This document shows, piece after piece, positions 1 to 55,016 of a DNA stretch of 55,016 nucleotides. Source of the stretch: a virus; the IMG/VR virus record IMGVR_UViG_3300020202_001036, positions 1-55,016 of that record. One strand, 5' to 3'. Below the pieces are notes generated by a model. That model was given only the letters and a program-made list of their open reading frames with translations, ran no database searches and was not told the origin of the DNA. The position numbers and the translations under genes are program-made. Each line of letters begins with the position of its first letter. Position 1 is the first letter of the stretch.

Positions 1-138
1 GGGGTCATACCCGGCCACCAACCTTGCCTCGACGAGGGCGCTGAGTGCCTTCGCCCTGGTCTTGCTCCCGTAGAGGCGAGCGACCTCTTCGACCATGTCT
101 CCCGGGACCCTGCCGTCGCTGAGTCGACGCGAACTCCA
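1..138. repeat. Terminal direct repeat, left copy (circular closure)
   Basis: This 138-bp stretch recurs as 54879-55016 with one difference (c at 12, a at 54890). From 13 onward 126 bp are identical. Because the replication gene reads through the joint in frame, this is best explained as a circular or circularly permuted genome with an assembly overlap. A true short terminal repeat cannot be excluded from sequence alone. Confidence 0.9.
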
Positions 139-246
139 GGCAGCAAGTCTCCACCACACGAGGAGGGCGCCATCCCCGCCCTTGCGAATGGCTCGACACC
201 ACTTCTCGTGATCAAGCATGTCGTCGTCAGTCCTAAGCCAAGACAT
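1..246 (-). CDS. Phage replication initiation protein, N-terminal part (continues at 55016)
   Basis: The gene starts with ATG at 246 and reads MSWLRTDDDMLDHEKW..., an N-terminus typical of phage replication initiators that open with a winged-helix domain. A W-R-L-A-A-W segment follows. It runs off base 1 and continues in the right-hand copy of the terminal repeat (55016 down to 54210), giving one 304-residue protein on the circle. The a/c mismatch in the repeat changes one codon (Gly here, Trp at the other end). The Fis-like gene ends 18 bp upstream. The expected role is origin recognition or primosome assembly, together with the DnaC-like ATPase encoded downstream. Function is inferred from the N-terminal pattern and the neighbour. 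Confidence 0.8.
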   Translation of the reverse strand, partial: MSWLRTDDDMLDHEKWCRAIRKGGDGALLVWWRLAAWSSRRLSDGRVPGDMVEEVARLYGSKTRAKALSALVEARLVAGYDP

Positions 247-264
247 CGAAGCAGTGCCCGCCCG

Positions 265-513
265 TTACTTTCCAGCCGCCTGCTGCTGCGCGTACTTCTC
301 GAGCTTGCGGTAGAGCGTCCTGCGGTCGAGCCCGAGCAGCTCTGCGGCGTGGGTGATGTTGCCGTCGGTCTCGCCGAGCACGCGCTCGATGTGGCCGATC
401 TCGACCTGTTCGAGCGTGGGCATTTCGGCGATCTCGCGTCGCGGCTTGCGCCCGCGCCGCTCGAGCACTCTGCCGAGCACATTTTTGATCACTGATCCTT
501 GTCCTTGTTGCAT
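265..513 (-). CDS. Fis-family helix-turn-helix DNA-binding protein
   Basis: This is an 82-residue protein. Residues about 32-77 (PTLEQVEIGHIERVLGETDG, then NITHAAELLGLDRRTLYRKL) match the Fis-type HTH that closes NtrC-family sigma54 activators, including the invariant N-x-x-x-A-A-x-x-L-G-x-x-R-x-T-L-Y-R-K pattern. The AAA+ domain is absent, so it resembles a detached activator C-terminus. A basic segment (ERRGRKPRREI) precedes the HTH. It lies between a small HTH gene and the replication gene on the same strand. The start is ATG 513 after a GGGAG-like site, with a possible GTG at 492. It is likely a small nucleoid or replication-region DNA-binding regulator. Target sites are unknown. Confidence 0.8.
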   Translation of the reverse strand: MQQGQGSVIKNVLGRVLERRGRKPRREIAEMPTLEQVEIGHIERVLGETDGNITHAAELLGLDRRTLYRKLEKYAQQQAAGK

Positions 514-550
514 CGCTCCCTGTCTTTCCGTGCGCCGATGGCGCGGTGAT

Positions 551-751
551 TTACGTGGTGTGCTTCCAATACCGGCGCGTGATGATCGCGTGCACGGTGG
601 CCTTGCTCAGCCCGAAGTCACGCGCGAGCGTGGCCATGGACGGGCGCGGTGTTTCGCTCGCGTAGCGGGCACGCAGCCCGAGCACGCGGAGCACGGTCAT
701 CTTCGCAGCAGGGCGCGCCTCGCCGCGGCGGGTGGCGTAGTGGTCAGTCAT
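551..751 (-). CDS. Small helix-turn-helix protein
   Basis: This is a 66-residue basic protein. Residues about 39-62 (MATLARDFGLSKATVHAIIT) form a clear HTH of the kind found in small phage regulators and resolvase C-termini: 'LARDFGLSKATV' holds the turn and the recognition helix follows. The start ATG at 751 overlaps the stop of the XF1762-like gene by 4 bp (ATGA), indicating translational coupling. A single DNA-binding module with no other domain suggests a regulator or a helper of recombination or packaging. The sequence does not say which. Confidence 0.75.
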   Translation of the reverse strand: MTDHYATRRGEARPAAKMTVLRVLGLRARYASETPRPSMATLARDFGLSKATVHAIITRRYWKHTT

Positions 752-1191
752 GTCGTGACCTCCCACCGGATCTTCTCCTGTTCTGGCTGCAGATCGACGC
801 GCGGCCGCGAAGGGCGGGACCAACTCTCAGCCTTGACCCGGGCGACGTCGCGCCAACCCGCGGCGCGCAAGCTCGTGCCAGGCTCCGTCGCCAGCGTGTA
901 TGTGACCAATCGACGGTACCCCATGGCACGCGCGGCGCGCCACGCGGCGCCGTACAGGATTGAACACGCGTTAAACGACCCGTCGGTGCATAGTCGCGTG
1001 ACTTCGGCGGTGTAGTCGTTCGCCAGCTGCCGAGCGACGGGGCGACCAACGATCGCCACCCCAACGACCGCGCCATCGTGAGCGCAGCCGATGGCGAACA
1101 GGCCGCCCTGTGGCGCCGGGTGATGGCGATGCAATCGGTCGACGTACGCCCGAGCCTCTTTCAGCGTCATGGGGCAGAGTTCGAGCGTCAC
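748..1191 (-). CDS. XF1762-family / GNAT-like phage protein
   Basis: This is a 147-residue protein. The opening 'LCPMTLKEARAYVDRLHRHH', then 'GGLFAIGCAHDG' and the central 'VGRPVARQL' and 'TEVTRLCTDG-FNACS' type blocks are those of the XF1762 family, common in phages and prophages and related to GNAT acetyltransferases. Later blocks 'AARAMGYRRLVTYTL' and 'SLRAAGWRDVA' fit a GNAT-like fold. The substrate is unknown for the family. GTG 1191 is chosen because it overlaps the upstream stop (GTGA). ATG 1170 is an alternative and would shorten the product by seven residues. Confidence 0.8.
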   Translation of the reverse strand: MTLELCPMTLKEARAYVDRLHRHHPAPQGGLFAIGCAHDGAVVGVAIVGRPVARQLANDYTAEVTRLCTDGSFNACSILYGAAWRAARAMGYRRLVTYTLATEPGTSLRAAGWRDVARVKAESWSRPSRPRVDLQPEQEKIRWEVTT

Positions 1192-1661
1192 AGTCCACAC
1201 CCCTCCCGCCACGCGCGGACCGCTTCGTCGTCGATCTCGAGCGCGTCCGCCGGCGTGTGCACCGCCGCCATCAGCCCAGTCTTGGTGTGCCCGTCCTTGC
1301 AGTAGTGGCCCGCCTCATGCGCTGCGATGAGCCAGAGCGCGTCGAGGTTGTCGGCCTCGTGCCGGTTGCGCGCGATGAGCACGCGCCCGTCGCCCGTGTT
1401 GCGCCCGCCCGTGACGCAGCCATCGAGGCTGGCGCAGACGCTGCGCTCCTCGAGATCGCCGACGAGCACGAACGCGCCGTGCTCAGCCCAGCCGATCTCC
1501 TCGGGGCACCAGCGAGCGTCGGACTCGCACCAGGCGTCGACCGTGCTGCGGATGGTCTCGCGTTCGGGTCCGCTGAACTCCGAGTCGATGCTGTAGAAGG
1601 CCGGAGGGGATGGTGGCCCGCAGGCGGCCAGCGCGAGCGCAGCGCAGAGTAGGCGGGTCAT
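1188..1661 (-). CDS. Lipoprotein with zincin (HExxH) metalloprotease signature
   Basis: This is a 157-residue protein. Residues 1-14 (MTRLLCAALALAAC) form a lipoprotein signal peptide with lipobox LAAC, so the mature protein should be lipid-anchored outside the cytoplasm. His115-Glu-Ala-Gly-His119 followed by His125 (HEAGHYCKDGH) is a zincin site with a third His spaced as in metzincins. Met131 in 'TGLMAA' could be the Met-turn. Four or more further cysteines suggest disulfides. It is coupled to both neighbours by 4-bp overlaps, next to the integrase group. This suggests a lysogenic-conversion cargo gene rather than a virion part. The substrate is unknown. It is a second, unrelated-looking lipoprotein protease besides the one at 39626-40897. 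Confidence 0.75.
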   Translation of the reverse strand: MTRLLCAALALAACGPPSPPAFYSIDSEFSGPERETIRSTVDAWCESDARWCPEEIGWAEHGAFVLVGDLEERSVCASLDGCVTGGRNTGDGRVLIARNRHEADNLDALWLIAAHEAGHYCKDGHTKTGLMAAVHTPADALEIDDEAVRAWREGCGL

Positions 1662-2302
1662 TCCGCGGCCTCCGGGTAGCGCTTCGAGTAGAGCTTGCTC
1701 GCGTCGGTGAACGTCGCTTCGGCTTGCTTCGCGCGCTCACGCTCGTATTCGTCGAGCGCTGCGCCGCCGCCGGCTTTGCGGATCTTGTCGCAGAGCATTT
1801 TTCTAAAGAGCTGCGGCCCAAGCGTGTCCAGGTGGCGTACCAGGCACGATGTTACCCACGAAGACTCGGAGCCCCACTTGGCCCGAAGCGAATCCTTGTG
1901 CCGATTGTTCGAGGCGCGGACATTCTCTCGCAACTGGATCGGGTCCAGGTTCTTTCGTGGAGCCGAGTCTCCGTTACGGCGATCTCTTCGGCGCTGATTG
2001 TTGAGCTTGTTGACTCTGACTCTACATTCTTCGCAGTGGTCAGCGTTGACTCTCGGGTTTTTCCCGCACCATTTGCACAGTCCAGCTGCCAACAAGCGAT
2101 CCCTTCGCCTAACGTTGGACGCTCTCAGATTCGAGCGAAACCTTTCAGCCCACTCCTTGGCCTGTCTGCACGCATCGGCTTTAGTGAGCGCCTCGTAGTA
2201 GCGAACGACAGCGCCCTGCCTGCCCTTTGAGTCAACCTCGGTGCACGAGAGGATCGCGCCGCTCGCATCGGTCTCGATGCGAAACCACTTTTTTTGGATC
2301 AC
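1658..2302 (-). CDS. Hypothetical protein with CxxC zinc-knuckle
   Basis: This is a 214-residue protein I do not recognise. A Cys cluster near residues 76-94 (CKWCGKNPRVNADHCEECR) looks like a zinc-binding knuckle. It is followed by a basic region (NNQRRRDRRN), as in HNH-type or nucleic-acid-binding phage proteins, but no HNH catalytic His is evident. The N-terminal 'WFRIETDASGAILSC' resembles a short beta-rich module. It lies between the integrase (4-bp overlap upstream) and the lipoprotein protease (4-bp overlap downstream). It may be a diverged homing-endonuclease-like protein or a DNA-binding accessory. Confidence 0.6.
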   Translation of the reverse strand: MIQKKWFRIETDASGAILSCTEVDSKGRQGAVVRYYEALTKADACRQAKEWAERFRSNLRASNVRRRDRLLAAGLCKWCGKNPRVNADHCEECRVRVNKLNNQRRRDRRNGDSAPRKNLDPIQLRENVRASNNRHKDSLRAKWGSESSWVTSCLVRHLDTLGPQLFRKMLCDKIRKAGGGAALDEYERERAKQAEATFTDASKLYSKRYPEAAE

Positions 2303-3951
2303 TGCTTGTCTCCGTTCCGCTTGGCGCGCGCGTCGGAGAGACTCGGGACGCTCGGTGCGGTGCGTTCACGCCGGCGCTCACCGAGTTCCTGAACGATGCT
2401 CTGAGCGAGCTGCCACTGCTGGCCGGCGATGGCCTGCGTCAGCGCCGCGGCGAGGGCGCGCTCGACCGGGCTCTCTTGGCCCACCCCCCCGATCCCGGCT
2501 GGGCCAACGCTCTGTCCCGTGGTAGTTGACACGGGCGCCGTGGCCCGTTTTGGCTCGGCTGGAGGAACCAGTGCTTCGAGCCGATTATCCGTATTAGGTG
2601 TCCCCGACATCGCTAACGACTTGCTTTCGTTGGCAAACGCTAAAAGTTTGGCCACCTGCTGGCCCAGGTCGGCGAGGAGCGTGGGCCCGCCCATCTCTGG
2701 TCCCTGCAGTCCCTGCATCCACGGCACGACGTAGCGATCGGATAAGGGCTCGAGACCGAGTTCGGTGACGAATGCCTCGTCGAGGGGGCGCAGCCAGACG
2801 CGGACGGTATCGCGCGACTCGCGCGCCATGCGGTTGTAGCGACTCACCATCTCGTCGCTCATGTGCCCCGTGCGATCGGTGACCCAATGCATTGGTGCGC
2901 CAGCGCGCAGCGCGAGCGTCACGAACGTGGCTCGACCGGCATCCTTGGCCGCGATCTGCCGCTCGGTGGCCGTGTTCCGGTGCAGCGCCGCGCGGTCAAC
3001 GCCGGCGGCGAGCAGGTCGGCGCGGAGCGTGCGCGCGATCTTTTTGTGAGTCCACTCGGGCAGCACGCGGTCGCTTGCGGGGACACGCTTGCGCCACGCG
3101 CTGAGCACGCGGAGCACGCGCTCGCAGACGGGCCAGCGCCGGACCCGCTTCTGCTTGTGACGGTGCGTCAGCAGTCCGCTCTCGAGGTCAATGGTGCTGA
3201 CGATCGAGTCCGCCGGCGCGCGGTCGGCCCAGTAGAAGAGCGTGAGGAACTCGGGGCGCACGGCCTCGCGGGCCATCAGCCCGTAGCCGATGCGGCGCCA
3301 CGTCGGCGCGGGCCCAGTGACGAGCCGCCACTCTTCGTCGGCCGTGAGGTATTGGAACAGGCGCTCCGGAGCCGACTGCTTGGAGACGAAGTCAGGGCGC
3401 AGCGGAATGTGGTCGATGAGCTCGAGCTTGCGCGCGTGCTGGAGCACCCGGAAGATGAGCCCCTCGAAGAGATGGCGACCAGCCCTTACGGTCTCCGGCA
3501 CGAGAGCCATGGCCTCATCGGCGGCTAAGCTGGTGACTTGGGCCACCGGGACCCGGCCAAGTCGGGGAGCTATCACGCGGAGCCGCTGGCGGTCCTTCTC
3601 GATGGTGTGCTCCGAGTTGCCGCGCCGGCGCTGGTCGGCGAAGAGCAGTTCGGCGACCTCGCCGAAGGTCTTGGCCGAACGTGAACTGGCGCGCGCAACG
3701 GTCGAGGCTGCGAGTTGCCGCACCTCTGCCTCCAACTCCGCAAGAGCAGACTCTGTAGCCGCCGCAGCTGTCTCCAGGATGCCGCGCGCATCGTCCGCGC
3801 CGGAGACTAGTCTGGCGAGCTGAACGAGCCGTGCCTCGCGCGCCTCGGCCGCCGACTGAGTCGGCGCGCTGAACGTGAACCTGTCGCGCTGACCCGCGCC
3901 GTAGCGCAGGCGAGTCTCCCAACGGGCCGGGCCTATGCGTCGAACAGTCAC
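2299..3951 (-). CDS. int: Tyrosine recombinase / phage integrase
   Basis: This is a 550-residue site-specific recombinase of the tyrosine integrase type and the marker of a temperate lifestyle. Positions count from GTG 3951. An N-terminal arm/core-binding region ('SEHTIEKDRQRLRVIAPRLG', about 113-132) is followed by the catalytic domain. Candidate box I Arg is in EAVRPEFLTLFYW (about R232), box II Arg in DAGRATFVT (R340), then TGH (H363) and nucleophile Tyr in SRYNR (Y372). The usual His of HxxR is replaced by Asp, which is atypical. About 175 extra residues follow the Tyr, including a Pro/Thr-rich linker, longer than usual. The GTG start overlaps the excisionase-like stop (GTGA). The attachment site was not identified. 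Confidence 0.9.
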   Translation of the reverse strand: MTVRRIGPARWETRLRYGAGQRDRFTFSAPTQSAAEAREARLVQLARLVSGADDARGILETAAAATESALAELEAEVRQLAASTVARASSRSAKTFGEVAELLFADQRRRGNSEHTIEKDRQRLRVIAPRLGRVPVAQVTSLAADEAMALVPETVRAGRHLFEGLIFRVLQHARKLELIDHIPLRPDFVSKQSAPERLFQYLTADEEWRLVTGPAPTWRRIGYGLMAREAVRPEFLTLFYWADRAPADSIVSTIDLESGLLTHRHKQKRVRRWPVCERVLRVLSAWRKRVPASDRVLPEWTHKKIARTLRADLLAAGVDRAALHRNTATERQIAAKDAGRATFVTLALRAGAPMHWVTDRTGHMSDEMVSRYNRMARESRDTVRVWLRPLDEAFVTELGLEPLSDRYVVPWMQGLQGPEMGGPTLLADLGQQVAKLLAFANESKSLAMSGTPNTDNRLEALVPPAEPKRATAPVSTTTGQSVGPAGIGGVGQESPVERALAAALTQAIAGQQWQLAQSIVQELGERRRERTAPSVPSLSDARAKRNGDKQ

Positions 3952-4286
3952 CGCCCGACCCCCCACATCTTGCGCACGCGGTCTCGAACCGATACGACGT
4001 TTTCAGCGACTGGTATGGCCTTGACGGTGGGTTCGCAGTGACCCAGTCTCCGCATCTCCTCTTGCAACGCATCCCGTGTCATCAGATACAGCTTCCCGTC
4101 TCGTGTGCAGTCGATGCGCCCCTCCCCCATGCGCCTCCTGACCGCTCTGCAGTGTCGCCGGGGCCCGAGCGGGGAATTTGCTTGGGAAACCCAGCTATCT
4201 CCATCCGCGGCGCGGAGCTCTCTGGCGAGCTCCCTCGCGATCTCGGCGGCAAGCGCCTTGCCGAGCGTCCCCAGGATTGAGTCCAA
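3948..4286 (-). CDS. Excisionase-like winged-helix DNA-binding protein
   Basis: About 112 residues from TTG 4286, which lies about 8 nt after GGGGAGG on the minus strand. The residues from 'GPRRHCRAVRRRMGEGRI' to 'GKLYLMTRDALQEEMRRL' match the MerR/excisionase-type winged helix, which is a basic helix, then G-x-I, a wing strand and a closing helix. The N-terminal 'LGKALAAEIARELARELRAA' is an amphipathic helix often seen before such domains. It is coupled to the integrase (GTGA), so a directionality-factor or integrase-regulator role is likely. An upstream in-frame ATG at 4388 would add 34 residues but would leave only 27 bp between divergent genes, and the ribosome site favours 4286. Confidence 0.7.
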   Translation of the reverse strand: MDSILGTLGKALAAEIARELARELRAADGDSWVSQANSPLGPRRHCRAVRRRMGEGRIDCTRDGKLYLMTRDALQEEMRRLGHCEPTVKAIPVAENVVSVRDRVRKMWGVGR

Positions 4287-4415
4287 CGATCTGACCTCCC
4301 CGGTAGATTCAATATGTATCCGCGCGTGGCGAGATGCGCCAATGCATTTTGACTCGCGCGTGTCGAATTTGTGTTCGCGTGTAGTCATGACGCTATGCGC
4401 TGAATAGACGGGCAC
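4287..4415. promoter_or_regulatory. Divergent control region between integration block and repressor/late strand
   Basis: This 129-bp stretch is less GC-rich than its surroundings and lies between the minus-strand excisionase/integrase genes and the plus-strand LexA-like gene. Three degenerate direct repeats are visible: CGCGCGTGGCGA at 4321-4332, CGCGCGTGTCGA at 4355-4366 and CGCGTGTAGTCA at 4376-4387, which are candidate operators. A weak minus-strand promoter could be TTGGCG (4342-4337) with TACATA (4318-4313), 18-bp spacer. Promoter and operator calls are inference. Confidence 0.5.
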
Positions 4416-4694
4416 ATGCCAAAGACAAAACAAATTCCAGAGTTGTCGGAGGAGAGGCTGCAATTCTTGCGCATGTACCGTCGCCTCGAGCGGGAGCTCG
4501 GGGGCGCGCCAACCCAGAGCGAACTCGCCGCCGAGCACGGGGGCTACGCCGAGGGTTCGGAGCGCGCCGCGGTGCAGTACATGCTCCGCGCCCTGGAGGA
4601 GATGGGGCTAATAGGGCCATTGGTGAAGCGGCCGCCGCCACGGATCACCGCCCTCGGCCTGAAGGTCCTGCGCAAGAACCGCAAGCGCGAATGA
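4416..4694 (+). CDS. LexA-like winged-helix protein, candidate repressor
   Basis: This is a 92-residue protein. Residues 11-65 (LSEERLQFLRMYRRLERELG, then APTQSELAAEHGG and YMLRALEEMGLIG) follow the layout of the LexA N-terminal DNA-binding domain: first helix, 'P-T-x-x-E-L-A' helix, recognition region and 'L..LE..GLI' wing. There is no C-terminal protease/dimer domain, so it is not a self-cleaving LexA. It lies divergent to the integrase block across a region with repeated motifs, a typical place for an immunity repressor or lysis-lysogeny switch protein. No strong ribosome site precedes ATG 4416, so translation may be leaderless or weak. Confidence 0.65.
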   Translation: MPKTKQIPELSEERLQFLRMYRRLERELGGAPTQSELAAEHGGYAEGSERAAVQYMLRALEEMGLIGPLVKRPPPRITALGLKVLRKNRKRE

Positions 4695-4713
4695 TGCGTG
4701 CTACCATTTCACG

Positions 4714-5112
4714 GTGATTACCGCAGCCGCGACAGGGCTCTTCCAGCGCGTCTCGGCGCTGACGCTGCGGGAGTGTTTCATCGCTTTGGGCGTCGCAGCC
4801 CTTATCGGCGCCATCGCATGGATCGGTAGGAACGTGAGCAGGCTCATCGCTGCCCACGAGGCCCTCGCGGCGCGCCTGCAGGTCGCAGAGGGCAACCTGA
4901 CCAACGCCCAGGACGCTGTCGTGCAGCTCGATGAGCGGGTCACGCGGGTCGACGAGGCCGTGGCAAAGCGCGTGCGGAACGTTGAAGTGCGCCAGGATCG
5001 CCTGCAGAGCAAGGTCGACAACTGGGGCAAGGACTGGCGCGATAGCGGGCAGGCCACGAAGAACCTCGACCACACGGGGCCGATGACGGTGGTCGATCTG
5101 CGCAAGCCGTGA
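4714..5112 (+). CDS. Single-pass membrane coiled-coil protein
   Basis: This is a 132-residue protein from GTG 4714. One hydrophobic segment at about residues 20-38 (CFIALGVAALIGAIAWIG) is followed by a heptad-rich helix ('HEALAARLQVAEGNL', 'LDERVTRVDEAVAKRVRNVE'). The build resembles an i-spanin or a small phage membrane protein with a periplasmic or cytoplasmic coiled coil. No lysis gene sits next to it; the endolysin is 7.5 kb away. Function is unassigned: spanin, holin-like protein or superinfection-exclusion factor are all possible. Confidence 0.6.
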   Translation: MITAAATGLFQRVSALTLRECFIALGVAALIGAIAWIGRNVSRLIAAHEALAARLQVAEGNLTNAQDAVVQLDERVTRVDEAVAKRVRNVEVRQDRLQSKVDNWGKDWRDSGQATKNLDHTGPMTVVDLRKP

Positions 5113-5133
5113 GCAGGTCTAGCAAAGGACACG

Positions 5134-5358
5134 ATGGCTGAATTGACGGACCAGCAGAAGGTTGAGCGCGGCATCGCGCGGCTCGACGCGCTAGCACCGG
5201 AAGACCGAGCGGTGATGTACGAGGAGCTGGAGATCGGCGTTGCCAGACTAGGCAAGCATCCGAATCCACGGGTCGTGTGTCACGTGGCGGGCAACGTCAC
5301 CGATGAGGAGTGGGCTGCAGCGCTCTCCAGAATCCCAGCCTGGAAGTCCAGGCCCTAA
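5134..5358 (+). CDS. Small hypothetical protein
   Basis: This is a 74-residue, mostly helical, soluble protein (MAELTDQQKVERGIARLDAL...). An N-terminal helical half is followed by a 'NPRVVCHVAGNVTDEEWAAA' half. It has a good ATG with AAAGGA upstream. I do not recognise it. It is the last gene before a 393-bp non-coding gap and is followed by a strong hairpin at 5377-5406. Confidence 0.5.
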   Translation: MAELTDQQKVERGIARLDALAPEDRAVMYEELEIGVARLGKHPNPRVVCHVAGNVTDEEWAAALSRIPAWKSRP

Positions 5359-5376
5359 CGGCGTCACCTAGACTTT

Positions 5377-5406
5377 GCTGCGGTGGGAGAGCAGCACCAC
5401 CGCAGC
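5377..5406 (+). terminator. Stem-loop, possible terminator
   Basis: GCTGCGGTGG (5377-5386) pairs perfectly with CCACCGCAGC (5397-5406) around a 10-nt loop, 19 bp after the stop at 5358. No T-run follows, only 'gttcccgctg', so it is either a rho-assisted terminator or a structured regulatory element. Confidence 0.5.
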
Positions 5407-5426
5407 GTTCCCGCTGCCCCGGGTTG
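5389..5426. repeat. Dispersed repeat, copy A (partner 52681-52719)
   Basis: The core CGTTCCCGCTGCCCCGGG (5406-5423) is identical to 52698-52715. About 17 nt upstream and the following 'ttg' also match with a few substitutions and one G insertion, giving roughly 38 bp of related sequence. Copy A is intergenic, next to a stem-loop. Copy B lies in the 3' end of a small minus-strand gene. Confidence 0.6.
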
Positions 5427-5751
5427 GCCAAGCTCTAGGAGCGTTTACAGGCCTTGAAGTCCCTTGGTCGCGGAACGAACTCTGGCAAGCAGAGGAAGGA
5501 TGCGCACACCTCGGTGTCAATACCCATCCAGCCCTTCGGGTGCCTCGGTCAACAGGAATCGTCTTTGGGCCAGCTTAGCAAGACGGCTTTGTATCACTCG
5601 CCCGCATGCTGAGAGCTTCTCGATATAGCAACCTGACCCGTGCGAGGCGCATTCGAATCACCGATGCAACTACGCGCTGACGAGGCGTAACGCCGCGCAC
5701 TGACCAAAGCGTCCAATTGCGCGGTGCTGAGCGCTCGGTCAGCATCGGCGG

Positions 5752-5970
5752 GTGAGCGAGAGCCGGCGCGCGCGCGCGTTCGAGGTAGTCGTCTACGCAA
5801 GCCCCTTGCCGGCGTTGTCGCTGATGCTTGGGCAGTCGCCGGCTGAGGCGGACTTTCTCGACCTGCAGAGGAACCCGCAGCGACGGCAGGAGTGGCGCGA
5901 GCACTGCGCTGGCGCGCTGAAGGCCTGGCACGAGCGGACTGGCGTGCCGGTGCGGAGTGCGGAGCGGTGA
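5752..5970 (+). CDS. Small hypothetical protein
   Basis: This is a 72-residue product from GTG 5752. The first part has a hydrophobic patch (VVVYASPLPALSLMLG) and the C-terminal half is charged and helical (QRRQEWREHCAGALKAWHER). I do not recognise it. Its stop overlaps the next ATG (TGATG), so it is the first cistron of the operon leading into the methyltransferase. Support comes mainly from this coupling. Confidence 0.45.
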   Translation: MSESRRARAFEVVVYASPLPALSLMLGQSPAEADFLDLQRNPQRRQEWREHCAGALKAWHERTGVPVRSAER

Positions 5971-6263
5971 TGTTTGAGCGAAACGTGATCGTCTCGATGT
6001 CCGCGCGCGACCTGTCTCCGGGCGTTGAACTCGACGATTTCGGCTGGTGGCGCAAGGTGGTGCGGGTCTACCGGCGAGAGCGCAGCGACGGCACCCTCAT
6101 GGTCGAGGCCTCGTTCGGAAGCATCTGCCGCGCGCTGACGGGCGAGCAGACCATCCGGGTCCGCATGGCCCCCAACGTGTTCCGGTGCTGGGAGATGCAG
6201 AGCGAGGCCGACGCCTGGTACGCGCGCGAAGTCGAGCGGATGCGGGAGCGCGCGCCAGCGTGA
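5970..6263 (+). CDS. Hypothetical protein upstream of methyltransferase
   Basis: This is a 97-residue beta-rich protein from ATG 5970 (MFERNVIVSMSARDLSPGVE...). Blocks 'GWWRKVVRVYRRERSDGTLM', 'FGSICRALTGEQTIRVR' and 'VFRCWEMQSEADAWYAREVE' suggest a small alpha/beta fold. It is coupled on both sides: TGATG with the gene before and GTGA with the methyltransferase. Function is unknown. The position suggests a partner of, or shared regulation with, DNA modification. Confidence 0.55.
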   Translation: MFERNVIVSMSARDLSPGVELDDFGWWRKVVRVYRRERSDGTLMVEASFGSICRALTGEQTIRVRMAPNVFRCWEMQSEADAWYAREVERMRERAPA

Positions 6264-6862
6264 CGCCCTACTACGACCACGGCGGCATCACCATCTATCA
6301 CGGTGACGCGCGGGAGCTGCTACCGAACCTCGGCGCCGACCTGCTCGTTACCGACCCCCCGTATGGGATCAATTTCGCAGCCCAGCCGACGAAATGGCAA
6401 CGGCGCGCCGGCAAAGCCCCAGAGCACTGGGATTCAGCCGCGGCGAACTGGCTTGTCGAGTATGTCGGGCGCTTCGCAGCCGCGTGCATATGGGGGGGGA
6501 ACTATCTTCCGCTGCCCCCAAGCCGAGGGTGGCTGATCTGGCTGAAACCGGACGCCCCGCCCTCGATGGCCGGCGCTGAACTGGCCTGGACAACCAACGA
6601 CGCCAATGTCCGCGTGCTCTCGCAGAGCATCAGCGCCACGAATCACGAGCGCGTTGGGCACCCCACGCAAAAGCCATTGCGCGTGATGGCCTGGACACTC
6701 GAAAGTATGCCCGCGGGAAGCGTTGTCGATCCGTTCATGGGTAGCGGGACGACCCTGCGGGCGGCAAAGAATGCTGGCCGACGCGCCATCGGCATCGAAC
6801 TCGAAGAGCGCTACTGCGAGATAGCCGCCAAGCGCCTCGCGCAGGAGGTGCTGTTAGCATGA
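6260..6862 (+). CDS. Beta-class DNA N4/N6 methyltransferase
   Basis: This is a 200-residue SAM-dependent DNA methyltransferase. The catalytic motif TDPPYG (about residues 31-36) precedes the SAM-binding motif VDPFMGSGTT (about 155-164). This is the order of beta-class enzymes, with target recognition in between. 'HPTQKP' before motif I is motif X and 'IGIELEERYCEIAAKRL' closes the fold. GTG 6260 overlaps the preceding stop (GTGA). No restriction endonuclease is adjacent, so it is probably an orphan protecting phage DNA or affecting transcription. The target sequence cannot be read from the gene. Confidence 0.92.
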   Translation: MTPYYDHGGITIYHGDARELLPNLGADLLVTDPPYGINFAAQPTKWQRRAGKAPEHWDSAAANWLVEYVGRFAAACIWGGNYLPLPPSRGWLIWLKPDAPPSMAGAELAWTTNDANVRVLSQSISATNHERVGHPTQKPLRVMAWTLESMPAGSVVDPFMGSGTTLRAAKNAGRRAIGIELEERYCEIAAKRLAQEVLLA

Positions 6863-7239
6863 CCGACGCCCGCTGCACGGCCCAAAGCCAGCGCACCGGC
6901 GCCCGCTGCGTGCGCAAGGTCGCGATCGGCGACCGCTGCTGGGGCCACGGCGCCAACGTGCCCGGTCCCTGCGCGCTGACGCTCGACGGCGGCAAGCCCG
7001 TGATCTGGTTCTGCGACGAGCGCGGGGGCTTTAGGCGAAACCCGCGCGCCGCGACGAAGTGGGCGGCGGTGCAGCTCGTGCTGCGCGGCGTGATTCAGCA
7101 CGGGTGGTTTCTCCGGCACAAGCCGCAGCGGTTCCTGCGCCGGCTCGAGCGCGCTGGCGTGACCGTGGTGCCCGCGGGTGTCGGGTTCGGGCGCGTGTTT
7201 CGGTATCGGTTCGAGGCTGCGAAAAGCCAGGCCGCTTGA
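6859..7239 (+). CDS. Hypothetical protein with N-terminal Cys/His zinc motif
   Basis: This is a 126-residue protein. Residues 6-30 carry C-x(10)-C-x(9)-C-x-x-H, beginning CTAQSQRTGARC, a spacing used in small phage zinc-binding proteins. The middle has 'CDERGGFRRNPRAATKW' and the C-terminus 'RFLRRLERAGVTVVP' is a helical hairpin. It is coupled to the methyltransferase by ATGA. Function is unknown. Confidence 0.6.
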   Translation: MTDARCTAQSQRTGARCVRKVAIGDRCWGHGANVPGPCALTLDGGKPVIWFCDERGGFRRNPRAATKWAAVQLVLRGVIQHGWFLRHKPQRFLRRLERAGVTVVPAGVGFGRVFRYRFEAAKSQAA

Positions 7240-7255
7240 GAGGAAAGCCAAGACG

Positions 7256-7975
7256 ATGAGTGACGAGAAGCACGCAGAGGCCCAGGCCGCGGTGATTGCG
7301 CGGGTGCAGAGCGTCATTGACGACCCAGACATCGAGGATGTGTGCCTGCGCAAGGAGCTCCGCAGGGCCCTCGCCGCCGCGCCCGAGCACACGGGGCCGG
7401 TCAACATCTACGCGCCAGATGCCGAGACGGTCGCCGACCCGTTCAAGGTTCTGACGGAGCCGGATATTGCAGAGAGGAACGCCCCGAAGTTGCGAACGCA
7501 ACTCGCCGCAGCCAACGCCCGGGTGGCGGAGTTGGAGAGTCGTCACGGCTGGGTGATGGTCGTGCGCGAGCGTGACGCCGCCAACGCCCGCGCCGATGCG
7601 GCGGAGGGGAAGCTGCACATGATGCTTACACGAGCAGAGGCGGTGGACGCCGCTCGTGCCCGCGCCGAATCCGAGCTCGCCGAGTTGAAGGTCAAGTATG
7701 AGGCGGCGGAGCGGAGAGCGCTCGATGAGCACAAGGCCGGGTGCGACGGAATCGACAACGTGTGCGATGTGCTGTCTCGCGCCGAATCCGAAGCCGCGGT
7801 CCTGCGCGCGGAGGTTGAGCGGTTGCGGAGCATGGTTCCGCATCCAGGCGACGGCACGTGCGAGCGCTGCGGAACAGCCCCGGCTGTGAAGGTGGCTCTG
7901 TGCCACGAGCATCGCATCTTCCTCGCCACCGCCCCAGCCCCGACCGAGCGCGAGAAAGCGGAGCGTCAACCGTGA
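7256..7975 (+). CDS. Coiled-coil protein with C-terminal zinc ribbon
   Basis: This is a 239-residue protein. Long heptad helices dominate (for example 'LAAANARVAELESRHG' and 'RAESELAELKVKYEAAERR'), then a CxxC...C.xH cluster (CERCGTAPAVKVALCHEH) near residue 205, then APAPTEREKAERQP. Its helix unit and its tail recur in the minus-strand genes at 43255-44823 and 42744-43265, the tail at the DNA level (38 identical bp). It is likely a structural or scaffold-type protein, but no family is recognised. ATG 7256 follows GAGGAAAG. Confidence 0.6.
   Translation: MSDEKHAEAQAAVIARVQSVIDDPDIEDVCLRKELRRALAAAPEHTGPVNIYAPDAETVADPFKVLTEPDIAERNAPKLRTQLAAANARVAELESRHGWVMVVRERDAANARADAAEGKLHMMLTRAEAVDAARARAESELAELKVKYEAAERRALDEHKAGCDGIDNVCDVLSRAESEAAVLRAEVERLRSMVPHPGDGTCERCGTAPAVKVALCHEHRIFLATAPAPTEREKAERQP
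7928..7965. repeat. 38-bp dispersed inverted repeat, copy A
   Basis: The 38 bp here are identical to the reverse complement of 42922-42959. Both copies encode T-A-P-A-P-T-E-R-E-K-A-E-R in frame, in two genes otherwise differing in length. This points to recent duplication or recombination of a coding module between the two arms. Confidence 0.85.
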
Positions 7976-8307
7976 CGCACGCACAGTTCTGCGCGCTGAT
8001 GATTGCCCGCCGAGCCATGGGCGACCTCGGGCAGGAGGTGTTGCTCGACGACGAGCAGTTTGACGAGCTTGTTGAAACCTCCCGGGGCCAGGCCACGCCG
8101 TTCAACCCGTTTTCGGCGAGGTCGCGCGGCGAATTTTTGCTCAACAGCTGCAACGGGCCTACGAAGGTCCGCGCGTTGCCAAGCATTGGAAGCATTCGAG
8201 CGGTCCGTGACGAGAAAACCGGGCGTGTCTTCACGGTCCGCGTCGGCAGAGTGTGCGACTCGGGTTTCACGGGGACCGTATTAGACGAAAAAGGCATCGG
8301 CGGCTGA
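7972..8307 (+). CDS. Hypothetical protein
   Basis: This is a 111-residue product from GTG 7972, which overlaps the preceding stop (GTGA). It has a helical N-terminus (AQFCALMIARRAMGDLGQEV) and a beta-rich C-terminus (GRVFTVRVGRVCDSGFTGTV). I do not recognise it. It lies directly before the large tail protein and may be a minor virion or assembly protein. Confidence 0.5.
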   Translation: MTHAQFCALMIARRAMGDLGQEVLLDDEQFDELVETSRGQATPFNPFSARSRGEFLLNSCNGPTKVRALPSIGSIRAVRDEKTGRVFTVRVGRVCDSGFTGTVLDEKGIGG

Positions 8308-8310
8308 CCC

Positions 8311-11300
8311 ATGCCCATTCGCACGTTCCCCTTCAACAGCGGCATAAATGGCGAGGTAGACATCCGTCTCCTCCCCGACGGGCTGCTCGCCGATGCGAGG
8401 AACGTCGAGCTGGACCGGCGCGGGCGCATCGTGGTGCGGCCGGGCTTTGCTGCGCAAGACACGACCGTTTACGGACCCGGCGGCGCGCTGGTGGCCTTCG
8501 ACCTGTTCACGCTGAACGACCGCCTTTTCGCCTTCGGCGACGCGCACGGCTACGGCTTCCCGTGCGACATCTACGAACTTCTCCCCGCGGGCTCAGCAGC
8601 GCGCTGGCGCCCGAGCTCGAGCAACAACGCAAACAGCCCGCGCCTGCCCCGCGCGACCAAGGTGCGCGAGATCGCGCGCCCGCCCGACCAGGCCGAAGGC
8701 GTCAGCAACTGGGGCTGCGCGGCATTCGGCGGCTACGCATGCCTGGCCTGGAACGCCTCGATCGGAGGCAGCCAGAGCGGCTACGTGCACGTGGTCAGCG
8801 CCGCCGACGACCAAACGCTCATCGTGCAGCGCATGAACACGGGCGACAACCCGCGGCTCTTGTTGCGTACGGTCGCGCTGTCAGATCGGTTTTTGATCCT
8901 CGGGACGACCGCCGCGGGCAACGAGCTCGACCTGGCGCGCTTCATCCCCGCGAGCGACGAAGCGGTCGCCAACGTTGCCCAGGACCTGTTTAGCGGAGGC
9001 GCGATCACGGTCTACGCGGCGGCACGCTGCGCCGGCTCCGACGAGTTCGTTGTCATCGCTCAGGTCGGCGCAAACCTCATCACGCGGCGCTTCAACTCAA
9101 GCGGTGTTCAGCAGACCCAGTACTCCAGCATCGCAGTCACCGCGGTCGCTGTTGCGATCGAGGCATCGGCGACGGCTAACCAAGTGGTTATCGGCTACAC
9201 CGCTGGGGCGCAAACAGCGGTGTTCGTCGCGTACAATCTGACCACGGGAGCTCAGATAGCCACGCGCACCCGGACCGAGTCGTTTGACTCGTTTCTGAAC
9301 GTCGGAATCGCTCGCATTAGTTCAACGCAACTCATGCTCGTCACGTCTATCGACGATGTGTCAGTGAGCGACCCCGAGCGCGTCGAAAAGGGCACGTGGA
9401 TTCCCAGCACGGACACGCTGGGGACGTTTGGCGCGTTCCGCGACATGAAGATGGTGAGCACGCCGGTCTTCGACGTCGAGACGTTCTTCGCGAGCCAATA
9501 CGGGAGCGCAACAGTCGGTGGGACACCGAACCTGCTGCTCAGCCTCGGCAACGACACGGGCGACGTCACGCCGCAGATGGCGAAAGACTTCGAGGTCGCG
9601 GACACCACGAGTGCTCTGCTGCCCGAGATCGCATTCGACGCGAGCACGGGGAAGTACTACTGGGCCAATGCGACGGCGAATCCGGACGGCACGACGACGC
9701 CGCAACTCACCGAGTTCGAGCTATCGTCGACCGAGCGGCGTCAGGTCGCGGTGCTAGGGAATCTCGCCTACATCGCCGGCGGTGTTCCACTGGTGTTCGA
9801 CGGACGAACCGTGGTCGAGAGCGGTTTCGTCGTCAGGCCGCGCATCATAAGCCTGACCGCATCGAACGGTGCGGGCGAACTCCTCGGCGGCGCCGCGTAC
9901 GACTACCGCCTGCACTGGGAATGGATCGACAGCGAGAACAACCTGCACCTCTCGCCGCCGAGCGCCATCTCGACGGTCACGCTGGGGGCAAACGACGATA
10001 CGGTGACGGGGCTTTGCTCGACCGCGCACTCGATGCGAAGCAACAACGGCGCCATCGCCGCTGGCAGCGCTCAGGCCTGCGTGCTGACGCGCACGCTGGC
10101 GACGAGAACGCAAACGTCAGCGACGCTGGCGGGCAGAGCTAGCGTGTCTCCACCAAGCGCGTCGTTGAATGGGTTGACGCTGTTCGTGCTCATCAGTGAC
10201 ACGACCGGGTACAACCTGTACACGATCACGTTTGATGCCGGGAGCGTTGACGCCGATGCTATCGCAGCAGACATCAATGCAGCAGTCAGCAGAGTCACCG
10301 CGACGAACGTGAACGGGCACATCGTGCTGACCGCAGATGAGGCCGGCGAGGGCGCTTTCTTGGAGGTGTCCGGCGGTACGGCGATCGATATTTTGGGTTT
10401 CGTCGAGTACGAAAACGACACCGGCACGACGACCCTCACCAAGGGCCAGAACTTTCAGCGCGCCGCGGTCGGCTACACGTCGACCACCAGCCTCGTCAGC
10501 GGCGCTTTTGTCTCGGTAGTCGACGTGCGAAAGGACCAAAGCGATCCCATCGTCGACACGGACCTGATTCGCCAGCAACCGCTCTACTCGAGCGGCATTT
10601 CGTCGGGCGCGCACCACGCGCCGACGCCGTCGGAATACGTCTGGGCGGGCCGCGAGCGCATCGTGATGAATCACCCGCGCCGGGCCCGATATGTCACGAG
10701 CAAGCTCGTGGTGCCGAGCGAGCCGGCAGAGTTTGCTGCGGAGGGATTTCCAGCCTTTACAGGCCAGGTCACCGGCGACATCGAGGGCTTGGTCGTGCTC
10801 GGTGACTCAATCGTGCCGTGGACGCGCAGGGAAATCTGGGAGGTGACCGGCTCGGGCCCGGCACGCAACGGCGTCGGTGAGTTTTTCGCCGCGCGCCGGG
10901 TCAGCAACGCAGGCGGGCTCGTTGCCGATGGCTGGCGCTCGCTGGTCGAGACCGACGCGGGAGTGTTTTTTCAACGCGAACCGACGCAACTCTGCATGCT
11001 GACGAAAGACGGCTCTGTCGCATGGATCGGGCTGCCCATCGAGGACTATCTCGAGGTCTATCCCGAGATCACGGCAGCCGTGTACGTGCCGAGTAAGCAC
11101 TCGGTGGCGTTCGCATGCCGCTCCACCGATGGGCTCGATGGCGGCATCCTGCGCTTTGACCTCGAGATGAACGCCTGGTTCTTCGACGACGTCGGCGCGG
11201 TGTCCGCGCTGGCAGAGCACCAGGGGCGGCTCGCCTACGTTCAGAGCGGCGTGGTGTTTCTCCAGGATGAGGCGCCAGGTGTCGGCACGTTCGTCGAATA

Positions 11301-11658
11301 CAGCCTCAAGACGAACATGTTTCAGGGGTTCAACGCGATCGGCTGGGGTCAGCTCAATCGCATCGGCGCGCTCGTTACCTATCAGGGCCCATGCACGGTC
11401 AACCTGTATCTGTCGGAGGACGGCACCGACTTCACGAACCTGATCGCGACGTGGACGCTCACGGATGCCGACTACGATCCGGGCGACCGCGAGATTCTGC
11501 TGAAGGATCCGCCCAAGCAGATGCAGGACAGCTTTGGGTTGCTCTTCGAGGTCACGCACAACGCGAGCAACTCGGAGGGCGTGTGGTTGCACGCCGTGGC
11601 CTTGGATGTTGACGGAGCGCCGGAGCTCGCACGCAAGGGGCCGGCGAAGAACCTTTGA
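8311..11658 (+). CDS. Large tail protein (P22 gp10-like stabilisation / tail hub candidate)
   Basis: This is a 1115-residue, beta-rich protein. The N-terminus 'INGEVDIRLLPDGLLADARN' followed by 'VELDRRGRIVVRPGF' has the pattern of podoviral head-completion/tail proteins of the P22 gp10 type, which seal the packaged head and build the short tail. Repeated WD-like or beta-propeller-like strands follow (for example 'ALSDRFLILGTT' and 'VVLGDSIVPWTRREIWEVTG'), ending in a domain with 'VNLYLSEDGTDFTNLIATW'. It is followed by small proteins and the endolysin. Homology to gp10 is inferred from the N-terminus and the phage type; a tail-spike or other tail structural role is the alternative. Confidence 0.65.
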   Translation: MPIRTFPFNSGINGEVDIRLLPDGLLADARNVELDRRGRIVVRPGFAAQDTTVYGPGGALVAFDLFTLNDRLFAFGDAHGYGFPCDIYELLPAGSAARWRPSSSNNANSPRLPRATKVREIARPPDQAEGVSNWGCAAFGGYACLAWNASIGGSQSGYVHVVSAADDQTLIVQRMNTGDNPRLLLRTVALSDRFLILGTTAAGNELDLARFIPASDEAVANVAQDLFSGGAITVYAAARCAGSDEFVVIAQVGANLITRRFNSSGVQQTQYSSIAVTAVAVAIEASATANQVVIGYTAGAQTAVFVAYNLTTGAQIATRTRTESFDSFLNVGIARISSTQLMLVTSIDDVSVSDPERVEKGTWIPSTDTLGTFGAFRDMKMVSTPVFDVETFFASQYGSATVGGTPNLLLSLGNDTGDVTPQMAKDFEVADTTSALLPEIAFDASTGKYYWANATANPDGTTTPQLTEFELSSTERRQVAVLGNLAYIAGGVPLVFDGRTVVESGFVVRPRIISLTASNGAGELLGGAAYDYRLHWEWIDSENNLHLSPPSAISTVTLGANDDTVTGLCSTAHSMRSNNGAIAAGSAQACVLTRTLATRTQTSATLAGRASVSPPSASLNGLTLFVLISDTTGYNLYTITFDAGSVDADAIAADINAAVSRVTATNVNGHIVLTADEAGEGAFLEVSGGTAIDILGFVEYENDTGTTTLTKGQNFQRAAVGYTSTTSLVSGAFVSVVDVRKDQSDPIVDTDLIRQQPLYSSGISSGAHHAPTPSEYVWAGRERIVMNHPRRARYVTSKLVVPSEPAEFAAEGFPAFTGQVTGDIEGLVVLGDSIVPWTRREIWEVTGSGPARNGVGEFFAARRVSNAGGLVADGWRSLVETDAGVFFQREPTQLCMLTKDGSVAWIGLPIEDYLEVYPEITAAVYVPSKHSVAFACRSTDGLDGGILRFDLEMNAWFFDDVGAVSALAEHQGRLAYVQSGVVFLQDEAPGVGTFVEYSLKTNMFQGFNAIGWGQLNRIGALVTYQGPCTVNLYLSEDGTDFTNLIATWTLTDADYDPGDREILLKDPPKQMQDSFGLLFEVTHNASNSEGVWLHAVALDVDGAPELARKGPAKNL

Positions 11659-11669
11659 AAGGCAGGGAG

Positions 11670-12221
11670 ATGTCGAAGAAAAGCCTGGAATCGAGTTCGG
11701 CGGAGGATATGGCGCTGCTCAAATGGGAGAACGAGCCCTGGCCCGAAGGCACCGACGCTGGCAACCCTTGGGGGCTGCTCGAGGAGTCGATCGAGGCGAC
11801 GCGCCTGCGGTTCGTGGCTCGCTACCAGGAGGCGTTCCGCGCAGGCTTTCGCGCGGGGCAGGGGCACCCGAGGCGGCCTTTGCAGCTGGGAGAGCGCGCG
11901 GACGCCGCGATCCACTCGCAGTTCCGAGTACTCGATCGCATCCAGAGTTTGGAGTCTAAAGTGCTCACGCTGGAGGCTCAGACGCAGGGCACCGCGAGCT
12001 CACCGCTCGGCATCGAGCTTTCGAAGATCCGCGACATGCTAAACAGTTTGGAGGCCTGGCACAGAGGCGACGTGGGCGATCTTCAGCGCCGCGTTGAGGC
12101 GCTGGAGAACCACCCCGAGCGCCTGGGCAGCTCGGAGAAGCACATCGACCGGCGCGTCGAGGCTCTGGAGAAACAATTTCAGGGCGTCCGAGCGCTGGAA
12201 AAAGGAGCAAACCATGGCTGA
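11670..12221 (+). CDS. Coiled-coil protein, probable minor structural
   Basis: This is a 183-residue protein. The C-terminal half is a continuous amphipathic helix ('LDRIQSLESKVLTLEAQTQ', 'LQRRVEALENHPERL', 'IDRRVEALEKQFQGVRALEK'), so a trimeric or dimeric stalk is plausible. ATG 11670 is preferred over an in-frame TTG at 11655 that overlaps the previous stop. It lies between the large tail protein and a small beta protein. It could be a tail needle or fibre adaptor, or an unrelated scaffold. Confidence 0.55.
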   Translation: MSKKSLESSSAEDMALLKWENEPWPEGTDAGNPWGLLEESIEATRLRFVARYQEAFRAGFRAGQGHPRRPLQLGERADAAIHSQFRVLDRIQSLESKVLTLEAQTQGTASSPLGIELSKIRDMLNSLEAWHRGDVGDLQRRVEALENHPERLGSSEKHIDRRVEALEKQFQGVRALEKGANHG

Positions 12222-12567
12222 ATCAGCCTCAAAAGGACACTTCACCCGCGCCGCAGACTTCGTGCATGCAGTCGCGGACTGCACGAGCGCGAACCTGAAC
12301 CTCACCACGATCAGCCAGAAGCCGAAGCATGCGGCGCAGCGCGTGCGGTTCTTCAACACGGATGGCCTGGCGCATCTCACGGTGACGGTCACACCCGAGC
12401 TCGGCGCGGGTCAGACGCCATTCAACATCGCGCTCTCGGTCGGGCCACACCGCGACTACACGACGGAGTTTCCGGTCGCCGCCATCGTCAGCGCCACGTC
12501 CGACGCGGGCCACATCGAGGCCCTGGTCATGTGGTGGACCGGCAGCAGTCTCAACATCAACAAGTGA
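12214..12567 (+). CDS. Hypothetical small beta-rich protein
   Basis: This is a 117-residue protein with AAAAGGAGC before ATG 12214. It is beta-rich throughout ('NLTTISQKPKHAAQRVRFFN', 'HLTVTVTPELGAGQTPFNIA'). The size and position before the endolysin suggest a virion decoration or tail-tip protein. No family is recognised. Confidence 0.5.
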   Translation: MAESASKGHFTRAADFVHAVADCTSANLNLTTISQKPKHAAQRVRFFNTDGLAHLTVTVTPELGAGQTPFNIALSVGPHRDYTTEFPVAAIVSATSDAGHIEALVMWWTGSSLNINK

Positions 12568-12571
12568 CGCC

Positions 12572-13162
12572 ATGACTCCAAACCAGGTCAGCGAGTTTCA
12601 GCGCGGTCGATTCGACTGGGAGGGCAAGCCCCTGCGCGTCGACGGCGACCTGGGTCCGCGCACGCGCTGGGCGCTGGCCATGTCACGGCTGGATTCGCGC
12701 CGCCAAGCCATCGTGGCCAACGCCTGCGGCTTCGTCGGGCTCACCGAGCGCGCAACAAATCGCGGGCCAGAGATCGACACCTGGCTCGAGCGCTGCGGAG
12801 CCCCGCTCGGATCGCCCTGGTGTGCCGCGTTCGCGAGCTGGTGCATCTCGGTGCCGGATCTTTCCTCCGTGAGGGAGGCCGGCGCGCAGACGCTCGGGCG
12901 CTCGCTCAGGTCCACCACGCTCATCCTTCCCGGCGACGTCATGTGGTTTCCTGCCGGCACGTGGCAGGGCCACTGCGGAATCGTCGTCGGCACCGGGCCC
13001 GGCGAGGTCGCGTGCGTCGAGGGCAACCACGGCAACCGCGTCGCACTGGTGCGGCGCCGCACTGCCGATGTTCGGATCGCAACGCCGCTGCCAGTCGAGG
13101 AGTTGCCGGGCATCCCGCCTGGGCTGCCGCTGGTGCCGGTGCAGCGGGAGGGGACGCGGTGA
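12572..13162 (+). CDS. CHAP-type endolysin with N-terminal peptidoglycan-binding segment
   Basis: This is a 196-residue protein. Residues 1-34 (including 'VDGDLGPRTRWAL') match the 'DG.fGp.T..A' core of PG_binding_1 modules. The rest is a CHAP/NlpC-like cysteine amidase or peptidase: WCAAFASWC supplies the nucleophile Cys at about residue 76, and the catalytic His is in GHCGIVVG (about residue 131), with GDVMWFP and EGNHGN as family blocks. It should cut peptide bonds of host peptidoglycan at lysis. It has no signal peptide, so it would need a holin, and none is recognised nearby. Confidence 0.85.
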   Translation: MTPNQVSEFQRGRFDWEGKPLRVDGDLGPRTRWALAMSRLDSRRQAIVANACGFVGLTERATNRGPEIDTWLERCGAPLGSPWCAAFASWCISVPDLSSVREAGAQTLGRSLRSTTLILPGDVMWFPAGTWQGHCGIVVGTGPGEVACVEGNHGNRVALVRRRTADVRIATPLPVEELPGIPPGLPLVPVQREGTR

Positions 13163-13338
13163 CCAACGATCGATTCTCTTCCCTCGAGCGCGACCCCGAT
13201 GCGCGTCTGACCCGCGAGGAGATGCGCGAAGGGTGGCACTTCTGCACGGAGTTAGACCTTGGTCTGACGCAGGGCGAGCAGATCGATGGCGACGGGCGCT
13301 GCGCATGGTGCGGTTTTGACAAGCGGAGGGTGGCTTGA
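13159..13338 (+). CDS. Small hypothetical protein with CxxC
   Basis: This is a 59-residue product from GTG 13159, overlapping the endolysin stop (GTGA). The C-terminus has CAWCGF and the N-terminus is charged and helical. Its stop overlaps the TTG start of the sigma factor. No family is recognised; it could be a zinc-binding partner of its neighbour. Confidence 0.5.
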   Translation: MTNDRFSSLERDPDARLTREEMREGWHFCTELDLGLTQGEQIDGDGRCAWCGFDKRRVA

Positions 13339-13961
13339 AGAGCTCCAGCATCGTCAACGGCATCGACGTGACCGCCCACGGCGGCCTCATCGGGCGCTGC
13401 GTGCAGCACTACAAGCGATTCGTCGGCGGGTGCCTCGAATGGGAGGACCTGTTCCAGGCAGGCTGGCTCGGTGTGTACCACGCTGCTGAGCGCTTCGACC
13501 CCACACGGGGTTTCAAGTTTTCGACCTACGCGAACTGGTGGATTCGCGCCTTCATCCAGCGCGCCATCATGAACGAGCGGCGCACGGTGCGCGTGCCGGT
13601 TCATGCGCAGCAGAGCGCATTCGCACGCGGCGAGCGTCTGCATCTGGACGCGCTGTCACTCAACGCGCCGGTGAGTGCGGACCACCCAGAGGACACCTGG
13701 ATCGACCTGCTGCGAGCCGACAGCGACCCGGAGCGGGAGGCGATGGACAGTGACGCGGCCTCGCACATCGAGGCCGCCGTCGATGCGCTCCCAGACGTGA
13801 GCCGGCGCGCCATCAGAGGGCGTTTCTGGGGCGAGCACACGCTCAAGGAGATCGGCGACGATGTTGGCCTCTCGCGAGAGCGCATCCGCCAGCGCGAGGC
13901 TCAGGCGCTGGAACGGTTGGAGTTGAGACTCGCGACGCTGCAGCACGAGACGAGGCGATGA
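13335..13961 (+). CDS. Phage-encoded sigma-70 family RNA polymerase sigma factor
   Basis: This is a 208-residue sigma factor. Region 2 is clear at about 35-78: 'WEDLFQAGWLGVYHAAERFD', then 'RGFKFSTYANWWIRAFIQRA', which holds the -10 recognition and melting helix. Region 4 is clear at about 155-202: 'LPDVSRRAIRGRFW', then 'TLKEIGDDVGLSRERIRQRE', the -35-binding HTH. A reduced region 3 lies between. TTG 13335 overlaps the previous stop. It should redirect host RNA polymerase to phage promoters, most likely for late genes. Its position inside the late operon suggests positive feedback. The cognate promoter motif was not identified. Confidence 0.92.
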   Translation: MKSSSIVNGIDVTAHGGLIGRCVQHYKRFVGGCLEWEDLFQAGWLGVYHAAERFDPTRGFKFSTYANWWIRAFIQRAIMNERRTVRVPVHAQQSAFARGERLHLDALSLNAPVSADHPEDTWIDLLRADSDPEREAMDSDAASHIEAAVDALPDVSRRAIRGRFWGEHTLKEIGDDVGLSRERIRQREAQALERLELRLATLQHETRR

Positions 13962-13962
13962 C

Positions 13963-15267
13963 ATGACGGTCCGATATAACCGAAATCTGGGCGTTTGGCA
14001 GGTCAACGGGCGCGGCGCCTACGCGAGTGAAGCAGATGCGAAGTCTGCCGACTCGACAGCGGCGCAGGCAACACAGGTCATCGATGATGACGACTTCGCG
14101 AGCAGCTTAAGGGCGCCCTCGCGCGTGCTCGGGGCCGAGCGGACCACCTCGACCGTGACGACGCCGACGCAGGCCAAGGAGAAGCAAACGGCGTTCGAAG
14201 AGGCGAACAAGCTCTATCAGCAGGGCTACAGCGACCTGAACGGCGACGGCACCATCAACGCGGAGGATCAGCGCCTCTCGGGAGTCGCCTACGGCACCCC
14301 AGTCTCTCAGGGCGGCACGGCGGCGCACTATCAGACAGAGCAGGAGGCGATCGGCACGCGGAACATGCGCACGAATCGGCTCAACGCCTCGCCCGTCACG
14401 GCGCTGAACGGCGCGCCTGGTGTCGGCGGCGGCTATCTGCCTGCCGGGGCGCTCTCGAGCGAGCAGAAGTACCAGGCGGCGGCAGGGGCTGCCGAGTCGG
14501 CTGGTGCGCAGTTCCAAAACCAGCAGGAAGAAAACGCTGCGGACAACGAGTCCCTGTTTGCGGGCGCGATGGATCGCTACGACGAGCTGGGCGGCACCGA
14601 CAACCAACTCTCCGACGAGGCGCGGCGCTATCAGCAGGAGGGGCTTGCGCAGCAGCGCATGCTGCTGGAGAAGTTGCTCGGCTTCGACGAGGAGCAATAC
14701 GCGACGCAATTCGCTGACCAGGCGCTGGCGCGCACGATCGCGGCGGGGCGGCAGGGCACGAGCGCAGCAGCGCAGCAAGCGGGCATGTTCGCGGCGATGG
14801 AGCAGGCGCCTGCGCTCTACGCCGAGGGGCGTCGGCAGGCGTCCGAGCAAGCGAACCAGCGGCTGGGGCTCGCCGGAGCTGCCGCCAAGTCGTTCGGAGA
14901 ACTCGGAACGATGACGCGAGGTCAGGACGAGACCCGCGCGCAATTCGAAGCGCAACTCCCGCTCGAGATCGCCAACAGCGTGGCCGCGCTTACCCAGGGG
15001 AAGATGGCGCTCAACCAGCAGGAGTCGGAGATGTTCGCCGAGATCTGGATGGACTTCGCGCGGCTGCAGAGCGTTTTTGCGGGGATGAGCTCACAAGAGC
15101 AGATGGCGTGGTGGGAATACGAGACGGCGCAAAGGGGCCAAGACAAACAATTCGAGGCCATCAAGGCTCAGATAAAGGCAAACGGAGCGGTGTCCGACAA
15201 GGACATCCTCAATGGGATTTTTCAGCTCGGTGGAGGCCTGCTCGGCATGGCCAGGATGGGGGCGTAA
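13963..15267 (+). CDS. Internal virion / ejection protein 1 (candidate)
   Basis: This is a 434-residue, Ala/Gln-rich, mostly helical protein. The segment 'YSDLNGDGTINAEDQRL' (about residues 86-102) is an EF-hand or dockerin-like D-x-N-x-D-G-x-I-N-x-x-D calcium loop. The C-terminal third has long helices and ends in a Gly/Leu/Met-rich tail (FQLGGGLLGMARMGA) that could insert in membranes. It is the first of three consecutive large genes before the portal, the usual place for podoviral ejection proteins. The role is inferred from position and composition. Confidence 0.6.
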   Translation: MTVRYNRNLGVWQVNGRGAYASEADAKSADSTAAQATQVIDDDDFASSLRAPSRVLGAERTTSTVTTPTQAKEKQTAFEEANKLYQQGYSDLNGDGTINAEDQRLSGVAYGTPVSQGGTAAHYQTEQEAIGTRNMRTNRLNASPVTALNGAPGVGGGYLPAGALSSEQKYQAAAGAAESAGAQFQNQQEENAADNESLFAGAMDRYDELGGTDNQLSDEARRYQQEGLAQQRMLLEKLLGFDEEQYATQFADQALARTIAAGRQGTSAAAQQAGMFAAMEQAPALYAEGRRQASEQANQRLGLAGAAAKSFGELGTMTRGQDETRAQFEAQLPLEIANSVAALTQGKMALNQQESEMFAEIWMDFARLQSVFAGMSSQEQMAWWEYETAQRGQDKQFEAIKAQIKANGAVSDKDILNGIFQLGGGLLGMARMGA

Positions 15268-17183
15268 TGCCGAACATTCGCGGCTTTAAACCGCTCACGG
15301 ATCCGAATTGGATTTCACTGGAGTTTGACGACGGCACGATCTCGAATCCCGTCAACGATCCGACTGGCGAGTATCGAAAGCAGGTATCCGAGATCGCCCA
15401 GAAGATCGCCGGCGTCCCACCGAACCCGATGGCTGGCGCGACCGCAAGCCTCGGCGGCGAACTCACGCAGGGCACTGGTGAGGCGATGGCGCGCGCAGAC
15501 GTCGCGGCGCCCCTCGCCGCTGGGCCGCGCACGGGAGCCATGGCGGTTGCACCGGTGGCTCCGGCGCCTGCTCCAGCGGCCGCAGCAAACACGGATGCCG
15601 GTCTCATCAATCGGGCGCTCACCACCGCGATGAAGCCGCAGCCGGAAGGCGGGATGCCGCCCGGCGGAGCCGCTCCGGGCCTGGGCGGGGCATCGCGGCC
15701 GGCGACGCCTCCACAGGCGCCCACCGGCGCCAGTCTCGGGCCGCTCGTGACGACAGGCACAACGAGCAGCTGGCAGCGACAGAAGGGCAGCCAGACGAGC
15801 ACCAGCGGGCTAGCTGAAGCGGACCGACCCAGGGTCGAGGCCGCAAACGAGGGCGCCGTGAAGGCCGCCGAGACCGCGAACACCGAGGACTACGTGTCCA
15901 AGGCGACGCAGTACTGGCACGAGTTCGGCCGGCTCAGCGAGGACGCCAAGCGCCAGATCGCGCAGCGCGCCACGCTGCAGGAGCAGGAGCGCCGCTTCGA
16001 CGAGTCGCTGAACGCCGCGTACCGTCGCCTCGACGAGACGGCGGCGCGCCCCGTCGATCCAGCGCAGGCATTCGCTGGCGAAAAGGGCTGGTACGCTTTC
16101 ATGGCCGGCTTCGGCGACGTGCTCCGCAACGTGGGCTCGGCGCTCGCCGGCAAGGGCCCCGTCGCAGACCCCGGCGCGACGCTGGATGCGCTCGTCGAGC
16201 GCTCCGTGAACCTGCAGATGGCCCAGAAAAAGGCCGACTACGAGGCAGGGCGCATCGGCATCGACCGGCTCACCGCCGACCGCGAGACGGTGCGGCACCG
16301 CTTGGGTGTGGTACTCCAGCAACTCGCCACGACGGAGCTCGCGAAGGCTCAGACGGAGCAGGCCTATCAAGGCCTCGGAGCCGTCAAGGCCAAGGGCGAC
16401 GCGATCGTGGCCGATGCGCGCGCAAAGGCAGCGGCGGCGACGGCTCGGCAAGAGACCACCAGCACGACGGACAGCCAGGTCAGCGGCGGCACGACGCAGC
16501 GAGAGCGCCAGCCAGCAGGAGGCGGAGCCTCGCTCGAGCAACTGTCGAAGATTTTGGACATCGAGAAAAAGAAGCTCGAGCTCCGGAACGCGCAGCTCGA
16601 CAGCGCCACCACGGAGGATGTCTCTGCAGCTATCGGCAAGGAAGTCAGCCCGGAGCGGGCGAAGCAACTCCGCGACACGGTCAAAGAAAACGCCGTGCCG
16701 CTCGCAAAGCTCGGCTCGTTCATGCAGGGGATGAAAGAACAGCTCCGCATCAACGGTGCGACCGTGAATTGGGAAACGGGTCAGGTGCAGTGGCCCAAGG
16801 ATCTCAGCGGCGTCAGCGCAGTGAAGCCGTCGGACGTGCTCGGCAAGGACTTGGGCGAGGCGTTCAACACGAACGAAGACCAACTGCGAAAGCAGATGGC
16901 TTTCAACAAGGAACTGCTCACCACGGACACGACGGGTGCCGTTGCCACGCCGGAGCAAGCGGCAACGTTCGAACAAGTGCTGGGCGGAGCCGCGCGAAAC
17001 GAAGACGCTTACAAATCATCCGTGGAACGCGCGGTCAAGTATCTCGTGTCTCGCCGCCATGGGTTCCTGACGGCGATGGGCACAGAGGGATCGGCGCTTT
17101 ACAAGGCCACCGAAGACAAGCTGAGGAACGCGCAGCAAGCGAAGATGAATGAACTCGGCACGCTTCCGGAGGGGCGCCGATAA
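15267..17183 (+). CDS. Internal virion / ejection protein 2 (candidate)
   Basis: This is a 638-residue protein from ATG 15267, whose A is the last base of the preceding TAA. Residues about 50-200 are low-complexity Ala/Pro/Gly. They are followed by long charged helices ('YWHEFGRLSEDAKRQIAQRA', 'TLQEQERRFDESLNAAYRRL') and a short hydrophobic stretch (WYAFMAGFGDVLRNVGSALAG). No catalytic motif is seen. The placement between two other large virion-type genes and upstream of the portal argues for an ejected internal protein. Confidence 0.55.
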   Translation: MPNIRGFKPLTDPNWISLEFDDGTISNPVNDPTGEYRKQVSEIAQKIAGVPPNPMAGATASLGGELTQGTGEAMARADVAAPLAAGPRTGAMAVAPVAPAPAPAAAANTDAGLINRALTTAMKPQPEGGMPPGGAAPGLGGASRPATPPQAPTGASLGPLVTTGTTSSWQRQKGSQTSTSGLAEADRPRVEAANEGAVKAAETANTEDYVSKATQYWHEFGRLSEDAKRQIAQRATLQEQERRFDESLNAAYRRLDETAARPVDPAQAFAGEKGWYAFMAGFGDVLRNVGSALAGKGPVADPGATLDALVERSVNLQMAQKKADYEAGRIGIDRLTADRETVRHRLGVVLQQLATTELAKAQTEQAYQGLGAVKAKGDAIVADARAKAAAATARQETTSTTDSQVSGGTTQRERQPAGGGASLEQLSKILDIEKKKLELRNAQLDSATTEDVSAAIGKEVSPERAKQLRDTVKENAVPLAKLGSFMQGMKEQLRINGATVNWETGQVQWPKDLSGVSAVKPSDVLGKDLGEAFNTNEDQLRKQMAFNKELLTTDTTGAVATPEQAATFEQVLGGAARNEDAYKSSVERAVKYLVSRRHGFLTAMGTEGSALYKATEDKLRNAQQAKMNELGTLPEGRR

Positions 17184-20100
17184 TGGCCGTACTCATAAAT
17201 AAAGAGACCGGCCAGGCCTTCGAGGTCTCCGACGACGAGGCGCCCCAAGCCGCGGCGGACATGGATCTCGTGCCGGCGACTCCGGACCAGATCGAGTGGC
17301 TGCGCAAACAACGCGAGTACGAAGCAAAGCCCGTCACTGAGCGGGCGCTGGAGTCTGTTCAGAGCTACGGCGAAGGCCTATCGCAGATAGGCGGCAAGGC
17401 GGCGCTGGCCGTTGGTGGCCTTGCTGGACTGCAGCCGATCCAGGGCCGCGAAGACGCGCTGTATCGCGCGCCGGACGTGCTCGAACGTCAGGAACGGCAT
17501 CCGATCGCTCATGCGCTCGGGGTGCAAACACCAGCCCTCACTCTGAGCGGAGCCGTTGGCGGGTTTGCGGGCATGGCCGCGGAGAGCGCCGCGGTTGGGT
17601 TGAGCGATGAATTGGTCGCGTCTACGCAAGAGGAGCGCGACTTCTCCGCCGGCGCCGCTGCGGAAGGCGCAGCAGTCGACCTGGCATTCAGCGCGCTGGC
17701 ACACGCTGCAACGGGTGTCGCGAGCCGCGTCGGCAACCTGCTGCTGTTCGGCACCGGCAACACGATGGCGCGCAACATCAAGCGCGGCCTCGACGAGAGC
17801 GCGGGCCCGGTCGTGCCCGATGACGTGCGCTTCGAGGGCCCGCTGCTCGAGGCGGAGACGCGGTCTGCGCGCGCCGCGGCGGCGGCCAGCCCCGGCATGC
17901 CCCCGGGGCCCGAGCGAGACGAGATGCTGCGCAGGGCGGCGCGAGACCTCAACCAGCAGGTGGAGACCGAGGGCGGCGACCTCTTCGAGCGCACCGCTGC
18001 GACAGCGCGCGAGAGCGCATCGGTGGGCGGCTCGGACGCGGTCGCTCGGCGAATCGACGACTTTCTGACCGAGACCACTCCGGCGCAGACGAGCTGGAGC
18101 GCGGACGCGACGCGAAAGCTCGACCAGATGCGTCAGGCGCTCGTGGCCATCGGCGACGAGCCCGCGGAGGCTGGCGTTGCTGCCCGGGCGCGAGAGACCG
18201 CCGACGAGGCCATCGCGGCGATCGACGGCGCCGCCGACTCCGCGGAGTGGTTCAAGGCGTCGGGGAAAGCGCGGGATCGCCTCGATGCGATCGCCGACGA
18301 GATCGCGGATTCCGACCTGCCCGAGGGCGGCGTCGTGGCCCGAGCCGTCGAGGACGCGCGCTCGTACCTTGAAAAGAGCCTGGCCGATCGAGCGCTGTTC
18401 GGCGCCGCGGCGGAGATGGACGCGGGGCTGCGCGGCGCGGCGCGAGACCAGATCGGCGCCGCGGTGCGCGCGAGCGGCGGCGACCTGCGTGCGCAGCTGG
18501 CGGCATTCGTTTCGGCCGACGCTGCCGAACGGGTCGTGATGCGGGCGCCGCTCGAGCAGGCGATCGAGGGCTTCGAAGATCTCGCGCGCGCCCACGAGCG
18601 ATTCGGAACGGCGCGGCCCAGGGATATCGAGACGCTACGCGAGAACGCGGCGTCGCTCCGTCGCGCCCTGACGTTGGCTGACGACGTTGGCGCAGCAACG
18701 CGAAGCGCTCCGGCGCCAGCCGCTCCGAAGGCTTCGCCGGACTCGCGCGCTGAGCCGAACTTTGCGCGTGCCGAGACCCTTGCGGGCCAGATTCGCCAGC
18801 GCGCAGCGGCGCACGCAAAACGCGCCGGTGTCCAGGCGGCGCAGAGGGTCGTGGACTACGCGGCGGGGCCAGGGCGCGCAGTGTACGACGACGCCGTCAG
18901 CGACGCGCTGAAAGGGGCGATCCAGACGGTCGGCGCGCTTGGGGGTCTCGCCGCAATGGGGCCGCCCGGGTTCGTCGCTGGCTGGCTCGGGGCTCGATCG
19001 ATCGGGAAGAAGATGGCTCCGAAGGTCGGGCAACAGATTCTCGATGCTGCCCAACGGTATGTCAAAACGCACGGTGCAGACACGGCCGGTGCTGCGCTGC
19101 TGGCGGCAGCGGCCCTGGGCGAGGGAGACGACGAGAGCGGCGACACGGACGCGCTGGCAGCCTCAATCGGAGGTCTCTTCTTCGCACGCCGGTTTGCCGA
19201 ACGCGCGCTGGGCGCCGCTGGCCGCGGCGCGAAGGCGTTGGGTGAAGGGGCCTATCGCGCCTCGGAGGCCGTCACGGGCGCCGTGGACGCAGCAACTGGC
19301 AAGGCTGCTCAGGCAGTGGGGAACGTCGCCTACAAGGCGGGACGAAAGGTCGGGGAAGCCACGGGCGCAGGGCTCGATGCCGTCGCAAAGGGCGCCGCGG
19401 ACGAGGACCTCGTCAAGGGCGCGATCCGGTCGGGTGTGCGCGACCCGAAGCGTTGGCTGGTTCGAAACACCCGTGGCCGCATCGCGGACAAGGCCGCCGA
19501 ATACTTTGGCCCGCGCATCTCGGGTGCTGCAGCGAGATGGCTGGAGAAACGGCACGGCAAGGCAGCGCAAGAGATTGTCAACGAAGCCATCAGCGAAACC
19601 GCGGCGGCCGGCAAGCGCGACGTCGCCTTGCTCGAGCAGCATTCGGCGCAGTCCGCGGCGATGGTCGAGGATGTTGGGGCCCAGATTCGAGCCGCGCTGA
19701 ACGAGACTCCCGAACAGAAGGCACGGGCACTCGAAGCTTTCCCGCAGCGCATCGGCGGCGATGCCCATGCCCAACGTCAGCTCTTGACGGCCGCTGTGGA
19801 TGAGTTGGCCGACGCGCTCGGCAAGGTCAGCGACGGAACCACTGCCAAAGTCGCGATCGATTTCGCCAACGCGGCGAAAGAAGCCATCATCAACGCTCGC
19901 ACGGCGCGCGATCGGTTTCGCATCGGGATGCAACTCACGGAGACGCTCGTTCACCACACGGCTGAGGTGGGCGATAGCGAGATGGCCAAGGTCTTCGGGG
20001 CGTACGCTGACAAAATGTGGGAGGCCATGGGTCAGCGCGAACTCTGGATGGGTGCGCGCGAGCTGGAGCGCGAGACGAAGCGACTCGCGAAGAAGCGCGA

Positions 20101-22180
20101 GTCGATTATCGCGAAGATCAGCGCTGGAGAAAAGCTGGGAATCGCGGCTCTTGTTGGCTCTGCTGCTGTTGACGACGACGAGACCGGTGCGGCGCTTGCT
20201 AGCGCTGGTGGGCTGCTCGCTGGAAAGCGTCTGATGCGTGAGGCCGCTACCGTGCCCCCGAAAGGAAAAGCGCGACGCCCCGACGGGCCCATTGCCGCGC
20301 TTGATGCACGCGACGCCACACCCACGAACTTCTACCCGAACAGCAACGCGGCTCGGAACGAGTATGGTGAATCGATGCGCGCGTATCGTGAGGCGCAGCG
20401 CGCTGACAACCTGAGAGCAGGAGAACTCGAAGGCGAGTTGTCGGACCTGAAGAAAGCGGGGCTAGTCACCGGCGCAGCCGGAGCGCTGGCGCTCGACGAC
20501 GACGACGGCGGGGCTGCGATGGCGGGGGCTGGGGCTCTGGGTCTCGCTGGCCGGCGTCTTGGGATGTGGAAGATCGGTCGCGAGTTGGTGAATCTTGACA
20601 ACGTCGCAGACCCTATCGCAAAGCTTCGCGAAATGGGCGCGAAGCCCGCTCTTTTGGAACGTGTCGCGTCACGGCTCGATGCCGCAAGCCGCCCCATTGC
20701 AGAGACAGCGATCGAGACAGAGCAACACGCAGCTGTCGCAGCAAAAAACCAGGCGCTTTGGAGCGACGCTGAACGCGAAGCCATTAGCGACTATCAGGGC
20801 GAAGGATACAGAGACGTAAACGAGGCGCTGCGCTTCGGCGAGCGAGCGCCAGCAGAGATTATATCCGCGCTCGATAAGGCAGTGGCTGCAGGCAACGTCA
20901 CTCCGGGCATGATCTGGCGCGGCGTCGACTTGCCGGAAGCAGAGATCGAGCGCTTAAAGCAGAGTTCTCACGTGATGTCTCAGGGCATCTTGAGCGGAGC
21001 GACCAACGACGCGCGCGCCCGCGTGTTTTCTCCAGGCGAGTACGGCAACAAGCCAGTCCTATTTCGTATCGAGCAAAAGACGGGTGTTCCTGTAGAAGAG
21101 AGTGGCGAAGCTGAAGTGCTCATGCGCCCAGGAACGAAGTTCGAAGTCGTAGGGGTTGGGCGAGACCGCTACGAAGGCGGTCCGTACACGAAGAACGACA
21201 AGGATTGGAAGTACATCGACACAATCGATCTTCGCGAGGTCGGTCAGGTTCCGGATAAGAGCCGACGGTCGTTCATGCGAAAGCATGGCGGCAAGGTTGC
21301 GGCCGGCGGAATCGTTGGTCTGGGTGCCGGAACGCTCGCTGTAGACGACGCCCAGGCGGCAGAGTTGGAGGACTCTCCTGACGATCGCACGATCGCCGCC
21401 CAGCGCATCCTAAGCATCGACGACGCGGCGACACGCCGGATCCGCCACACGGCGCGCGTGCTCTCTGGTCTCGCCGAGCCGCCGTCGCCAGAGGGTCTAA
21501 CGACCGCGCTCGGGCGATTCGGCGCCGAGTACGACGACCCGCGCTCCGCCTTCGAGGAACGGAAGACGATCCTGCAGAAAGCCGAGATCGCGCCGGCGCT
21601 GGTCTACGACGTGATCGCGGCCACGTTCGGCGACGTCGCGCGCGTGAGCCCGGAGCTCTATCAGGCCGCGTCGGCGCGCCTGCTCGATGGGTTCCGCTAC
21701 ATGCGCGAAAACCTGCCGCCCGAGGTCAAGACGTCGATGCTCTACCCGACCGGGCTGCCACCGAGCGAGAGCGCGATGCGCGACTGGGCCACGCAGTGGA
21801 ACACAGTGATGGACCCTGAGTCTGTGCTCGATGACATCGACCGCGGCACGGTGACGCACTTGCAGATCGAGACGCTCGAAGGCGCTCACCCCGATACGTA
21901 CCAGCAGCTGCGCACCGAGATCATCGCCGAGGTCGGCGCGAACTTCGCCGACATCCCGACTTCGACCAAGCAACAGCTCGACATTCTGTTCCAGGCCGAT
22001 GGCTTGGCGGGGCCAATGTTCAGCAGCGCGGCCGCGGTCATGATCGGGGAAGCGAGCCGCGCCGCATCGAAGCGAAAGCAGCCGGGGCCCGCCGACACCG
22101 GCGTCAACGATATCGAGGCGGCGCGAAGCGCGAACGGGCTCGAAGCGATACGCAGCAGCGTCACAAACAGGGCAACATGA
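17183..22180 (+). CDS. Giant virion protein with ADP-ribosyltransferase-like domain
   Basis: This is a 1665-residue polyvalent-type protein and the largest gene here. Residues about 1190-1355 resemble an ART domain: helix 'REAISDYQGEGYRDVNEALR', catalytic Arg in IWRGVDL (R1246), a strand with SQGILSGATNDA (1266-1276), and an E-x-E in SGEAEVLMRPGTKFEVVGV (E1309, E1311). Four Gly/Ala-rich segments interrupted by acidic clusters (about 637-670, 985-1016, 1092-1126, 1368-1395) look like membrane-inserting hairpins. The rest is helical, and the C-terminus (after 1400) has no known motif. It likely enters the host with the DNA and modifies host proteins. It overlaps the portal start (ATGA). Confidence 0.7.
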   Translation: MAVLINKETGQAFEVSDDEAPQAAADMDLVPATPDQIEWLRKQREYEAKPVTERALESVQSYGEGLSQIGGKAALAVGGLAGLQPIQGREDALYRAPDVLERQERHPIAHALGVQTPALTLSGAVGGFAGMAAESAAVGLSDELVASTQEERDFSAGAAAEGAAVDLAFSALAHAATGVASRVGNLLLFGTGNTMARNIKRGLDESAGPVVPDDVRFEGPLLEAETRSARAAAAASPGMPPGPERDEMLRRAARDLNQQVETEGGDLFERTAATARESASVGGSDAVARRIDDFLTETTPAQTSWSADATRKLDQMRQALVAIGDEPAEAGVAARARETADEAIAAIDGAADSAEWFKASGKARDRLDAIADEIADSDLPEGGVVARAVEDARSYLEKSLADRALFGAAAEMDAGLRGAARDQIGAAVRASGGDLRAQLAAFVSADAAERVVMRAPLEQAIEGFEDLARAHERFGTARPRDIETLRENAASLRRALTLADDVGAATRSAPAPAAPKASPDSRAEPNFARAETLAGQIRQRAAAHAKRAGVQAAQRVVDYAAGPGRAVYDDAVSDALKGAIQTVGALGGLAAMGPPGFVAGWLGARSIGKKMAPKVGQQILDAAQRYVKTHGADTAGAALLAAAALGEGDDESGDTDALAASIGGLFFARRFAERALGAAGRGAKALGEGAYRASEAVTGAVDAATGKAAQAVGNVAYKAGRKVGEATGAGLDAVAKGAADEDLVKGAIRSGVRDPKRWLVRNTRGRIADKAAEYFGPRISGAAARWLEKRHGKAAQEIVNEAISETAAAGKRDVALLEQHSAQSAAMVEDVGAQIRAALNETPEQKARALEAFPQRIGGDAHAQRQLLTAAVDELADALGKVSDGTTAKVAIDFANAAKEAIINARTARDRFRIGMQLTETLVHHTAEVGDSEMAKVFGAYADKMWEAMGQRELWMGARELERETKRLAKKRESIIAKISAGEKLGIAALVGSAAVDDDETGAALASAGGLLAGKRLMREAATVPPKGKARRPDGPIAALDARDATPTNFYPNSNAARNEYGESMRAYREAQRADNLRAGELEGELSDLKKAGLVTGAAGALALDDDDGGAAMAGAGALGLAGRRLGMWKIGRELVNLDNVADPIAKLREMGAKPALLERVASRLDAASRPIAETAIETEQHAAVAAKNQALWSDAEREAISDYQGEGYRDVNEALRFGERAPAEIISALDKAVAAGNVTPGMIWRGVDLPEAEIERLKQSSHVMSQGILSGATNDARARVFSPGEYGNKPVLFRIEQKTGVPVEESGEAEVLMRPGTKFEVVGVGRDRYEGGPYTKNDKDWKYIDTIDLREVGQVPDKSRRSFMRKHGGKVAAGGIVGLGAGTLAVDDAQAAELEDSPDDRTIAAQRILSIDDAATRRIRHTARVLSGLAEPPSPEGLTTALGRFGAEYDDPRSAFEERKTILQKAEIAPALVYDVIAATFGDVARVSPELYQAASARLLDGFRYMRENLPPEVKTSMLYPTGLPPSESAMRDWATQWNTVMDPESVLDDIDRGTVTHLQIETLEGAHPDTYQQLRTEIIAEVGANFADIPTSTKQQLDILFQADGLAGPMFSSAAAVMIGEASRAASKRKQPGPADTGVNDIEAARSANGLEAIRSSVTNRAT

Positions 22181-24162
22181 CCGACAGCGCACAGAACTCC
22201 AAGCTCGCGAGAACGATCCAGGATTCGATCAAGAATCAAGACGCAGAGTGTTGGATGCTGCGAAAGAACCAAGTCGACGCTGCGCGCGACCTCGGCGACC
22301 TCGGTGAGCGAGCGATGATTGAGAATTGCTGGCGAGCGACCCGCGCCTATCGCTTCGCGTCCTTGTATGAGGGCTTTCGACTCACAAACCTGAGCAGCTG
22401 GGGCGCCGACCTCGACTGCCTGCAGGGCATCTTCCCCGGGCTCGAAGCGCCGGTAATCAAGAACCGATGCCGCTCGCTGGTGCGGGCCTTCATCAACAAG
22501 AGCTTCGCCAACGATTCGCCGCTGCCGCAGTTCATGACGAAGGGCGGCACGTTCGACCAGGTCGCCGCCGCCGAGGACCTCGACCAGGCCATCTGCGCCG
22601 AGTTCAAGGAGCCGCAGGGGCGCTTCTCGAACAAGGCCGAGATGGATCGGCATGGCGCGCTCATCGCGACCGCTGCGACTGGCCAGTACGCAGTCTTTTG
22701 CATCGACTACGACAACGCCACGAGACCGGAACTCGAGCTCGACGACACGCTGACGCTCGGCATCTACCGCACCCAGCAGTACGGCGCGATCCGCCACGTG
22801 GTGCGCACCGTGTGGATGCTGCCCGAAGAGGCGATTCGAAAGTTCGGCCTCAAGTTCCGCGACAAGATCTACGAGAACCTCGAGATGCGCGAGGGCAAGT
22901 TCGTTGCGGGCCAGGGTCTGAACCGCGGAACCATGCCCACCGCGAGCACGCTCACGTTGGCGCGTCGCGAGGTACGCATCGTGATGGGCTGGGCCGTCAG
23001 CGTTGGAGACGAGCCGGGGCGGCAGATGTTCGTGCTGAGAGACGGCACCGTGCTCCGTGACCGTGGCTACGACAAGCCTGCGCCCCCCATGGTGACGTGG
23101 GAGTACGAGCCCGAGATCGGCGGCGAGGGCGGGACGCCGCTCACCCAGCTCATCTACGTCCAGGCCATGTACCAGTCGCGCATCTTGCACGACGTCGACC
23201 ACGCGGAGCGCAACACGCCTCAGGTGGGGTGGGCCGTTCAAAAGGGCACGCAGGGTGCTAAGTCTGTCCAAGGGCAACTCGCGCAGTCGAAGGCGATACA
23301 GGTGTTCGAGATCGACGGACCGATCGAGGGCGCATTCAAGGTGTTCGAGGTCGCGAAGTTCTCCAAGGACTCACTCGCGCTCGAAGGCGTCTACGACCAG
23401 GCCCAGTTCGACGACACCGGCATCTCGCGCAACCACGCCACTGGCACGAAGGCAGCGGGCACGACGAGCGGCGTGCACGAGAGTCTCTCGGCGAGCTATT
23501 ACACCGAGTCGTTTGCCGATGCCGAGCGCCGATCCATCGAGATGCGCGCCGTCGGCGCGACCCGCATCATGGTCTGGGTCCTGCAGACGCTGGCAAAGCG
23601 CGGCTTCGAGCGCTGGGTCGGCGACAAGGCGTTCCGACGCAAGTTGCGCGGGGAAGATCTCGACCTCGACGAGAGCAAGTACATCCTCGAAATCCAGCCG
23701 GCGAGCGAGGAGAAAGACACGCCGAAAGGGCGGCTCCAGAAGGCCGAGAAGTGGATGGCGGATCCATCGGTGCCATTCACTGGGTCGGACATGGTCCAGA
23801 TGTTTCGGACCTACGACGACACGCGCATGGCCCAGCAGCTATACGAACTCGACGGGTGGGTCGAGGAGCAGATCGAACGCTACCGCAAAACGCCGCTCGC
23901 CGAGATGGCAAAGCGGGACTTCTACCAGCCACCAGAGCGCTCGATGCAGATGGATGGGCTAATGTCCGCGTTGCGGATCATGAACCTCGCCTATCTGCGC
24001 GCGAAGCAGCAGGGCATGCCGCGTCAGCGACTGGTCTTCTTCGAGAACTTTTGCAACGGCTGCATCGCGCTGATCCAAGAGGAGCAGCGGCGGCTCGCGT
24101 CGTTGCAGCAGCCCCCACCCGGCGCAGGAGCGCCACCACCCATGCCCGCACCGGCGGGATAA
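22177..24162 (+). CDS. Portal protein
   Basis: This is a 661-residue protein. Its length, position (before the scaffold and terminase) and layout fit a podoviral portal: an N-terminal clip/wing region with 'IKNRCRSLVRAFINKSFAND', a long crown/stem region ('IYVQAMYQSRILHDVDHAER'), the late helical part (RLQKAEKWMADPS), and a Pro-rich tail. It would form the dodecameric DNA entry vertex and dock the terminase. The start overlaps the giant virion gene (ATGA). No exact family match can be verified without a search, but no other gene in the window fits this role. Confidence 0.75.
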   Translation: MTDSAQNSKLARTIQDSIKNQDAECWMLRKNQVDAARDLGDLGERAMIENCWRATRAYRFASLYEGFRLTNLSSWGADLDCLQGIFPGLEAPVIKNRCRSLVRAFINKSFANDSPLPQFMTKGGTFDQVAAAEDLDQAICAEFKEPQGRFSNKAEMDRHGALIATAATGQYAVFCIDYDNATRPELELDDTLTLGIYRTQQYGAIRHVVRTVWMLPEEAIRKFGLKFRDKIYENLEMREGKFVAGQGLNRGTMPTASTLTLARREVRIVMGWAVSVGDEPGRQMFVLRDGTVLRDRGYDKPAPPMVTWEYEPEIGGEGGTPLTQLIYVQAMYQSRILHDVDHAERNTPQVGWAVQKGTQGAKSVQGQLAQSKAIQVFEIDGPIEGAFKVFEVAKFSKDSLALEGVYDQAQFDDTGISRNHATGTKAAGTTSGVHESLSASYYTESFADAERRSIEMRAVGATRIMVWVLQTLAKRGFERWVGDKAFRRKLRGEDLDLDESKYILEIQPASEEKDTPKGRLQKAEKWMADPSVPFTGSDMVQMFRTYDDTRMAQQLYELDGWVEEQIERYRKTPLAEMAKRDFYQPPERSMQMDGLMSALRIMNLAYLRAKQQGMPRQRLVFFENFCNGCIALIQEEQRRLASLQQPPPGAGAPPPMPAPAG

Positions 24163-24177
24163 CGAAAGGCCACACCC

Positions 24178-25314
24178 TTGGCTGATGCCAGCACATTATC
24201 AAGTCGATTATCCGCCGCCCGCGCGGTCACGAACACACAGACCGGAGGCGCGGCGCCGGCGCCCACCAACGGTGCCTCCACGTCGTCAGCGCCAGCGGCG
24301 AGCACAGGCTCGCCCGCGGCCGACGCGAGCAAGCCAACCGGGACGGCCCCGGCAGACGCCAAAGAGACGCCCGCCGTAGACGCCGACAAGGGCACTAGCG
24401 ACGACACCAAGGCGGACGGCGGCGACAAGCCGCAAACGCCCGAGGAACTCAAGAAGCATTTCGTCGCGATCGACCGGCGCGAGAAGAAGCTCAAGCGGCA
24501 GCGCAAGGAGTGGGAAGCCGACAAGAAAGCAAAGGAGTCAGAGTTCACGAAGGCCCGCGAGGAACTCGTCCAGGAGAACAACCGCATCTCGGCGCTGCAG
24601 CGCCATGTCGAGCAGAAGCATGCCTGGGTCGCCAAGGGCCAGCAGGCTTGGGACAACGACGACAAGGTCGGCTTTGCCAAGGCGATCGAAAAGATGGCCA
24701 AGGGCGCGAGCCTCGCCGCGATCACCCAGTGGCTCGCCGGTGCCACGGACAAGCCCGCGGGCGCGGCGAAGGCGGAGCCGAGCGAAGAGGAGCAGGGCTG
24801 GCGCCGCGAGAAGGCCGAATGGGAGCGCAAGCAAGCCGAGGAGCGCGCGAAGGCCGAGGGCTCGAAGAAGGAGACTGCGAGCGCGGAGAAGCGCGACCAG
24901 GCCAAGGGCAGGATCGCGGTGGCGTTTGCCAGGCACCCGTTTCTCGCCAACCCGGACGACCCCCAGAAGCCCGACCCGGATGCGCTGCAGGAGGCGTTTG
25001 AGCGCTGGGAAGGCGCGATGAAGCACCGTAGACCGGGCCAAACCGCGCGCGAGGTCGCGAAAGAGGTGCTCGACCAGCTCCACGCGCGCGAGGTGCGCCG
25101 GCTCAAGCGGCTAGGCATCGAGCCCAAGACGGCAGCGCCAGCGAACGGCAAGGGCGCCGCCAAGGGCACCGAGGGCAGGAAGCAGGGCGAGCGCCTCCCC
25201 GAGCCGCCGCCCACGAACAGGGGCGTCAAGCCGCCGAGCCTCGACGAGACGCGGGCAAATCGCATCGCGGCGGCAAGGCGCATGACCGAGCAGCAGAGGC
25301 GCGGAGTCGTGTGA
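24178..25314 (+). CDS. Scaffolding protein (candidate)
   Basis: This is a 378-residue protein from TTG 24178 after GAAAGG. The first 80 residues are low-complexity Ala/Thr/Pro. Residues about 85-255 are highly charged helices ('LKKHFVAIDRREKKLKRQRK', 'EEQGWRREKAEWERKQAEER'), and the C-terminus is basic with an 'R-x-x-R-R-M-T-E-Q-Q-R-R' end. This disordered/coiled/basic build directly after the portal is typical of capsid scaffolds, whose basic C-terminus binds coat protein. No protease gene is evident. Confidence 0.65.
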   Translation: MADASTLSSRLSAARAVTNTQTGGAAPAPTNGASTSSAPAASTGSPAADASKPTGTAPADAKETPAVDADKGTSDDTKADGGDKPQTPEELKKHFVAIDRREKKLKRQRKEWEADKKAKESEFTKAREELVQENNRISALQRHVEQKHAWVAKGQQAWDNDDKVGFAKAIEKMAKGASLAAITQWLAGATDKPAGAAKAEPSEEEQGWRREKAEWERKQAEERAKAEGSKKETASAEKRDQAKGRIAVAFARHPFLANPDDPQKPDPDALQEAFERWEGAMKHRRPGQTAREVAKEVLDQLHAREVRRLKRLGIEPKTAAPANGKGAAKGTEGRKQGERLPEPPPTNRGVKPPSLDETRANRIAAARRMTEQQRRGVV

Positions 25315-25331
25315 GCCACGAAAGGAAAGCC

Positions 25332-25619
25332 ATGAAAGAGCTGAAAGTCAGAATCACCGTTCCGGGTCCGGAAGAGGACTTTTGCTGCCAGTTGGAGTTC
25401 GATCGCGAGTGCGTCCGCGCAATCATCGAAAGGGCCGGCGGAGTTCTGAAACCAGAGTGGGAGCGCGTCAGGCATGAGTTGCGCCTGGCCACGGAAGACA
25501 CGTTGCTCAAATGGGCGCAGCGGGCGCTCCCGGATCAGGTCGGGCGCGTGCGCTCCGAACTCGAGCTTGCCTCGATGACACTGGAGAACCTTCGTCGTCA
25601 CCAGGAGCGCAGCGGATGA
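25332..25619 (+). CDS. Small hypothetical protein
   Basis: This is a 95-residue protein (MKELKVRITVPGPEEDF...), with a beta start followed by two helices. ATG 25332 sits behind AAAGGAAAG. An alternative GTG at 25311 overlaps the scaffold stop. Its stop overlaps the next start (ATGA). It lies in the capsid assembly cluster. Function is unknown. Confidence 0.5.
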   Translation: MKELKVRITVPGPEEDFCCQLEFDRECVRAIIERAGGVLKPEWERVRHELRLATEDTLLKWAQRALPDQVGRVRSELELASMTLENLRRHQERSG

Positions 25620-26476
25620 CCCTTCGAGCAATAAACAATTCTCTAATCGGCACCCCTAACTATGAGGTGCAGAGTCGCATGAGCCACCTTGCCTGCGACG
25701 GCGAGGAGATTCACACGAAGCAATTCGGCACGGTGAAGGTCGGACGCACCGTCGAGTATAGCAACGTGCCGGGCCAAAACCGGATGGCCTGGATCACCGT
25801 GCAAAGCGTGGGGCCTGGTGCCGCGTGGATGAAGGACAAATACAGGCTCGATCGCATCCTGAAGCAGGGCGACGTGATCGGCTTCGACGCGAGCCAAAGC
25901 ATCAATTGGAACGACGACGGAGAGCAGTTGATGATGCTGCCAGTCGATGCGGCGCTCTGTCGCTTTAACCCTGGCGACGAGAGGCCGCAAGCGCTCGGCG
26001 TCTACTTCATGTCGGTGCCCGACGAGGACGCTGCGCGCCGCTTCGTTCTCGGCAAGCGCTTACAGGAGTCGGGGTTCATCCTGACCAACGACACGAAGCG
26101 CGGAGAGATTCGCGTTGCCGACAACCCGCACTCGAAGATCCGCTACAGCGCCGAGCGCATCGTCGGCGTGGGCGCTGGAGGCATGACGATCGGCGAAGCG
26201 GGCCAGCAGGCGCTCGGCGACACGCGCGCGTACACGACCGTGTCGGTGGACGGAGGCATCAAGCGCATCCGGACAAAGGAGCCCGTCGAGATCGTGCCGG
26301 ACCCGAGCGCGGTGGGCATGATCGGCGTGTTCATCAACACGATGAGCGTGGACTGCCTGGTGCAAGGCACGCCATACCGATTCACCAACTGGGACCGCGT
26401 GAAGGCGCTCGCCTCCGATGCGGCGGACCTGGAGACCGAGGAACTGGCGAGCTACCTCGCGAGCACGGGGACGTGA
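25616..26476 (+). CDS. Hypothetical protein in head-assembly cluster
   Basis: This is a 286-residue, beta-rich protein. It contains 'KQFGTVKVGRTVEYSNVPGQ', a YFMSVPDEDAARRFVLGKRL block and 'KIRYSAERIVGVGAGG'. The last two blocks faintly resemble the GroES fold pattern (a central 'V..VG.G' after a loop), but the key GroES loop sequences are not convincing. It may be a structural or chaperone-like accessory for coat assembly. It is coupled on both sides. Confidence 0.5.
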   Translation: MTLRAINNSLIGTPNYEVQSRMSHLACDGEEIHTKQFGTVKVGRTVEYSNVPGQNRMAWITVQSVGPGAAWMKDKYRLDRILKQGDVIGFDASQSINWNDDGEQLMMLPVDAALCRFNPGDERPQALGVYFMSVPDEDAARRFVLGKRLQESGFILTNDTKRGEIRVADNPHSKIRYSAERIVGVGAGGMTIGEAGQQALGDTRAYTTVSVDGGIKRIRTKEPVEIVPDPSAVGMIGVFINTMSVDCLVQGTPYRFTNWDRVKALASDAADLETEELASYLASTGT

Positions 26477-26745
26477 TGGAACCAACGCACCTCCACCGGC
26501 TGTTTGACTGCCCGAGGCCAGTTGAAGCAGCATGCTGCTGCACCGAGTGCACGTGCAATGGCGACGTGCGGAACCGGTGTTCCGCGTGCAAAGCAGCACG
26601 CGCCGCTTTGATCGCTGCGCGAGACGAGCGATTCGCACGGACGGGGCACTACCTACCCGACTGCAAACCCGGAGAGGAACCGACGCTGCACGGGCGGTGC
26701 TACCATTGCGGCGCCAATGTTCCGGAAGACGAGCTGCGGGAATAG
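26476..26745 (+). CDS. Cysteine-rich small protein
   Basis: This is an 89-residue protein with four CxxC-like pairs: CCCTEC, CNGDVRNRCSAC and CYHCGANVP. It probably binds two zinc ions. ATG 26476 overlaps the previous stop as TGATG; a GTG at 26473 is also possible. It sits directly before the small terminase gene. Function is unknown. Confidence 0.5.
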   Translation: MEPTHLHRLFDCPRPVEAACCCTECTCNGDVRNRCSACKAARAALIAARDERFARTGHYLPDCKPGEEPTLHGRCYHCGANVPEDELRE

Positions 26746-26748
26746 GCC

Positions 26749-27399
26749 ATGTCGGCGCGGCGACGAAAGACCAAGGGGGCGGCGGGTGCCGCCGGGCAGG
26801 GACTCACGGCACCCGAGCCCGCGGATGCTACGCCCGCCGCCCCTGTGGACTCGGACACACCGGGACCAAACGGCCTCTCTCGCGCGCTCGCCGACCAGCT
26901 CGTCGCCAACCGCCGCACGATGCCGCGTCGGTTCGCGGCCACCGCCGCCGGCGTGAGTCCGCGCACGTTCGAGCGCTGGATTCAGATCGGCGCGAGCTCC
27001 GGCGACGACCCCATCTGCATCGAGCTCGCCCGGCGCATCTTCGAGGTCGAGGGGCAGGACGTCAGCGAGTCGATCTCCGATCTGAAGATGCTGCGCACCA
27101 TGAGCGCCACGGCATCAGAGGCCTACCTGCGCCTGATGCACCCGGCCGACTTCGGGGGCGCCGTTCGCTCGGCCCCCGACGAGTTCGAAGACCAGGTGCG
27201 AAACCGCGAGGCGCAAGACAAGCTGCTGGCGTCGCCGCCTCCGCGCATGTTGGCCAAGCTGCGCGAGCACCGCTGGTTTCAGGTCCCGGCGGAGGCCACG
27301 AAGGAAGAGCTGGCCGCGGTCGAGACCATGATCGCAAACATCCGGATGCGCCTGACGAACGAGCGAGCGCTCGCGGCGCAGGGCCAGGGAAAAGGGTGA
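26749..27399 (+). CDS. Terminase small subunit (candidate)
   Basis: This is a 216-residue protein. After a low-complexity N-terminus, residues about 60-100 (RFAATAAGVSPRTFERWIQI) form a HTH of the homeodomain-like type used by small terminases to bind pac or cos DNA. Helical regions such as 'RRIFEVEGQDVSESISDLK' could build the oligomer ring. The large terminase begins at the base after its stop. The assignment rests on the HTH plus this adjacency. Confidence 0.75.
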   Translation: MSARRRKTKGAAGAAGQGLTAPEPADATPAAPVDSDTPGPNGLSRALADQLVANRRTMPRRFAATAAGVSPRTFERWIQIGASSGDDPICIELARRIFEVEGQDVSESISDLKMLRTMSATASEAYLRLMHPADFGGAVRSAPDEFEDQVRNREAQDKLLASPPPRMLAKLREHRWFQVPAEATKEELAAVETMIANIRMRLTNERALAAQGQGKG

Positions 27400-28848
27400 T
27401 TGAGCCCCAACGCAACATGGCACGAGGATTGGCGCGACTGCTTCAGGGAGTACGAGCCGCGCGTCGATCTGACGGGGCACCTGCACCCGAAGCAGTTGGC
27501 TTTCAGGACCGATCCGAGCTTTCTCCGCGTGCTGCACGGGACGCGGCGCAGCGGCAAGACCGAGGTGATGTGCGTCGAGGCCATCGAGGTTGCCGACATG
27601 TTCCCGGGCGAGACCGTGCCCTGGATCATGCCCACGATCGGCATGGGCCGAGACATCGTGTTCCCCAAGATGGAGGAGCTCAGCACCAAGTTCGACCTTG
27701 GCCTGACCATCAACCGCGGCGACTTCAAGATCCACACGCCGAGCGGTGGCGTGATCCAACTCTTCGGGCTGAGCACGAAGCCCGAGGCGGAGAAGGGGCG
27801 CGGCAAGCGCTATCCCCTCGTGATCGCCGACGAGGGCGGCGCGTACCCGAACCAAGACCTGCTGAAGCTTGCGCTGGACGAGACCTTTGGCCCCGCAACG
27901 GCGGACTTCCGTGGTCTCGGGGGCCGCGGAATCGTCGTGGCGGGAACAGCGGGATACGAGCCCGACTCCTACTTCGAACGCCTCGTCGGCGGCAACTCGC
28001 ACGTGAGCAAGCTGGGCGCCTCGGTCCATTTCATGCGGATCTGGGACAATCCGTTTTTTGCGGGCCGCGAGCAGATGATCATCGACGCGCACTTGCGCGA
28101 GAAGGGGCTCGCGGCCAACGATGCCGGCTTCCGGCGCGAGTGGCTCGGCGAGTTCTGCTCGAACACGGAGGGTCTCTGCTACCAGCGCTGGAACGGCGCG
28201 CTGCTGCCGCGGCACATGATCCCGACGGGCGGCTACACCGTGATGGGCCTCGACTTGGGCCGCCATCACCCCTGCGCCTGGGTCATCGTGCGCTTCGTCG
28301 TGGTCGAGACGGTCATCGGCAACACGCTGCGCAGCGTGCACCACGGGCACGTCATTGCGAGCTTCGAAAAGACCGAGTGCGGGCTCGAAGAGATCGCGAG
28401 CATCACGCGCAAGCTCACGCAGGCCTATCACGTCAGCCACATCGCGGGCGACTCGGCGGGACTCGGGGCCACGATCATCGACGACCTGAAGACCGTCTAC
28501 GGACTCCCGATCGTCGCGGTGAAGAAGCGCGGCGACAAGTCGGGCCGCATCTGGATGATGGACTCACAGCTCGGCGCGGGCACGCTGCACGTTCACGAGG
28601 GCTGCGATTCGCTGGTGCGGCAGCTCAGGACGGTGCCTTGGGATGAGCGGAGAAAAGACCACCACCCACGTTTCAGTGACCATTCCGCCGATGCGTGCCA
28701 CTATAGCCTCACGCTCTCGCGGCAGCACGACCTCGAGGAGGAGTTGCCGCCCGAGCCCGGCACGCCTCAATGGTATGCTGCTCAGGAGAAGCGCGATGAA
28801 GAACTCACGCTGGAGTATTCTCGACACCGTCAGCAGCGCGCGGCGTGA
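27400..28848 (+). CDS. terL: Terminase large subunit
   Basis: This is a 482-residue packaging ATPase/nuclease. Walker A is HGTRRSGKTE (about 46-55) and Walker B is YPLVIADEGG (Asp144-Glu145). A coupling motif lies near 'GIVVAGTAGYEPDS'. The RNase-H-like nuclease has GLDLG (Asp285), IAGDSAG (Asp351) and DHSADACHY near 425 as its three acidic sites. It translocates DNA through the portal and cuts it. The start is TTG 27400, directly after the small-subunit stop. Confidence 0.92.
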   Translation: MSPNATWHEDWRDCFREYEPRVDLTGHLHPKQLAFRTDPSFLRVLHGTRRSGKTEVMCVEAIEVADMFPGETVPWIMPTIGMGRDIVFPKMEELSTKFDLGLTINRGDFKIHTPSGGVIQLFGLSTKPEAEKGRGKRYPLVIADEGGAYPNQDLLKLALDETFGPATADFRGLGGRGIVVAGTAGYEPDSYFERLVGGNSHVSKLGASVHFMRIWDNPFFAGREQMIIDAHLREKGLAANDAGFRREWLGEFCSNTEGLCYQRWNGALLPRHMIPTGGYTVMGLDLGRHHPCAWVIVRFVVVETVIGNTLRSVHHGHVIASFEKTECGLEEIASITRKLTQAYHVSHIAGDSAGLGATIIDDLKTVYGLPIVAVKKRGDKSGRIWMMDSQLGAGTLHVHEGCDSLVRQLRTVPWDERRKDHHPRFSDHSADACHYSLTLSRQHDLEEELPPEPGTPQWYAAQEKRDEELTLEYSRHRQQRAA

Positions 28849-28866
28849 CCGCGCAGAAAGCAAACG

Positions 28867-28992
28867 ATGAGGCCCTTCAGCACGCTGGGCTGGTTCATGC
28901 TCGAAGCCATCGGTGCTCTGCATCTCGACCAGACGAAAGACGTCGTGCTCCAGGCCTGGATCCTGGACACGGAGGAAAGGAAAGCATCATGA
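28867..28992 (+). CDS. Small ORF of 41 residues between terminase and charged protein
   Basis: It reads MRPFSTLGWFMLEAIGALHL... and is coupled to the next gene by an ATGA overlap at 28989-28992. A hydrophobic N-terminal half (TLGWFMLEAIGALHL) suggests weak membrane affinity. Evidence is the tight coupling only; the role is unknown. Confidence 0.45.
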   Translation: MRPFSTLGWFMLEAIGALHLDQTKDVVLQAWILDTEERKAS

Positions 28993-29525
28993 CCATCGCC
29001 GACGACATCCGCCGCGTGAAGATGCGCAAGAGCGCCGAGCTCAAAGCTCGCGAGACCCGAGCCGCCAAGCGCGAAGCGAAGCGCCTCGAGGGGCGCCTGC
29101 AAAGCAACCGCGCGCCGGGCGCGATGTTCGACACCGGATTCAAGGCGCAGCTCGACCGAAAGGCGCGCGAGGCCAAAGAGCGCGCGGGCGACCAACCGCG
29201 CCCCGACCTCGACCAGGCTATCGCGGTGGCGCGCCAGAAGGGCCACCTCCCGCCGGCTCACGATGCGGGCACGAGCTACGTCCCGACCGTAGAAGAGATC
29301 CTCGGAGACGAGGCGCTTCCCAAGCCGCCGGCTCCGACGGGCGGCGACACCGAAAATCTGCCGAGCGCTGATGATGTGTTGAACAACCCAGCCCCTGAGC
29401 CCGTGGAGGGCAGCGCGTTCACCCGGGAAGAACTCGCGGAGATCGACCGGCTGAACCCGAAGCGCGCGGTTGCGCCGGCATCAGCGCCGCGTCACCATCA
29501 GGGTGGCCGCCACAAGAGGCGGTGA
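28989..29525 (+). CDS. Charged helical protein upstream of coat, possible second scaffold or head accessory
   Basis: This is a 178-residue, very charged protein with a helical N-terminus ('SAELKARETRAAKREAKRL', 'LDRKAREAKERAGDQPRPDL') and a disordered, basic C-terminus (HHQGGRHKRR). A strong GGAGGAAAGG precedes ATG 28989. Its stop overlaps the proposed GTG start of coat exon 1 (GTGA at 29522-29525), so it is read just before the coat gene. It resembles scaffold-like or decoration helper proteins; no family is recognised. Confidence 0.6.
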   Translation: MTIADDIRRVKMRKSAELKARETRAAKREAKRLEGRLQSNRAPGAMFDTGFKAQLDRKAREAKERAGDQPRPDLDQAIAVARQKGHLPPAHDAGTSYVPTVEEILGDEALPKPPAPTGGDTENLPSADDVLNNPAPEPVEGSAFTREELAEIDRLNPKRAVAPASAPRHHQGGRHKRR

Positions 29526-29538
29526 ACGGGAGCTTGGT
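29522..29538 (+). other. Proposed 5' exon of the coat gene (17 nt)
   Basis: GTG 29522 overlaps the preceding stop (GTGA), the start style used throughout this phage, after AAGAGG. It encodes M-N-G-S-L plus two bases of the next codon, ending in a U as group I 5' exons do. Joined to base 30530 it continues in frame into coat exon 2 as MNGSLVTNFLNIS. This is an inference; the exact junction needs RNA data. Confidence 0.4.
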
Positions 29539-30095
29539 TGTTCGTCTACGTCATCACCAATTCCGTCAACGGCAAGGTTTACGTCGGCAAGACGATCGCT
29601 CCCGAGAAGCGATGGGCACAGCACCAGTCCGTTGCGATGGCTGGGAAGGCAGGGCCACTGTATGACGCGATCCGGGAGGAAGGCGCTGCCGCATTCGAGG
29701 TTTCGGTAGTTGAGGAATGCGGCTCGGAAGACGAGGCCTTCGATGCCGAGAGGGTATGGATCGACCGGCTAGCGGCGACTGACCCGGACCACGGGTTCAA
29801 CCGATGCATTGGCGGCAACGGCCCGTCTGCGCTGGGCGATCATCGGTACCGCCACATCACGGCTGAGACGTGCTGGGAGCTTTACTCCGCGGGCGTCGCG
29901 GCCCCTGAGATCGCCAGGCGTCTTGGTGTCGCCTCGTACCAGCCAATCTACAGGCTGCTGAAGCGCGCTGGGTACCCCGTGAGGAACGCCGGTCGTGTCA
30001 GGAACGCTGCGGCTGGGCACGTCCTTCGTGACGCTCGGGATTCTCACTCGCCGGAGTGTCGCGCCGCCCTTGACAGCGCGCGGGGCTCCTCATAA
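29538..30095 (+). CDS. GIY-YIG homing endonuclease, intron-encoded
   Basis: This is a 185-residue protein. Residues 2-18 (FVYVITNSVNGKVYVGK) are the GIY-YIG core (YVI then VYVGKT), with Arg25 (EKRW) and Glu in FEVSVVEEC of the nuclease fold. The C-terminal half (TAETCWELYSAGVAAPEIAR, then RLGVASYQPIYRLLKRAGYP) is an HTH DNA-binding tail as in phage homing enzymes. The start is TTG at 29538, at or within a base of the proposed 5' splice site. It would cut intron-less coat genes and spread the intron. It interrupts the coat gene, so it is not a virion gene. Confidence 0.85.
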   Translation: MFVYVITNSVNGKVYVGKTIAPEKRWAQHQSVAMAGKAGPLYDAIREEGAAAFEVSVVEECGSEDEAFDAERVWIDRLAATDPDHGFNRCIGGNGPSALGDHRYRHITAETCWELYSAGVAAPEIARRLGVASYQPIYRLLKRAGYPVRNAGRVRNAAAGHVLRDARDSHSPECRAALDSARGSS

Positions 30096-30529
30096 GATTT
30101 TGCTAGTCTACCGGTGACTCTAAACCCGGCCGCGTCCTCGGGCCTTTGGGCGCGGGAGCCACGCTGTGGTCTCCGAAACCGAGCGCTGTGCAACGGAGCA
30201 TCCCCGTTGTTCCCTCGATTCGGAGGTCTGTCCCAGTGTCGGACGTTACCTTCTTCAAGGTGGAGACCTGAGAGGCGAAAGCACTCAGCGCAAACCCTTC
30301 TGTATGCTGGAACACCCGGTGGATCCGACGGTACGGGCGCAGTTGCATCCGTGAAAATCCGAGCGGTGCGGGCAATCAGCAGGCAACCGTAAAGTGGGAG
30401 CCTCAGAGGCCAAACGAAGGGCACCCTACGGGGTGATGATATGGTCCGAACACCACGGCGACGTGGTGAGCTGGCGGGAACAGAAACTAGCCAGCCTTCG
30501 CTGAACCAGCGATGCAACAGTTGTAAGTG
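29539..30529 (+). ncRNA. Group I self-splicing intron in the coat gene
   Basis: The catalytic core lies in the last about 160 nt. An R-like segment GCAATCAGCAGGCAACC sits at 30372-30388. P7 pairs GGCC (30408-30411) with GGTC (30443-30446, in GATATGGTCCG). P8 is CACCC/GGGTG (30422-30426, 30431-30435) with a tacg loop. P9 is CACCAC/GTGGTG (30451-30456, 30463-30468). Two further hairpins follow at 30471-30494 and 30499-30511. Proposed ends are 29538/29539 (after U) and 30529/30530 (after G). P1 could not be assigned with confidence. About 434 nt without ORF (30096-30529) plus the endonuclease ORF make up the insert. Confidence 0.8.
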
Positions 30530-31799
30530 CACCAATTTCCTCAATATTTCCTACGTCGACGGTGACCTCGCGCACCAGGCCAGCGTCCGCGCGAACCCGT
30601 CGATCAAGCTGTTCGACATCAAGGAAGCGGGCGGTAGCAGCGTCGAGTCACGCTTCATGCTCCGCGGCGCTGCGGGCATGTCGGGCAATCTCACGGACGC
30701 CCAGGCCATCGCGGCGCAGAACAAGAACGGCCGGCACTACCGCTGGCAGGTTCCGTTCGGCAAGACGCGCGGCAGCTTCCGGATCCCCTACGAAGACATC
30801 ATCCAGTCGAAGCTGAGCGAGGCCGCGGAGGCCCAGGCGCTCGAGCTCGAAATGGAGAAGGGTCTCGCCGAGTGCGGGAGCAAGCTCGTGCAGCTGCTCT
30901 TCGGGCGCTCTGGCCTCGCCGGCGGCTTCGGCGAGTGGGAAGAGACCGCGAGCGGCGACTACCCCTCGTTCTGCATCCGCTTCGCCGACCCCAGCGACGC
31001 GCGGAACTTCCAGCCCGGTGACAACGTGGTCATCGCGGCGGGCACGGGCGAGAGCGCTCAGAGCCTCGTCGGTGACGTCGGCTACGTGCTCGACTCGGAC
31101 GTCGAGGATGGCTTCATTCGCCTCGCTGCGCTGAGTGACCTCGAGACGGCGGCGAACCCAGGTGGCTGGGTCGACGACACGAACTACTACGTGTTCAACC
31201 TCGGCCTGCACGGCAACGGCGACCAGGAAGAGGTCATCGTGCCGCTCGAGGCCTACCTCCCCGCGTCGCGCGCCAACGACACGTTCCTGGGCGTGCCGCG
31301 CATCGACTCGGCGTCGCTCTCGGGCGCTCGCCTCTCGGCGACCGAGGAAACCGGCTCGATCGTGCAGCGGATCAAGCGGCTCATCGCGAAGATGCGCGGT
31401 CGCTACACCGACATCGCGAAGGGCGCGAACAAGGTCGTGCTGAACGCCGAGGACTTCGGCGCCGCGGACGAAGACCTGACCGCGCAGCTGATGCGCTCGC
31501 CGGCGACGAAGACCGAGGACGGCTTCACCCAGATCACGATCAACACCGCCAACGGCGCGACGGACCTGATCTCGGAGCCCTACAAGAACAAGGGCTCGTT
31601 CTTCGTGCTCTCGCCCGCATCGCTGAAGCTCTACTCGGCGCTCGGCGGAGGCAAGCTGCTCGACCTGGTGAAGTTCCCGGGCGGCCAGGTCACGCGCGTG
31701 ATGGAGGGCTCGAACGACTTCGAGGTCCGAACCTTCTCCAGCCTCGCCAACACCGTCGGCGCACCCTTCGCGCACGGGCGCGGGTCGACGACCTCCTGA
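30530..31799 (+). CDS. Major capsid (coat) protein, 3' exon
   Basis: Exon 2 of the coat gene; with exon 1 the product would be about 428 residues. 'TNFLNISYVDGDLAHQASVR' then 'ANPSIKLFDIKEAGG' has the N-terminal arrangement of podoviral coat proteins (short helix, strand, then N-P-x-x-x-L or similar). Blocks such as 'HYRWQVPFGKTRGSFRIPYE' and 'PYKNKGSFFVLSPASLKLYS' fit the HK97-type coat fold. The in-frame ATG at 30441 lies inside the intron core (P7 strand), so a protein starting there would carry about 30 spurious residues. Confidence 0.8.
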
Positions 31800-31814
31800 A
31801 AGGAGCCGACCCAG

Positions 31815-32210
31815 ATGGCACTCGGCGGCTGCGGCAGTCCAGTTCGTGGGTCCGGCAACGGGCTCACGATCTGGAACCTGGAGTGGACCTTTTCCGACGG
31901 GTCGGGCGCGGTGGCGCTCGACACGGCGCAGAGCGATCGTCACCCGGACATCGCGACGCCCGTCGCCGATGGCGGCACGGGCATCACGTCGATCCGCTTC
32001 CCCAAGTGCGACCGCGTGTGGCTCGACGCGCTCAACCACGAGCCCGCGGACGAGACCACGGCTGCGGCATACCGCCAAGTCGCGCTCGTCTCGGTCAGCC
32101 CCACCGCGGGCACGGCCGAGGTTCGTTACCTGGCCGCCAACGGCGGCGCGCTGTCGGACCCCACCAGCGGTTCGAGGACGCGGCTCACGCTGCGGCTCGA
32201 GCGCCCCTGA
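31815..32210 (+). CDS. Small structural protein, possible decoration protein
   Basis: This is a 131-residue, beta-rich protein with AAAGGAG before ATG 31815. It is rich in Gly and Thr, with strands such as 'GLTIWNLEWTFSDGSGAV' and 'EVRYLAANGGAL'. It follows the coat gene by 15 bp, the usual place for head decoration or fibre proteins. No family is recognised. Confidence 0.55.
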   Translation: MALGGCGSPVRGSGNGLTIWNLEWTFSDGSGAVALDTAQSDRHPDIATPVADGGTGITSIRFPKCDRVWLDALNHEPADETTAAAYRQVALVSVSPTAGTAEVRYLAANGGALSDPTSGSRTRLTLRLERP

Positions 32211-32231
32211 CCATCAACGGAGATTTGATCC

Positions 32232-32825
32232 ATGGCAACTACCATCTTGAGCGGCCCCACGGGGCTGTTTGACCCGTACACCCGGGACCAGGCCAGCGCG
32301 CGCCAGGTCCTCGCGCTCGCCATGTATGGCGGCGAGAAGGGCGCCGGCGACACCGATCTGGCACTCCGAAAGCGCGTCGTCACGGCCGAGAAGTGGATCT
32401 CCGGATTCCCCGACTTCGAGGTCGACGTCGCCACGACTGCAGCGGAGACCGGCGCCGCGATCGAACTCATCGCGAGGGGCGTCACCTTCCCGGCGGGCTT
32501 CATGCGGCTCGTCAACGTCGACTACTACGTCGCCGGCAACGCCGCGGACGAGACGGGCTGGGCGCGACACACCGCGCTCGTGTCGGGTGGCTCGACGCCG
32601 ATCGTTCGCGTCGTGACGGTGCCCGCGAGCACGCCCGTTCAGGTCGGCGGCAACACGCTGTCCGGCGTGGCTGGCGCAGGGTTCGCGTCTACCCCGGCCG
32701 TCACGGTCGTGGCTGGCGCGAGCACGGTGACGGTCAACGTCGTGTCGGCAGAGGCCGAGAACCTGAACTGGAGGGTGCAGGTCTCGCTCGGCAGGCTCGT
32801 CCCGCTGCGTATCCCCGCGAGCTGA
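32232..32825 (+). CDS. Structural protein, second beta-rich gene after coat
   Basis: This is a 197-residue protein. Its C-terminal half is a repeat-like beta segment ('VVTVPASTPVQVGGNTLSG', 'PAVTVVAGASTVTVNVV') of the type in head fibres or Ig-like decoration domains. It ends before a strong hairpin at 32836-32878. Function is inferred from position. Confidence 0.55.
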   Translation: MATTILSGPTGLFDPYTRDQASARQVLALAMYGGEKGAGDTDLALRKRVVTAEKWISGFPDFEVDVATTAAETGAAIELIARGVTFPAGFMRLVNVDYYVAGNAADETGWARHTALVSGGSTPIVRVVTVPASTPVQVGGNTLSGVAGAGFASTPAVTVVAGASTVTVNVVSAEAENLNWRVQVSLGRLVPLRIPAS

Positions 32826-32835
32826 ACCCTTCCCT

Positions 32836-32878
32836 CCGCGGGCGGCGAGAGTTTCTGGCTTTCGCTCGTCGCCCGCGG
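32836..32878 (+). terminator. Strong stem-loop after coat/decoration genes
   Basis: CCGCGGGCG (32836-32844) pairs with CGCCCGCGG (32870-32878), with an inner CGAG/CTCG pairing, in the 92-bp gap 32826-32917. No T-run follows. It probably attenuates transcription so that the coat group is made in excess, or stabilises the upstream mRNA end. Confidence 0.6.
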
Positions 32879-32917
32879 TGGATCCTTCGCAAAGCCGCCG
32901 GAAAGCGAGGCCATCAA

Positions 32918-33193
32918 GTGGCTGACATGTACGACGAACTGTCCGAGCTCGATGACGAGATGGGCGAAGACATGGCCGCCGAAGGCGCCGCAGACGAGGC
33001 CGAGGCCATCGACGCCGAGTTCGCGATGCACGCCGCCGAGGCGGGCTTCGACACGCCCGAGAAGCAGAAGGCCCTCAAGGCTGCGATCGAGCGCTGCTAC
33101 GCCATGAAGGACGAGGCCGCGGGCGAGGAAGAAGTCGCCGACGAAAACCTCGAGGAACTCGAGGACGAAGACCCGCTCGAAGCCTTCGCGTGA
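32918..33193 (+). CDS. Acidic small protein
   Basis: This is a 91-residue, very acidic protein (ELSELDDEMGEDMAAEGAAD..., ending ENLEELEDEDPLEAFA). GTG 32918 follows GAAAGCGAGG; ATG 32927 is an alternative. The strong negative charge suggests a DNA-mimic, chaperone or capsid-interacting role. It lies between the hairpin and the adaptor gene. Confidence 0.55.
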   Translation: MADMYDELSELDDEMGEDMAAEGAADEAEAIDAEFAMHAAEAGFDTPEKQKALKAAIERCYAMKDEAAGEEEVADENLEELEDEDPLEAFA

Positions 33194-33201
33194 GGTGATT
33201 C

Positions 33202-33933
33202 ATGGCGGTCACTCGCACGCTCGGGGCCATGCAAAACCGCGGGGCCAAGCTGGCCGACATCACGCTTGGTAGCGGAAGCAGTGCGCGCCACGAGACAACC
33301 GACGCCACGCTGTATCTGAACGACAGCTATCGGCAGCTGCTCACGCTGCTGACCACGCGCGGCTTTGATTTCGCCTTGACCGAGACCGCGCAGGCGCCGC
33401 TGCCGTCAACGCGCGCCGACACGAACGAGCAGTACTCGCTCATCGACTGGCCCAGCGGGGCCATCCTGCTCAAGCGGATCGACGTCTACAGCGACGGCAA
33501 CTGGTTCGAGCTCGACCGGCGCGACTGGACCACGCTACGCAGCGAGTGGCGCTCGAGCGCGGCCATGGCGCGCCGCCCCGTCGTCTACGCGCCGAAGAGC
33601 CATGGCACGGTGAGCGGGGCCACCTTCACCGCCGGCAAGATCGCGCTGGCCCCGTTCTCTGCCAACGGCTCGTACAAGGTCACGTATCAGGCCGAGTGGG
33701 CCGACATCACGGACACGGCGCATGTCTTCCTGTTCCCCGACGAGCACTGCGTGCAGTGGGTGCTCTGGGATTTCGTCGTCAAGATCGCGGCGCGAGACCG
33801 GGACAACCGGAAGCGCCACGAGATCGCCATCACGGAGCGCGCTCACGCCGAGGCGCTGATCGGGCACTTCGTGCCGAACATCGTGCAGACCGGGCCCCAG
33901 ACGATGGTCCGATCGCTCAACTACCACCGATGA
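33202..33933 (+). CDS. Head-tail adaptor protein (gp4-like, candidate)
   Basis: This is a 243-residue protein. 'LYLNDSYRQLLTLLTTRGFD' and 'WPSGAILLKRIDVYSDGNWF' are the kind of blocks found in podoviral head-completion/adaptor proteins of the P22 gp4 type: a helical N-terminus ahead of a beta part with 'KVTYQAEWADITD', then helices. It would attach below the portal. The assignment comes from layout and position, not a verified match. Confidence 0.6.
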   Translation: MAVTRTLGAMQNRGAKLADITLGSGSSARHETTDATLYLNDSYRQLLTLLTTRGFDFALTETAQAPLPSTRADTNEQYSLIDWPSGAILLKRIDVYSDGNWFELDRRDWTTLRSEWRSSAAMARRPVVYAPKSHGTVSGATFTAGKIALAPFSANGSYKVTYQAEWADITDTAHVFLFPDEHCVQWVLWDFVVKIAARDRDNRKRHEIAITERAHAEALIGHFVPNIVQTGPQTMVRSLNYHR

Positions 33934-33944
33934 AGGAGACACCC

Positions 33945-34148
33945 ATGCTCACCCGCACCATGCTCGCCACCGCTCTCTGCCTCGCCACCGTCGCCTCGGG
34001 CTGCGGCTCAGCGCTCGTGCAGTGCAAGCTCGAAGCGGTCGAAAGGCTGCCCGATGACCCGCTCGCCGTGAACGGACACGACGTTTCGAACCTCATCGCG
34101 CGCCTGCAGAACTGCCGGGCCAGCGCCGCCGACGCGGGGGCCCGGTGA
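33945..34148 (+). CDS. Small lipoprotein
   Basis: This is a 67-residue product. MLTRTMLATALCLATVASGC is a signal peptide with lipobox VASGC; mature length is about 47 residues. GGAGACACCC precedes ATG 33945; an upstream ATG at 33930 overlaps the adaptor stop. It could be an o-spanin (small outer-membrane lipoprotein), with the membrane-anchored coiled-coil protein just downstream as an unconventional partner, or lysogenic cargo. Confidence 0.6.
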   Translation: MLTRTMLATALCLATVASGCGSALVQCKLEAVERLPDDPLAVNGHDVSNLIARLQNCRASAADAGAR

Positions 34149-34615
34149 GTCCGCTCCCGCCCCGAGCGAAGCCGCGCGCGGTGCCGCAGGTTCCTCAGCA
34201 GCCATACCCGACGGCGTCCGACTACGAGCCCGAGGTCACCGTCGAGGAGCCGATACCGCTCACCTCCGACGAGGTGCCCACGATGCGCGATCTGAGCGAG
34301 CAGATCGGCGCGGTGAGTTCGCACCTGCAGGTCGTGCACAAGGAGGCCGCGCTGGCCCGCGTTGCCGCCAGTGCTGCTGCCGCCGCAGCGGAGTCCGCCC
34401 GCGGCGAGATCGCTGAGGTGCGCAGGCTGGTTGTCGGTGACCACGCGCCTCGCCTCACGGAGGTCGCAAAGCGCGTCGAGGACGTCGAGAAGCGCGTCCC
34501 GCTCACGATTCCACCGATGGCCAAGAAGGGCGGCGCGCTCGTCGGCGCAGCGGCCATCTACCCGCTGCTTGAGTGGCTGATTCCTCTCGCCCAGAAGTGG
34601 ATCGAGTCGCGGTGA
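34145..34615 (+). CDS. Coiled-coil protein with C-terminal hydrophobic segment
   Basis: This is a 156-residue product from GTG 34145 (GTGA overlap). It has a Pro-rich N-terminus, then a coiled-coil region ('LSEQIGAVSSHLQVVHKEAA', 'RLTEVAKRVEDVEKRV') and a hydrophobic C-terminal segment (ALVGAAAIYPLLEWLI). The arrangement is the reverse of a typical i-spanin. It is adjacent to a small lipoprotein and before a zinc-ribbon protein and the PrimPol. Membrane-associated lysis role possible. Confidence 0.5.
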   Translation: MSPLPPRAKPRAVPQVPQQPYPTASDYEPEVTVEEPIPLTSDEVPTMRDLSEQIGAVSSHLQVVHKEAALARVAASAAAAAAESARGEIAEVRRLVVGDHAPRLTEVAKRVEDVEKRVPLTIPPMAKKGGALVGAAAIYPLLEWLIPLAQKWIESR

Positions 34616-34812
34616 CCTGGACCGGCGTCGCCAAGTTCCTCTGGGAACTGGGCAGCGAACTCTGGCACGAGCGCCAGCGGCGGAAAGCGCGCTCGCGCGC
34701 CGCGGAGCACTGGGCGACGACTTCAGCCCCAGCGCGCGCGTGCCCGCGGTGCCGCGAGATCGCCTACGTACCGGGCCAGACGACGTGCACCAAGTGCGGA
34801 GCCGCGCTGTGA
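34612..34812 (+). CDS. Small zinc-ribbon protein
   Basis: This is a 66-residue product from GTG 34612 (GTGA overlap). It has a helical N-terminus and a CPRC...CTKC zinc ribbon (CPRCREIAYVPGQTTCTKC). It is coupled to the PrimPol by GTGA at 34809-34812, so it may serve as a nucleic-acid-binding partner. It is inferred from motif and coupling only. Confidence 0.55.
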   Translation: MTWTGVAKFLWELGSELWHERQRRKARSRAAEHWATTSAPARACPRCREIAYVPGQTTCTKCGAAL

Positions 34813-35432
34813 AATTTACGGGCGTGCACCACGCCGTGCTGGTCTACCGCTCGATGGGCTTCCGCGTGGTGCCTCTGTACGGGGTCACCAACGGGCAGTG
34901 CGCGTGCGGCTCCTATCGCTGCAAGGAACGCGACGCGGGCAAGCACGAGCCGCCGGCGACCGACGGCGCCTGGAAGGATGGTGCCGAGCACGGCCCCGCC
35001 GACTTCGGCACCGAAGACAACGTTGCGCTCGCCATGGGCGCCTGGAATGGCTCCGCCGACTGGCTCGTCGCGCTCGACATCGACGGCCCGCTCGACCTGT
35101 CCGAAATCGGCTGGACGCTGCCGCCGACGCTGACGCAGCGGAGCCCACGTGGGCGGCACCTGGTGTTCTCCGTGCCCGCCTACACCCCGCTCGGCAACTG
35201 GGTCGACGCGCTCGAGACGAAGGCCAGCTTTGGTGCCTCGCTCGACCTCCGCTACGCGCGCGGCCGCATCGTTGCTGCGCCGAGCCGCAACGCCTTCGGT
35301 GCCTACGAGTGGGTCGACTTTCGGCCGCCAGCGCGGCTGCCGCAGGCAGCCATCGACGACATCCTCGACCGCCGTGCCGCGCGGGGCCTGCCCGTGGACA
35401 CGGAATGGCGCCGCGGCAGCAAGCGGCCATGA
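34809..35432 (+). CDS. PrimPol (bifunctional primase/polymerase N-terminal domain) protein
   Basis: This is a 207-residue product from GTG 34809. The order of motifs fits an archaeo-eukaryotic-type primase domain. 'CACGSYRCKERDAGKH' leads into 'WLVALDIDGP' (D-x-D catalytic motif), then 'SPRGRHLVFSVP' (the sxH motif, here R-G-R-H), then 'SLDLRYARGRIVAAPS' (third acidic residue). It is not fused to a helicase and it lies in the late structural operon, away from the replication genes. It may prime replication or act on entering DNA. Confidence 0.75.
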   Translation: MKFTGVHHAVLVYRSMGFRVVPLYGVTNGQCACGSYRCKERDAGKHEPPATDGAWKDGAEHGPADFGTEDNVALAMGAWNGSADWLVALDIDGPLDLSEIGWTLPPTLTQRSPRGRHLVFSVPAYTPLGNWVDALETKASFGASLDLRYARGRIVAAPSRNAFGAYEWVDFRPPARLPQAAIDDILDRRAARGLPVDTEWRRGSKRP

Positions 35433-35438
35433 GTTCCC

Positions 35439-37769
35439 ATGGCGCAGAGGTTTCGCCCACCACGCGACGTCCCTGATATTGGGGCCACACCCGCTGAACA
35501 GGCGCGGTTCAAGGCGTGGCTGCGCACCGCGTTCGTCGAGCTCGCCGAGGACATCGCCGCGCTCGGTCGCATCGACGCTCAGACGGTTGTCGCCCAAGAG
35601 ACCATCGACGTAGCCGAGGGCTCGCTCCGGCGCGTGACTCCGCCGTCGGGCGGCATGGCGGTCCGCGTCCCGCCGCCGCACCCAGGCAACGCGGGCGCGA
35701 CGATCCGCCTCATGATCGAGGCGCCGGTCGGTGCGCTCACCATCGTGGCGCGGCCCGGCGTTGGCGACGATGGCAGAGTGTTCCAGCCCACGATCAACGG
35801 GCAGAGCGCGGCCACGTTTACGGCTTCTGGGCTCGTCGTGCTCACGTCGAACGGCGAGGACGACTGGAAGTCGGCGGCCGAGTTCGCCGCGGAGTCGCCG
35901 GCGAGCATCGTCATGCGCTCCGGAGGCTCCGCGCTCGACGCGGAGTACCTATTACGCACCGCAAACGCTCAACTGCCGAACGCGCGTGTCGCTGATGACT
36001 CGACCGAGATCGATATCAACTACTCGGCGCCGGCTCTCGTCAGTTGGTTCCTGAAGACTGCCAGCGTCGCATTCTCGAAGCTCGCCAATTTGACGGGGCT
36101 GAGCGTGCTCGGGCGCGCCGCCAACAGCGCCGGAGTCATGGCCGCCATTACGGCCACGGCGGGTCGCCAGGTGCTACGAAACAATGATGCTGGCACTCAG
36201 ATCGAATGGGGCAACCCGATTGAGGCGCAGCTCGACGACGTCGACCAGGGCGACGTGCACACGATCAATAGGGAAGACGGACGCCTCAGTGTCGCGGGCG
36301 GGATCGCCACATTCGCGAAGCCGCAGTCGGTTTCGGATGCGCCGGCAGGAACCCAGAACAGCTACCCGCTGCCGGCCACGTTGAAGCATGGCGACATTCT
36401 GAGTTGGAACCTGTCTGGTGGAGCCGTCACGTTGAATGGGATCGACTCGACGGGTGTACCCGACGGCTTCGAGTTCACGCTAACTCAATCCAATGGCGGT
36501 CTACCTGACGGGAATCAGCTTACGGTTGTAGACGAGAGCGGATCCGCTGGCGCCGCTGGATATCGCATCGGCACGCCAGATAACATCTCCATGATCGTTG
36601 GCACGGCCGGCGCCATCCGTTTCCGTCGGTTGGGCGATCCTGCCACTGGTCGATGGTTTGCCGTCGAACGCGGTTTCCCGCGTTCGTCCACCAGTATCGT
36701 CTACGGAGGCACCAGCGGGCGCGAAGCGCAGCGCGCTGCACTGACAGGATTCGCCGCAGCTCCTCAGAACAGCAACGCGACAACGAGCGCGGAGCCGCTC
36801 GTAACATACAGCGCAAGCGCCAACATGAGTGCCGAGCGCGTGCTTACAACGAGCACATCAAACACAGTCGACGTTTCGGTTGCTGGACAGATTCAAGTGC
36901 GAAGCGCTGCAAAAACAGGCGCCATCTCGCAAGCCGCCAACTCAAACGCCACGCAGTTTGCTGGCATCCGCGACAACGGGTCGCTCGAAACAGCGCGTGG
37001 GTTCATCAACGTGCTGTCCACCAGCACCATCACCGCGCTGGGCACGCAAGACGCGGGCAACGATGAGATCGAGCTGACGTGGAACGTCAATCTGGCTGCT
37101 GCGTACGCTTGGACAGGCAGTCATACGATTGGCGGCTCGGCGAACTGGACGATGAATTCCACCGGTGACTACGCCGTCACGGCGGCAGTGGTGGGGTTGA
37201 TTAGCAGTAGCACGATGGGGCTCGACGCCGTTGGGACATTGACGCTCGAGTCAGACTTGAACGTGCAGGTCAATGCCGACGCGCTGTATCTGTCGGGCGA
37301 CGGATTCCTGGTGTTCGATTCCGCGCCTGCGTCGACGCCTAGCCTCGGGACGCAACAGGGCATGTTCTGGGTGTCTCCGTCGTCTGCATCGGCCGAAACG
37401 CTACCTAGGTTCACCGACTCCGCCAACTCCGACCGTCGCCTGCTTATGTCGTTCGACCAGTTCTCGTTATCCACAGCGACCGGCGCCATCGGGACGGCGG
37501 CGCTCGATGACGAGCACGATGTCTTTCGTTGGAGTGGCGGGGCCAACGCGGACATTGACGGATGGTCGGGAAACCTGTGGAACGGGCGAGTCCTGTGCAT
37601 CAGGAATACAACCAACGCTTTCACGCTCACGGTCAACCATGCCGCAGCGGCTACTCCTGCGAACGGGGTCAGATGTCCAGGGAGCGCGGCATTCGCGCTT
37701 GGCCCCAACAGTAGCGTGCTAGCAATTTACGATACAACCACGTCGCGGTGGCACTTAGTGGCTTACTGA
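35439..37769 (+). CDS. Tail fibre / receptor-binding protein
   Basis: This is a 776-residue, beta-rich, Ser/Thr/Gly-rich protein and the last large late gene. A conserved-looking N-terminal adaptor is followed by repeated strands ('SVSDAPAGTQNSYPLPATLK', 'TASAEPLVTYSASANMS'-like blocks) and a C-terminal 'GSAAFALGPNSSVLAIYDTT' then 'SRWHLVAY' ending common in phage fibre and prophage tail spike proteins. It should bind the host surface. No enzymatic motif for polysaccharide cleavage is evident. Confidence 0.8.
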   Translation: MAQRFRPPRDVPDIGATPAEQARFKAWLRTAFVELAEDIAALGRIDAQTVVAQETIDVAEGSLRRVTPPSGGMAVRVPPPHPGNAGATIRLMIEAPVGALTIVARPGVGDDGRVFQPTINGQSAATFTASGLVVLTSNGEDDWKSAAEFAAESPASIVMRSGGSALDAEYLLRTANAQLPNARVADDSTEIDINYSAPALVSWFLKTASVAFSKLANLTGLSVLGRAANSAGVMAAITATAGRQVLRNNDAGTQIEWGNPIEAQLDDVDQGDVHTINREDGRLSVAGGIATFAKPQSVSDAPAGTQNSYPLPATLKHGDILSWNLSGGAVTLNGIDSTGVPDGFEFTLTQSNGGLPDGNQLTVVDESGSAGAAGYRIGTPDNISMIVGTAGAIRFRRLGDPATGRWFAVERGFPRSSTSIVYGGTSGREAQRAALTGFAAAPQNSNATTSAEPLVTYSASANMSAERVLTTSTSNTVDVSVAGQIQVRSAAKTGAISQAANSNATQFAGIRDNGSLETARGFINVLSTSTITALGTQDAGNDEIELTWNVNLAAAYAWTGSHTIGGSANWTMNSTGDYAVTAAVVGLISSSTMGLDAVGTLTLESDLNVQVNADALYLSGDGFLVFDSAPASTPSLGTQQGMFWVSPSSASAETLPRFTDSANSDRRLLMSFDQFSLSTATGAIGTAALDDEHDVFRWSGGANADIDGWSGNLWNGRVLCIRNTTNAFTLTVNHAAAATPANGVRCPGSAAFALGPNSSVLAIYDTTTSRWHLVAY

Positions 37770-37795
37770 TTGTGTGACTTCGGAGATTGGATCCA

Positions 37796-37984
37796 ATGGC
37801 TCAGCGCAAACGCACCCGCCGCACACAGGAAGAGTACACGATGCCGATCAACGACGCGCTCGCGCTGCTGCTGCCTCAGCATGTGCCGCAGGACGGTGAC
37901 ACCTGGACGCTATTCGTGCGTGACGGCACCCTGGAGATGACGCTGACGCAAGCGCCAGAGGTGCTGACGGGCAGTTCACGGTAG
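37796..37984 (+). CDS. Small hypothetical protein after tail fibre
   Basis: This is a 62-residue product (MAQRKRTRRTQEEYT...), with a basic N-terminus and a 'DTWTLFVRDGTLEMTLTQ' beta C-terminus. It has GGAG before ATG 37796, and an in-frame TTG at 37787 is also possible. It ends convergently, overlapping the lipoprotein stop at 37976. It may be a fibre chaperone or adaptor. Function is unknown. Confidence 0.5.
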   Translation: MAQRKRTRRTQEEYTMPINDALALLLPQHVPQDGDTWTLFVRDGTLEMTLTQAPEVLTGSSR

Positions 37985-38473
37985 CGCTTCGCCGGTGCCT
38001 GGATCGACGGTGTTGCAGTCGAGCGCGGTCACGTCGACGAGGCCAACTTCGCCGTACGTTCGCACCACCGCGTTCTCAGGATCGACGATGAGACTGAGCG
38101 ATAGCGGAGCCCCATCCGCGTCCGTCCCGCCACGCGGGTCGAGCGTCGACCAATCGGTCAGAAAGCAAAGCCCGCCCGTATAGTAGGCGATGTCGACGAC
38201 ACGATCGCCGCGTCGCTCGACAGAGCAAATCCCGGAAACGTTGCCGTCGGAAAATGTGACGTGCTCGGCCTCCACGGACACGCGCACGTCGCCGCTCGAG
38301 TAGGAGCCGGCGCATTTGACGCTTGCGGTGACACGGACGCCATCGGCGCCGGGTGGGCCCGGGGCACCAGGTGGGCCGTCCGCGCCACGCTCACCGGGCG
38401 CGCCGGGGGCTCCAGTCTCGCCTCGCTCGCCAGAGCATCCAGCCACCATCAAAACGAGCAAAAACCGCCTCAC
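37976..38473 (-). CDS. Lipoprotein with collagen-like repeat
   Basis: This is a 165-residue product from GTG 38473. MRRFLLVLMVAGC is a lipoprotein signal with lipobox MVAGC. Residues 16-44 are G-x-y triplets (GETGAPGAPGERGADGPPG...), the collagen-like pattern used by bacterial and phage triple-helical stalks. A globular C-terminus with Cys pairs (SGICSVERRG, GGLCFLTDW) follows. It is transcribed opposite to the late operon. A surface-exposed trimeric lipoprotein expressed from the prophage is the likely picture. Confidence 0.7.
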   Translation of the reverse strand: MRRFLLVLMVAGCSGERGETGAPGAPGERGADGPPGAPGPPGADGVRVTASVKCAGSYSSGDVRVSVEAEHVTFSDGNVSGICSVERRGDRVVDIAYYTGGLCFLTDWSTLDPRGGTDADGAPLSLSLIVDPENAVVRTYGEVGLVDVTALDCNTVDPGTGEALP

Positions 38474-38576
38474 CCGCGGCACTACGGACGCCGCACCGGC
38501 GTCTTTAGGCCCTCCGCCTCCGCGCCTAGTCCGATGGCCGGTTGCCTGCCAGCCGGTTCCGCGCTTCGCTCCGCGG
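38474..38576. promoter_or_regulatory. 103-bp divergent promoter region
   Basis: It separates the collagen-like lipoprotein (minus) and a plus-strand gene at 38577. A short inverted element CCGGttgcctgccagCCGG is visible at about 38537-38555. No clear -10 or -35 pairs are seen, so the promoter is inferred from gene orientation only. Confidence 0.35.
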
Positions 38577-38903
38577 ATGCCTGCCGACACCCACGGCCCA
38601 TTCCCCTTCGAGGCGGTTCGCGACCTGCTCGGGATCGCCCGAGCGCTCTACCGTGCCGCGGACGGTGAGCCCCAGCGCCAGGCCGAGCTGCAGCACATCG
38701 GGACGGGGCTGCGCGAGGCCCTCGAACTGGCGCGCAGCAGTGGCGAGGGCACGATGGGGCGCCGTGCCGCCTGGGCCAAGGCGGAGCGCGCCGCCAAGGC
38801 GCTCGGGGAGTTGGTCGCCGACGGATGCACCGTCGAGCCGCTGGTGCACGCCACGGCGGCGCGTCTGGCGCGTGGCCGGCGCACACGGGCGCGCAATCAG
38901 TGA
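38577..38903 (+). CDS. Helical hypothetical protein
   Basis: This is a 108-residue product starting at ATG 38577 (MPADTHGPFPFEAVRDLL...). It is mainly alpha-helical with Ala/Arg/Glu ('LGIARALYRAADGEPQRQAE', 'GRRAAWAKAERAAKALGELV') and a basic tail. I do not recognise it. It may belong to the accessory (lysogenic) cargo group together with the following two genes. Confidence 0.5.
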   Translation: MPADTHGPFPFEAVRDLLGIARALYRAADGEPQRQAELQHIGTGLREALELARSSGEGTMGRRAAWAKAERAAKALGELVADGCTVEPLVHATAARLARGRRTRARNQ

Positions 38904-38948
38904 GCAGTTCAGTGGTACGGCTATCCGAGTCCGTGGAATCGTCCCGCC

Positions 38949-39254
38949 GTGGCCGCCGTCACTCCCCCGATCGAGGGGCCATTCTTCGTCACCGAGCGCG
39001 CCGCGCGCGATTACGCCACGCTGATGCGCCTGGACGACCTCGAGCGCGCCCGGACAGAGCTCGCCCAGCTCGCGGCGCGGGCCCACCTGGTGAGGCGCCA
39101 GGCGAACGGGCTCGAGCTCTGGCGCGTCAAGGCATTCGACGGGCAGCGACTCCGCCTGCTCGTCGGCGAGCCCGCTGCGCGCTTCCCAGGCGCCAAACCG
39201 GCGCTGATCCAGGTGCTCGGCGAGTTCACGCGCGGGCCGAAAACGGCCCGGTGA
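38949..39254 (+). CDS. Hypothetical protein, faint RelE-like pattern
   Basis: This is a 101-residue product from GTG 38949. 'FFVTERAARDYATLMRLDDL' followed by 'LELWRVKAFDGQRLRLLVGE' and 'PALIQVLGEF' loosely resembles the helix-strand layout of RelE/ParE toxins or other phage regulators, but no catalytic residues are clear and there is no obvious antitoxin gene. The preceding 108-residue gene would be the only candidate partner. Confidence 0.45.
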   Translation: MAAVTPPIEGPFFVTERAARDYATLMRLDDLERARTELAQLAARAHLVRRQANGLELWRVKAFDGQRLRLLVGEPAARFPGAKPALIQVLGEFTRGPKTAR

Positions 39255-39296
39255 GCGCGTGTGGCGGCCGGCGCCCGTCTGGGGTATTGTCCGGCC

Positions 39297-39632
39297 ATGA
39301 AGATGGCACTTATCCTGCTAGCGATCGGGTGCGGGTCGGCTGCGGTCGCAGCGCCCAAATCTACCGAGTCCAGACCCGCTGAGAAAGGCTCGCCGTCGAT
39401 GCTGGTGCTCGACAACGGGCCGCCGCCTTCACCAGCGAGCCTCGTTGCGCCTGGCGAGGACCTGGCCGAGTCGCAGGCGAGGCTCGATGAAGACCTGCGG
39501 CTAAACCCGCCTGGCCCCGCGCCAGCGACCTTCTGCGACGCGCCCGAGGACGACCCGCTGGCGCCGGCCGAGCCCGCAAAGACTTCGGCTCGGGCCCGCG
39601 CCAAGCCGAAGTCCGCGGTGTTACCTCACTGA
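39297..39632 (+). CDS. Short lipoprotein carrying one arm of an inverted repeat
   Basis: This is a 111-residue product. MKMALILLAIGCGSAAVAAP is a signal peptide with possible lipobox AIGC. After residue 42 it has PPSPASLVAPGEDLAESQAR, then LDEDLRLNPPGPAP, shared residue for residue with the protease gene on the opposite strand. The C-terminus (EDDPLAPAEPAKTSARARAK) is basic and low complexity. It overlaps the protease stop by 7 bp (39626-39632). Its present C-terminus has no catalytic motif, so on its own it would be a short surface peptide. Confidence 0.65.
   Translation: MKMALILLAIGCGSAAVAAPKSTESRPAEKGSPSMLVLDNGPPPSPASLVAPGEDLAESQARLDEDLRLNPPGPAPATFCDAPEDDPLAPAEPAKTSARARAKPKSAVLPH
39423..39525. 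repeat. 103-bp perfect inverted repeat, left arm
   Basis: Identical over 103 bp to the reverse complement of 40672-40774. Both arms are coding, in the same reading frame, just after signal sequences of two convergent lipoprotein genes. Recombination between them would invert 39526-40671 and exchange the C-terminal parts of both genes without breaking the frame. Confidence 0.9.
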
Positions 39633-40897
39633 CCGGTCGGGATGAAGCAGCTCAGGTCGTTGTCGTGGATGTCGAGCGCATCGCCGCTCGCATCCATGTC
39701 GATGTCGTTGATGCTCTCGCGATGAAGCTGCGAAATACCCATCGACGTAGCCACCGTCTGCGCGCATGTCAGGCCGGCACGCATGACACCGAAGGTGATG
39801 TCGGCGTATTGGTCGTGGGCGAACGAGAACCCGTGCATCATCTCGTGCAACAGGATGTTGAAGATGCCTGAGCGACGAGGCAGGACTTGAGTCGTGCACG
39901 ACAGGAAATTGAACAACCCTGACCAATTAACGCCGATGTCGACCTTGCTATAGGTGTACATCATGTCGGGGCGTTGAGTGTACTGCACGGGAGGAAAGGT
40001 GCTGCCTGGAAGGCCAGCGGTTTCGCATTCGTCGGTCCACTCGACGATCTCGCCCTGCACAGCGGTGGCGTAGCGCAGCATCAATGGGCCAGCAGCGCTG
40101 AAACGTGCTGCAGCGGAGGCCGGCACGGTCGAGTCGCATTTGACGATGACCTTCGCTTCCGAGACGTTGGTGGTTCTCGGGAAAGTCAGCAGCGTGTTGT
40201 TTTCGAGGTACGTGAACATCGCTTGGATCGCGATCCGAAAGTCTTCACGCTGGCTGCTGTTGTTGGGGCATGCCGTTTCGTCATAGTACCAGCGCCACCG
40301 ACGTCCCGTGGTGCTCAGGTGGATGTAGGGCATCAGGCACGGGCGCCACTCGTTCGTCGTGAGATCTGGGCGCTGGAACAGAGACCCGCAGCGAGCGCCT
40401 GGGGTGCGAAGCGAGTTGGAGTCCAGAAAGTCCACGTGACTATCGATCTGGATGTCCAAAGCCTGGATGTGCCAGGCGTCGTCGCAATCGAGCCCGAAGT
40501 GGCTGCAGTGATCGGGCTTCCCGGGGGCATCGTTGATGCCGTCCTGGAACGCGAGTTCGCCGTGCAGCGCCCAGCCCGCCAGTGCGGGGAAAGAGTCGTT
40601 TGCCTTCTCGACTTCCCCCTCTTCTAGGGGCGGGTCAGCGTAGGGGTCATCTTCGTGCGTCCAGATCCTCTCTGGCGCGGGGCCAGGCGGGTTTAGCCGC
40701 AGGTCTTCATCGAGCCTCGCCTGCGACTCGGCCAGGTCCTCGCCAGGCGCAACGAGGCTCGCTGGTGAAGGCGGTAGCAGGATCTCATTGAGATCTGGGC
40801 GCTCCAGCACCGGCGGCTGCTCCGGTGAGTCGAGCAGCGTCTCGTCGTTGCTGCTGCAGCCCACCGTGAGCGCGAGCATCATCCAAATTCGCTTCAT
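39626..40897 (-). CDS. Lipoprotein metzincin-like metalloprotease
   Basis: This is a 423-residue product. MKRIWMMLALTVGC is a lipoprotein signal with lipobox TVGC. Residues 42-75 are encoded by the inverted repeat. The catalytic site is His351-Glu-Met-Met-His355...His361-Asp (LLHEMMHGFSFAHDQ), the HExxHxxxxxH metzincin pattern, and Met372 in FGVMRAG is a likely Met-turn. Several Cys pairs suggest an extracytoplasmic enzyme. GAAAGGAAC precedes ATG 40897. It is not a virion enzyme by position and probably is expressed by the lysogen to act on neighbours, hosts' competitors or surface proteins. The substrate is unknown. Confidence 0.8.
   Translation of the reverse strand: MKRIWMMLALTVGCSSNDETLLDSPEQPPVLERPDLNEILLPPSPASLVAPGEDLAESQARLDEDLRLNPPGPAPERIWTHEDDPYADPPLEEGEVEKANDSFPALAGWALHGELAFQDGINDAPGKPDHCSHFGLDCDDAWHIQALDIQIDSHVDFLDSNSLRTPGARCGSLFQRPDLTTNEWRPCLMPYIHLSTTGRRWRWYYDETACPNNSSQREDFRIAIQAMFTYLENNTLLTFPRTTNVSEAKVIVKCDSTVPASAAARFSAAGPLMLRYATAVQGEIVEWTDECETAGLPGSTFPPVQYTQRPDMMYTYSKVDIGVNWSGLFNFLSCTTQVLPRRSGIFNILLHEMMHGFSFAHDQYADITFGVMRAGLTCAQTVATSMGISQLHRESINDIDMDASGDALDIHDNDLSCFIPTGQ
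40672..40774. repeat. 103-bp perfect inverted repeat, right arm
   Basis: Partner of 39423-39525. Flanking bases diverge at once on both sides (cta versus gcg before the shared ccgcc, and agagg versus cgacc after), so the boundary is sharp. The spacer between arms is 1146 bp. Confidence 0.9.
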
Positions 40898-41034
40898 GGA
40901 TTCGTTCCTTTCAGTCGGCGCGCGGGCGGCACTGCGCCACCCGCATCGCCTTTCAATGGCAGCGCTGCTCGCGTGCGGGTCCAAGCCGCGTGGTTCGCGA
41001 GTCAGCGCGATGTGCGCCCGATGGGGCGCGTGTT

Positions 41035-41817
41035 TCACTGATTCTGTGTGGGTTCCTCCTTTGCCTGGCCGCAGATGTGGTCGTCGCAGTGCTGCTCCAA
41101 CCGGCTCCAGGTTACGCGCGACAGATCACCGCCAGGGTCCTCCATTTCGCGCCTGATGCCCTCCAGCAGCGCGAGCGCGGCCGCGAGCTGCCGCCGGAGC
41201 TCGAGCGCCTCATCGCATCCGCACGCATCGACCTCCGCGGGGCGCTCGCTGCGGTAGTCGGGCGCGGGCGCGATCAGGTAGTCGGGAATGGCGAAGCCCT
41301 GCGACTCGTAGTCGGGCTCGCGCTGGATCACGACCGTGCCGGGGCCGATCTGGCCAAACGACGGACACAGCGTGTTCTCGCCCTCGCGATGGCGCACCAG
41401 GCAGAGAGGGCAGAGCGGAGGCGTGCTGGGCTCCAGGGTGGCGCCACCCAGCGGCGCGATGACGGGGCGGAACGGGAGGCTCGCTAGCTCTGCCGCGTCC
41501 ATTGGGCGGGGGCTGGGCAGGAGCGCCTCGAGCGCCGCGACACGCCTGCCAATGTCCTCTCGGATGGCCGTCTCGACGTCTGCGTTGCGGAAGAGCACGC
41601 GGTTCTCGTGCTCGAGCGCGTCGATCCGCTCGCGCAGCGGCTTGCCCTCGGCGGGGTAAACCAGTGCGTCCAGATCGTCGATGCGCCTACCCAACTCGAC
41701 GGCGCGGTCATCAAGCGCAGTGGTCTGCTCGACCAACGCTGTGATGTTCCTGGCGCGTTCGTTCTCCAGCGCTGCAACGCGGCGCCGAATCTCCTCGAAT
41801 TGCTCGAACATCGTCAT
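41035..41817 (-). CDS. Coiled-coil protein with CxxC motif
   Basis: This is a 260-residue protein. The N-terminal half is helical ('FEQFEEIRRRVAALENERAR', 'DIGRRVAALEALLPSPRPMD'). A CPLC...C cluster (CPLCLVRHREGENTLC) follows, then a second helical part with ACGCDEALELRRQLAAALAL. ATG 41817 overlaps the preceding stop (ATGA). It ends the operon begun at 49989. Function is unknown; a nucleoid, scaffold or regulatory role is possible. Confidence 0.55.
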   Translation of the reverse strand: MTMFEQFEEIRRRVAALENERARNITALVEQTTALDDRAVELGRRIDDLDALVYPAEGKPLRERIDALEHENRVLFRNADVETAIREDIGRRVAALEALLPSPRPMDAAELASLPFRPVIAPLGGATLEPSTPPLCPLCLVRHREGENTLCPSFGQIGPGTVVIQREPDYESQGFAIPDYLIAPAPDYRSERPAEVDACGCDEALELRRQLAAALALLEGIRREMEDPGGDLSRVTWSRLEQHCDDHICGQAKEEPTQNQ

Positions 41818-42140
41818 CGCTTCACCTTCGTGCAGAGAACCTCTCTGATGAGTCGCGCCCACGCATGAGCCTTAAGCCGGTCCGTGGCCGGAAAGCGCAT
41901 GATCCGCCACCCCAGCAACACGGCCGCGTTGTACTTCTCACACTCGTCTCTGACGGCCTTCACGCGGCTGTGACCGCCACCCTGCCCGTCGATCTCAATC
42001 GCCAGTTTCTGCGACGGGAAGGCAAAATCAAATCTCCAGCGCCGCGTCTCGTGAAAGCGATACTCGCGAACCAAATCCCAGCCCGGCACCGGGTTCGCGG
42101 CGAGCGCCTTGGCCAGGTACTCCTCGGCGAGGCTCTTCAC
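41814..42140 (-). CDS. PD-(D/E)XK-type endonuclease (DUF559 / Vsr-like)
   Basis: This is a 108-residue product. 'RRWRFDFAFPSQKLAIEIDG' carries Asp and the E-x-D core of the PD-(D/E)XK fold, followed by a Gly-His loop (GQGGGHSRVKAVRDECEKYN) and 'GWRIMRFPATDRLK', as in DUF559 and very-short-patch-repair-like nucleases. It is probably a DNA-processing enzyme with the RecT system or a degraded homing enzyme. It is coupled on both sides (ATGA). Confidence 0.7.
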   Translation of the reverse strand: MKSLAEEYLAKALAANPVPGWDLVREYRFHETRRWRFDFAFPSQKLAIEIDGQGGGHSRVKAVRDECEKYNAAVLLGWRIMRFPATDRLKAHAWARLIREVLCTKVKR

Positions 42141-42364
42141 CGCTCCCCCAGCGCGCTCGGGTCGAGCCGACCAAACCGCATGGCAAGAAAGCCGTACGCG
42201 CGCGGGTCACGGCCCGCGGCGCGCAACTCGCGGCAGAAGGTCTCGGTGTTGCCTCGGCACCGCATGGCCGTGTAGGTGTCGATCCCGGCGTCCCGAGCGG
42301 CGCGGTAGCGGCGGCGCTGAAGATCATTGAACTCCCTCGCCTGCTCTGGCGTGCGACGCGGCAT
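42137..42364 (-). CDS. Small basic hypothetical protein
   Basis: This is a 75-residue product (MPRRTPEQAREFNDLQRRRY...), rich in Arg, with a 'RRYRAARDAGIDTYTAMRCR' helical block. ATG 42364 overlaps the preceding stop as TGATG; ATGA links it to the nuclease. The composition suggests nucleic acid binding. It shares a style with the next gene. No family is recognised. Confidence 0.5.
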   Translation of the reverse strand: MPRRTPEQAREFNDLQRRRYRAARDAGIDTYTAMRCRGNTETFCRELRAAGRDPRAYGFLAMRFGRLDPSALGER

Positions 42365-42747
42365 CAGGCCACCTCCCGCCGCGCCACGAGGCCCGGTCGC
42401 AATGGCAGCGTTCGTCCAGCGGACAGGGCCCGCATCGCGTAGGCATGAGCTGCTGCGCTCCGGCACCAGAACCGCGCCTGACCGGCGGGCATCCCGGCGC
42501 TCTTCAGCTCGGCGTAGGCGGCGCGCCTGCGAGCGGCAGCCTCCGACTCCGACCTCGCCTTGCCCTCCGCCCCCATCAGGTCGGGGAACGCCTGCGGGTC
42601 CACGCCAGCGCCGCGCAGAGTTTCAAGGAAACGAGACCGACTGGTCCGGACCCGAGACGCGACGCGCCAGTCGATCCCGAGCCGGCGCATGAGCGCGTGA
42701 CGTCCCCGCCAGAGCGCGCGCATGTTGGGCGTCGCGAAGCCGGTCAT
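42364..42747 (-). CDS. Basic hypothetical protein
   Basis: This is a 127-residue product. The middle 'RVRTSRSRFLETLRGAGVDP' and the C-terminal 'MPAGQARFWCRSAAAHAYAM' resemble the smaller neighbour at 42137-42364 (both have 'ARDAG/SAGMPAGQ' and 'AGVDPQAFP/AGRDPRAYG' phrases), so the two may be diverged duplicates. It is coupled to its neighbours by 4-bp and 1-bp overlaps. It is probably DNA or RNA binding. Confidence 0.5.
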   Translation of the reverse strand: MTGFATPNMRALWRGRHALMRRLGIDWRVASRVRTSRSRFLETLRGAGVDPQAFPDLMGAEGKARSESEAAARRRAAYAELKSAGMPAGQARFWCRSAAAHAYAMRALSAGRTLPLRPGLVARREVA

Positions 42748-43265
42748 GGCTTCGCCTCCCGGCGCCCGCTGGGCGGAACCCAGGTCTGCGGCGGAATCAC
42801 GGCGCGCTGGCACGTGTGGTTGGTCTCGATGCCTTCGAGGCAGCCCTTGCAGGTGCGCTGGCACGGGTGGTTGCTCTCGAATCCTTCGGCGCACCCGATG
42901 CACTCGGGCTGCTTCACCTTCCGCTCCGCTTTCTCGCGCTCGGTCGGGGCTGGGGCGGTGGTCTGCAGGAAGGCGCGGGTGTCGCTGACAACAGAAGCAC
43001 TCCGACCGCCCACGTTGCGCGGCGGTGTGACGGCCATCCACCTGCCCAGCAACTCGGTCGCGGTGGAGAGGCGGGACTTGAGCGAACCGCACAGGTCGCG
43101 CATTCCAGCATCGGCGTCGTCTCCGTCCTGCAGCTCCGCTCGCAATCGCTCCAGCAACTCGGTCGTGGCGGAGAGGCGGGTGTTGGTGTCCCATAGGTCT
43201 CGGGCGAGACCTTGACACGTAGTCACCAACTCTTCTCTAGACATACTATCGAACTTAGTCGACAT
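42744..43265 (-). CDS. Cysteine-repeat protein with helical N-terminus
   Basis: This is a 173-residue product. A helical N-terminus ('LSATTELLERLRAELQDGDD') is followed by APAPTEREKAERK, the module shared with the gene at 7256-7975. Two tandem CxxC...C repeats follow: CIGCAEGFESNHPC, then CKGCLEGIETNHTC, a likely pair of zinc knuckles. ATG 43265 overlaps the previous coding sequence by 11 bp; ATG 43244 is an alternative. Function is unknown. Confidence 0.55.
   Translation of the reverse strand: MSTKFDSMSREELVTTCQGLARDLWDTNTRLSATTELLERLRAELQDGDDADAGMRDLCGSLKSRLSTATELLGRWMAVTPPRNVGGRSASVVSDTRAFLQTTAPAPTEREKAERKVKQPECIGCAEGFESNHPCQRTCKGCLEGIETNHTCQRAVIPPQTWVPPSGRREAKP
42922..42959. repeat. 38-bp dispersed inverted repeat, copy B
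   Basis: Reverse complement of 7928-7965, perfect over 38 bp, inside the minus-strand gene at 42744-43265. See copy A. Confidence 0.85.
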
Positions 43266-44823
43266 CGCGCCGCCTTCCGCAACCCTCGTTCGGCCGATGC
43301 GTGTAACAGCACTTGTCACACAGCTTCTGTTGGTTTGCCTCCAACCGCTCCACCTCCGTGCACAGGGCCTCGCAATCGCGACAGGGTTTCTCCAAGGCTT
43401 CGTTCGCAGCGTCGAGCAGTCCGGTGATGTGCTCCACCTCCGCGCGCAGTGCCTCCTGCGTCTCCAGCGACTCACCCAGCGCTTCGTACGCCTTGTGCAG
43501 CTCCGCGCGCAGGGCCGCGGCTTTGGATTCGGCCGCACTGCGCGTTGCCAGCAGCTCTTTATTTACCTGCCGCAGGCGTTCGTTCTGTTTAAACAATCCC
43601 TGCGCGTTCTCCAGCTCAATCTGCTGATGTGCCAAGTCGCGCTCGTTCAGCGCTTGCTCGTGTGCCCGCTCCGCCGCCTCGCACTTGGCTTTCCACTCGG
43701 CGCACTCGGATTCGGCGCGGTCGAATTGGTCGTGCAATGCCTTCAGATGAGCGTTTGCATCTGCTAGGTCCGCTTCCGCCGCTTCCGCCCGATTCATGAG
43801 AGTCGCTTGACCCATCGCCTCCAGGGCCTGCTCCAGCTCTTGTTCCGCGCACTGACGCGCCTCGTAGTGTACCTTCGCGCCAGCCTCCGCCGCCTCGCAC
43901 TTGGCCTTGACCTCGGCGAGCTCGGATTCGGCGCGCTGCAGGTCCTCATCTGCCGCTGCCATGTAACTCTGATACTGGTCTGCGGCCTGGTGGTCTTTGA
44001 GGACTAACCTGCGAACAGCCTCTTCTCGGTCTTTGGCGTACCGCTCCGCCGCATCGGCGCGGGTGTTGGCTGCATGCAGCGACTCGGACACAGCGGCTAG
44101 GTCCTCCGACTGCATCCGGTTCATCGCCTCCAACTCCGCCACCCGGGCATTGGCTGCGTCCAACTCATCCTGAAGGCGGGTCACCTCGCAACCCAGCCCG
44201 ATGCTGCGCGCCTCCAACTCCACCACCCGGGCGTTGGCTGCGTCCAAGAGAGACTCGGCCGCGCGGGCGTGTGATTCCAGCGCTCCGCACTCCGCCTCCA
44301 GCTCCGTCACCCGGGCGTCGCCCAGCGCCGTGATGTCTTCTCGGTCGCGCTCCAACTCCGCCACCCGGGCGTTTGCTGCGGCGAGGTCGCAGTGCAGCTT
44401 GGTCGGCCCCGTCTGGTCGGGCGCGCCATGGTATTCGTCGATGCGGGCCTTGGTCGGGCTCGGCCCCGTGTGCTTGGGTGAGCCGGAAGCCGGTGCGGCG
44501 GCGAGGGCGGCCTCGAAAGCGTCACACGTCGTCTTGGGCAGGTGGGCGAATGCGCGCGTTTCGTACCAGGCCCGCACCCGGTCGAGCGCCGCGGCGAGGG
44601 CTTCGCACTTGGCGTTTGCGGCGTCCAATTCGTCTCGCGTGTCGAGCCAGCGTGCGTTGGCTGCGTTTCGTTCTTTTTCTGCGGTCGCTATCTCCGCGGC
44701 CTGGGCGTCGCACTTGGCGGTCGCAGCGTCCAGCAGACGGAGGGCTTTGGCCTCCAACTGGTAGTCACCATCGCCGTCCGCCAGCGCTGCGCGCTCCTCG
44801 TCCGTCAGTTTCTCCGTGGTCAT
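43255..44823 (-). CDS. Long coiled-coil protein with repeat units
   Basis: This is a 522-residue, nearly wholly helical protein. The unit A-A-N-A-R-V-x-E-L-E recurs at least three times (residues about 145-155, 185-195, 208-218), with further 'AESELAEVKAKCEAAE' style units. A C-terminal CDKCCYTHRPNEGC cluster is present. Neighbouring DNA around the repeat unit is also close to that at about 7.5 kb in the plus-strand gene 7256-7975. It might scaffold the recombination/replication complex or form filaments. No family is recognised. It is coupled on both sides. Confidence 0.6.
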   Translation of the reverse strand: MTTEKLTDEERAALADGDGDYQLEAKALRLLDAATAKCDAQAAEIATAEKERNAANARWLDTRDELDAANAKCEALAAALDRVRAWYETRAFAHLPKTTCDAFEAALAAAPASGSPKHTGPSPTKARIDEYHGAPDQTGPTKLHCDLAAANARVAELERDREDITALGDARVTELEAECGALESHARAAESLLDAANARVVELEARSIGLGCEVTRLQDELDAANARVAELEAMNRMQSEDLAAVSESLHAANTRADAAERYAKDREEAVRRLVLKDHQAADQYQSYMAAADEDLQRAESELAEVKAKCEAAEAGAKVHYEARQCAEQELEQALEAMGQATLMNRAEAAEADLADANAHLKALHDQFDRAESECAEWKAKCEAAERAHEQALNERDLAHQQIELENAQGLFKQNERLRQVNKELLATRSAAESKAAALRAELHKAYEALGESLETQEALRAEVEHITGLLDAANEALEKPCRDCEALCTEVERLEANQQKLCDKCCYTHRPNEGCGRRRDVD

Positions 44824-45044
44824 CGCTTCCTCCTAGCTCTCTCGCGAATCGCCTCGACCTCAGCCGGCAGGAACTTGGTCGCGATCATGTTGCGAGCGCA
44901 GAGCGCGTTGGCGCGCGCCAGCAGCCTCTGTGTCCTCGGCATCGGCACGCGCAGGGCCGGGTCGCCGCGGTCATCCTTCAGGTCACGGCGCTCGAGGTCA
45001 CGGCAGAAGGCCTCGAGTGCCCGATCGAGAGTGGCGTAGTTCAC
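44820..45044 (-). CDS. Small helical hypothetical protein
   Basis: This is a 74-residue product from GTG 45044, two bases after the RecT stop. 'LDRALEAFCRDLERRDLKDD' and 'LARANALCARNMIATKFLPA' are helical. It resembles the small basic proteins at 42.1-42.7 kb in size and style. Function is unknown; a RecT-operon accessory. Confidence 0.5.
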   Translation of the reverse strand: MNYATLDRALEAFCRDLERRDLKDDRGDPALRVPMPRTQRLLARANALCARNMIATKFLPAEVEAIRERARRKR

Positions 45045-45046
45045 GA

Positions 45047-46174
45047 TCAGCCGTCCTCGCCCGGTTCGCGCGCGATCATCGTGTGCGCGGGCCGCCTGAT
45101 GTTGTTTGGTGAGTTGGCGAGGTATCCGGCGCACCAGGCCAAGGCCTGAGACCTCTCGGTCTCGCTCCACGCCTCCACCGTTTCGCGCGCATCGAAATCC
45201 GGATCGTCCCACGCCGGGTCTATCTCCCGCAGCATCTGCACGAGGCGCCCGCCGTCCACACGCTTGGGCAGGTCCGCGGGGGCGGCGGCTGGCGCGGCAG
45301 CGGGCGGAGGGGGTGTCACCTCGCTGCTCTGCGCTGGGGCCGCCGCCCCCTTGGATGCAACGGGGCCATCATTCCCCGTTGACTGCTTTTTCTGCCCGCG
45401 CATCGCGACGCGGCGCCCGTCGGGTGTGCCCGCCGGGACGGGGCTCGGAGTCGGCTCGGCCGGGATGTCGCTCAGCAGCCCCACGATCTCGGGCGCGAAC
45501 GACTCGGCTTGTGGTTGGTCGCGCTCGGTGGCCTCGTCTACGTCCTGGGCGAGCGCCATCTCAGCGCTCTTGGGGAGCCAAGTGAAGAGCCGTCGTATGG
45601 CCGTCTTTTGCGCCATCGCGTTGTAGTCGTTGACCCAGGGCCCGTTGTTCTTGGCCATGGATCGCGCGCGGTAGCTCTCGACGCGCTCCCGGGTCAGCAC
45701 GGTAAAGACTGGCTCACCATCCGTCAGGCGAGCGACGCCATACACGTGCGTGAGCGGCCCCGGCTCGTCGCAGGGCCTGTGCTTCAGCCTCGGCTCCAGG
45801 CCGAGCTCATACTCGAACAGGTCCCCCTTGAACACAGGATGAGCGTAGATGGCCTTCACCATGCCGCTCCGGCGCGCCAGGTCCATCATGCCCTGATACC
45901 CAATGATCAGAGTGCAAACGTCATTGTATGGAACCAAGTAGGCCTGGCCCAGCGGAGTGTTGACCTCCAGCCCGAGTTGGCTCGCCTGCAACAGGCTCCC
46001 CAGGAACGATTGCGGCGTGCACTGGGCCAGCTTGTGGTTGGTTCGCACCGCGGTTAGCGCAATGCGCGCAATGCGCTCCGGCGAGATGTGGTTTGGCAGC
46101 GCCTGCGCGATTGCGGGCTTCATCTTTTCGAGCAGCGCGACCAGTTCCCCGCCGCGTTTCGCCAAGTCACTCAT
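45047..46174 (-). CDS. recT: RecT-family single-strand annealing protein
   Basis: This is a 375-residue product. 'ERIARIALTAVRTNHKLAQC' with 'SFLGSLLQASQLGLEVNTPL', 'AYLVPYNDVCTLIIGYQGMM', and 'RLTDGEPVFTVLTRERVES' are signature blocks of the RecT/Red-beta-like annealase family. The C-terminal 130 residues are Pro/Ala-rich and end with an acidic/aromatic segment (DGGRLVQMLREIDPAWDDPD). It anneals single strands in phage recombination. It pairs with the exonuclease encoded just upstream. AAGGGAACCA precedes ATG 46174. An HNH homing endonuclease gene lies between them, overlapping by 8 bp. Confidence 0.9.
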   Translation of the reverse strand: MSDLAKRGGELVALLEKMKPAIAQALPNHISPERIARIALTAVRTNHKLAQCTPQSFLGSLLQASQLGLEVNTPLGQAYLVPYNDVCTLIIGYQGMMDLARRSGMVKAIYAHPVFKGDLFEYELGLEPRLKHRPCDEPGPLTHVYGVARLTDGEPVFTVLTRERVESYRARSMAKNNGPWVNDYNAMAQKTAIRRLFTWLPKSAEMALAQDVDEATERDQPQAESFAPEIVGLLSDIPAEPTPSPVPAGTPDGRRVAMRGQKKQSTGNDGPVASKGAAAPAQSSEVTPPPPAAAPAAAPADLPKRVDGGRLVQMLREIDPAWDDPDFDARETVEAWSETERSQALAWCAGYLANSPNNIRRPAHTMIAREPGEDG

Positions 46175-46646
46175 TTGGTTCCCTTTCATTCGGTGCCGCG
46201 AATGGTCCGAAGTGTTCGATCGCTGCCGCGTCATACGCGCGCGCAGCATCAGATTCGTCTTTGAAGTAGCCCAAATGGATGCGGGCTCCGTTGACCTTGA
46301 TGGTGGCGCGCCAGCCGTTGTGATGTTGGCTCTTGGACACGCCCTTGAAGCGCGACGTTTTGTTCGGCCGCTTGCGAACCATGTTCTGGCTGTTCTGTCT
46401 CTTGGTTGCCAGGCGGATGTTCTCGCGCCGATTGTCCAAGCCGTCGCCGTTGATGTGATCCACGAACAAGTGTTTCGGGGCGCACACGATCTGTCGGTGC
46501 ATCCAAACGATTCCATCGCTCGATCGGCGAAGCGCGTATGCGCGCTCGCCGTGAACCTGGACGCACCACTTCCACCGCCTCAATATCCGCCAGTCGTCGT
46601 CATCAACGACAGCGATGTACCCTTGGGTGAGAGGTATTGCTTTCAC
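46167..46646 (-). CDS. HNH-AP2 homing endonuclease
   Basis: This is a 159-residue product from GTG 46646 (GTGA overlap). The HNH core is 'VWMHRQIVCAPKHLFVDHIN' then 'GDGLDNRRENIRLAT', giving H-R and D-H-x-N plus the N-R-x-x-N-I tail. It is followed by an AP2-type DNA-binding domain ('TSRFKGVSKSQHHNGWRATI', 'GYFKDESDAARAYDAAAIEH'). It is a free-standing homing enzyme inserted between the exonuclease and RecT without breaking the translation chain. It is a mobile-element passenger rather than a recombination factor. Confidence 0.88.
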   Translation of the reverse strand: MKAIPLTQGYIAVVDDDDWRILRRWKWCVQVHGERAYALRRSSDGIVWMHRQIVCAPKHLFVDHINGDGLDNRRENIRLATKRQNSQNMVRKRPNKTSRFKGVSKSQHHNGWRATIKVNGARIHLGYFKDESDAARAYDAAAIEHFGPFAAPNEREPNE

Positions 46647-47788
46647 GCGCGCCTCTGAACCATCTTCTGGATCTCACGCACCTGAATGGCGCCCGCCGCC
46701 TCCAGTTTCGCTGTGAGCTGTCGCTTCTCCGCCGCAGCCTTGCCCTTCGGGGCCCGCTCGGCGACCACGTTTTCGGCCTTCGATGCGGTCATTTCGATGC
46801 ACGCGGCCATGTCATCATCGCTGAATCCCGCATCCTGCAGGACCGGGAACGCCTTGATCGGATCAAGGTGGCGTCGCGGCTCCGTGACGATCGTCAGCCT
46901 GCGCCGACCGTCGCTGATCTCGCCCCCGTTCCTTATCACGTCGGCCTTCAGCGCGTCGAGCACGCGGTCGATCAATTTCGATGCAACACGAGCTTTCTCC
47001 ACGAGATCGATCTTCGCCTCGTTGGTCCACGTCGCGATCGTCTCGCCATCCTCGGCGTAGCCGACCAGGTCACGGTCCGTGACGATCGCGAAGTCGCGAC
47101 GCATCAGCGCGTTCGCGGCTGGGCACTCGTGTGAGCGGTCGCAATGCGCGCAGTGCGGACCGGGGCGGTACTCACCTGACCATGCGACGATCTCGTCGTC
47201 GATGCGCTGGCGCCAGGTGTCGAGCTCGGTGCGCTGCATGCTGTACCGCTCAATCTCCTGGTCGCGAATCCAAAGCACAGAGGCCTCGGCCCACAGCGCG
47301 GCGCGGTCGTCGAGCAGCGCGAGCGCGGCGTATCCGAGCAGCTGTTCACGGAATGACTTATCGACGCGGCCCCCTTTCCAGTCACCGACGTGCACACCGA
47401 CGGGCCCGCGCCCGAGGATGTCGGCGTGCCCGGTCAGGATCCAGGCGTCGTCTTCGTGTTCGAGTTCAATCTCGGTGAGTGGCTCGGGGAAGCACTCGAG
47501 CACTCGCTTGTCCGACTCGGGAAGGTTCGATTCCCAGAGTTTCACACCCTGCGCGATGAGAATGCGCAGGTCCTTTTCTCCCACGCCGTGTTGGCGCGCG
47601 AGCGCGGGGATGCCGTCCCAGTCGGGCCAACCGCGCTCGACCAGCGTGGCCAATCCGGCGTGCGCGGCCGTGCCGAGTTCCGCGACATCGCTCGTGTCGT
47701 TGATCGGAAGTGTGCTCGGGCGCACTGAGCCCGGGCAGGTGAACGCGAGCGGAAGGGCAGAGCACCTCAACCGTAGCTTCTCATTCAT
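46643..47788 (-). CDS. Cas4/RecB-like PD-(D/E)XK exonuclease (DUF2800-like)
   Basis: This is a 381-residue product. The start 'MNEKLRLRCSALPLAFTCPG' matches the DUF2800/Cas4 phage exonuclease opening. The catalytic pieces are GHADI (Asp) and HVGDWKGG (D-x-K) after 'WILTGHADILGRG'. A Cys cluster (CAHCDRSHECP) later suggests an iron-sulfur or zinc site as in Cas4. GGAGG lies 9 nt before ATG 47788. It should resect DNA ends for RecT. Confidence 0.85.
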   Translation of the reverse strand: MNEKLRLRCSALPLAFTCPGSVRPSTLPINDTSDVAELGTAAHAGLATLVERGWPDWDGIPALARQHGVGEKDLRILIAQGVKLWESNLPESDKRVLECFPEPLTEIELEHEDDAWILTGHADILGRGPVGVHVGDWKGGRVDKSFREQLLGYAALALLDDRAALWAEASVLWIRDQEIERYSMQRTELDTWRQRIDDEIVAWSGEYRPGPHCAHCDRSHECPAANALMRRDFAIVTDRDLVGYAEDGETIATWTNEAKIDLVEKARVASKLIDRVLDALKADVIRNGGEISDGRRRLTIVTEPRRHLDPIKAFPVLQDAGFSDDDMAACIEMTASKAENVVAERAPKGKAAAEKRQLTAKLEAAGAIQVREIQKMVQRRA

Positions 47789-47897
47789 CGAGGTCACCCT
47801 CCAAAATCTGTCGCGCCAAGCCCTCGGCGAGCAGCACCAGGGGCCAGCAAAAGATACTGAGCCCGAGCAGTACGATGCCGATGGCGAGAGCGGTCAT
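47781..47897 (-). CDS. Very small membrane protein (38 residues)
   Basis: It reads MTALAIGIVLLGLSIFCWPL... with one transmembrane helix and a short charged tail. It overlaps the exonuclease start by 8 bp (stop 47781, ATG 47788) and the upstream gene by ATGA. It is too short for standard gene finders but coupled on both sides, which supports it. It is possibly a host-exclusion or regulatory membrane peptide. Confidence 0.55.
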   Translation of the reverse strand: MTALAIGIVLLGLSIFCWPLVLLAEGLARQILEGDLDE

Positions 47898-48298
47898 GCC
47901 GCCCCCTTTGCCCTGGACGGGCGCACCCTAGCCGGGTCCAGTCGATCGCCATGCATCGCAGCTGCGCGAATCGCAGTGCCAGCGCTGGAACTCAGAATCG
48001 TCCCGCGCTCGATCCGCTCCTCGCCGGACCGCAACCCGCACCCGGAGCATCGTTCGCCGATCACGCGCCACGGCATGCTGCCGCAGAGGTCGCACAGGTG
48101 CTGACGCTGCCGCGGCTCGCCGTCATGGGCAGACTTGACCAGGTGCCGCATCGGCGAGGGCGACCGGAACTGGCGTCGGCGCTCCGCGGTGCGCCGGATG
48201 CGGCACTCGCTCAGGGGCTGCGCTGCTGGGTGCAGATGGTCAATCGAGCGCCCGCATCCGCACGAACAAACGCGGACCCCATCTTTGGGCCGCGTCAT
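47894..48298 (-). CDS. Zinc-finger protein
   Basis: This is a 134-residue product with two Cys clusters: VCSCGCGRSIDHLHP and CDLCGSMPWRVIGERCSGCG. The first resembles the MqsA/HTH-less zinc knuckles and the second a Cys4 ribbon. The C-terminus is basic. Coupled on both sides. It is likely DNA-binding, but no family is recognised. Confidence 0.55.
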   Translation of the reverse strand: MTRPKDGVRVCSCGCGRSIDHLHPAAQPLSECRIRRTAERRRQFRSPSPMRHLVKSAHDGEPRQRQHLCDLCGSMPWRVIGERCSGCGLRSGEERIERGTILSSSAGTAIRAAAMHGDRLDPARVRPSRAKGAA

Positions 48299-48492
48299 GA
48301 CCCAGTCTCCAGGTATCGGGCGGCCATCATGACAGGCCTGCCGAATTCGTCCTCACCGACGCGCTCTTCGATGTCAACGAGATGCCAGCCGTCGCGCTGC
48401 TGGCGATCAAGCTCTGTCACGGCCTGCTCGAGCACCTCGGCGATCACCGGCGTGCTCGGCACGTAGGAGATGGGTCGATCGGAGTCGATCAC
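48295..48492 (-). CDS. Small hypothetical protein
   Basis: This is a 65-residue product from GTG 48492 (GTGA overlap). It has an alpha/beta pattern ('VIAEVLEQAVTELDRQQRDG' then 'WHLVDIEERVGEDEFGRPV'). Function is unknown. It is coupled to both neighbours. Confidence 0.5.
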   Translation of the reverse strand: MIDSDRPISYVPSTPVIAEVLEQAVTELDRQQRDGWHLVDIEERVGEDEFGRPVMMAARYLETGS

Positions 48493-48779
48493 GGCATCAC
48501 CGCCCACAGCAGCAAACCACCCAGCACCACGGCTGCAGCGAACGAGATGGCGAACTCTGCCCAGTTCACGCGCTGCCGCCGCACGATCTGCGTGGTCACC
48601 TCGAGGCGGCAAGCCCGCGGGAGATCCGTCGGAGTCGGGCGCGACGGCCATGTGTCGCTCGGCTTGTTCAGCGGCACGAGGCGCGGACGGAGAGGGAATG
48701 GCTCGTGATCGAGCTCTGTCAGATTGCCAGGAGCGAGGCGGGGCAGTCCCGTAAGGGTCTTGTTCCGGTTCGGCGTCAC
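48489..48779 (-). CDS. Small protein with C-terminal transmembrane segment
   Basis: This is a 96-residue product from GTG 48779. The N-terminal 70 residues are Pro/Arg-rich and the C-terminal 'FAISFAAAVVLGGLLLWAVM' is one membrane helix. It may be a tail-anchored membrane protein with a cytoplasmic domain. Coupled on both sides (GTGA). Confidence 0.5.
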   Translation of the reverse strand: MTPNRNKTLTGLPRLAPGNLTELDHEPFPLRPRLVPLNKPSDTWPSRPTPTDLPRACRLEVTTQIVRRQRVNWAEFAISFAAAVVLGGLLLWAVMP

Positions 48780-48991
48780 TGGCCCACCTCCGCCTCGTAG
48801 CGAGCAGCCGCCGTCAGCAGACGCGCCGAGACGCGGTCACCGAGTTCGCTCGTGCCCTTGAGTTCACCGGCTGCGCGCCGCACCAGGGCCAGGAGGTCGT
48901 CGCGCGGCCCCGACAGCACCTCGTACGGGGCCAGGTTGAGCACGCCGGGTTCTGGCGCCGGGCGCTGGGCATCGATGTTGCTAGGTCTCAT
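48776..48991 (-). CDS. Small helical hypothetical protein
   Basis: This is a 71-residue product, mostly helical ('GPRDDLLALVRRAAGELKGT', 'DRVSARLLTAAARYEAEVG'). It is coupled on both sides (ATGA and GTGA). Not recognised. Confidence 0.5.
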   Translation of the reverse strand: MRPSNIDAQRPAPEPGVLNLAPYEVLSGPRDDLLALVRRAAGELKGTSELGDRVSARLLTAAARYEAEVGQ

Positions 48992-49203
48992 GACGTTAGC
49001 TCCACTTCGTGACCGTCATCGCGCACGACTACGACCCTCAGAACGTGGCCGCACGCGGCGGCGTATTGGCCCACTTGCTGCACAGCCCACGCCTCCAGCG
49101 GCGTCGATTCGAGAATGCGCAGGTTGGGCACGGTGAGCCCCATGCGGCTGGCAACCAGGCTCAGCGAGAGGCCGACCTTGGCCCTGAGATGTGCTGGCGT
49201 CAT
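48988..49203 (-). CDS. Small XRE-type HTH protein
   Basis: This is a 71-residue product. 'PAHLRAKVGLSLSLVASRMG' followed by 'LTVPNLRILESTP' follows the first three helices of the Cro/CI (XRE) fold. The C-terminus (GHVLRVVVVRDDGHEVELT) is beta. ATG 49203 overlaps the preceding stop (TGATG). It could be a Cro- or Arc-like regulator of the operon driven from the operator at about 50.1 kb. Confidence 0.6.
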   Translation of the reverse strand: MTPAHLRAKVGLSLSLVASRMGLTVPNLRILESTPLEAWAVQQVGQYAAACGHVLRVVVVRDDGHEVELTS

Positions 49204-49436
49204 CACTCGTTCTCCGCGTCGGGCAACTCGGGATGACTCAGCGGCGCCGCGGGACACGCCTCGAACCCGAACGTCACCGCGAAGGCCGTCTCGATTTCCT
49301 CGTGCGCCTCGCCCGTGTAGTAGGGACGATGCCAGCCCGGCTTGGGCTGGAACGGGTCTAACTTTCGAAGCTTCGCCGCCAGGCGCTCTGCGGACTCTGG
49401 CTTGGCTTTCAACTCGGTGAGTTCGAGTGCGATCAT
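49203..49436 (-). CDS. Small hypothetical protein
   Basis: This is a 77-residue product (MIALELTELKAKPESAERLA...), with an alpha-helical first half and a loop-rich second half. Coupled by ATGA and TGATG. Function is unknown. Confidence 0.5.
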   Translation of the reverse strand: MIALELTELKAKPESAERLAAKLRKLDPFQPKPGWHRPYYTGEAHEEIETAFAVTFGFEACPAAPLSHPELPDAENE

Positions 49437-49780
49437 GGTTCACTCCTCGCGCAGCACGGCTTGCTGCAGTGCAGCGGGTGGTTCGGGTGGCGCGAATCAT
49501 CGCTGTCGACGCAGCCTGACTCGATGGCGTCGATCTCGGCGTCCGTCATTGTCATCCGCTGCGCCGCTGCCCTCAGGTCGGCAGCGCGAGCCAGCAGCGG
49601 GCTCGCCTCGGCCTCGTATTTGGCAGCTTGCGCGAGCAGGTCGGTGGCCTGAGTCTCAGGTGCCGGAGGCGGCGTGGTTGGCGCTGCGCGGCCGCGGTGG
49701 CCGAAGCAGCGCGGCGTGATGCTGGACGCCGGCTTGCGGCCGGTGTGCGCAGCGTACAGGTCAATGGTGATCTGGCTCAT
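49433..49780 (-). CDS. Helical hypothetical protein
   Basis: This is a 115-residue product from ATG 49780 (ATGA overlap; a GTG at 49786 is also possible). After a short basic start there is a helical region ('TDLLAQAAKYEAEASPLLAR', 'AADLRAAAQRMTMTDAEIDA') and a Cys/His tail (HPNHPLHCSKPCC). Function is unknown. Confidence 0.5.
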   Translation of the reverse strand: MSQITIDLYAAHTGRKPASSITPRCFGHRGRAAPTTPPPAPETQATDLLAQAAKYEAEASPLLARAADLRAAAQRMTMTDAEIDAIESGCVDSDDSRHPNHPLHCSKPCCARSEP

Positions 49781-49989
49781 GACCACCCCAGAGCGCGATA
49801 CGTCTCGTAGACCTGAGCCTTGGGCTCTTTGCGCGCATCGAGCCGGCGCTGCTCTTCGGCGCAGAACGCATTCCAGATCCGGACCAGTCGGCCGCGCTCT
49901 GCGCGTTGCTCTAGTGTGGCGGCGTCCTCCAGATCATCGATCTGGATCACCCGGCGGCGCGCTGCCTCTGCGGTCTTACGGTCGATCAT
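49777..49989 (-). CDS. First gene of the recombination operon, small helical protein
   Basis: This is a 70-residue product (MIDRKTAEAARRRVIQIDDL...). It is charged and helical. GGAGGAACCCAA precedes ATG 49989. It opens the second minus-strand operon directly behind the palindromic operator region (50089-50105) and direct repeats near 50010-50070. Function is unknown; a regulator or leader protein is possible. Confidence 0.5.
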   Translation of the reverse strand: MIDRKTAEAARRRVIQIDDLEDAATLEQRAERGRLVRIWNAFCAEEQRRLDARKEPKAQVYETYRALGWS

Positions 49990-50009
49990 TTGGGTTCCTC
50001 CAATGAAGC

Positions 50010-50070
50010 CTCGAGCCGGGACGGGCGGGTGTTGAAGTCATCTCGAGCCGCCCGCCCCGGGTGTTGACGG
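50010..50070. repeat. Tandem direct repeats in the operon leader
   Basis: Two copies of a CTCGAGCCG...GGGTGTTGA unit begin at 50010 and 50042 (32-bp period), with the middle parts (GGGCGGG versus CCGCCC) able to pair with each other. They lie between the operator and the first gene, so on the minus-strand transcript they could form alternative leader hairpins. Confidence 0.55.
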
Positions 50071-50088
50071 GTTCCGACTGACACATAA

Positions 50089-50117
50089 ACTATGCACTGC
50101 ATAGTCGCGTCACGCAA
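50089..50117 (-). promoter_or_regulatory. Palindromic operator overlapping a leftward promoter
   Basis: ACTATGCACTGCATAGT (50089-50105) is a perfect palindrome with a single central base, the best-formed candidate operator in the window. On the minus strand TTGCGT (50117-50112) and CATAGT (50094-50089) are separated by 17 bp, a plausible -35/-10 pair, so the -10 lies in the operator and a bound repressor would block transcription. This would control the recombination operon (49989 downward) and may be the target of the LexA-like or XRE-like regulator. Inferred, not demonstrated. Confidence 0.65.
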
Positions 50118-50137
50118 GCGCGCGGCGCCTAAATTCG

Positions 50138-50761
50138 TCATCCGAGCCTCGGTTCTGTCGCACCTGAACAGGGGACGCGTAGTAGGCGGCGATCCCAAAC
50201 CACGATCACGATGCCGAAGGGCGGCGCCTTGCTCGTCGAGTTGCCGATGACCTCCCCTTGGTAGAGGAACGAGCGTCGGCCTGGGAGGAAGCGCACCTCC
50301 GGGCCGCCCGGGGCGCGTCCATCGCGGTACGGCTCGACGTAGCGCTGCCACGCCGGTTGTTCGGTGCGGTTCGCGGGCAACAGCATCACCCAGGTCGCCG
50401 CGTCGCCGTGCGCCTTGGCCATCCAGGGTTCGAGATCGCTGAAAGGCGGGTTGCACCAGATGACCTCGTCGGGCCCCCACGTCTGAGCCAGGCCGTCGTA
50501 CCCGAGCGCCTCGGGGTCGCCCATCAGGGAGGTCGGGAAGAGTTGGCCCTGGCGAGCCTCGGCCGCCGTGTAGCCCGCCTTGGCGTAGTAGCGCCTGCAC
50601 TTCGCGTTGTGCCTCGCCGCGGCGACGTCGAGGGTGAAGTGGAACTCTTCGTTGAGCGGGTCGAACACGTCCGGCGGCGTCTCGCGATCGTCCGTGGCAT
50701 CGTCCACGCCCCGCTTCATGACCTGATGCGGGTGGTTGGTCGCCTTGAAGCCGGGGAACAT
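50138..50761 (-). CDS. Phage Dam-type DNA N6-adenine methyltransferase
   Basis: This is a 207-residue product. 'RETPPDVFDPLNEEFHFTLD' then 'VAAARHNAKC' and the catalytic 'VIWCNPPFSDLEPW' (NPPF, an N-P-P-Y/F motif) and 'AATWVMLLPANRTEQPAW' match the phage DNA N-6-adenine methyltransferase family (PF05869). GGAGGAG precedes ATG 50761. It adds a second methyltransferase to the one at 6260. It may protect the DNA from restriction. Confidence 0.88.
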   Translation of the reverse strand: MFPGFKATNHPHQVMKRGVDDATDDRETPPDVFDPLNEEFHFTLDVAAARHNAKCRRYYAKAGYTAAEARQGQLFPTSLMGDPEALGYDGLAQTWGPDEVIWCNPPFSDLEPWMAKAHGDAATWVMLLPANRTEQPAWQRYVEPYRDGRAPGGPEVRFLPGRRSFLYQGEVIGNSTSKAPPFGIVIVVWDRRLLRVPCSGATEPRLG

Positions 50762-50786
50762 CAGGACTCCTCCATCGCTATCTCGA

Positions 50787-51017
50787 TCACGCGGCTCGTC
50801 CTCTCGCGGACCGCATGTACGCGCGCCGCAGGCGCAACGCGCCATCGCGAGTCACGTCGGTTCCGGTCGCGCGCTGCTTGCGTTGGAAGAGTGGACAGCG
50901 CCCTGCTGGCGGGCGCGGGCCCGCGAGGAAACGGATGATTCGCTCGATGTGCGCGAGAGTGAGTGGCTCCTTGCCGCGGGCGACTCGGCGAGCGTTGACT
51001 TGGGCGGCGAGGGTCAT
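50787..51017 (-). CDS. Small basic protein, possible Rho/NinH-like regulator
   Basis: This is a 76-residue product (MTLAAQVNARRVARGKEPLT...), helical and Arg-rich with 'LAHIERIIRFLAGPRPPAGR'. The first part loosely resembles short HTH proteins. It is coupled to DUF1643 by ATGA. Function is unknown. Confidence 0.5.
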   Translation of the reverse strand: MTLAAQVNARRVARGKEPLTLAHIERIIRFLAGPRPPAGRCPLFQRKQRATGTDVTRDGALRLRRAYMRSARGRAA

Positions 51018-51538
51018 TGCAGCGCCCCTCCCTCCCAAAGCCTCGGCGTCAGCGTCTTGAGCAGATAGAGCGGATGCGCCGGGAACCCGCCCTTGGTCAG
51101 CTTGAGCGCGTGTACGCGGATGCCCTCCGTCTTGAGCATGCGTCGGAGTTCCCATGCATCGCGCTCGCGGATGTTGTTGCCCCAGCATGCGACGAACAGA
51201 CCGCCCTCGCGTTTGATGATGGCATCGAAACACGCGACGCGGATCGCCAGGAAGTTGTCCTCTCCGCGCGGGTCGTCGACAGCCCAGAGGCCCTTGGGGT
51301 CGGTGCTGCGGTAGCCGTAGGCGTTCACCTTGACGTAGCGTCCGAATCCCCAGTCGCGCGCGAAGCCGAGTTCGCGGCGGATCGTGGGGTCGTCTTGCGT
51401 CTCGTCCGCGGTGCTGGGGTTGAGCCCGCAGAACACGACCGTGGGCTTGGTGGCGTCCCACTCGCGCCAGAGCGCGTAGCGATAGCGCCGGCACGGGCTG
51501 AATGTGGCACCGGTGAGCGTAAAGGACATGCGTCTCAT
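51014..51538 (-). CDS. DUF1643 family protein
   Basis: This is a 174-residue product. 'RYRYALWREWDATKPTVVFC' followed by 'GLNPSTADETQDDPTIRREL' and 'WGFGRYVKVNAYGYRSTDPK' are the defining blocks of DUF1643, common in phages and prophages. 'FVACWGNN' and 'HALKLTKGGFPAHPLYLLK' follow. The biochemical role is unknown, although the fold is thought to bind nucleic acid or a nucleotide. Confidence 0.88.
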   Translation of the reverse strand: MRRMSFTLTGATFSPCRRYRYALWREWDATKPTVVFCGLNPSTADETQDDPTIRRELGFARDWGFGRYVKVNAYGYRSTDPKGLWAVDDPRGEDNFLAIRVACFDAIIKREGGLFVACWGNNIRERDAWELRRMLKTEGIRVHALKLTKGGFPAHPLYLLKTLTPRLWEGGALQ

Positions 51539-51792
51539 TGCGACACTCCGCCCTTTGCCGCTGCCAGCAACTCGTCACGCTCGCGCTCGACTCGGCGGAG
51601 AATCTCGACGGTCTTGCGCAACTGAATGCGCTCATGCTCCAGGCACTTCTCGGCGAACTCTAGGCGCTCCCAGACGTCACCTTCAGGCTTTGGACCCCTG
51701 AATGACTGGATGGGCTGGTCGTCTTGGTACTGCTTGCGCCAGTTGCTCTCCCTAAGGGCCTTGAGGTACGGGATCTGTTCTCTAGCGCTCAT
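51535..51792 (-). CDS. Helical hypothetical protein
   Basis: This is an 85-residue product. A basic start (LRESNWRKQYQDDQPIQSFR) is followed by a helical C-terminus ('EHERIQLRKTVEILRRVERE'). ATG 51792 is preceded by GGGAGAAGG and overlaps the stop of a 12-codon ORF (51789-51827). Function is unknown. Confidence 0.5.
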   Translation of the reverse strand: MSAREQIPYLKALRESNWRKQYQDDQPIQSFRGPKPEGDVWERLEFAEKCLEHERIQLRKTVEILRRVERERDELLAAAKGGVSQ

Positions 51793-51827
51793 ATGCCTTC
51801 TCCCAAGTGCGTCGGCGCGCGCTTCAT
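51789..51827 (-). CDS. 12-codon coupling minigene
   Basis: ATG 51827 to TGA 51789 encodes MKRAPTHLGEGI. It overlaps the upstream 35-residue gene (ATGA) and the downstream start (ATGA), so it exactly bridges the gap. It may serve only to carry ribosomes across. Could be chance. Confidence 0.25.
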   Translation of the reverse strand: MKRAPTHLGEGI

Positions 51828-51931
51828 GGCGCAACTCCAAACCAGTAACCGATCACGACACCAGCGCAGAACATGCCGAGCACGAACCACTCATCGTGCT
51901 GGCGAGGCATCCGAAGCTTGAGCTTGGTCAT
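51824..51931 (-). CDS. Very small membrane protein (35 residues)
   Basis: It reads MTKLKLRMPRQHDEWFVLGM... with one membrane helix (FVLGMFCAGVVIGYWFGVA). ATG 51931 overlaps the preceding stop (ATGA). It is too short for most gene callers, but it sits in a coupled chain with another small membrane gene. Role unknown. Confidence 0.5.
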   Translation of the reverse strand: MTKLKLRMPRQHDEWFVLGMFCAGVVIGYWFGVAP

Positions 51932-52089
51932 CTTGCTCTCCAAGTCAGGGGAATCAACCCAGTGCATGTCAGCGACATGGCCGCGAATGTGAACGCTGCG
52001 ACTGACCAGCCTGCGTGGCTCGCCCATGCGGCTGCGCCGGCGTACGCCCAAGCGCCGAGCCCGAGAATGGCGACTCGGTGCGCTGTCAT
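51928..52089 (-). CDS. Small membrane protein with two helices (53 residues)
   Basis: 'VAILGLGAWAYAGAAAWASH' and 'WSVAAFTFAAMSLTCTGLIP' are two hydrophobic segments. ATG 52089 overlaps the J-domain protein stop (ATGA). Size and topology would fit a small holin or a host-membrane effector, although it is in an early operon and far from the endolysin. Confidence 0.5.
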   Translation of the reverse strand: MTAHRVAILGLGAWAYAGAAAWASHAGWSVAAFTFAAMSLTCTGLIPLTWRAR

Positions 52090-52652
52090 CGCAGCGCCTC
52101 CTGGTAAGCCGCGTTGATGCGGGCCATCGTGGCGTTGTCGCCGCCGCGGTCCGGATGGTTGATGCGCGCGAGCTCGCGGTATCGCGCATCGACCTCGTGG
52201 CGCGCCACGCGACCAGAGAATCCCAGAACGGACCAGCAATCCGCGGCCTGCGGCAGGCGCGCGAAGCCCGCGAAGGCTCGCTCCAGCAGTTCGCTTGCGC
52301 CCGTGCGCTCGAGAGCACGCAGGCTCTCCACCGCGAGTCCGACAGCTCTGAGGTTCTCGCGCACCGTCTGCCAGGCGTCGCAGGCGCAAACGCGCGGCTT
52401 GCCGTTCTTGTCGGTCCAGTACGCGGCCACGCCCGGATCCTCGGGCTCCCGCTGTCCAGCCAGCGGCAAGCCGTCACGTCGCAGCGGTACGCTCGTCGAG
52501 ATGACGACGTCTTTGGCGCGCATCAGCTTGAGCTGTCGCGCGAGTTCGTCCCGTGCGCGCAGGAACGTCACCTCGTACCGCGAGCGGTTGCGCGCGTACG
52601 CCTTGCGCCGCGGCCATCCATCGGGCCAGCAGAGCGGATATGCTTCGATCAT
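52086..52652 (-). CDS. J-domain (DnaJ-like) protein
   Basis: This is a 188-residue product. The C-terminus 'ARYRELARINHPDRGGDNAT' then 'MARINAAYQEAL' is the J-domain helix-HPD-helix segment, with HPD at about residues 165-167. The first 130 residues ('RARDELARQLKLMRAKDVVI', 'VRENLRAVGLAVESLRALER') are a phage-specific part. It should recruit host Hsp70 (DnaK), often for replication or DNA packaging control. ATG 52652 overlaps the previous stop. Confidence 0.88.
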   Translation of the reverse strand: MIEAYPLCWPDGWPRRKAYARNRSRYEVTFLRARDELARQLKLMRAKDVVISTSVPLRRDGLPLAGQREPEDPGVAAYWTDKNGKPRVCACDAWQTVRENLRAVGLAVESLRALERTGASELLERAFAGFARLPQAADCWSVLGFSGRVARHEVDARYRELARINHPDRGGDNATMARINAAYQEALR

Positions 52653-52903
52653 CGCTCGCTCCTTTCGTGACGCGGAGGGAGGGCAGCGCCCCCGCATCGT
52701 TCCCGCTGCCCCGGGGTTGCTCCGAAAGAACGCGCGAACTCTCCGAGCGTGTCGGGGTCCAACCCGAGGCTGACGACGTGTCGCCGGAACTCAGAGATGT
52801 TCGATGCAAGCGATCTCGCCGCCGACCACTTGCATCCATGCGCTGCGGCCCAGTTGCGGCGCTGACGCCAACGCTGGTAGGCGGGCTTTTGGGAAGTCTT
52901 CAC
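52649..52903 (-). CDS. Small hypothetical protein
   Basis: This is an 84-residue product from GTG 52903 (GTGA overlap). A basic helical start (KPAYQRWRQRRNWAAAHGCK) is followed by 'LASNISEFRRHVVSLGLDPD', then a tail encoded by the repeat at 52681-52719. Function is unknown. Confidence 0.5.
   Translation of the reverse strand: MKTSQKPAYQRWRQRRNWAAAHGCKWSAARSLASNISEFRRHVVSLGLDPDTLGEFARSFGATPGQRERCGGAALPPRHERSER
52681..52719. repeat. Dispersed repeat, copy B (partner 5389-5426)
   Basis: CGTTCCCGCTGCCCCGGG at 52698-52715 equals 5406-5423, with further similarity upstream and a following 'ttg'. Here it lies in the 3' end of a minus-strand gene, near the ribosome-binding region of the J-domain gene. 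Confidence 0.6.
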
Positions 52904-53142
52904 GCTACCTCCTTGGCAGCGCGCTGCTCGCGGTTGGGACACCACGGCATCGTGATGTGGTTGCGGGCGTAGTGAGCCCCGAGGCATGCCGGGCACGCGA
53001 GGCTCGGCAGCAGCGCCAAGCGGTCACAGCCGTGGCTGCACCACACCTGTCCCTTGTCGTCGACGAGGTGCCATTTGCGCGCGTAGGCGATCGCGGTGGT
53101 CTCTTGGACCGCGTCCAGCGCGTCTTTGAGCGTGGTTGTCAT
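52900..53142 (-). CDS. Zinc-binding small protein
   Basis: This is an 80-residue product. 'TTTLKDALDAVQETTAIAYA' is helical; CSHGC...CPAC (CSHGCDRLALLPSLACPAC) forms a four-cysteine site. ATG 53142 overlaps the previous stop (ATGA). Function is unknown. Confidence 0.5.
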   Translation of the reverse strand: MTTTLKDALDAVQETTAIAYARKWHLVDDKGQVWCSHGCDRLALLPSLACPACLGAHYARNHITMPWCPNREQRAAKEVA

Positions 53143-53324
53143 CGCTCCACCACGTTGTCGAGCACGCGCAGCCAATGCGCGGTGTTTGGCTTGGTCCACG
53201 GTTCCGGTTGTGCTGCCATCGCGTCGGCGAGCAGCCGACGCAGGATCTCGATCTCCTCACGCAGCGCCTGCTGCGTGTCGCCTTGCTGCTGTGCGAGCTT
53301 CAGCTCCTCGAGTCCAACGAGCAT
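53139..53324 (-). CDS. Short coiled-coil protein
   Basis: This is a 61-residue product from ATG 53324 (TGATG overlap; GTG 53327 also possible). 'LKLAQQQGDTQQALREEIEI' is one amphipathic helix. It ends in a Trp/Val-rich tail. Function is unknown; the operon position next to the helicase loader suggests a replication accessory. Confidence 0.45.
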   Translation of the reverse strand: MLVGLEELKLAQQQGDTQQALREEIEILRRLLADAMAAQPEPWTKPNTAHWLRVLDNVVER

Positions 53325-53521
53325 CACGACCTGCCTCCCCGCGGCCAGCGCACTCGCTGCTCCGGCGGCGCGAGGCGCTCGGAGAGCACCTTGCGCACGC
53401 GGGGAGTGGATGCCCACACGCCTGGGATGTGCACCCACCCCACGCCGTTCCAGCGCGAGATGGTGGCCACCCCGCGCATGTGCACGAGTTCTACCCAATA
53501 GAACCCTGGCACGCGCTTCAC
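53324..53521 (-). CDS. Small basic hypothetical protein
   Basis: This is a 65-residue product from GTG 53521 (GTGA overlap with the DnaC-like gene). 'GFYWVELVHMRGVATISRWN' suggests a small beta (SH3- or OB-like) fold. The C-terminus is Arg-rich. Function is unknown. Confidence 0.45.
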   Translation of the reverse strand: MKRVPGFYWVELVHMRGVATISRWNGVGWVHIPGVWASTPRVRKVLSERLAPPEQRVRWPRGGRS

Positions 53522-54213
53522 GACGCACCTCGCTGCGGGTGACAATCGACGAACGGGCCACCCATGCCCTCGTGTTCGATGATCCTCCGAACCGTGGCGG
53601 AGCCGATGTGACAGATGAGCTGGTGCGACTCCAGCCCGCTCGTCACCAGCGTTGGCTTGCACTCGCGGTATCGCGACGAGAGAATGAGCTGGATGAGCGT
53701 GGGCGACGCCGTCACGCCGACGTCATCGAGCACGATCCAGTCGGCCCGGTACGCGGTCTCGAGCAGCGCCGGAGTGCCGGTGCCGAGCTTGTAGCGACGC
53801 TCCGCATCCGTCAGTTCGAGCGCGTCGACCCAGCCCGTGCTGTACGGCTGCGACGCGCGATGCCGAGCGGCGCGCCAGCACCGCAGTGCCCATGCTGCAG
53901 CACTCGACTTGCCGCAGCCGGAGGGGCCGATGAAAAGCCCTCCGTACGCATCGGTGCGGCGGCGCTCGACTTCGGTCCTGAGCAGCGGATGGCACCGCGC
54001 CAGCAGCGATTGCGGCTGGCCCCGATACGCGCTGGGCATGTTCAGATCCGGCGCCAGCGGGCCCGGTCCTGCCGGCATGTCGTACTCGGGCGCGGGAGTG
54101 GCTGCGGCGGCTAGGAGCGCCAGGCGCAGCGGTTCACGCATCGGCGGGGTTGACGCTGGCGTTCCCAGCGCTTCGCGCTCATTGAGCGAACGTTCGATGT
54201 CTTCAGCGTTCAT
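53518..54213 (-). CDS. DnaC/IstB-like AAA+ helicase loader
   Basis: This is a 231-residue product. Walker A is FIGPSGCGKSS (about residues 94-104) and Walker B WIVLDDVG (about 161-168); 'LILSSRYRECKPTLVTSGLE' holds the sensor region. The N-terminal 80 residues are Pro/Ala-rich, replacing the usual helicase-binding domain. ATG 54213 overlaps the replication protein stop (ATGA). It would load a host or phage helicase at the phage origin. Confidence 0.88.
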   Translation of the reverse strand: MNAEDIERSLNEREALGTPASTPPMREPLRLALLAAAATPAPEYDMPAGPGPLAPDLNMPSAYRGQPQSLLARCHPLLRTEVERRRTDAYGGLFIGPSGCGKSSAAAWALRCWRAARHRASQPYSTGWVDALELTDAERRYKLGTGTPALLETAYRADWIVLDDVGVTASPTLIQLILSSRYRECKPTLVTSGLESHQLICHIGSATVRRIIEHEGMGGPFVDCHPQRGAS

Positions 54214-55016
54214 CGTATGACCTGTGCTTTCTCGAGGCCGGTCACGCCGGCATTGGGTTGGTTGGGGACGTCACGCCGATGGGGGCCCGCCCGCGCATGC
54301 CGCTTGGCGCTGTCGGTCTCGTTCCACGTGCGCCACTTGGGGAATTGGCGCCGGATGTAGTTCCGCAGCTCGCGGGCGAAGATGCCGCGTTGGCCCCCGA
54401 TGGGGCCGCGCTTCAGGTCGTTGAAGCGGTCGTCGATGGTGATCGGCGGGACGCCGGCGGCGATCGCCTCGGAGCGGAGCTCGTCGTCGAGCTCGTAGTC
54501 CACAGGAATCTCTTTGAGGACCGCTGACGAGGTGTCGGGCGCAGCGGATGGCGCCTCATGGTGCAACGACGTTGCATCGGTGCGGGCGCGCTCAGTGGTA
54601 GTAGAGGGAGGGGAGGGGAGGGGAGGGGAGGGGACGTTTTCAGGGTCCGATCTGGTCGGGCGGACACTGATCGGCTCCTGATTGGTCACTGACGCGGTCA
54701 GACGCTTTCTATCTTCGTAATCTCGTTGAGCTTTGGCCTTGCGTTCGAGCTCTTGCTCGACCTTCTCCCGGCTTGGATTGCGCTTGAGGTAGCCGACGAT
54801 CACGAGCTCGTCGCCGTCTCGGCGCGCCCTCGTCGAGGGCTCGACGAGGCCTCGACGGACCCCTGACGAGTCCTCGGCGGGGTCATACCAGGCCACCAAC
54901 CTTGCCTCGACGAGGGCGCTGAGTGCCTTCGCCCTGGTCTTGCTCCCGTAGAGGCGAGCGACCTCTTCGACCATGTCTCCCGGGACCCTGCCGTCGCTGA
55001 GTCGACGCGAACTCCA
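54210..55016 (-). CDS. Phage replication initiation protein, C-terminal part (begins at 246 on the circle)
   Basis: This is the continuation of the gene that starts at 246. The part from 55016 to 54210 gives the remaining residues of the 304-residue protein. The N-terminal winged-helix continues here ('DMVEEVARLYGSKTRAKALS', 'RDGDELVIVGYLKRNPSREK'), then a coiled segment, a Pro-rich linker, and a C-terminal domain ('AIAAGVPPITIDDRFNDLKR', 'ARELRNYIRRQFPKWRTWNE') as in DnaD/DnaT-like phage replication proteins that bind the helicase loader. It is coupled to the loader by ATGA. On its own the window-internal ATG at 54974 is not the true start. Confidence 0.82.
   Translation of the reverse strand, partial: WSSRRLSDGRVPGDMVEEVARLYGSKTRAKALSALVEARLVAWYDPAEDSSGVRRGLVEPSTRARRDGDELVIVGYLKRNPSREKVEQELERKAKAQRDYEDRKRLTASVTNQEPISVRPTRSDPENVPSPPLPSPPSTTTERARTDATSLHHEAPSAAPDTSSAVLKEIPVDYELDDELRSEAIAAGVPPITIDDRFNDLKRGPIGGQRGIFARELRNYIRRQFPKWRTWNETDSAKRHARAGPHRRDVPNQPNAGVTGLEKAQVIR
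54879..55016. repeat. Terminal direct repeat, right copy
   Basis: Same 138 bp as 1-138, one mismatch (54890 a, 12 c). The right copy encodes Trp in the replication protein where the left has Gly. Confidence 0.9.

Follow-up and report, generated by a model that had tools for sequence, protein, structure and literature searches.

An identical inverted repeat within two convergent lipoprotein genes of a phage, one encoding a protease-like body

Results

Two convergent lipoprotein genes share a linker as a perfect inverted repeat

In the 55,016-nucleotide stretch of viral DNA analyzed here (the window), two convergent genes with lipoprotein-type starts carry the same 103-bp sequence as a perfect inverted repeat. 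We hold, with moderate confidence, that these genes belong to a lipoprotein cargo locus of fast turnover and recently exchanged this linker by recombination, and that the segment between the two copies may be inverted occasionally and in an unprogrammed manner. The first gene (39297-39632, plus strand) encodes a small lipoprotein-like product of 111 aa, comprising a signal peptide with the lipobox LAIGC, a linker that bears the repeat, and a 35-residue non-catalytic tail. The second gene (39626-40897, minus strand; 423 aa) has the lipobox LTVGC and the same linker, followed by a zinc-protease-like body with the motif HEMMHGFSFAHD and a downstream GVM; its start was taken as the ATG at 40897, with a longer GTG start at 41038 likewise open. 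At their 3′ ends the two ORFs run into each other, sharing 7 bp (39626-39632). The N-terminal signals of both, MKMALILLAIGC and MKRIWMMLALTVGC, end in a lipobox Cys and were called by regular expression and by eye only.

The left arm of the repeat (39423-39525, plus strand) was found to be the reverse complement of the right arm (40672-40774, minus strand) at 103 of 103 bases, in line with the preliminary description of this DNA, and the peptide PPSPASLVAPGEDLAESQARLDEDLRLNPPGPAP is encoded by each arm. The arms stand in codon frame 0 of both ORFs, 42 residues into the plus product and 41 residues into the minus product, and the earlier placement of the repeat in a shared frame behind the two signal peptides was thus borne out. 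The exact match ends at both edges, with no extra base; in a gapped blastn alignment, similarity extended about 31 bases inward, to 39556/40644, at 92.5% identity overall. Between the arms lies a segment of 1146 bp (39526-40671) whose sole content is the two C-terminal bodies in a tail-to-tail arrangement. When this segment was inverted in silico, the plus ORF became a 424-aa ORF with the protease body at its end (stop at 40571), and the minus ORF became a 110-aa ORF with the short tail at its end (stop at 40565). Both chimeras were intact, as predicted by the preliminary description, which had held that inversion would break no frame and would move the protease body to the plus start and the short tail to the minus start. 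In silico, inversion is productive in both orientations and shifts the protease body between starts on opposite strands.

The coding score of the minus ORF (from 41038) was 86.6, and that of the plus ORF (from 39261) was weak but positive, at 9.6. An SD-like duplex of -6.0 kcal/mol was found upstream of the plus start, and AAAGGA lies 5′ of the minus start ATG at 40897. The idea that one of the starts is "off" for want of a ribosome site was rejected, the duplex energies being -6.0 and -4.9 kcal/mol. No promoter-like site was recognized on either strand in a search for sigma-70-type sites. A phage sigma-70-like factor is encoded at 13335-13961 (plus strand), with Pfam regions 2 and 4 above cut-off. 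Neither lipoprotein gene had a PHROG match. The locus sits where the rightward structural gene block meets the leftward replication block; an adjoining ORF (37976-38590), on the minus strand inside the plus-strand block, has collagen-like Gly-X-Y sequence and a signal resembling one with a lipobox.

Extent, rarity and origin of the repeat

The 103-bp repeat is the longest in the window apart from a 138-bp terminal direct repeat. The next-longest exact inverted match in the record, between coiled-coil genes, is 40 bp, and in 20 simulated first-order Markov genomes of equal length the longest exact inverted match was 15-24 bp; by these comparisons, the repeat is a genuine feature of the record and is not explained by chance. 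When an arm 30-mer was searched for among viral contigs, no other contig matched. The coiled-coil genes (7178-7975, plus strand; 42922-44823, minus strand) share several inverted matches of at most 40 bp exact, so sequence shared across strands is not unique to the arms in this phage. The terminal direct repeat (1-138 and 54879-55016) has one mismatch, and a record with such a repeat may be a complete genome, circularly closed or terminally redundant.

Given the peptide alone and the codon usage of this phage, the probability that all arm codons agree is about 8e-15. Identity that includes synonymous sites thus argues for recent DNA copying and not for constraint at the protein level. Because 103 bp do not make up a whole number of codons, plain insertion of the linker into an ORF would shift the frame, and replacement or exchange is therefore likelier. 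The arm and the plus-gene tail each have a GC content of 72%; the protease body has 60%, and the signal region of the minus gene 61%. This composition hints that the linker was copied from the plus gene to the minus gene, a direction made less certain by the fact that a Pro/Ala linker is GC-rich in any case. We also considered the arms as the core of longer, diverged paralogues, but the case was weak: similarity of the inner flanks reached a P of about 0.02, and the outer flanks gave no alignment. With homology outside the arms this weak, the two genes may not be paralogues at all.

The minus-strand body is zincin-like

Metzincins follow the consensus HExxHxxGxxH, and they carry Gly where the zinc motif of the minus-strand body, HEMMHGFSFAHD, has Ser. 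The GVM downstream is a possible Met-turn. No match to this body was found in Pfam, NCBIfam or PHROG, and its best match among PDB sequences was at chance level; a single-sequence AlphaFold2 model had a mean pLDDT of 34.5 and was not interpretable. The metzincin-like assignment made previously finds no sequence support in these four libraries. We regard the body as zincin-like and a likely protease, "metzincin-like" by motif alone.

Exact-peptide searches returned no relatives: viral contigs were searched with the protease, the plus lipoprotein and the terminase, and genome contigs with the protease and with the product of 22177-24162. A tblastn search of phages and plasmids with the protease gave nothing of note. 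The 1665-aa product of 17183-22180 (plus strand) weakly matched an Alt-like ADP-ribosyltransferase (PHROG 802, E 6.5e-07). Another small lipoprotein, encoded at 1188-1661 (minus strand), also bears a zinc-protease-like motif, HEAGHYCKDGHTKTGLMAA; it had no family match above cut-off.

Related phages carry varied lipoprotein cargo at the same site

With the capsid-position protein (30441-31799), six related records were found, at 46-92% identity, and an alignment-based scan gave the same six; a RecT-based scan gave one distant contig only. In the window, a GIY-YIG homing-endonuclease-like ORF (29538-30095, plus strand) lies between the terminase and this capsid-position gene. One of the six records (L006) is an 11-kb fragment that ends short of the locus. 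In the examined stretches of the six records, neither the 103-bp repeat nor relatives of the two genes were found, and a search for the protease over the whole related records, run with no positive control, gave no match. Related phages had been put forward as a place where both orientations might be seen; they lent no support to a dedicated switch, and since the repeat is missing from the relatives found, the arrangement is not one that the group conserves.

The closest relative (L005, 92% capsid identity) has zincin-like genes on both strands of its locus. After a tail-fibre-like gene come an ORF on the minus strand that contains HELGH (10297-10836) and, on the plus strand, genes for a lipoprotein (11449-12324) and for a zincin lipoprotein with the motif HELGHLVGFPHE (12360-13094). 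The product of the last gene gave sub-threshold matches to Reprolysin_5 and to a myxobacterial metalloprotease family, and it had no sequence relation to the window protease past the motif. The product of the short minus-strand ORF is possibly resembled by that of 1188-1661 in the window (blastp E 0.014). Two further records, about 98% alike, have in common a 329-aa minus-strand lipoprotein at the convergence point of the gene blocks, and neither is inverted there with respect to the other; in L009 and L010, no lipoprotein was recognized at this point. Lipoproteins thus occur at the convergence point in three of the six related records, or in four of six phages when the window is counted and L006 excluded. 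In these four phages the convergence point is a cargo site for lipoproteins, sometimes protease-like and in either orientation; of the phages compared, the window alone has the inverted repeat. No record with the opposite orientation was found; because the searches may not span the records nearest the window, the missing inverted sister record is weak evidence.

Recombination functions in the record

A tyrosine integrase (2299-3966, minus strand; PHROG 1, E 6e-15; Phage_integrase below cut-off) is the sole site-specific recombinase seen in the record and lies about 36 kb from the locus in window coordinates. Adjoining the integrase region is a gene for a Mom-like DNA modification protein (748-1212, minus strand; PHROG 1384, E 2e-37). 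When the whole record was searched for a serine recombinase with PF00239, no match was obtained; the same search was positive in 10 of 14 control genomes. A recombinase core site within the arm was also sought and not found, and no recombination-site-like dyad in the arm rose above background (86% of random phage windows equalled or beat the best one). The family-library scans covered the small ORFs of the record in part, and a recombinase may be present unrecognized in the phage or may be supplied by the host.

The phage encodes a RecT-like single-strand annealing protein (45047-46516, minus strand; PHROG 148, E 4e-86), 45-50% identical to mycobacteriophage RecT, and an adjoining exonuclease (46643-47797, minus strand; PHROG 69, E 2e-20). 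The general homologous recombination of a cell can invert DNA between inverted repeats (PMC4272514), and it would be the simplest agent of exchange between the arms, with RecT as a candidate helper.

Discussion

A selected switch and a recent exchange of linkers would each account for the position of the arms and for frames that stay open. We favor the exchange, as neither an invertase nor a recombination site was found, relatives showed no conservation, and no record of the second orientation turned up. According to this explanation, recombination, either homologous or by template switching, would have copied the 103-bp linker behind the signal peptide in frame from one gene into its partner. 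The resulting arms should be long enough for general recombination, whether by the host RecA or by the phage RecT and exonuclease. A crossover between them would invert the 1146-bp segment, carrying the protease body from the leftward to the rightward start and the short tail the opposite way. Such inversion would be expected at low, unprogrammed frequency, as a by-product of module swapping and not as a regulated switch.

A true phase-variable switch is possible but, in our judgment, somewhat unlikely. Here the 1146-bp segment would invert frequently, and the protease would be produced from either the leftward or the rightward start, with a short non-catalytic lipoprotein made from the other. 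Both ORFs do stay open in either orientation, the arms are at matching positions behind the signal peptides, the segment holds only the two C-terminal bodies, and the two starts lie in opposing gene blocks. Moreover, Mycoplasma and Ureaplasma are known to invert lipoprotein genes that have their 5′ parts in common (PMC3047005), and chimera-making prophage inversion is known in e14 (PMC12529663). The repeat, the frame, the lipoprotein starts and the productive flip have survived from the phase-variation-like arrangement proposed in the preliminary description. The switch itself, however, is opposed by the negative searches for an invertase gene and for a site-like dyad in the arm, by the absence of conservation in relatives and of any opposite-orientation record among those found, and by the failure to recognize a sigma-70-type promoter-like site on either strand. 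In a variant that we think quite doubtful, a switch without a dedicated invertase would move the membrane-anchored protease between the ends of the replication-side and structural blocks, and so change its timing in the phage cycle.

The low coding score of the plus ORF relative to the minus ORF (9.6 vs 86.6), its shortness and its absence from relatives would be expected if the linker had been copied once into a fixed, non-functional inverted duplication, with no useful recombination between the arms and with the plus ORF little expressed or not at all; the coiled-coil genes (7178-7975 and 43255-44823) are likewise similar across strands. We nevertheless judge this improbable, as a separate lipobox signal precedes the arm in frame in the plus ORF, an SD-like stretch lies upstream of this ORF, and arms with zero differences are still substrates for recombination. 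It is very improbable that the assembler created one arm copy or the orientation of the segment, even though the source is an IMG/VR virus contig, the one mismatch in the 138-bp end repeat reveals some variation or error at the ends, and a 103-bp repeat can exceed some assembly k-mers and leave orientation arbitrary: each arm runs both ways into differing, open, in-frame coding sequence, repeat collapse would drop a copy and not add one, and an amplification chimera does not usually take the shape of two 103-bp copies set 1.1 kb apart, with all four flanks unique.

Even without inversion, the locus marks a site of changing lipoprotein and zinc-protease cargo among close relatives in this phage group. 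If the segment does invert, DNA inversion in phages, familiar from tail fibres, would extend to a surface protease, and an in-frame repeat together with general recombination would be able to swap modules of cargo proteins in phages. A limited search of open-licence full texts gave no account of a lipoprotein protease that a phage carries on a segment flanked by inverted repeats.

Several known systems resemble this arrangement in part. The phage tail-fibre cassettes, namely Gin of Mu, Cin of P1 and the Pin/P segment of e14 (PMC8987985, PMC12529663, PMC4272514), also consist of a phage segment between inverted repeats, whose flip fuses a constant start to alternative ends. They employ a serine invertase and switch tail-fibre genes, whereas the present locus has lipoproteins, one of them protease-like, and no serine recombinase was found in the record; serine recombinase, dyad crossover sites and tail-fibre ends were the three features tested, and none of them was found. 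At inverting hsdS loci, inverted repeats lie within coding sequence and the frame is kept after the flip, as at the phage locus. There, in the type I restriction specificity genes of the pneumococcal locus with PsrA, a tyrosine recombinase inverts the DNA and target recognition changes (PMC7096588); no recombinase is assigned to the phage locus. A pair known from Listeria (PMC8235301) likewise sets a zinc protease of phage origin alongside a lipoprotein: a phage-derived metzincin, which raises sensitivity to phage lysis, and a TIMP-like lipoprotein. The Listeria metzincin is a secreted enzyme that cuts the lipoprotein paired with it, whereas both products here are predicted lipoproteins; the abstract mentions no inverted repeat, and the likeness is one of description.

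The mollicute lipoprotein loci, vsa of Mycoplasma pulmonis and mba with UU172 of Ureaplasma parvum, in which inversion by site-specific recombination has been shown (PMC3047005), involve lipoprotein or surface genes with an inverted, shared coding segment near the 5′ end. Inversion there joins the promoter, RBS and start of one gene to the body of the other. The phage locus differs in being a single pair known from assembled sequence alone, and it has in common with the mollicute loci an identical, inverted, 5′-proximal coding segment and a frame that is kept both ways in silico.
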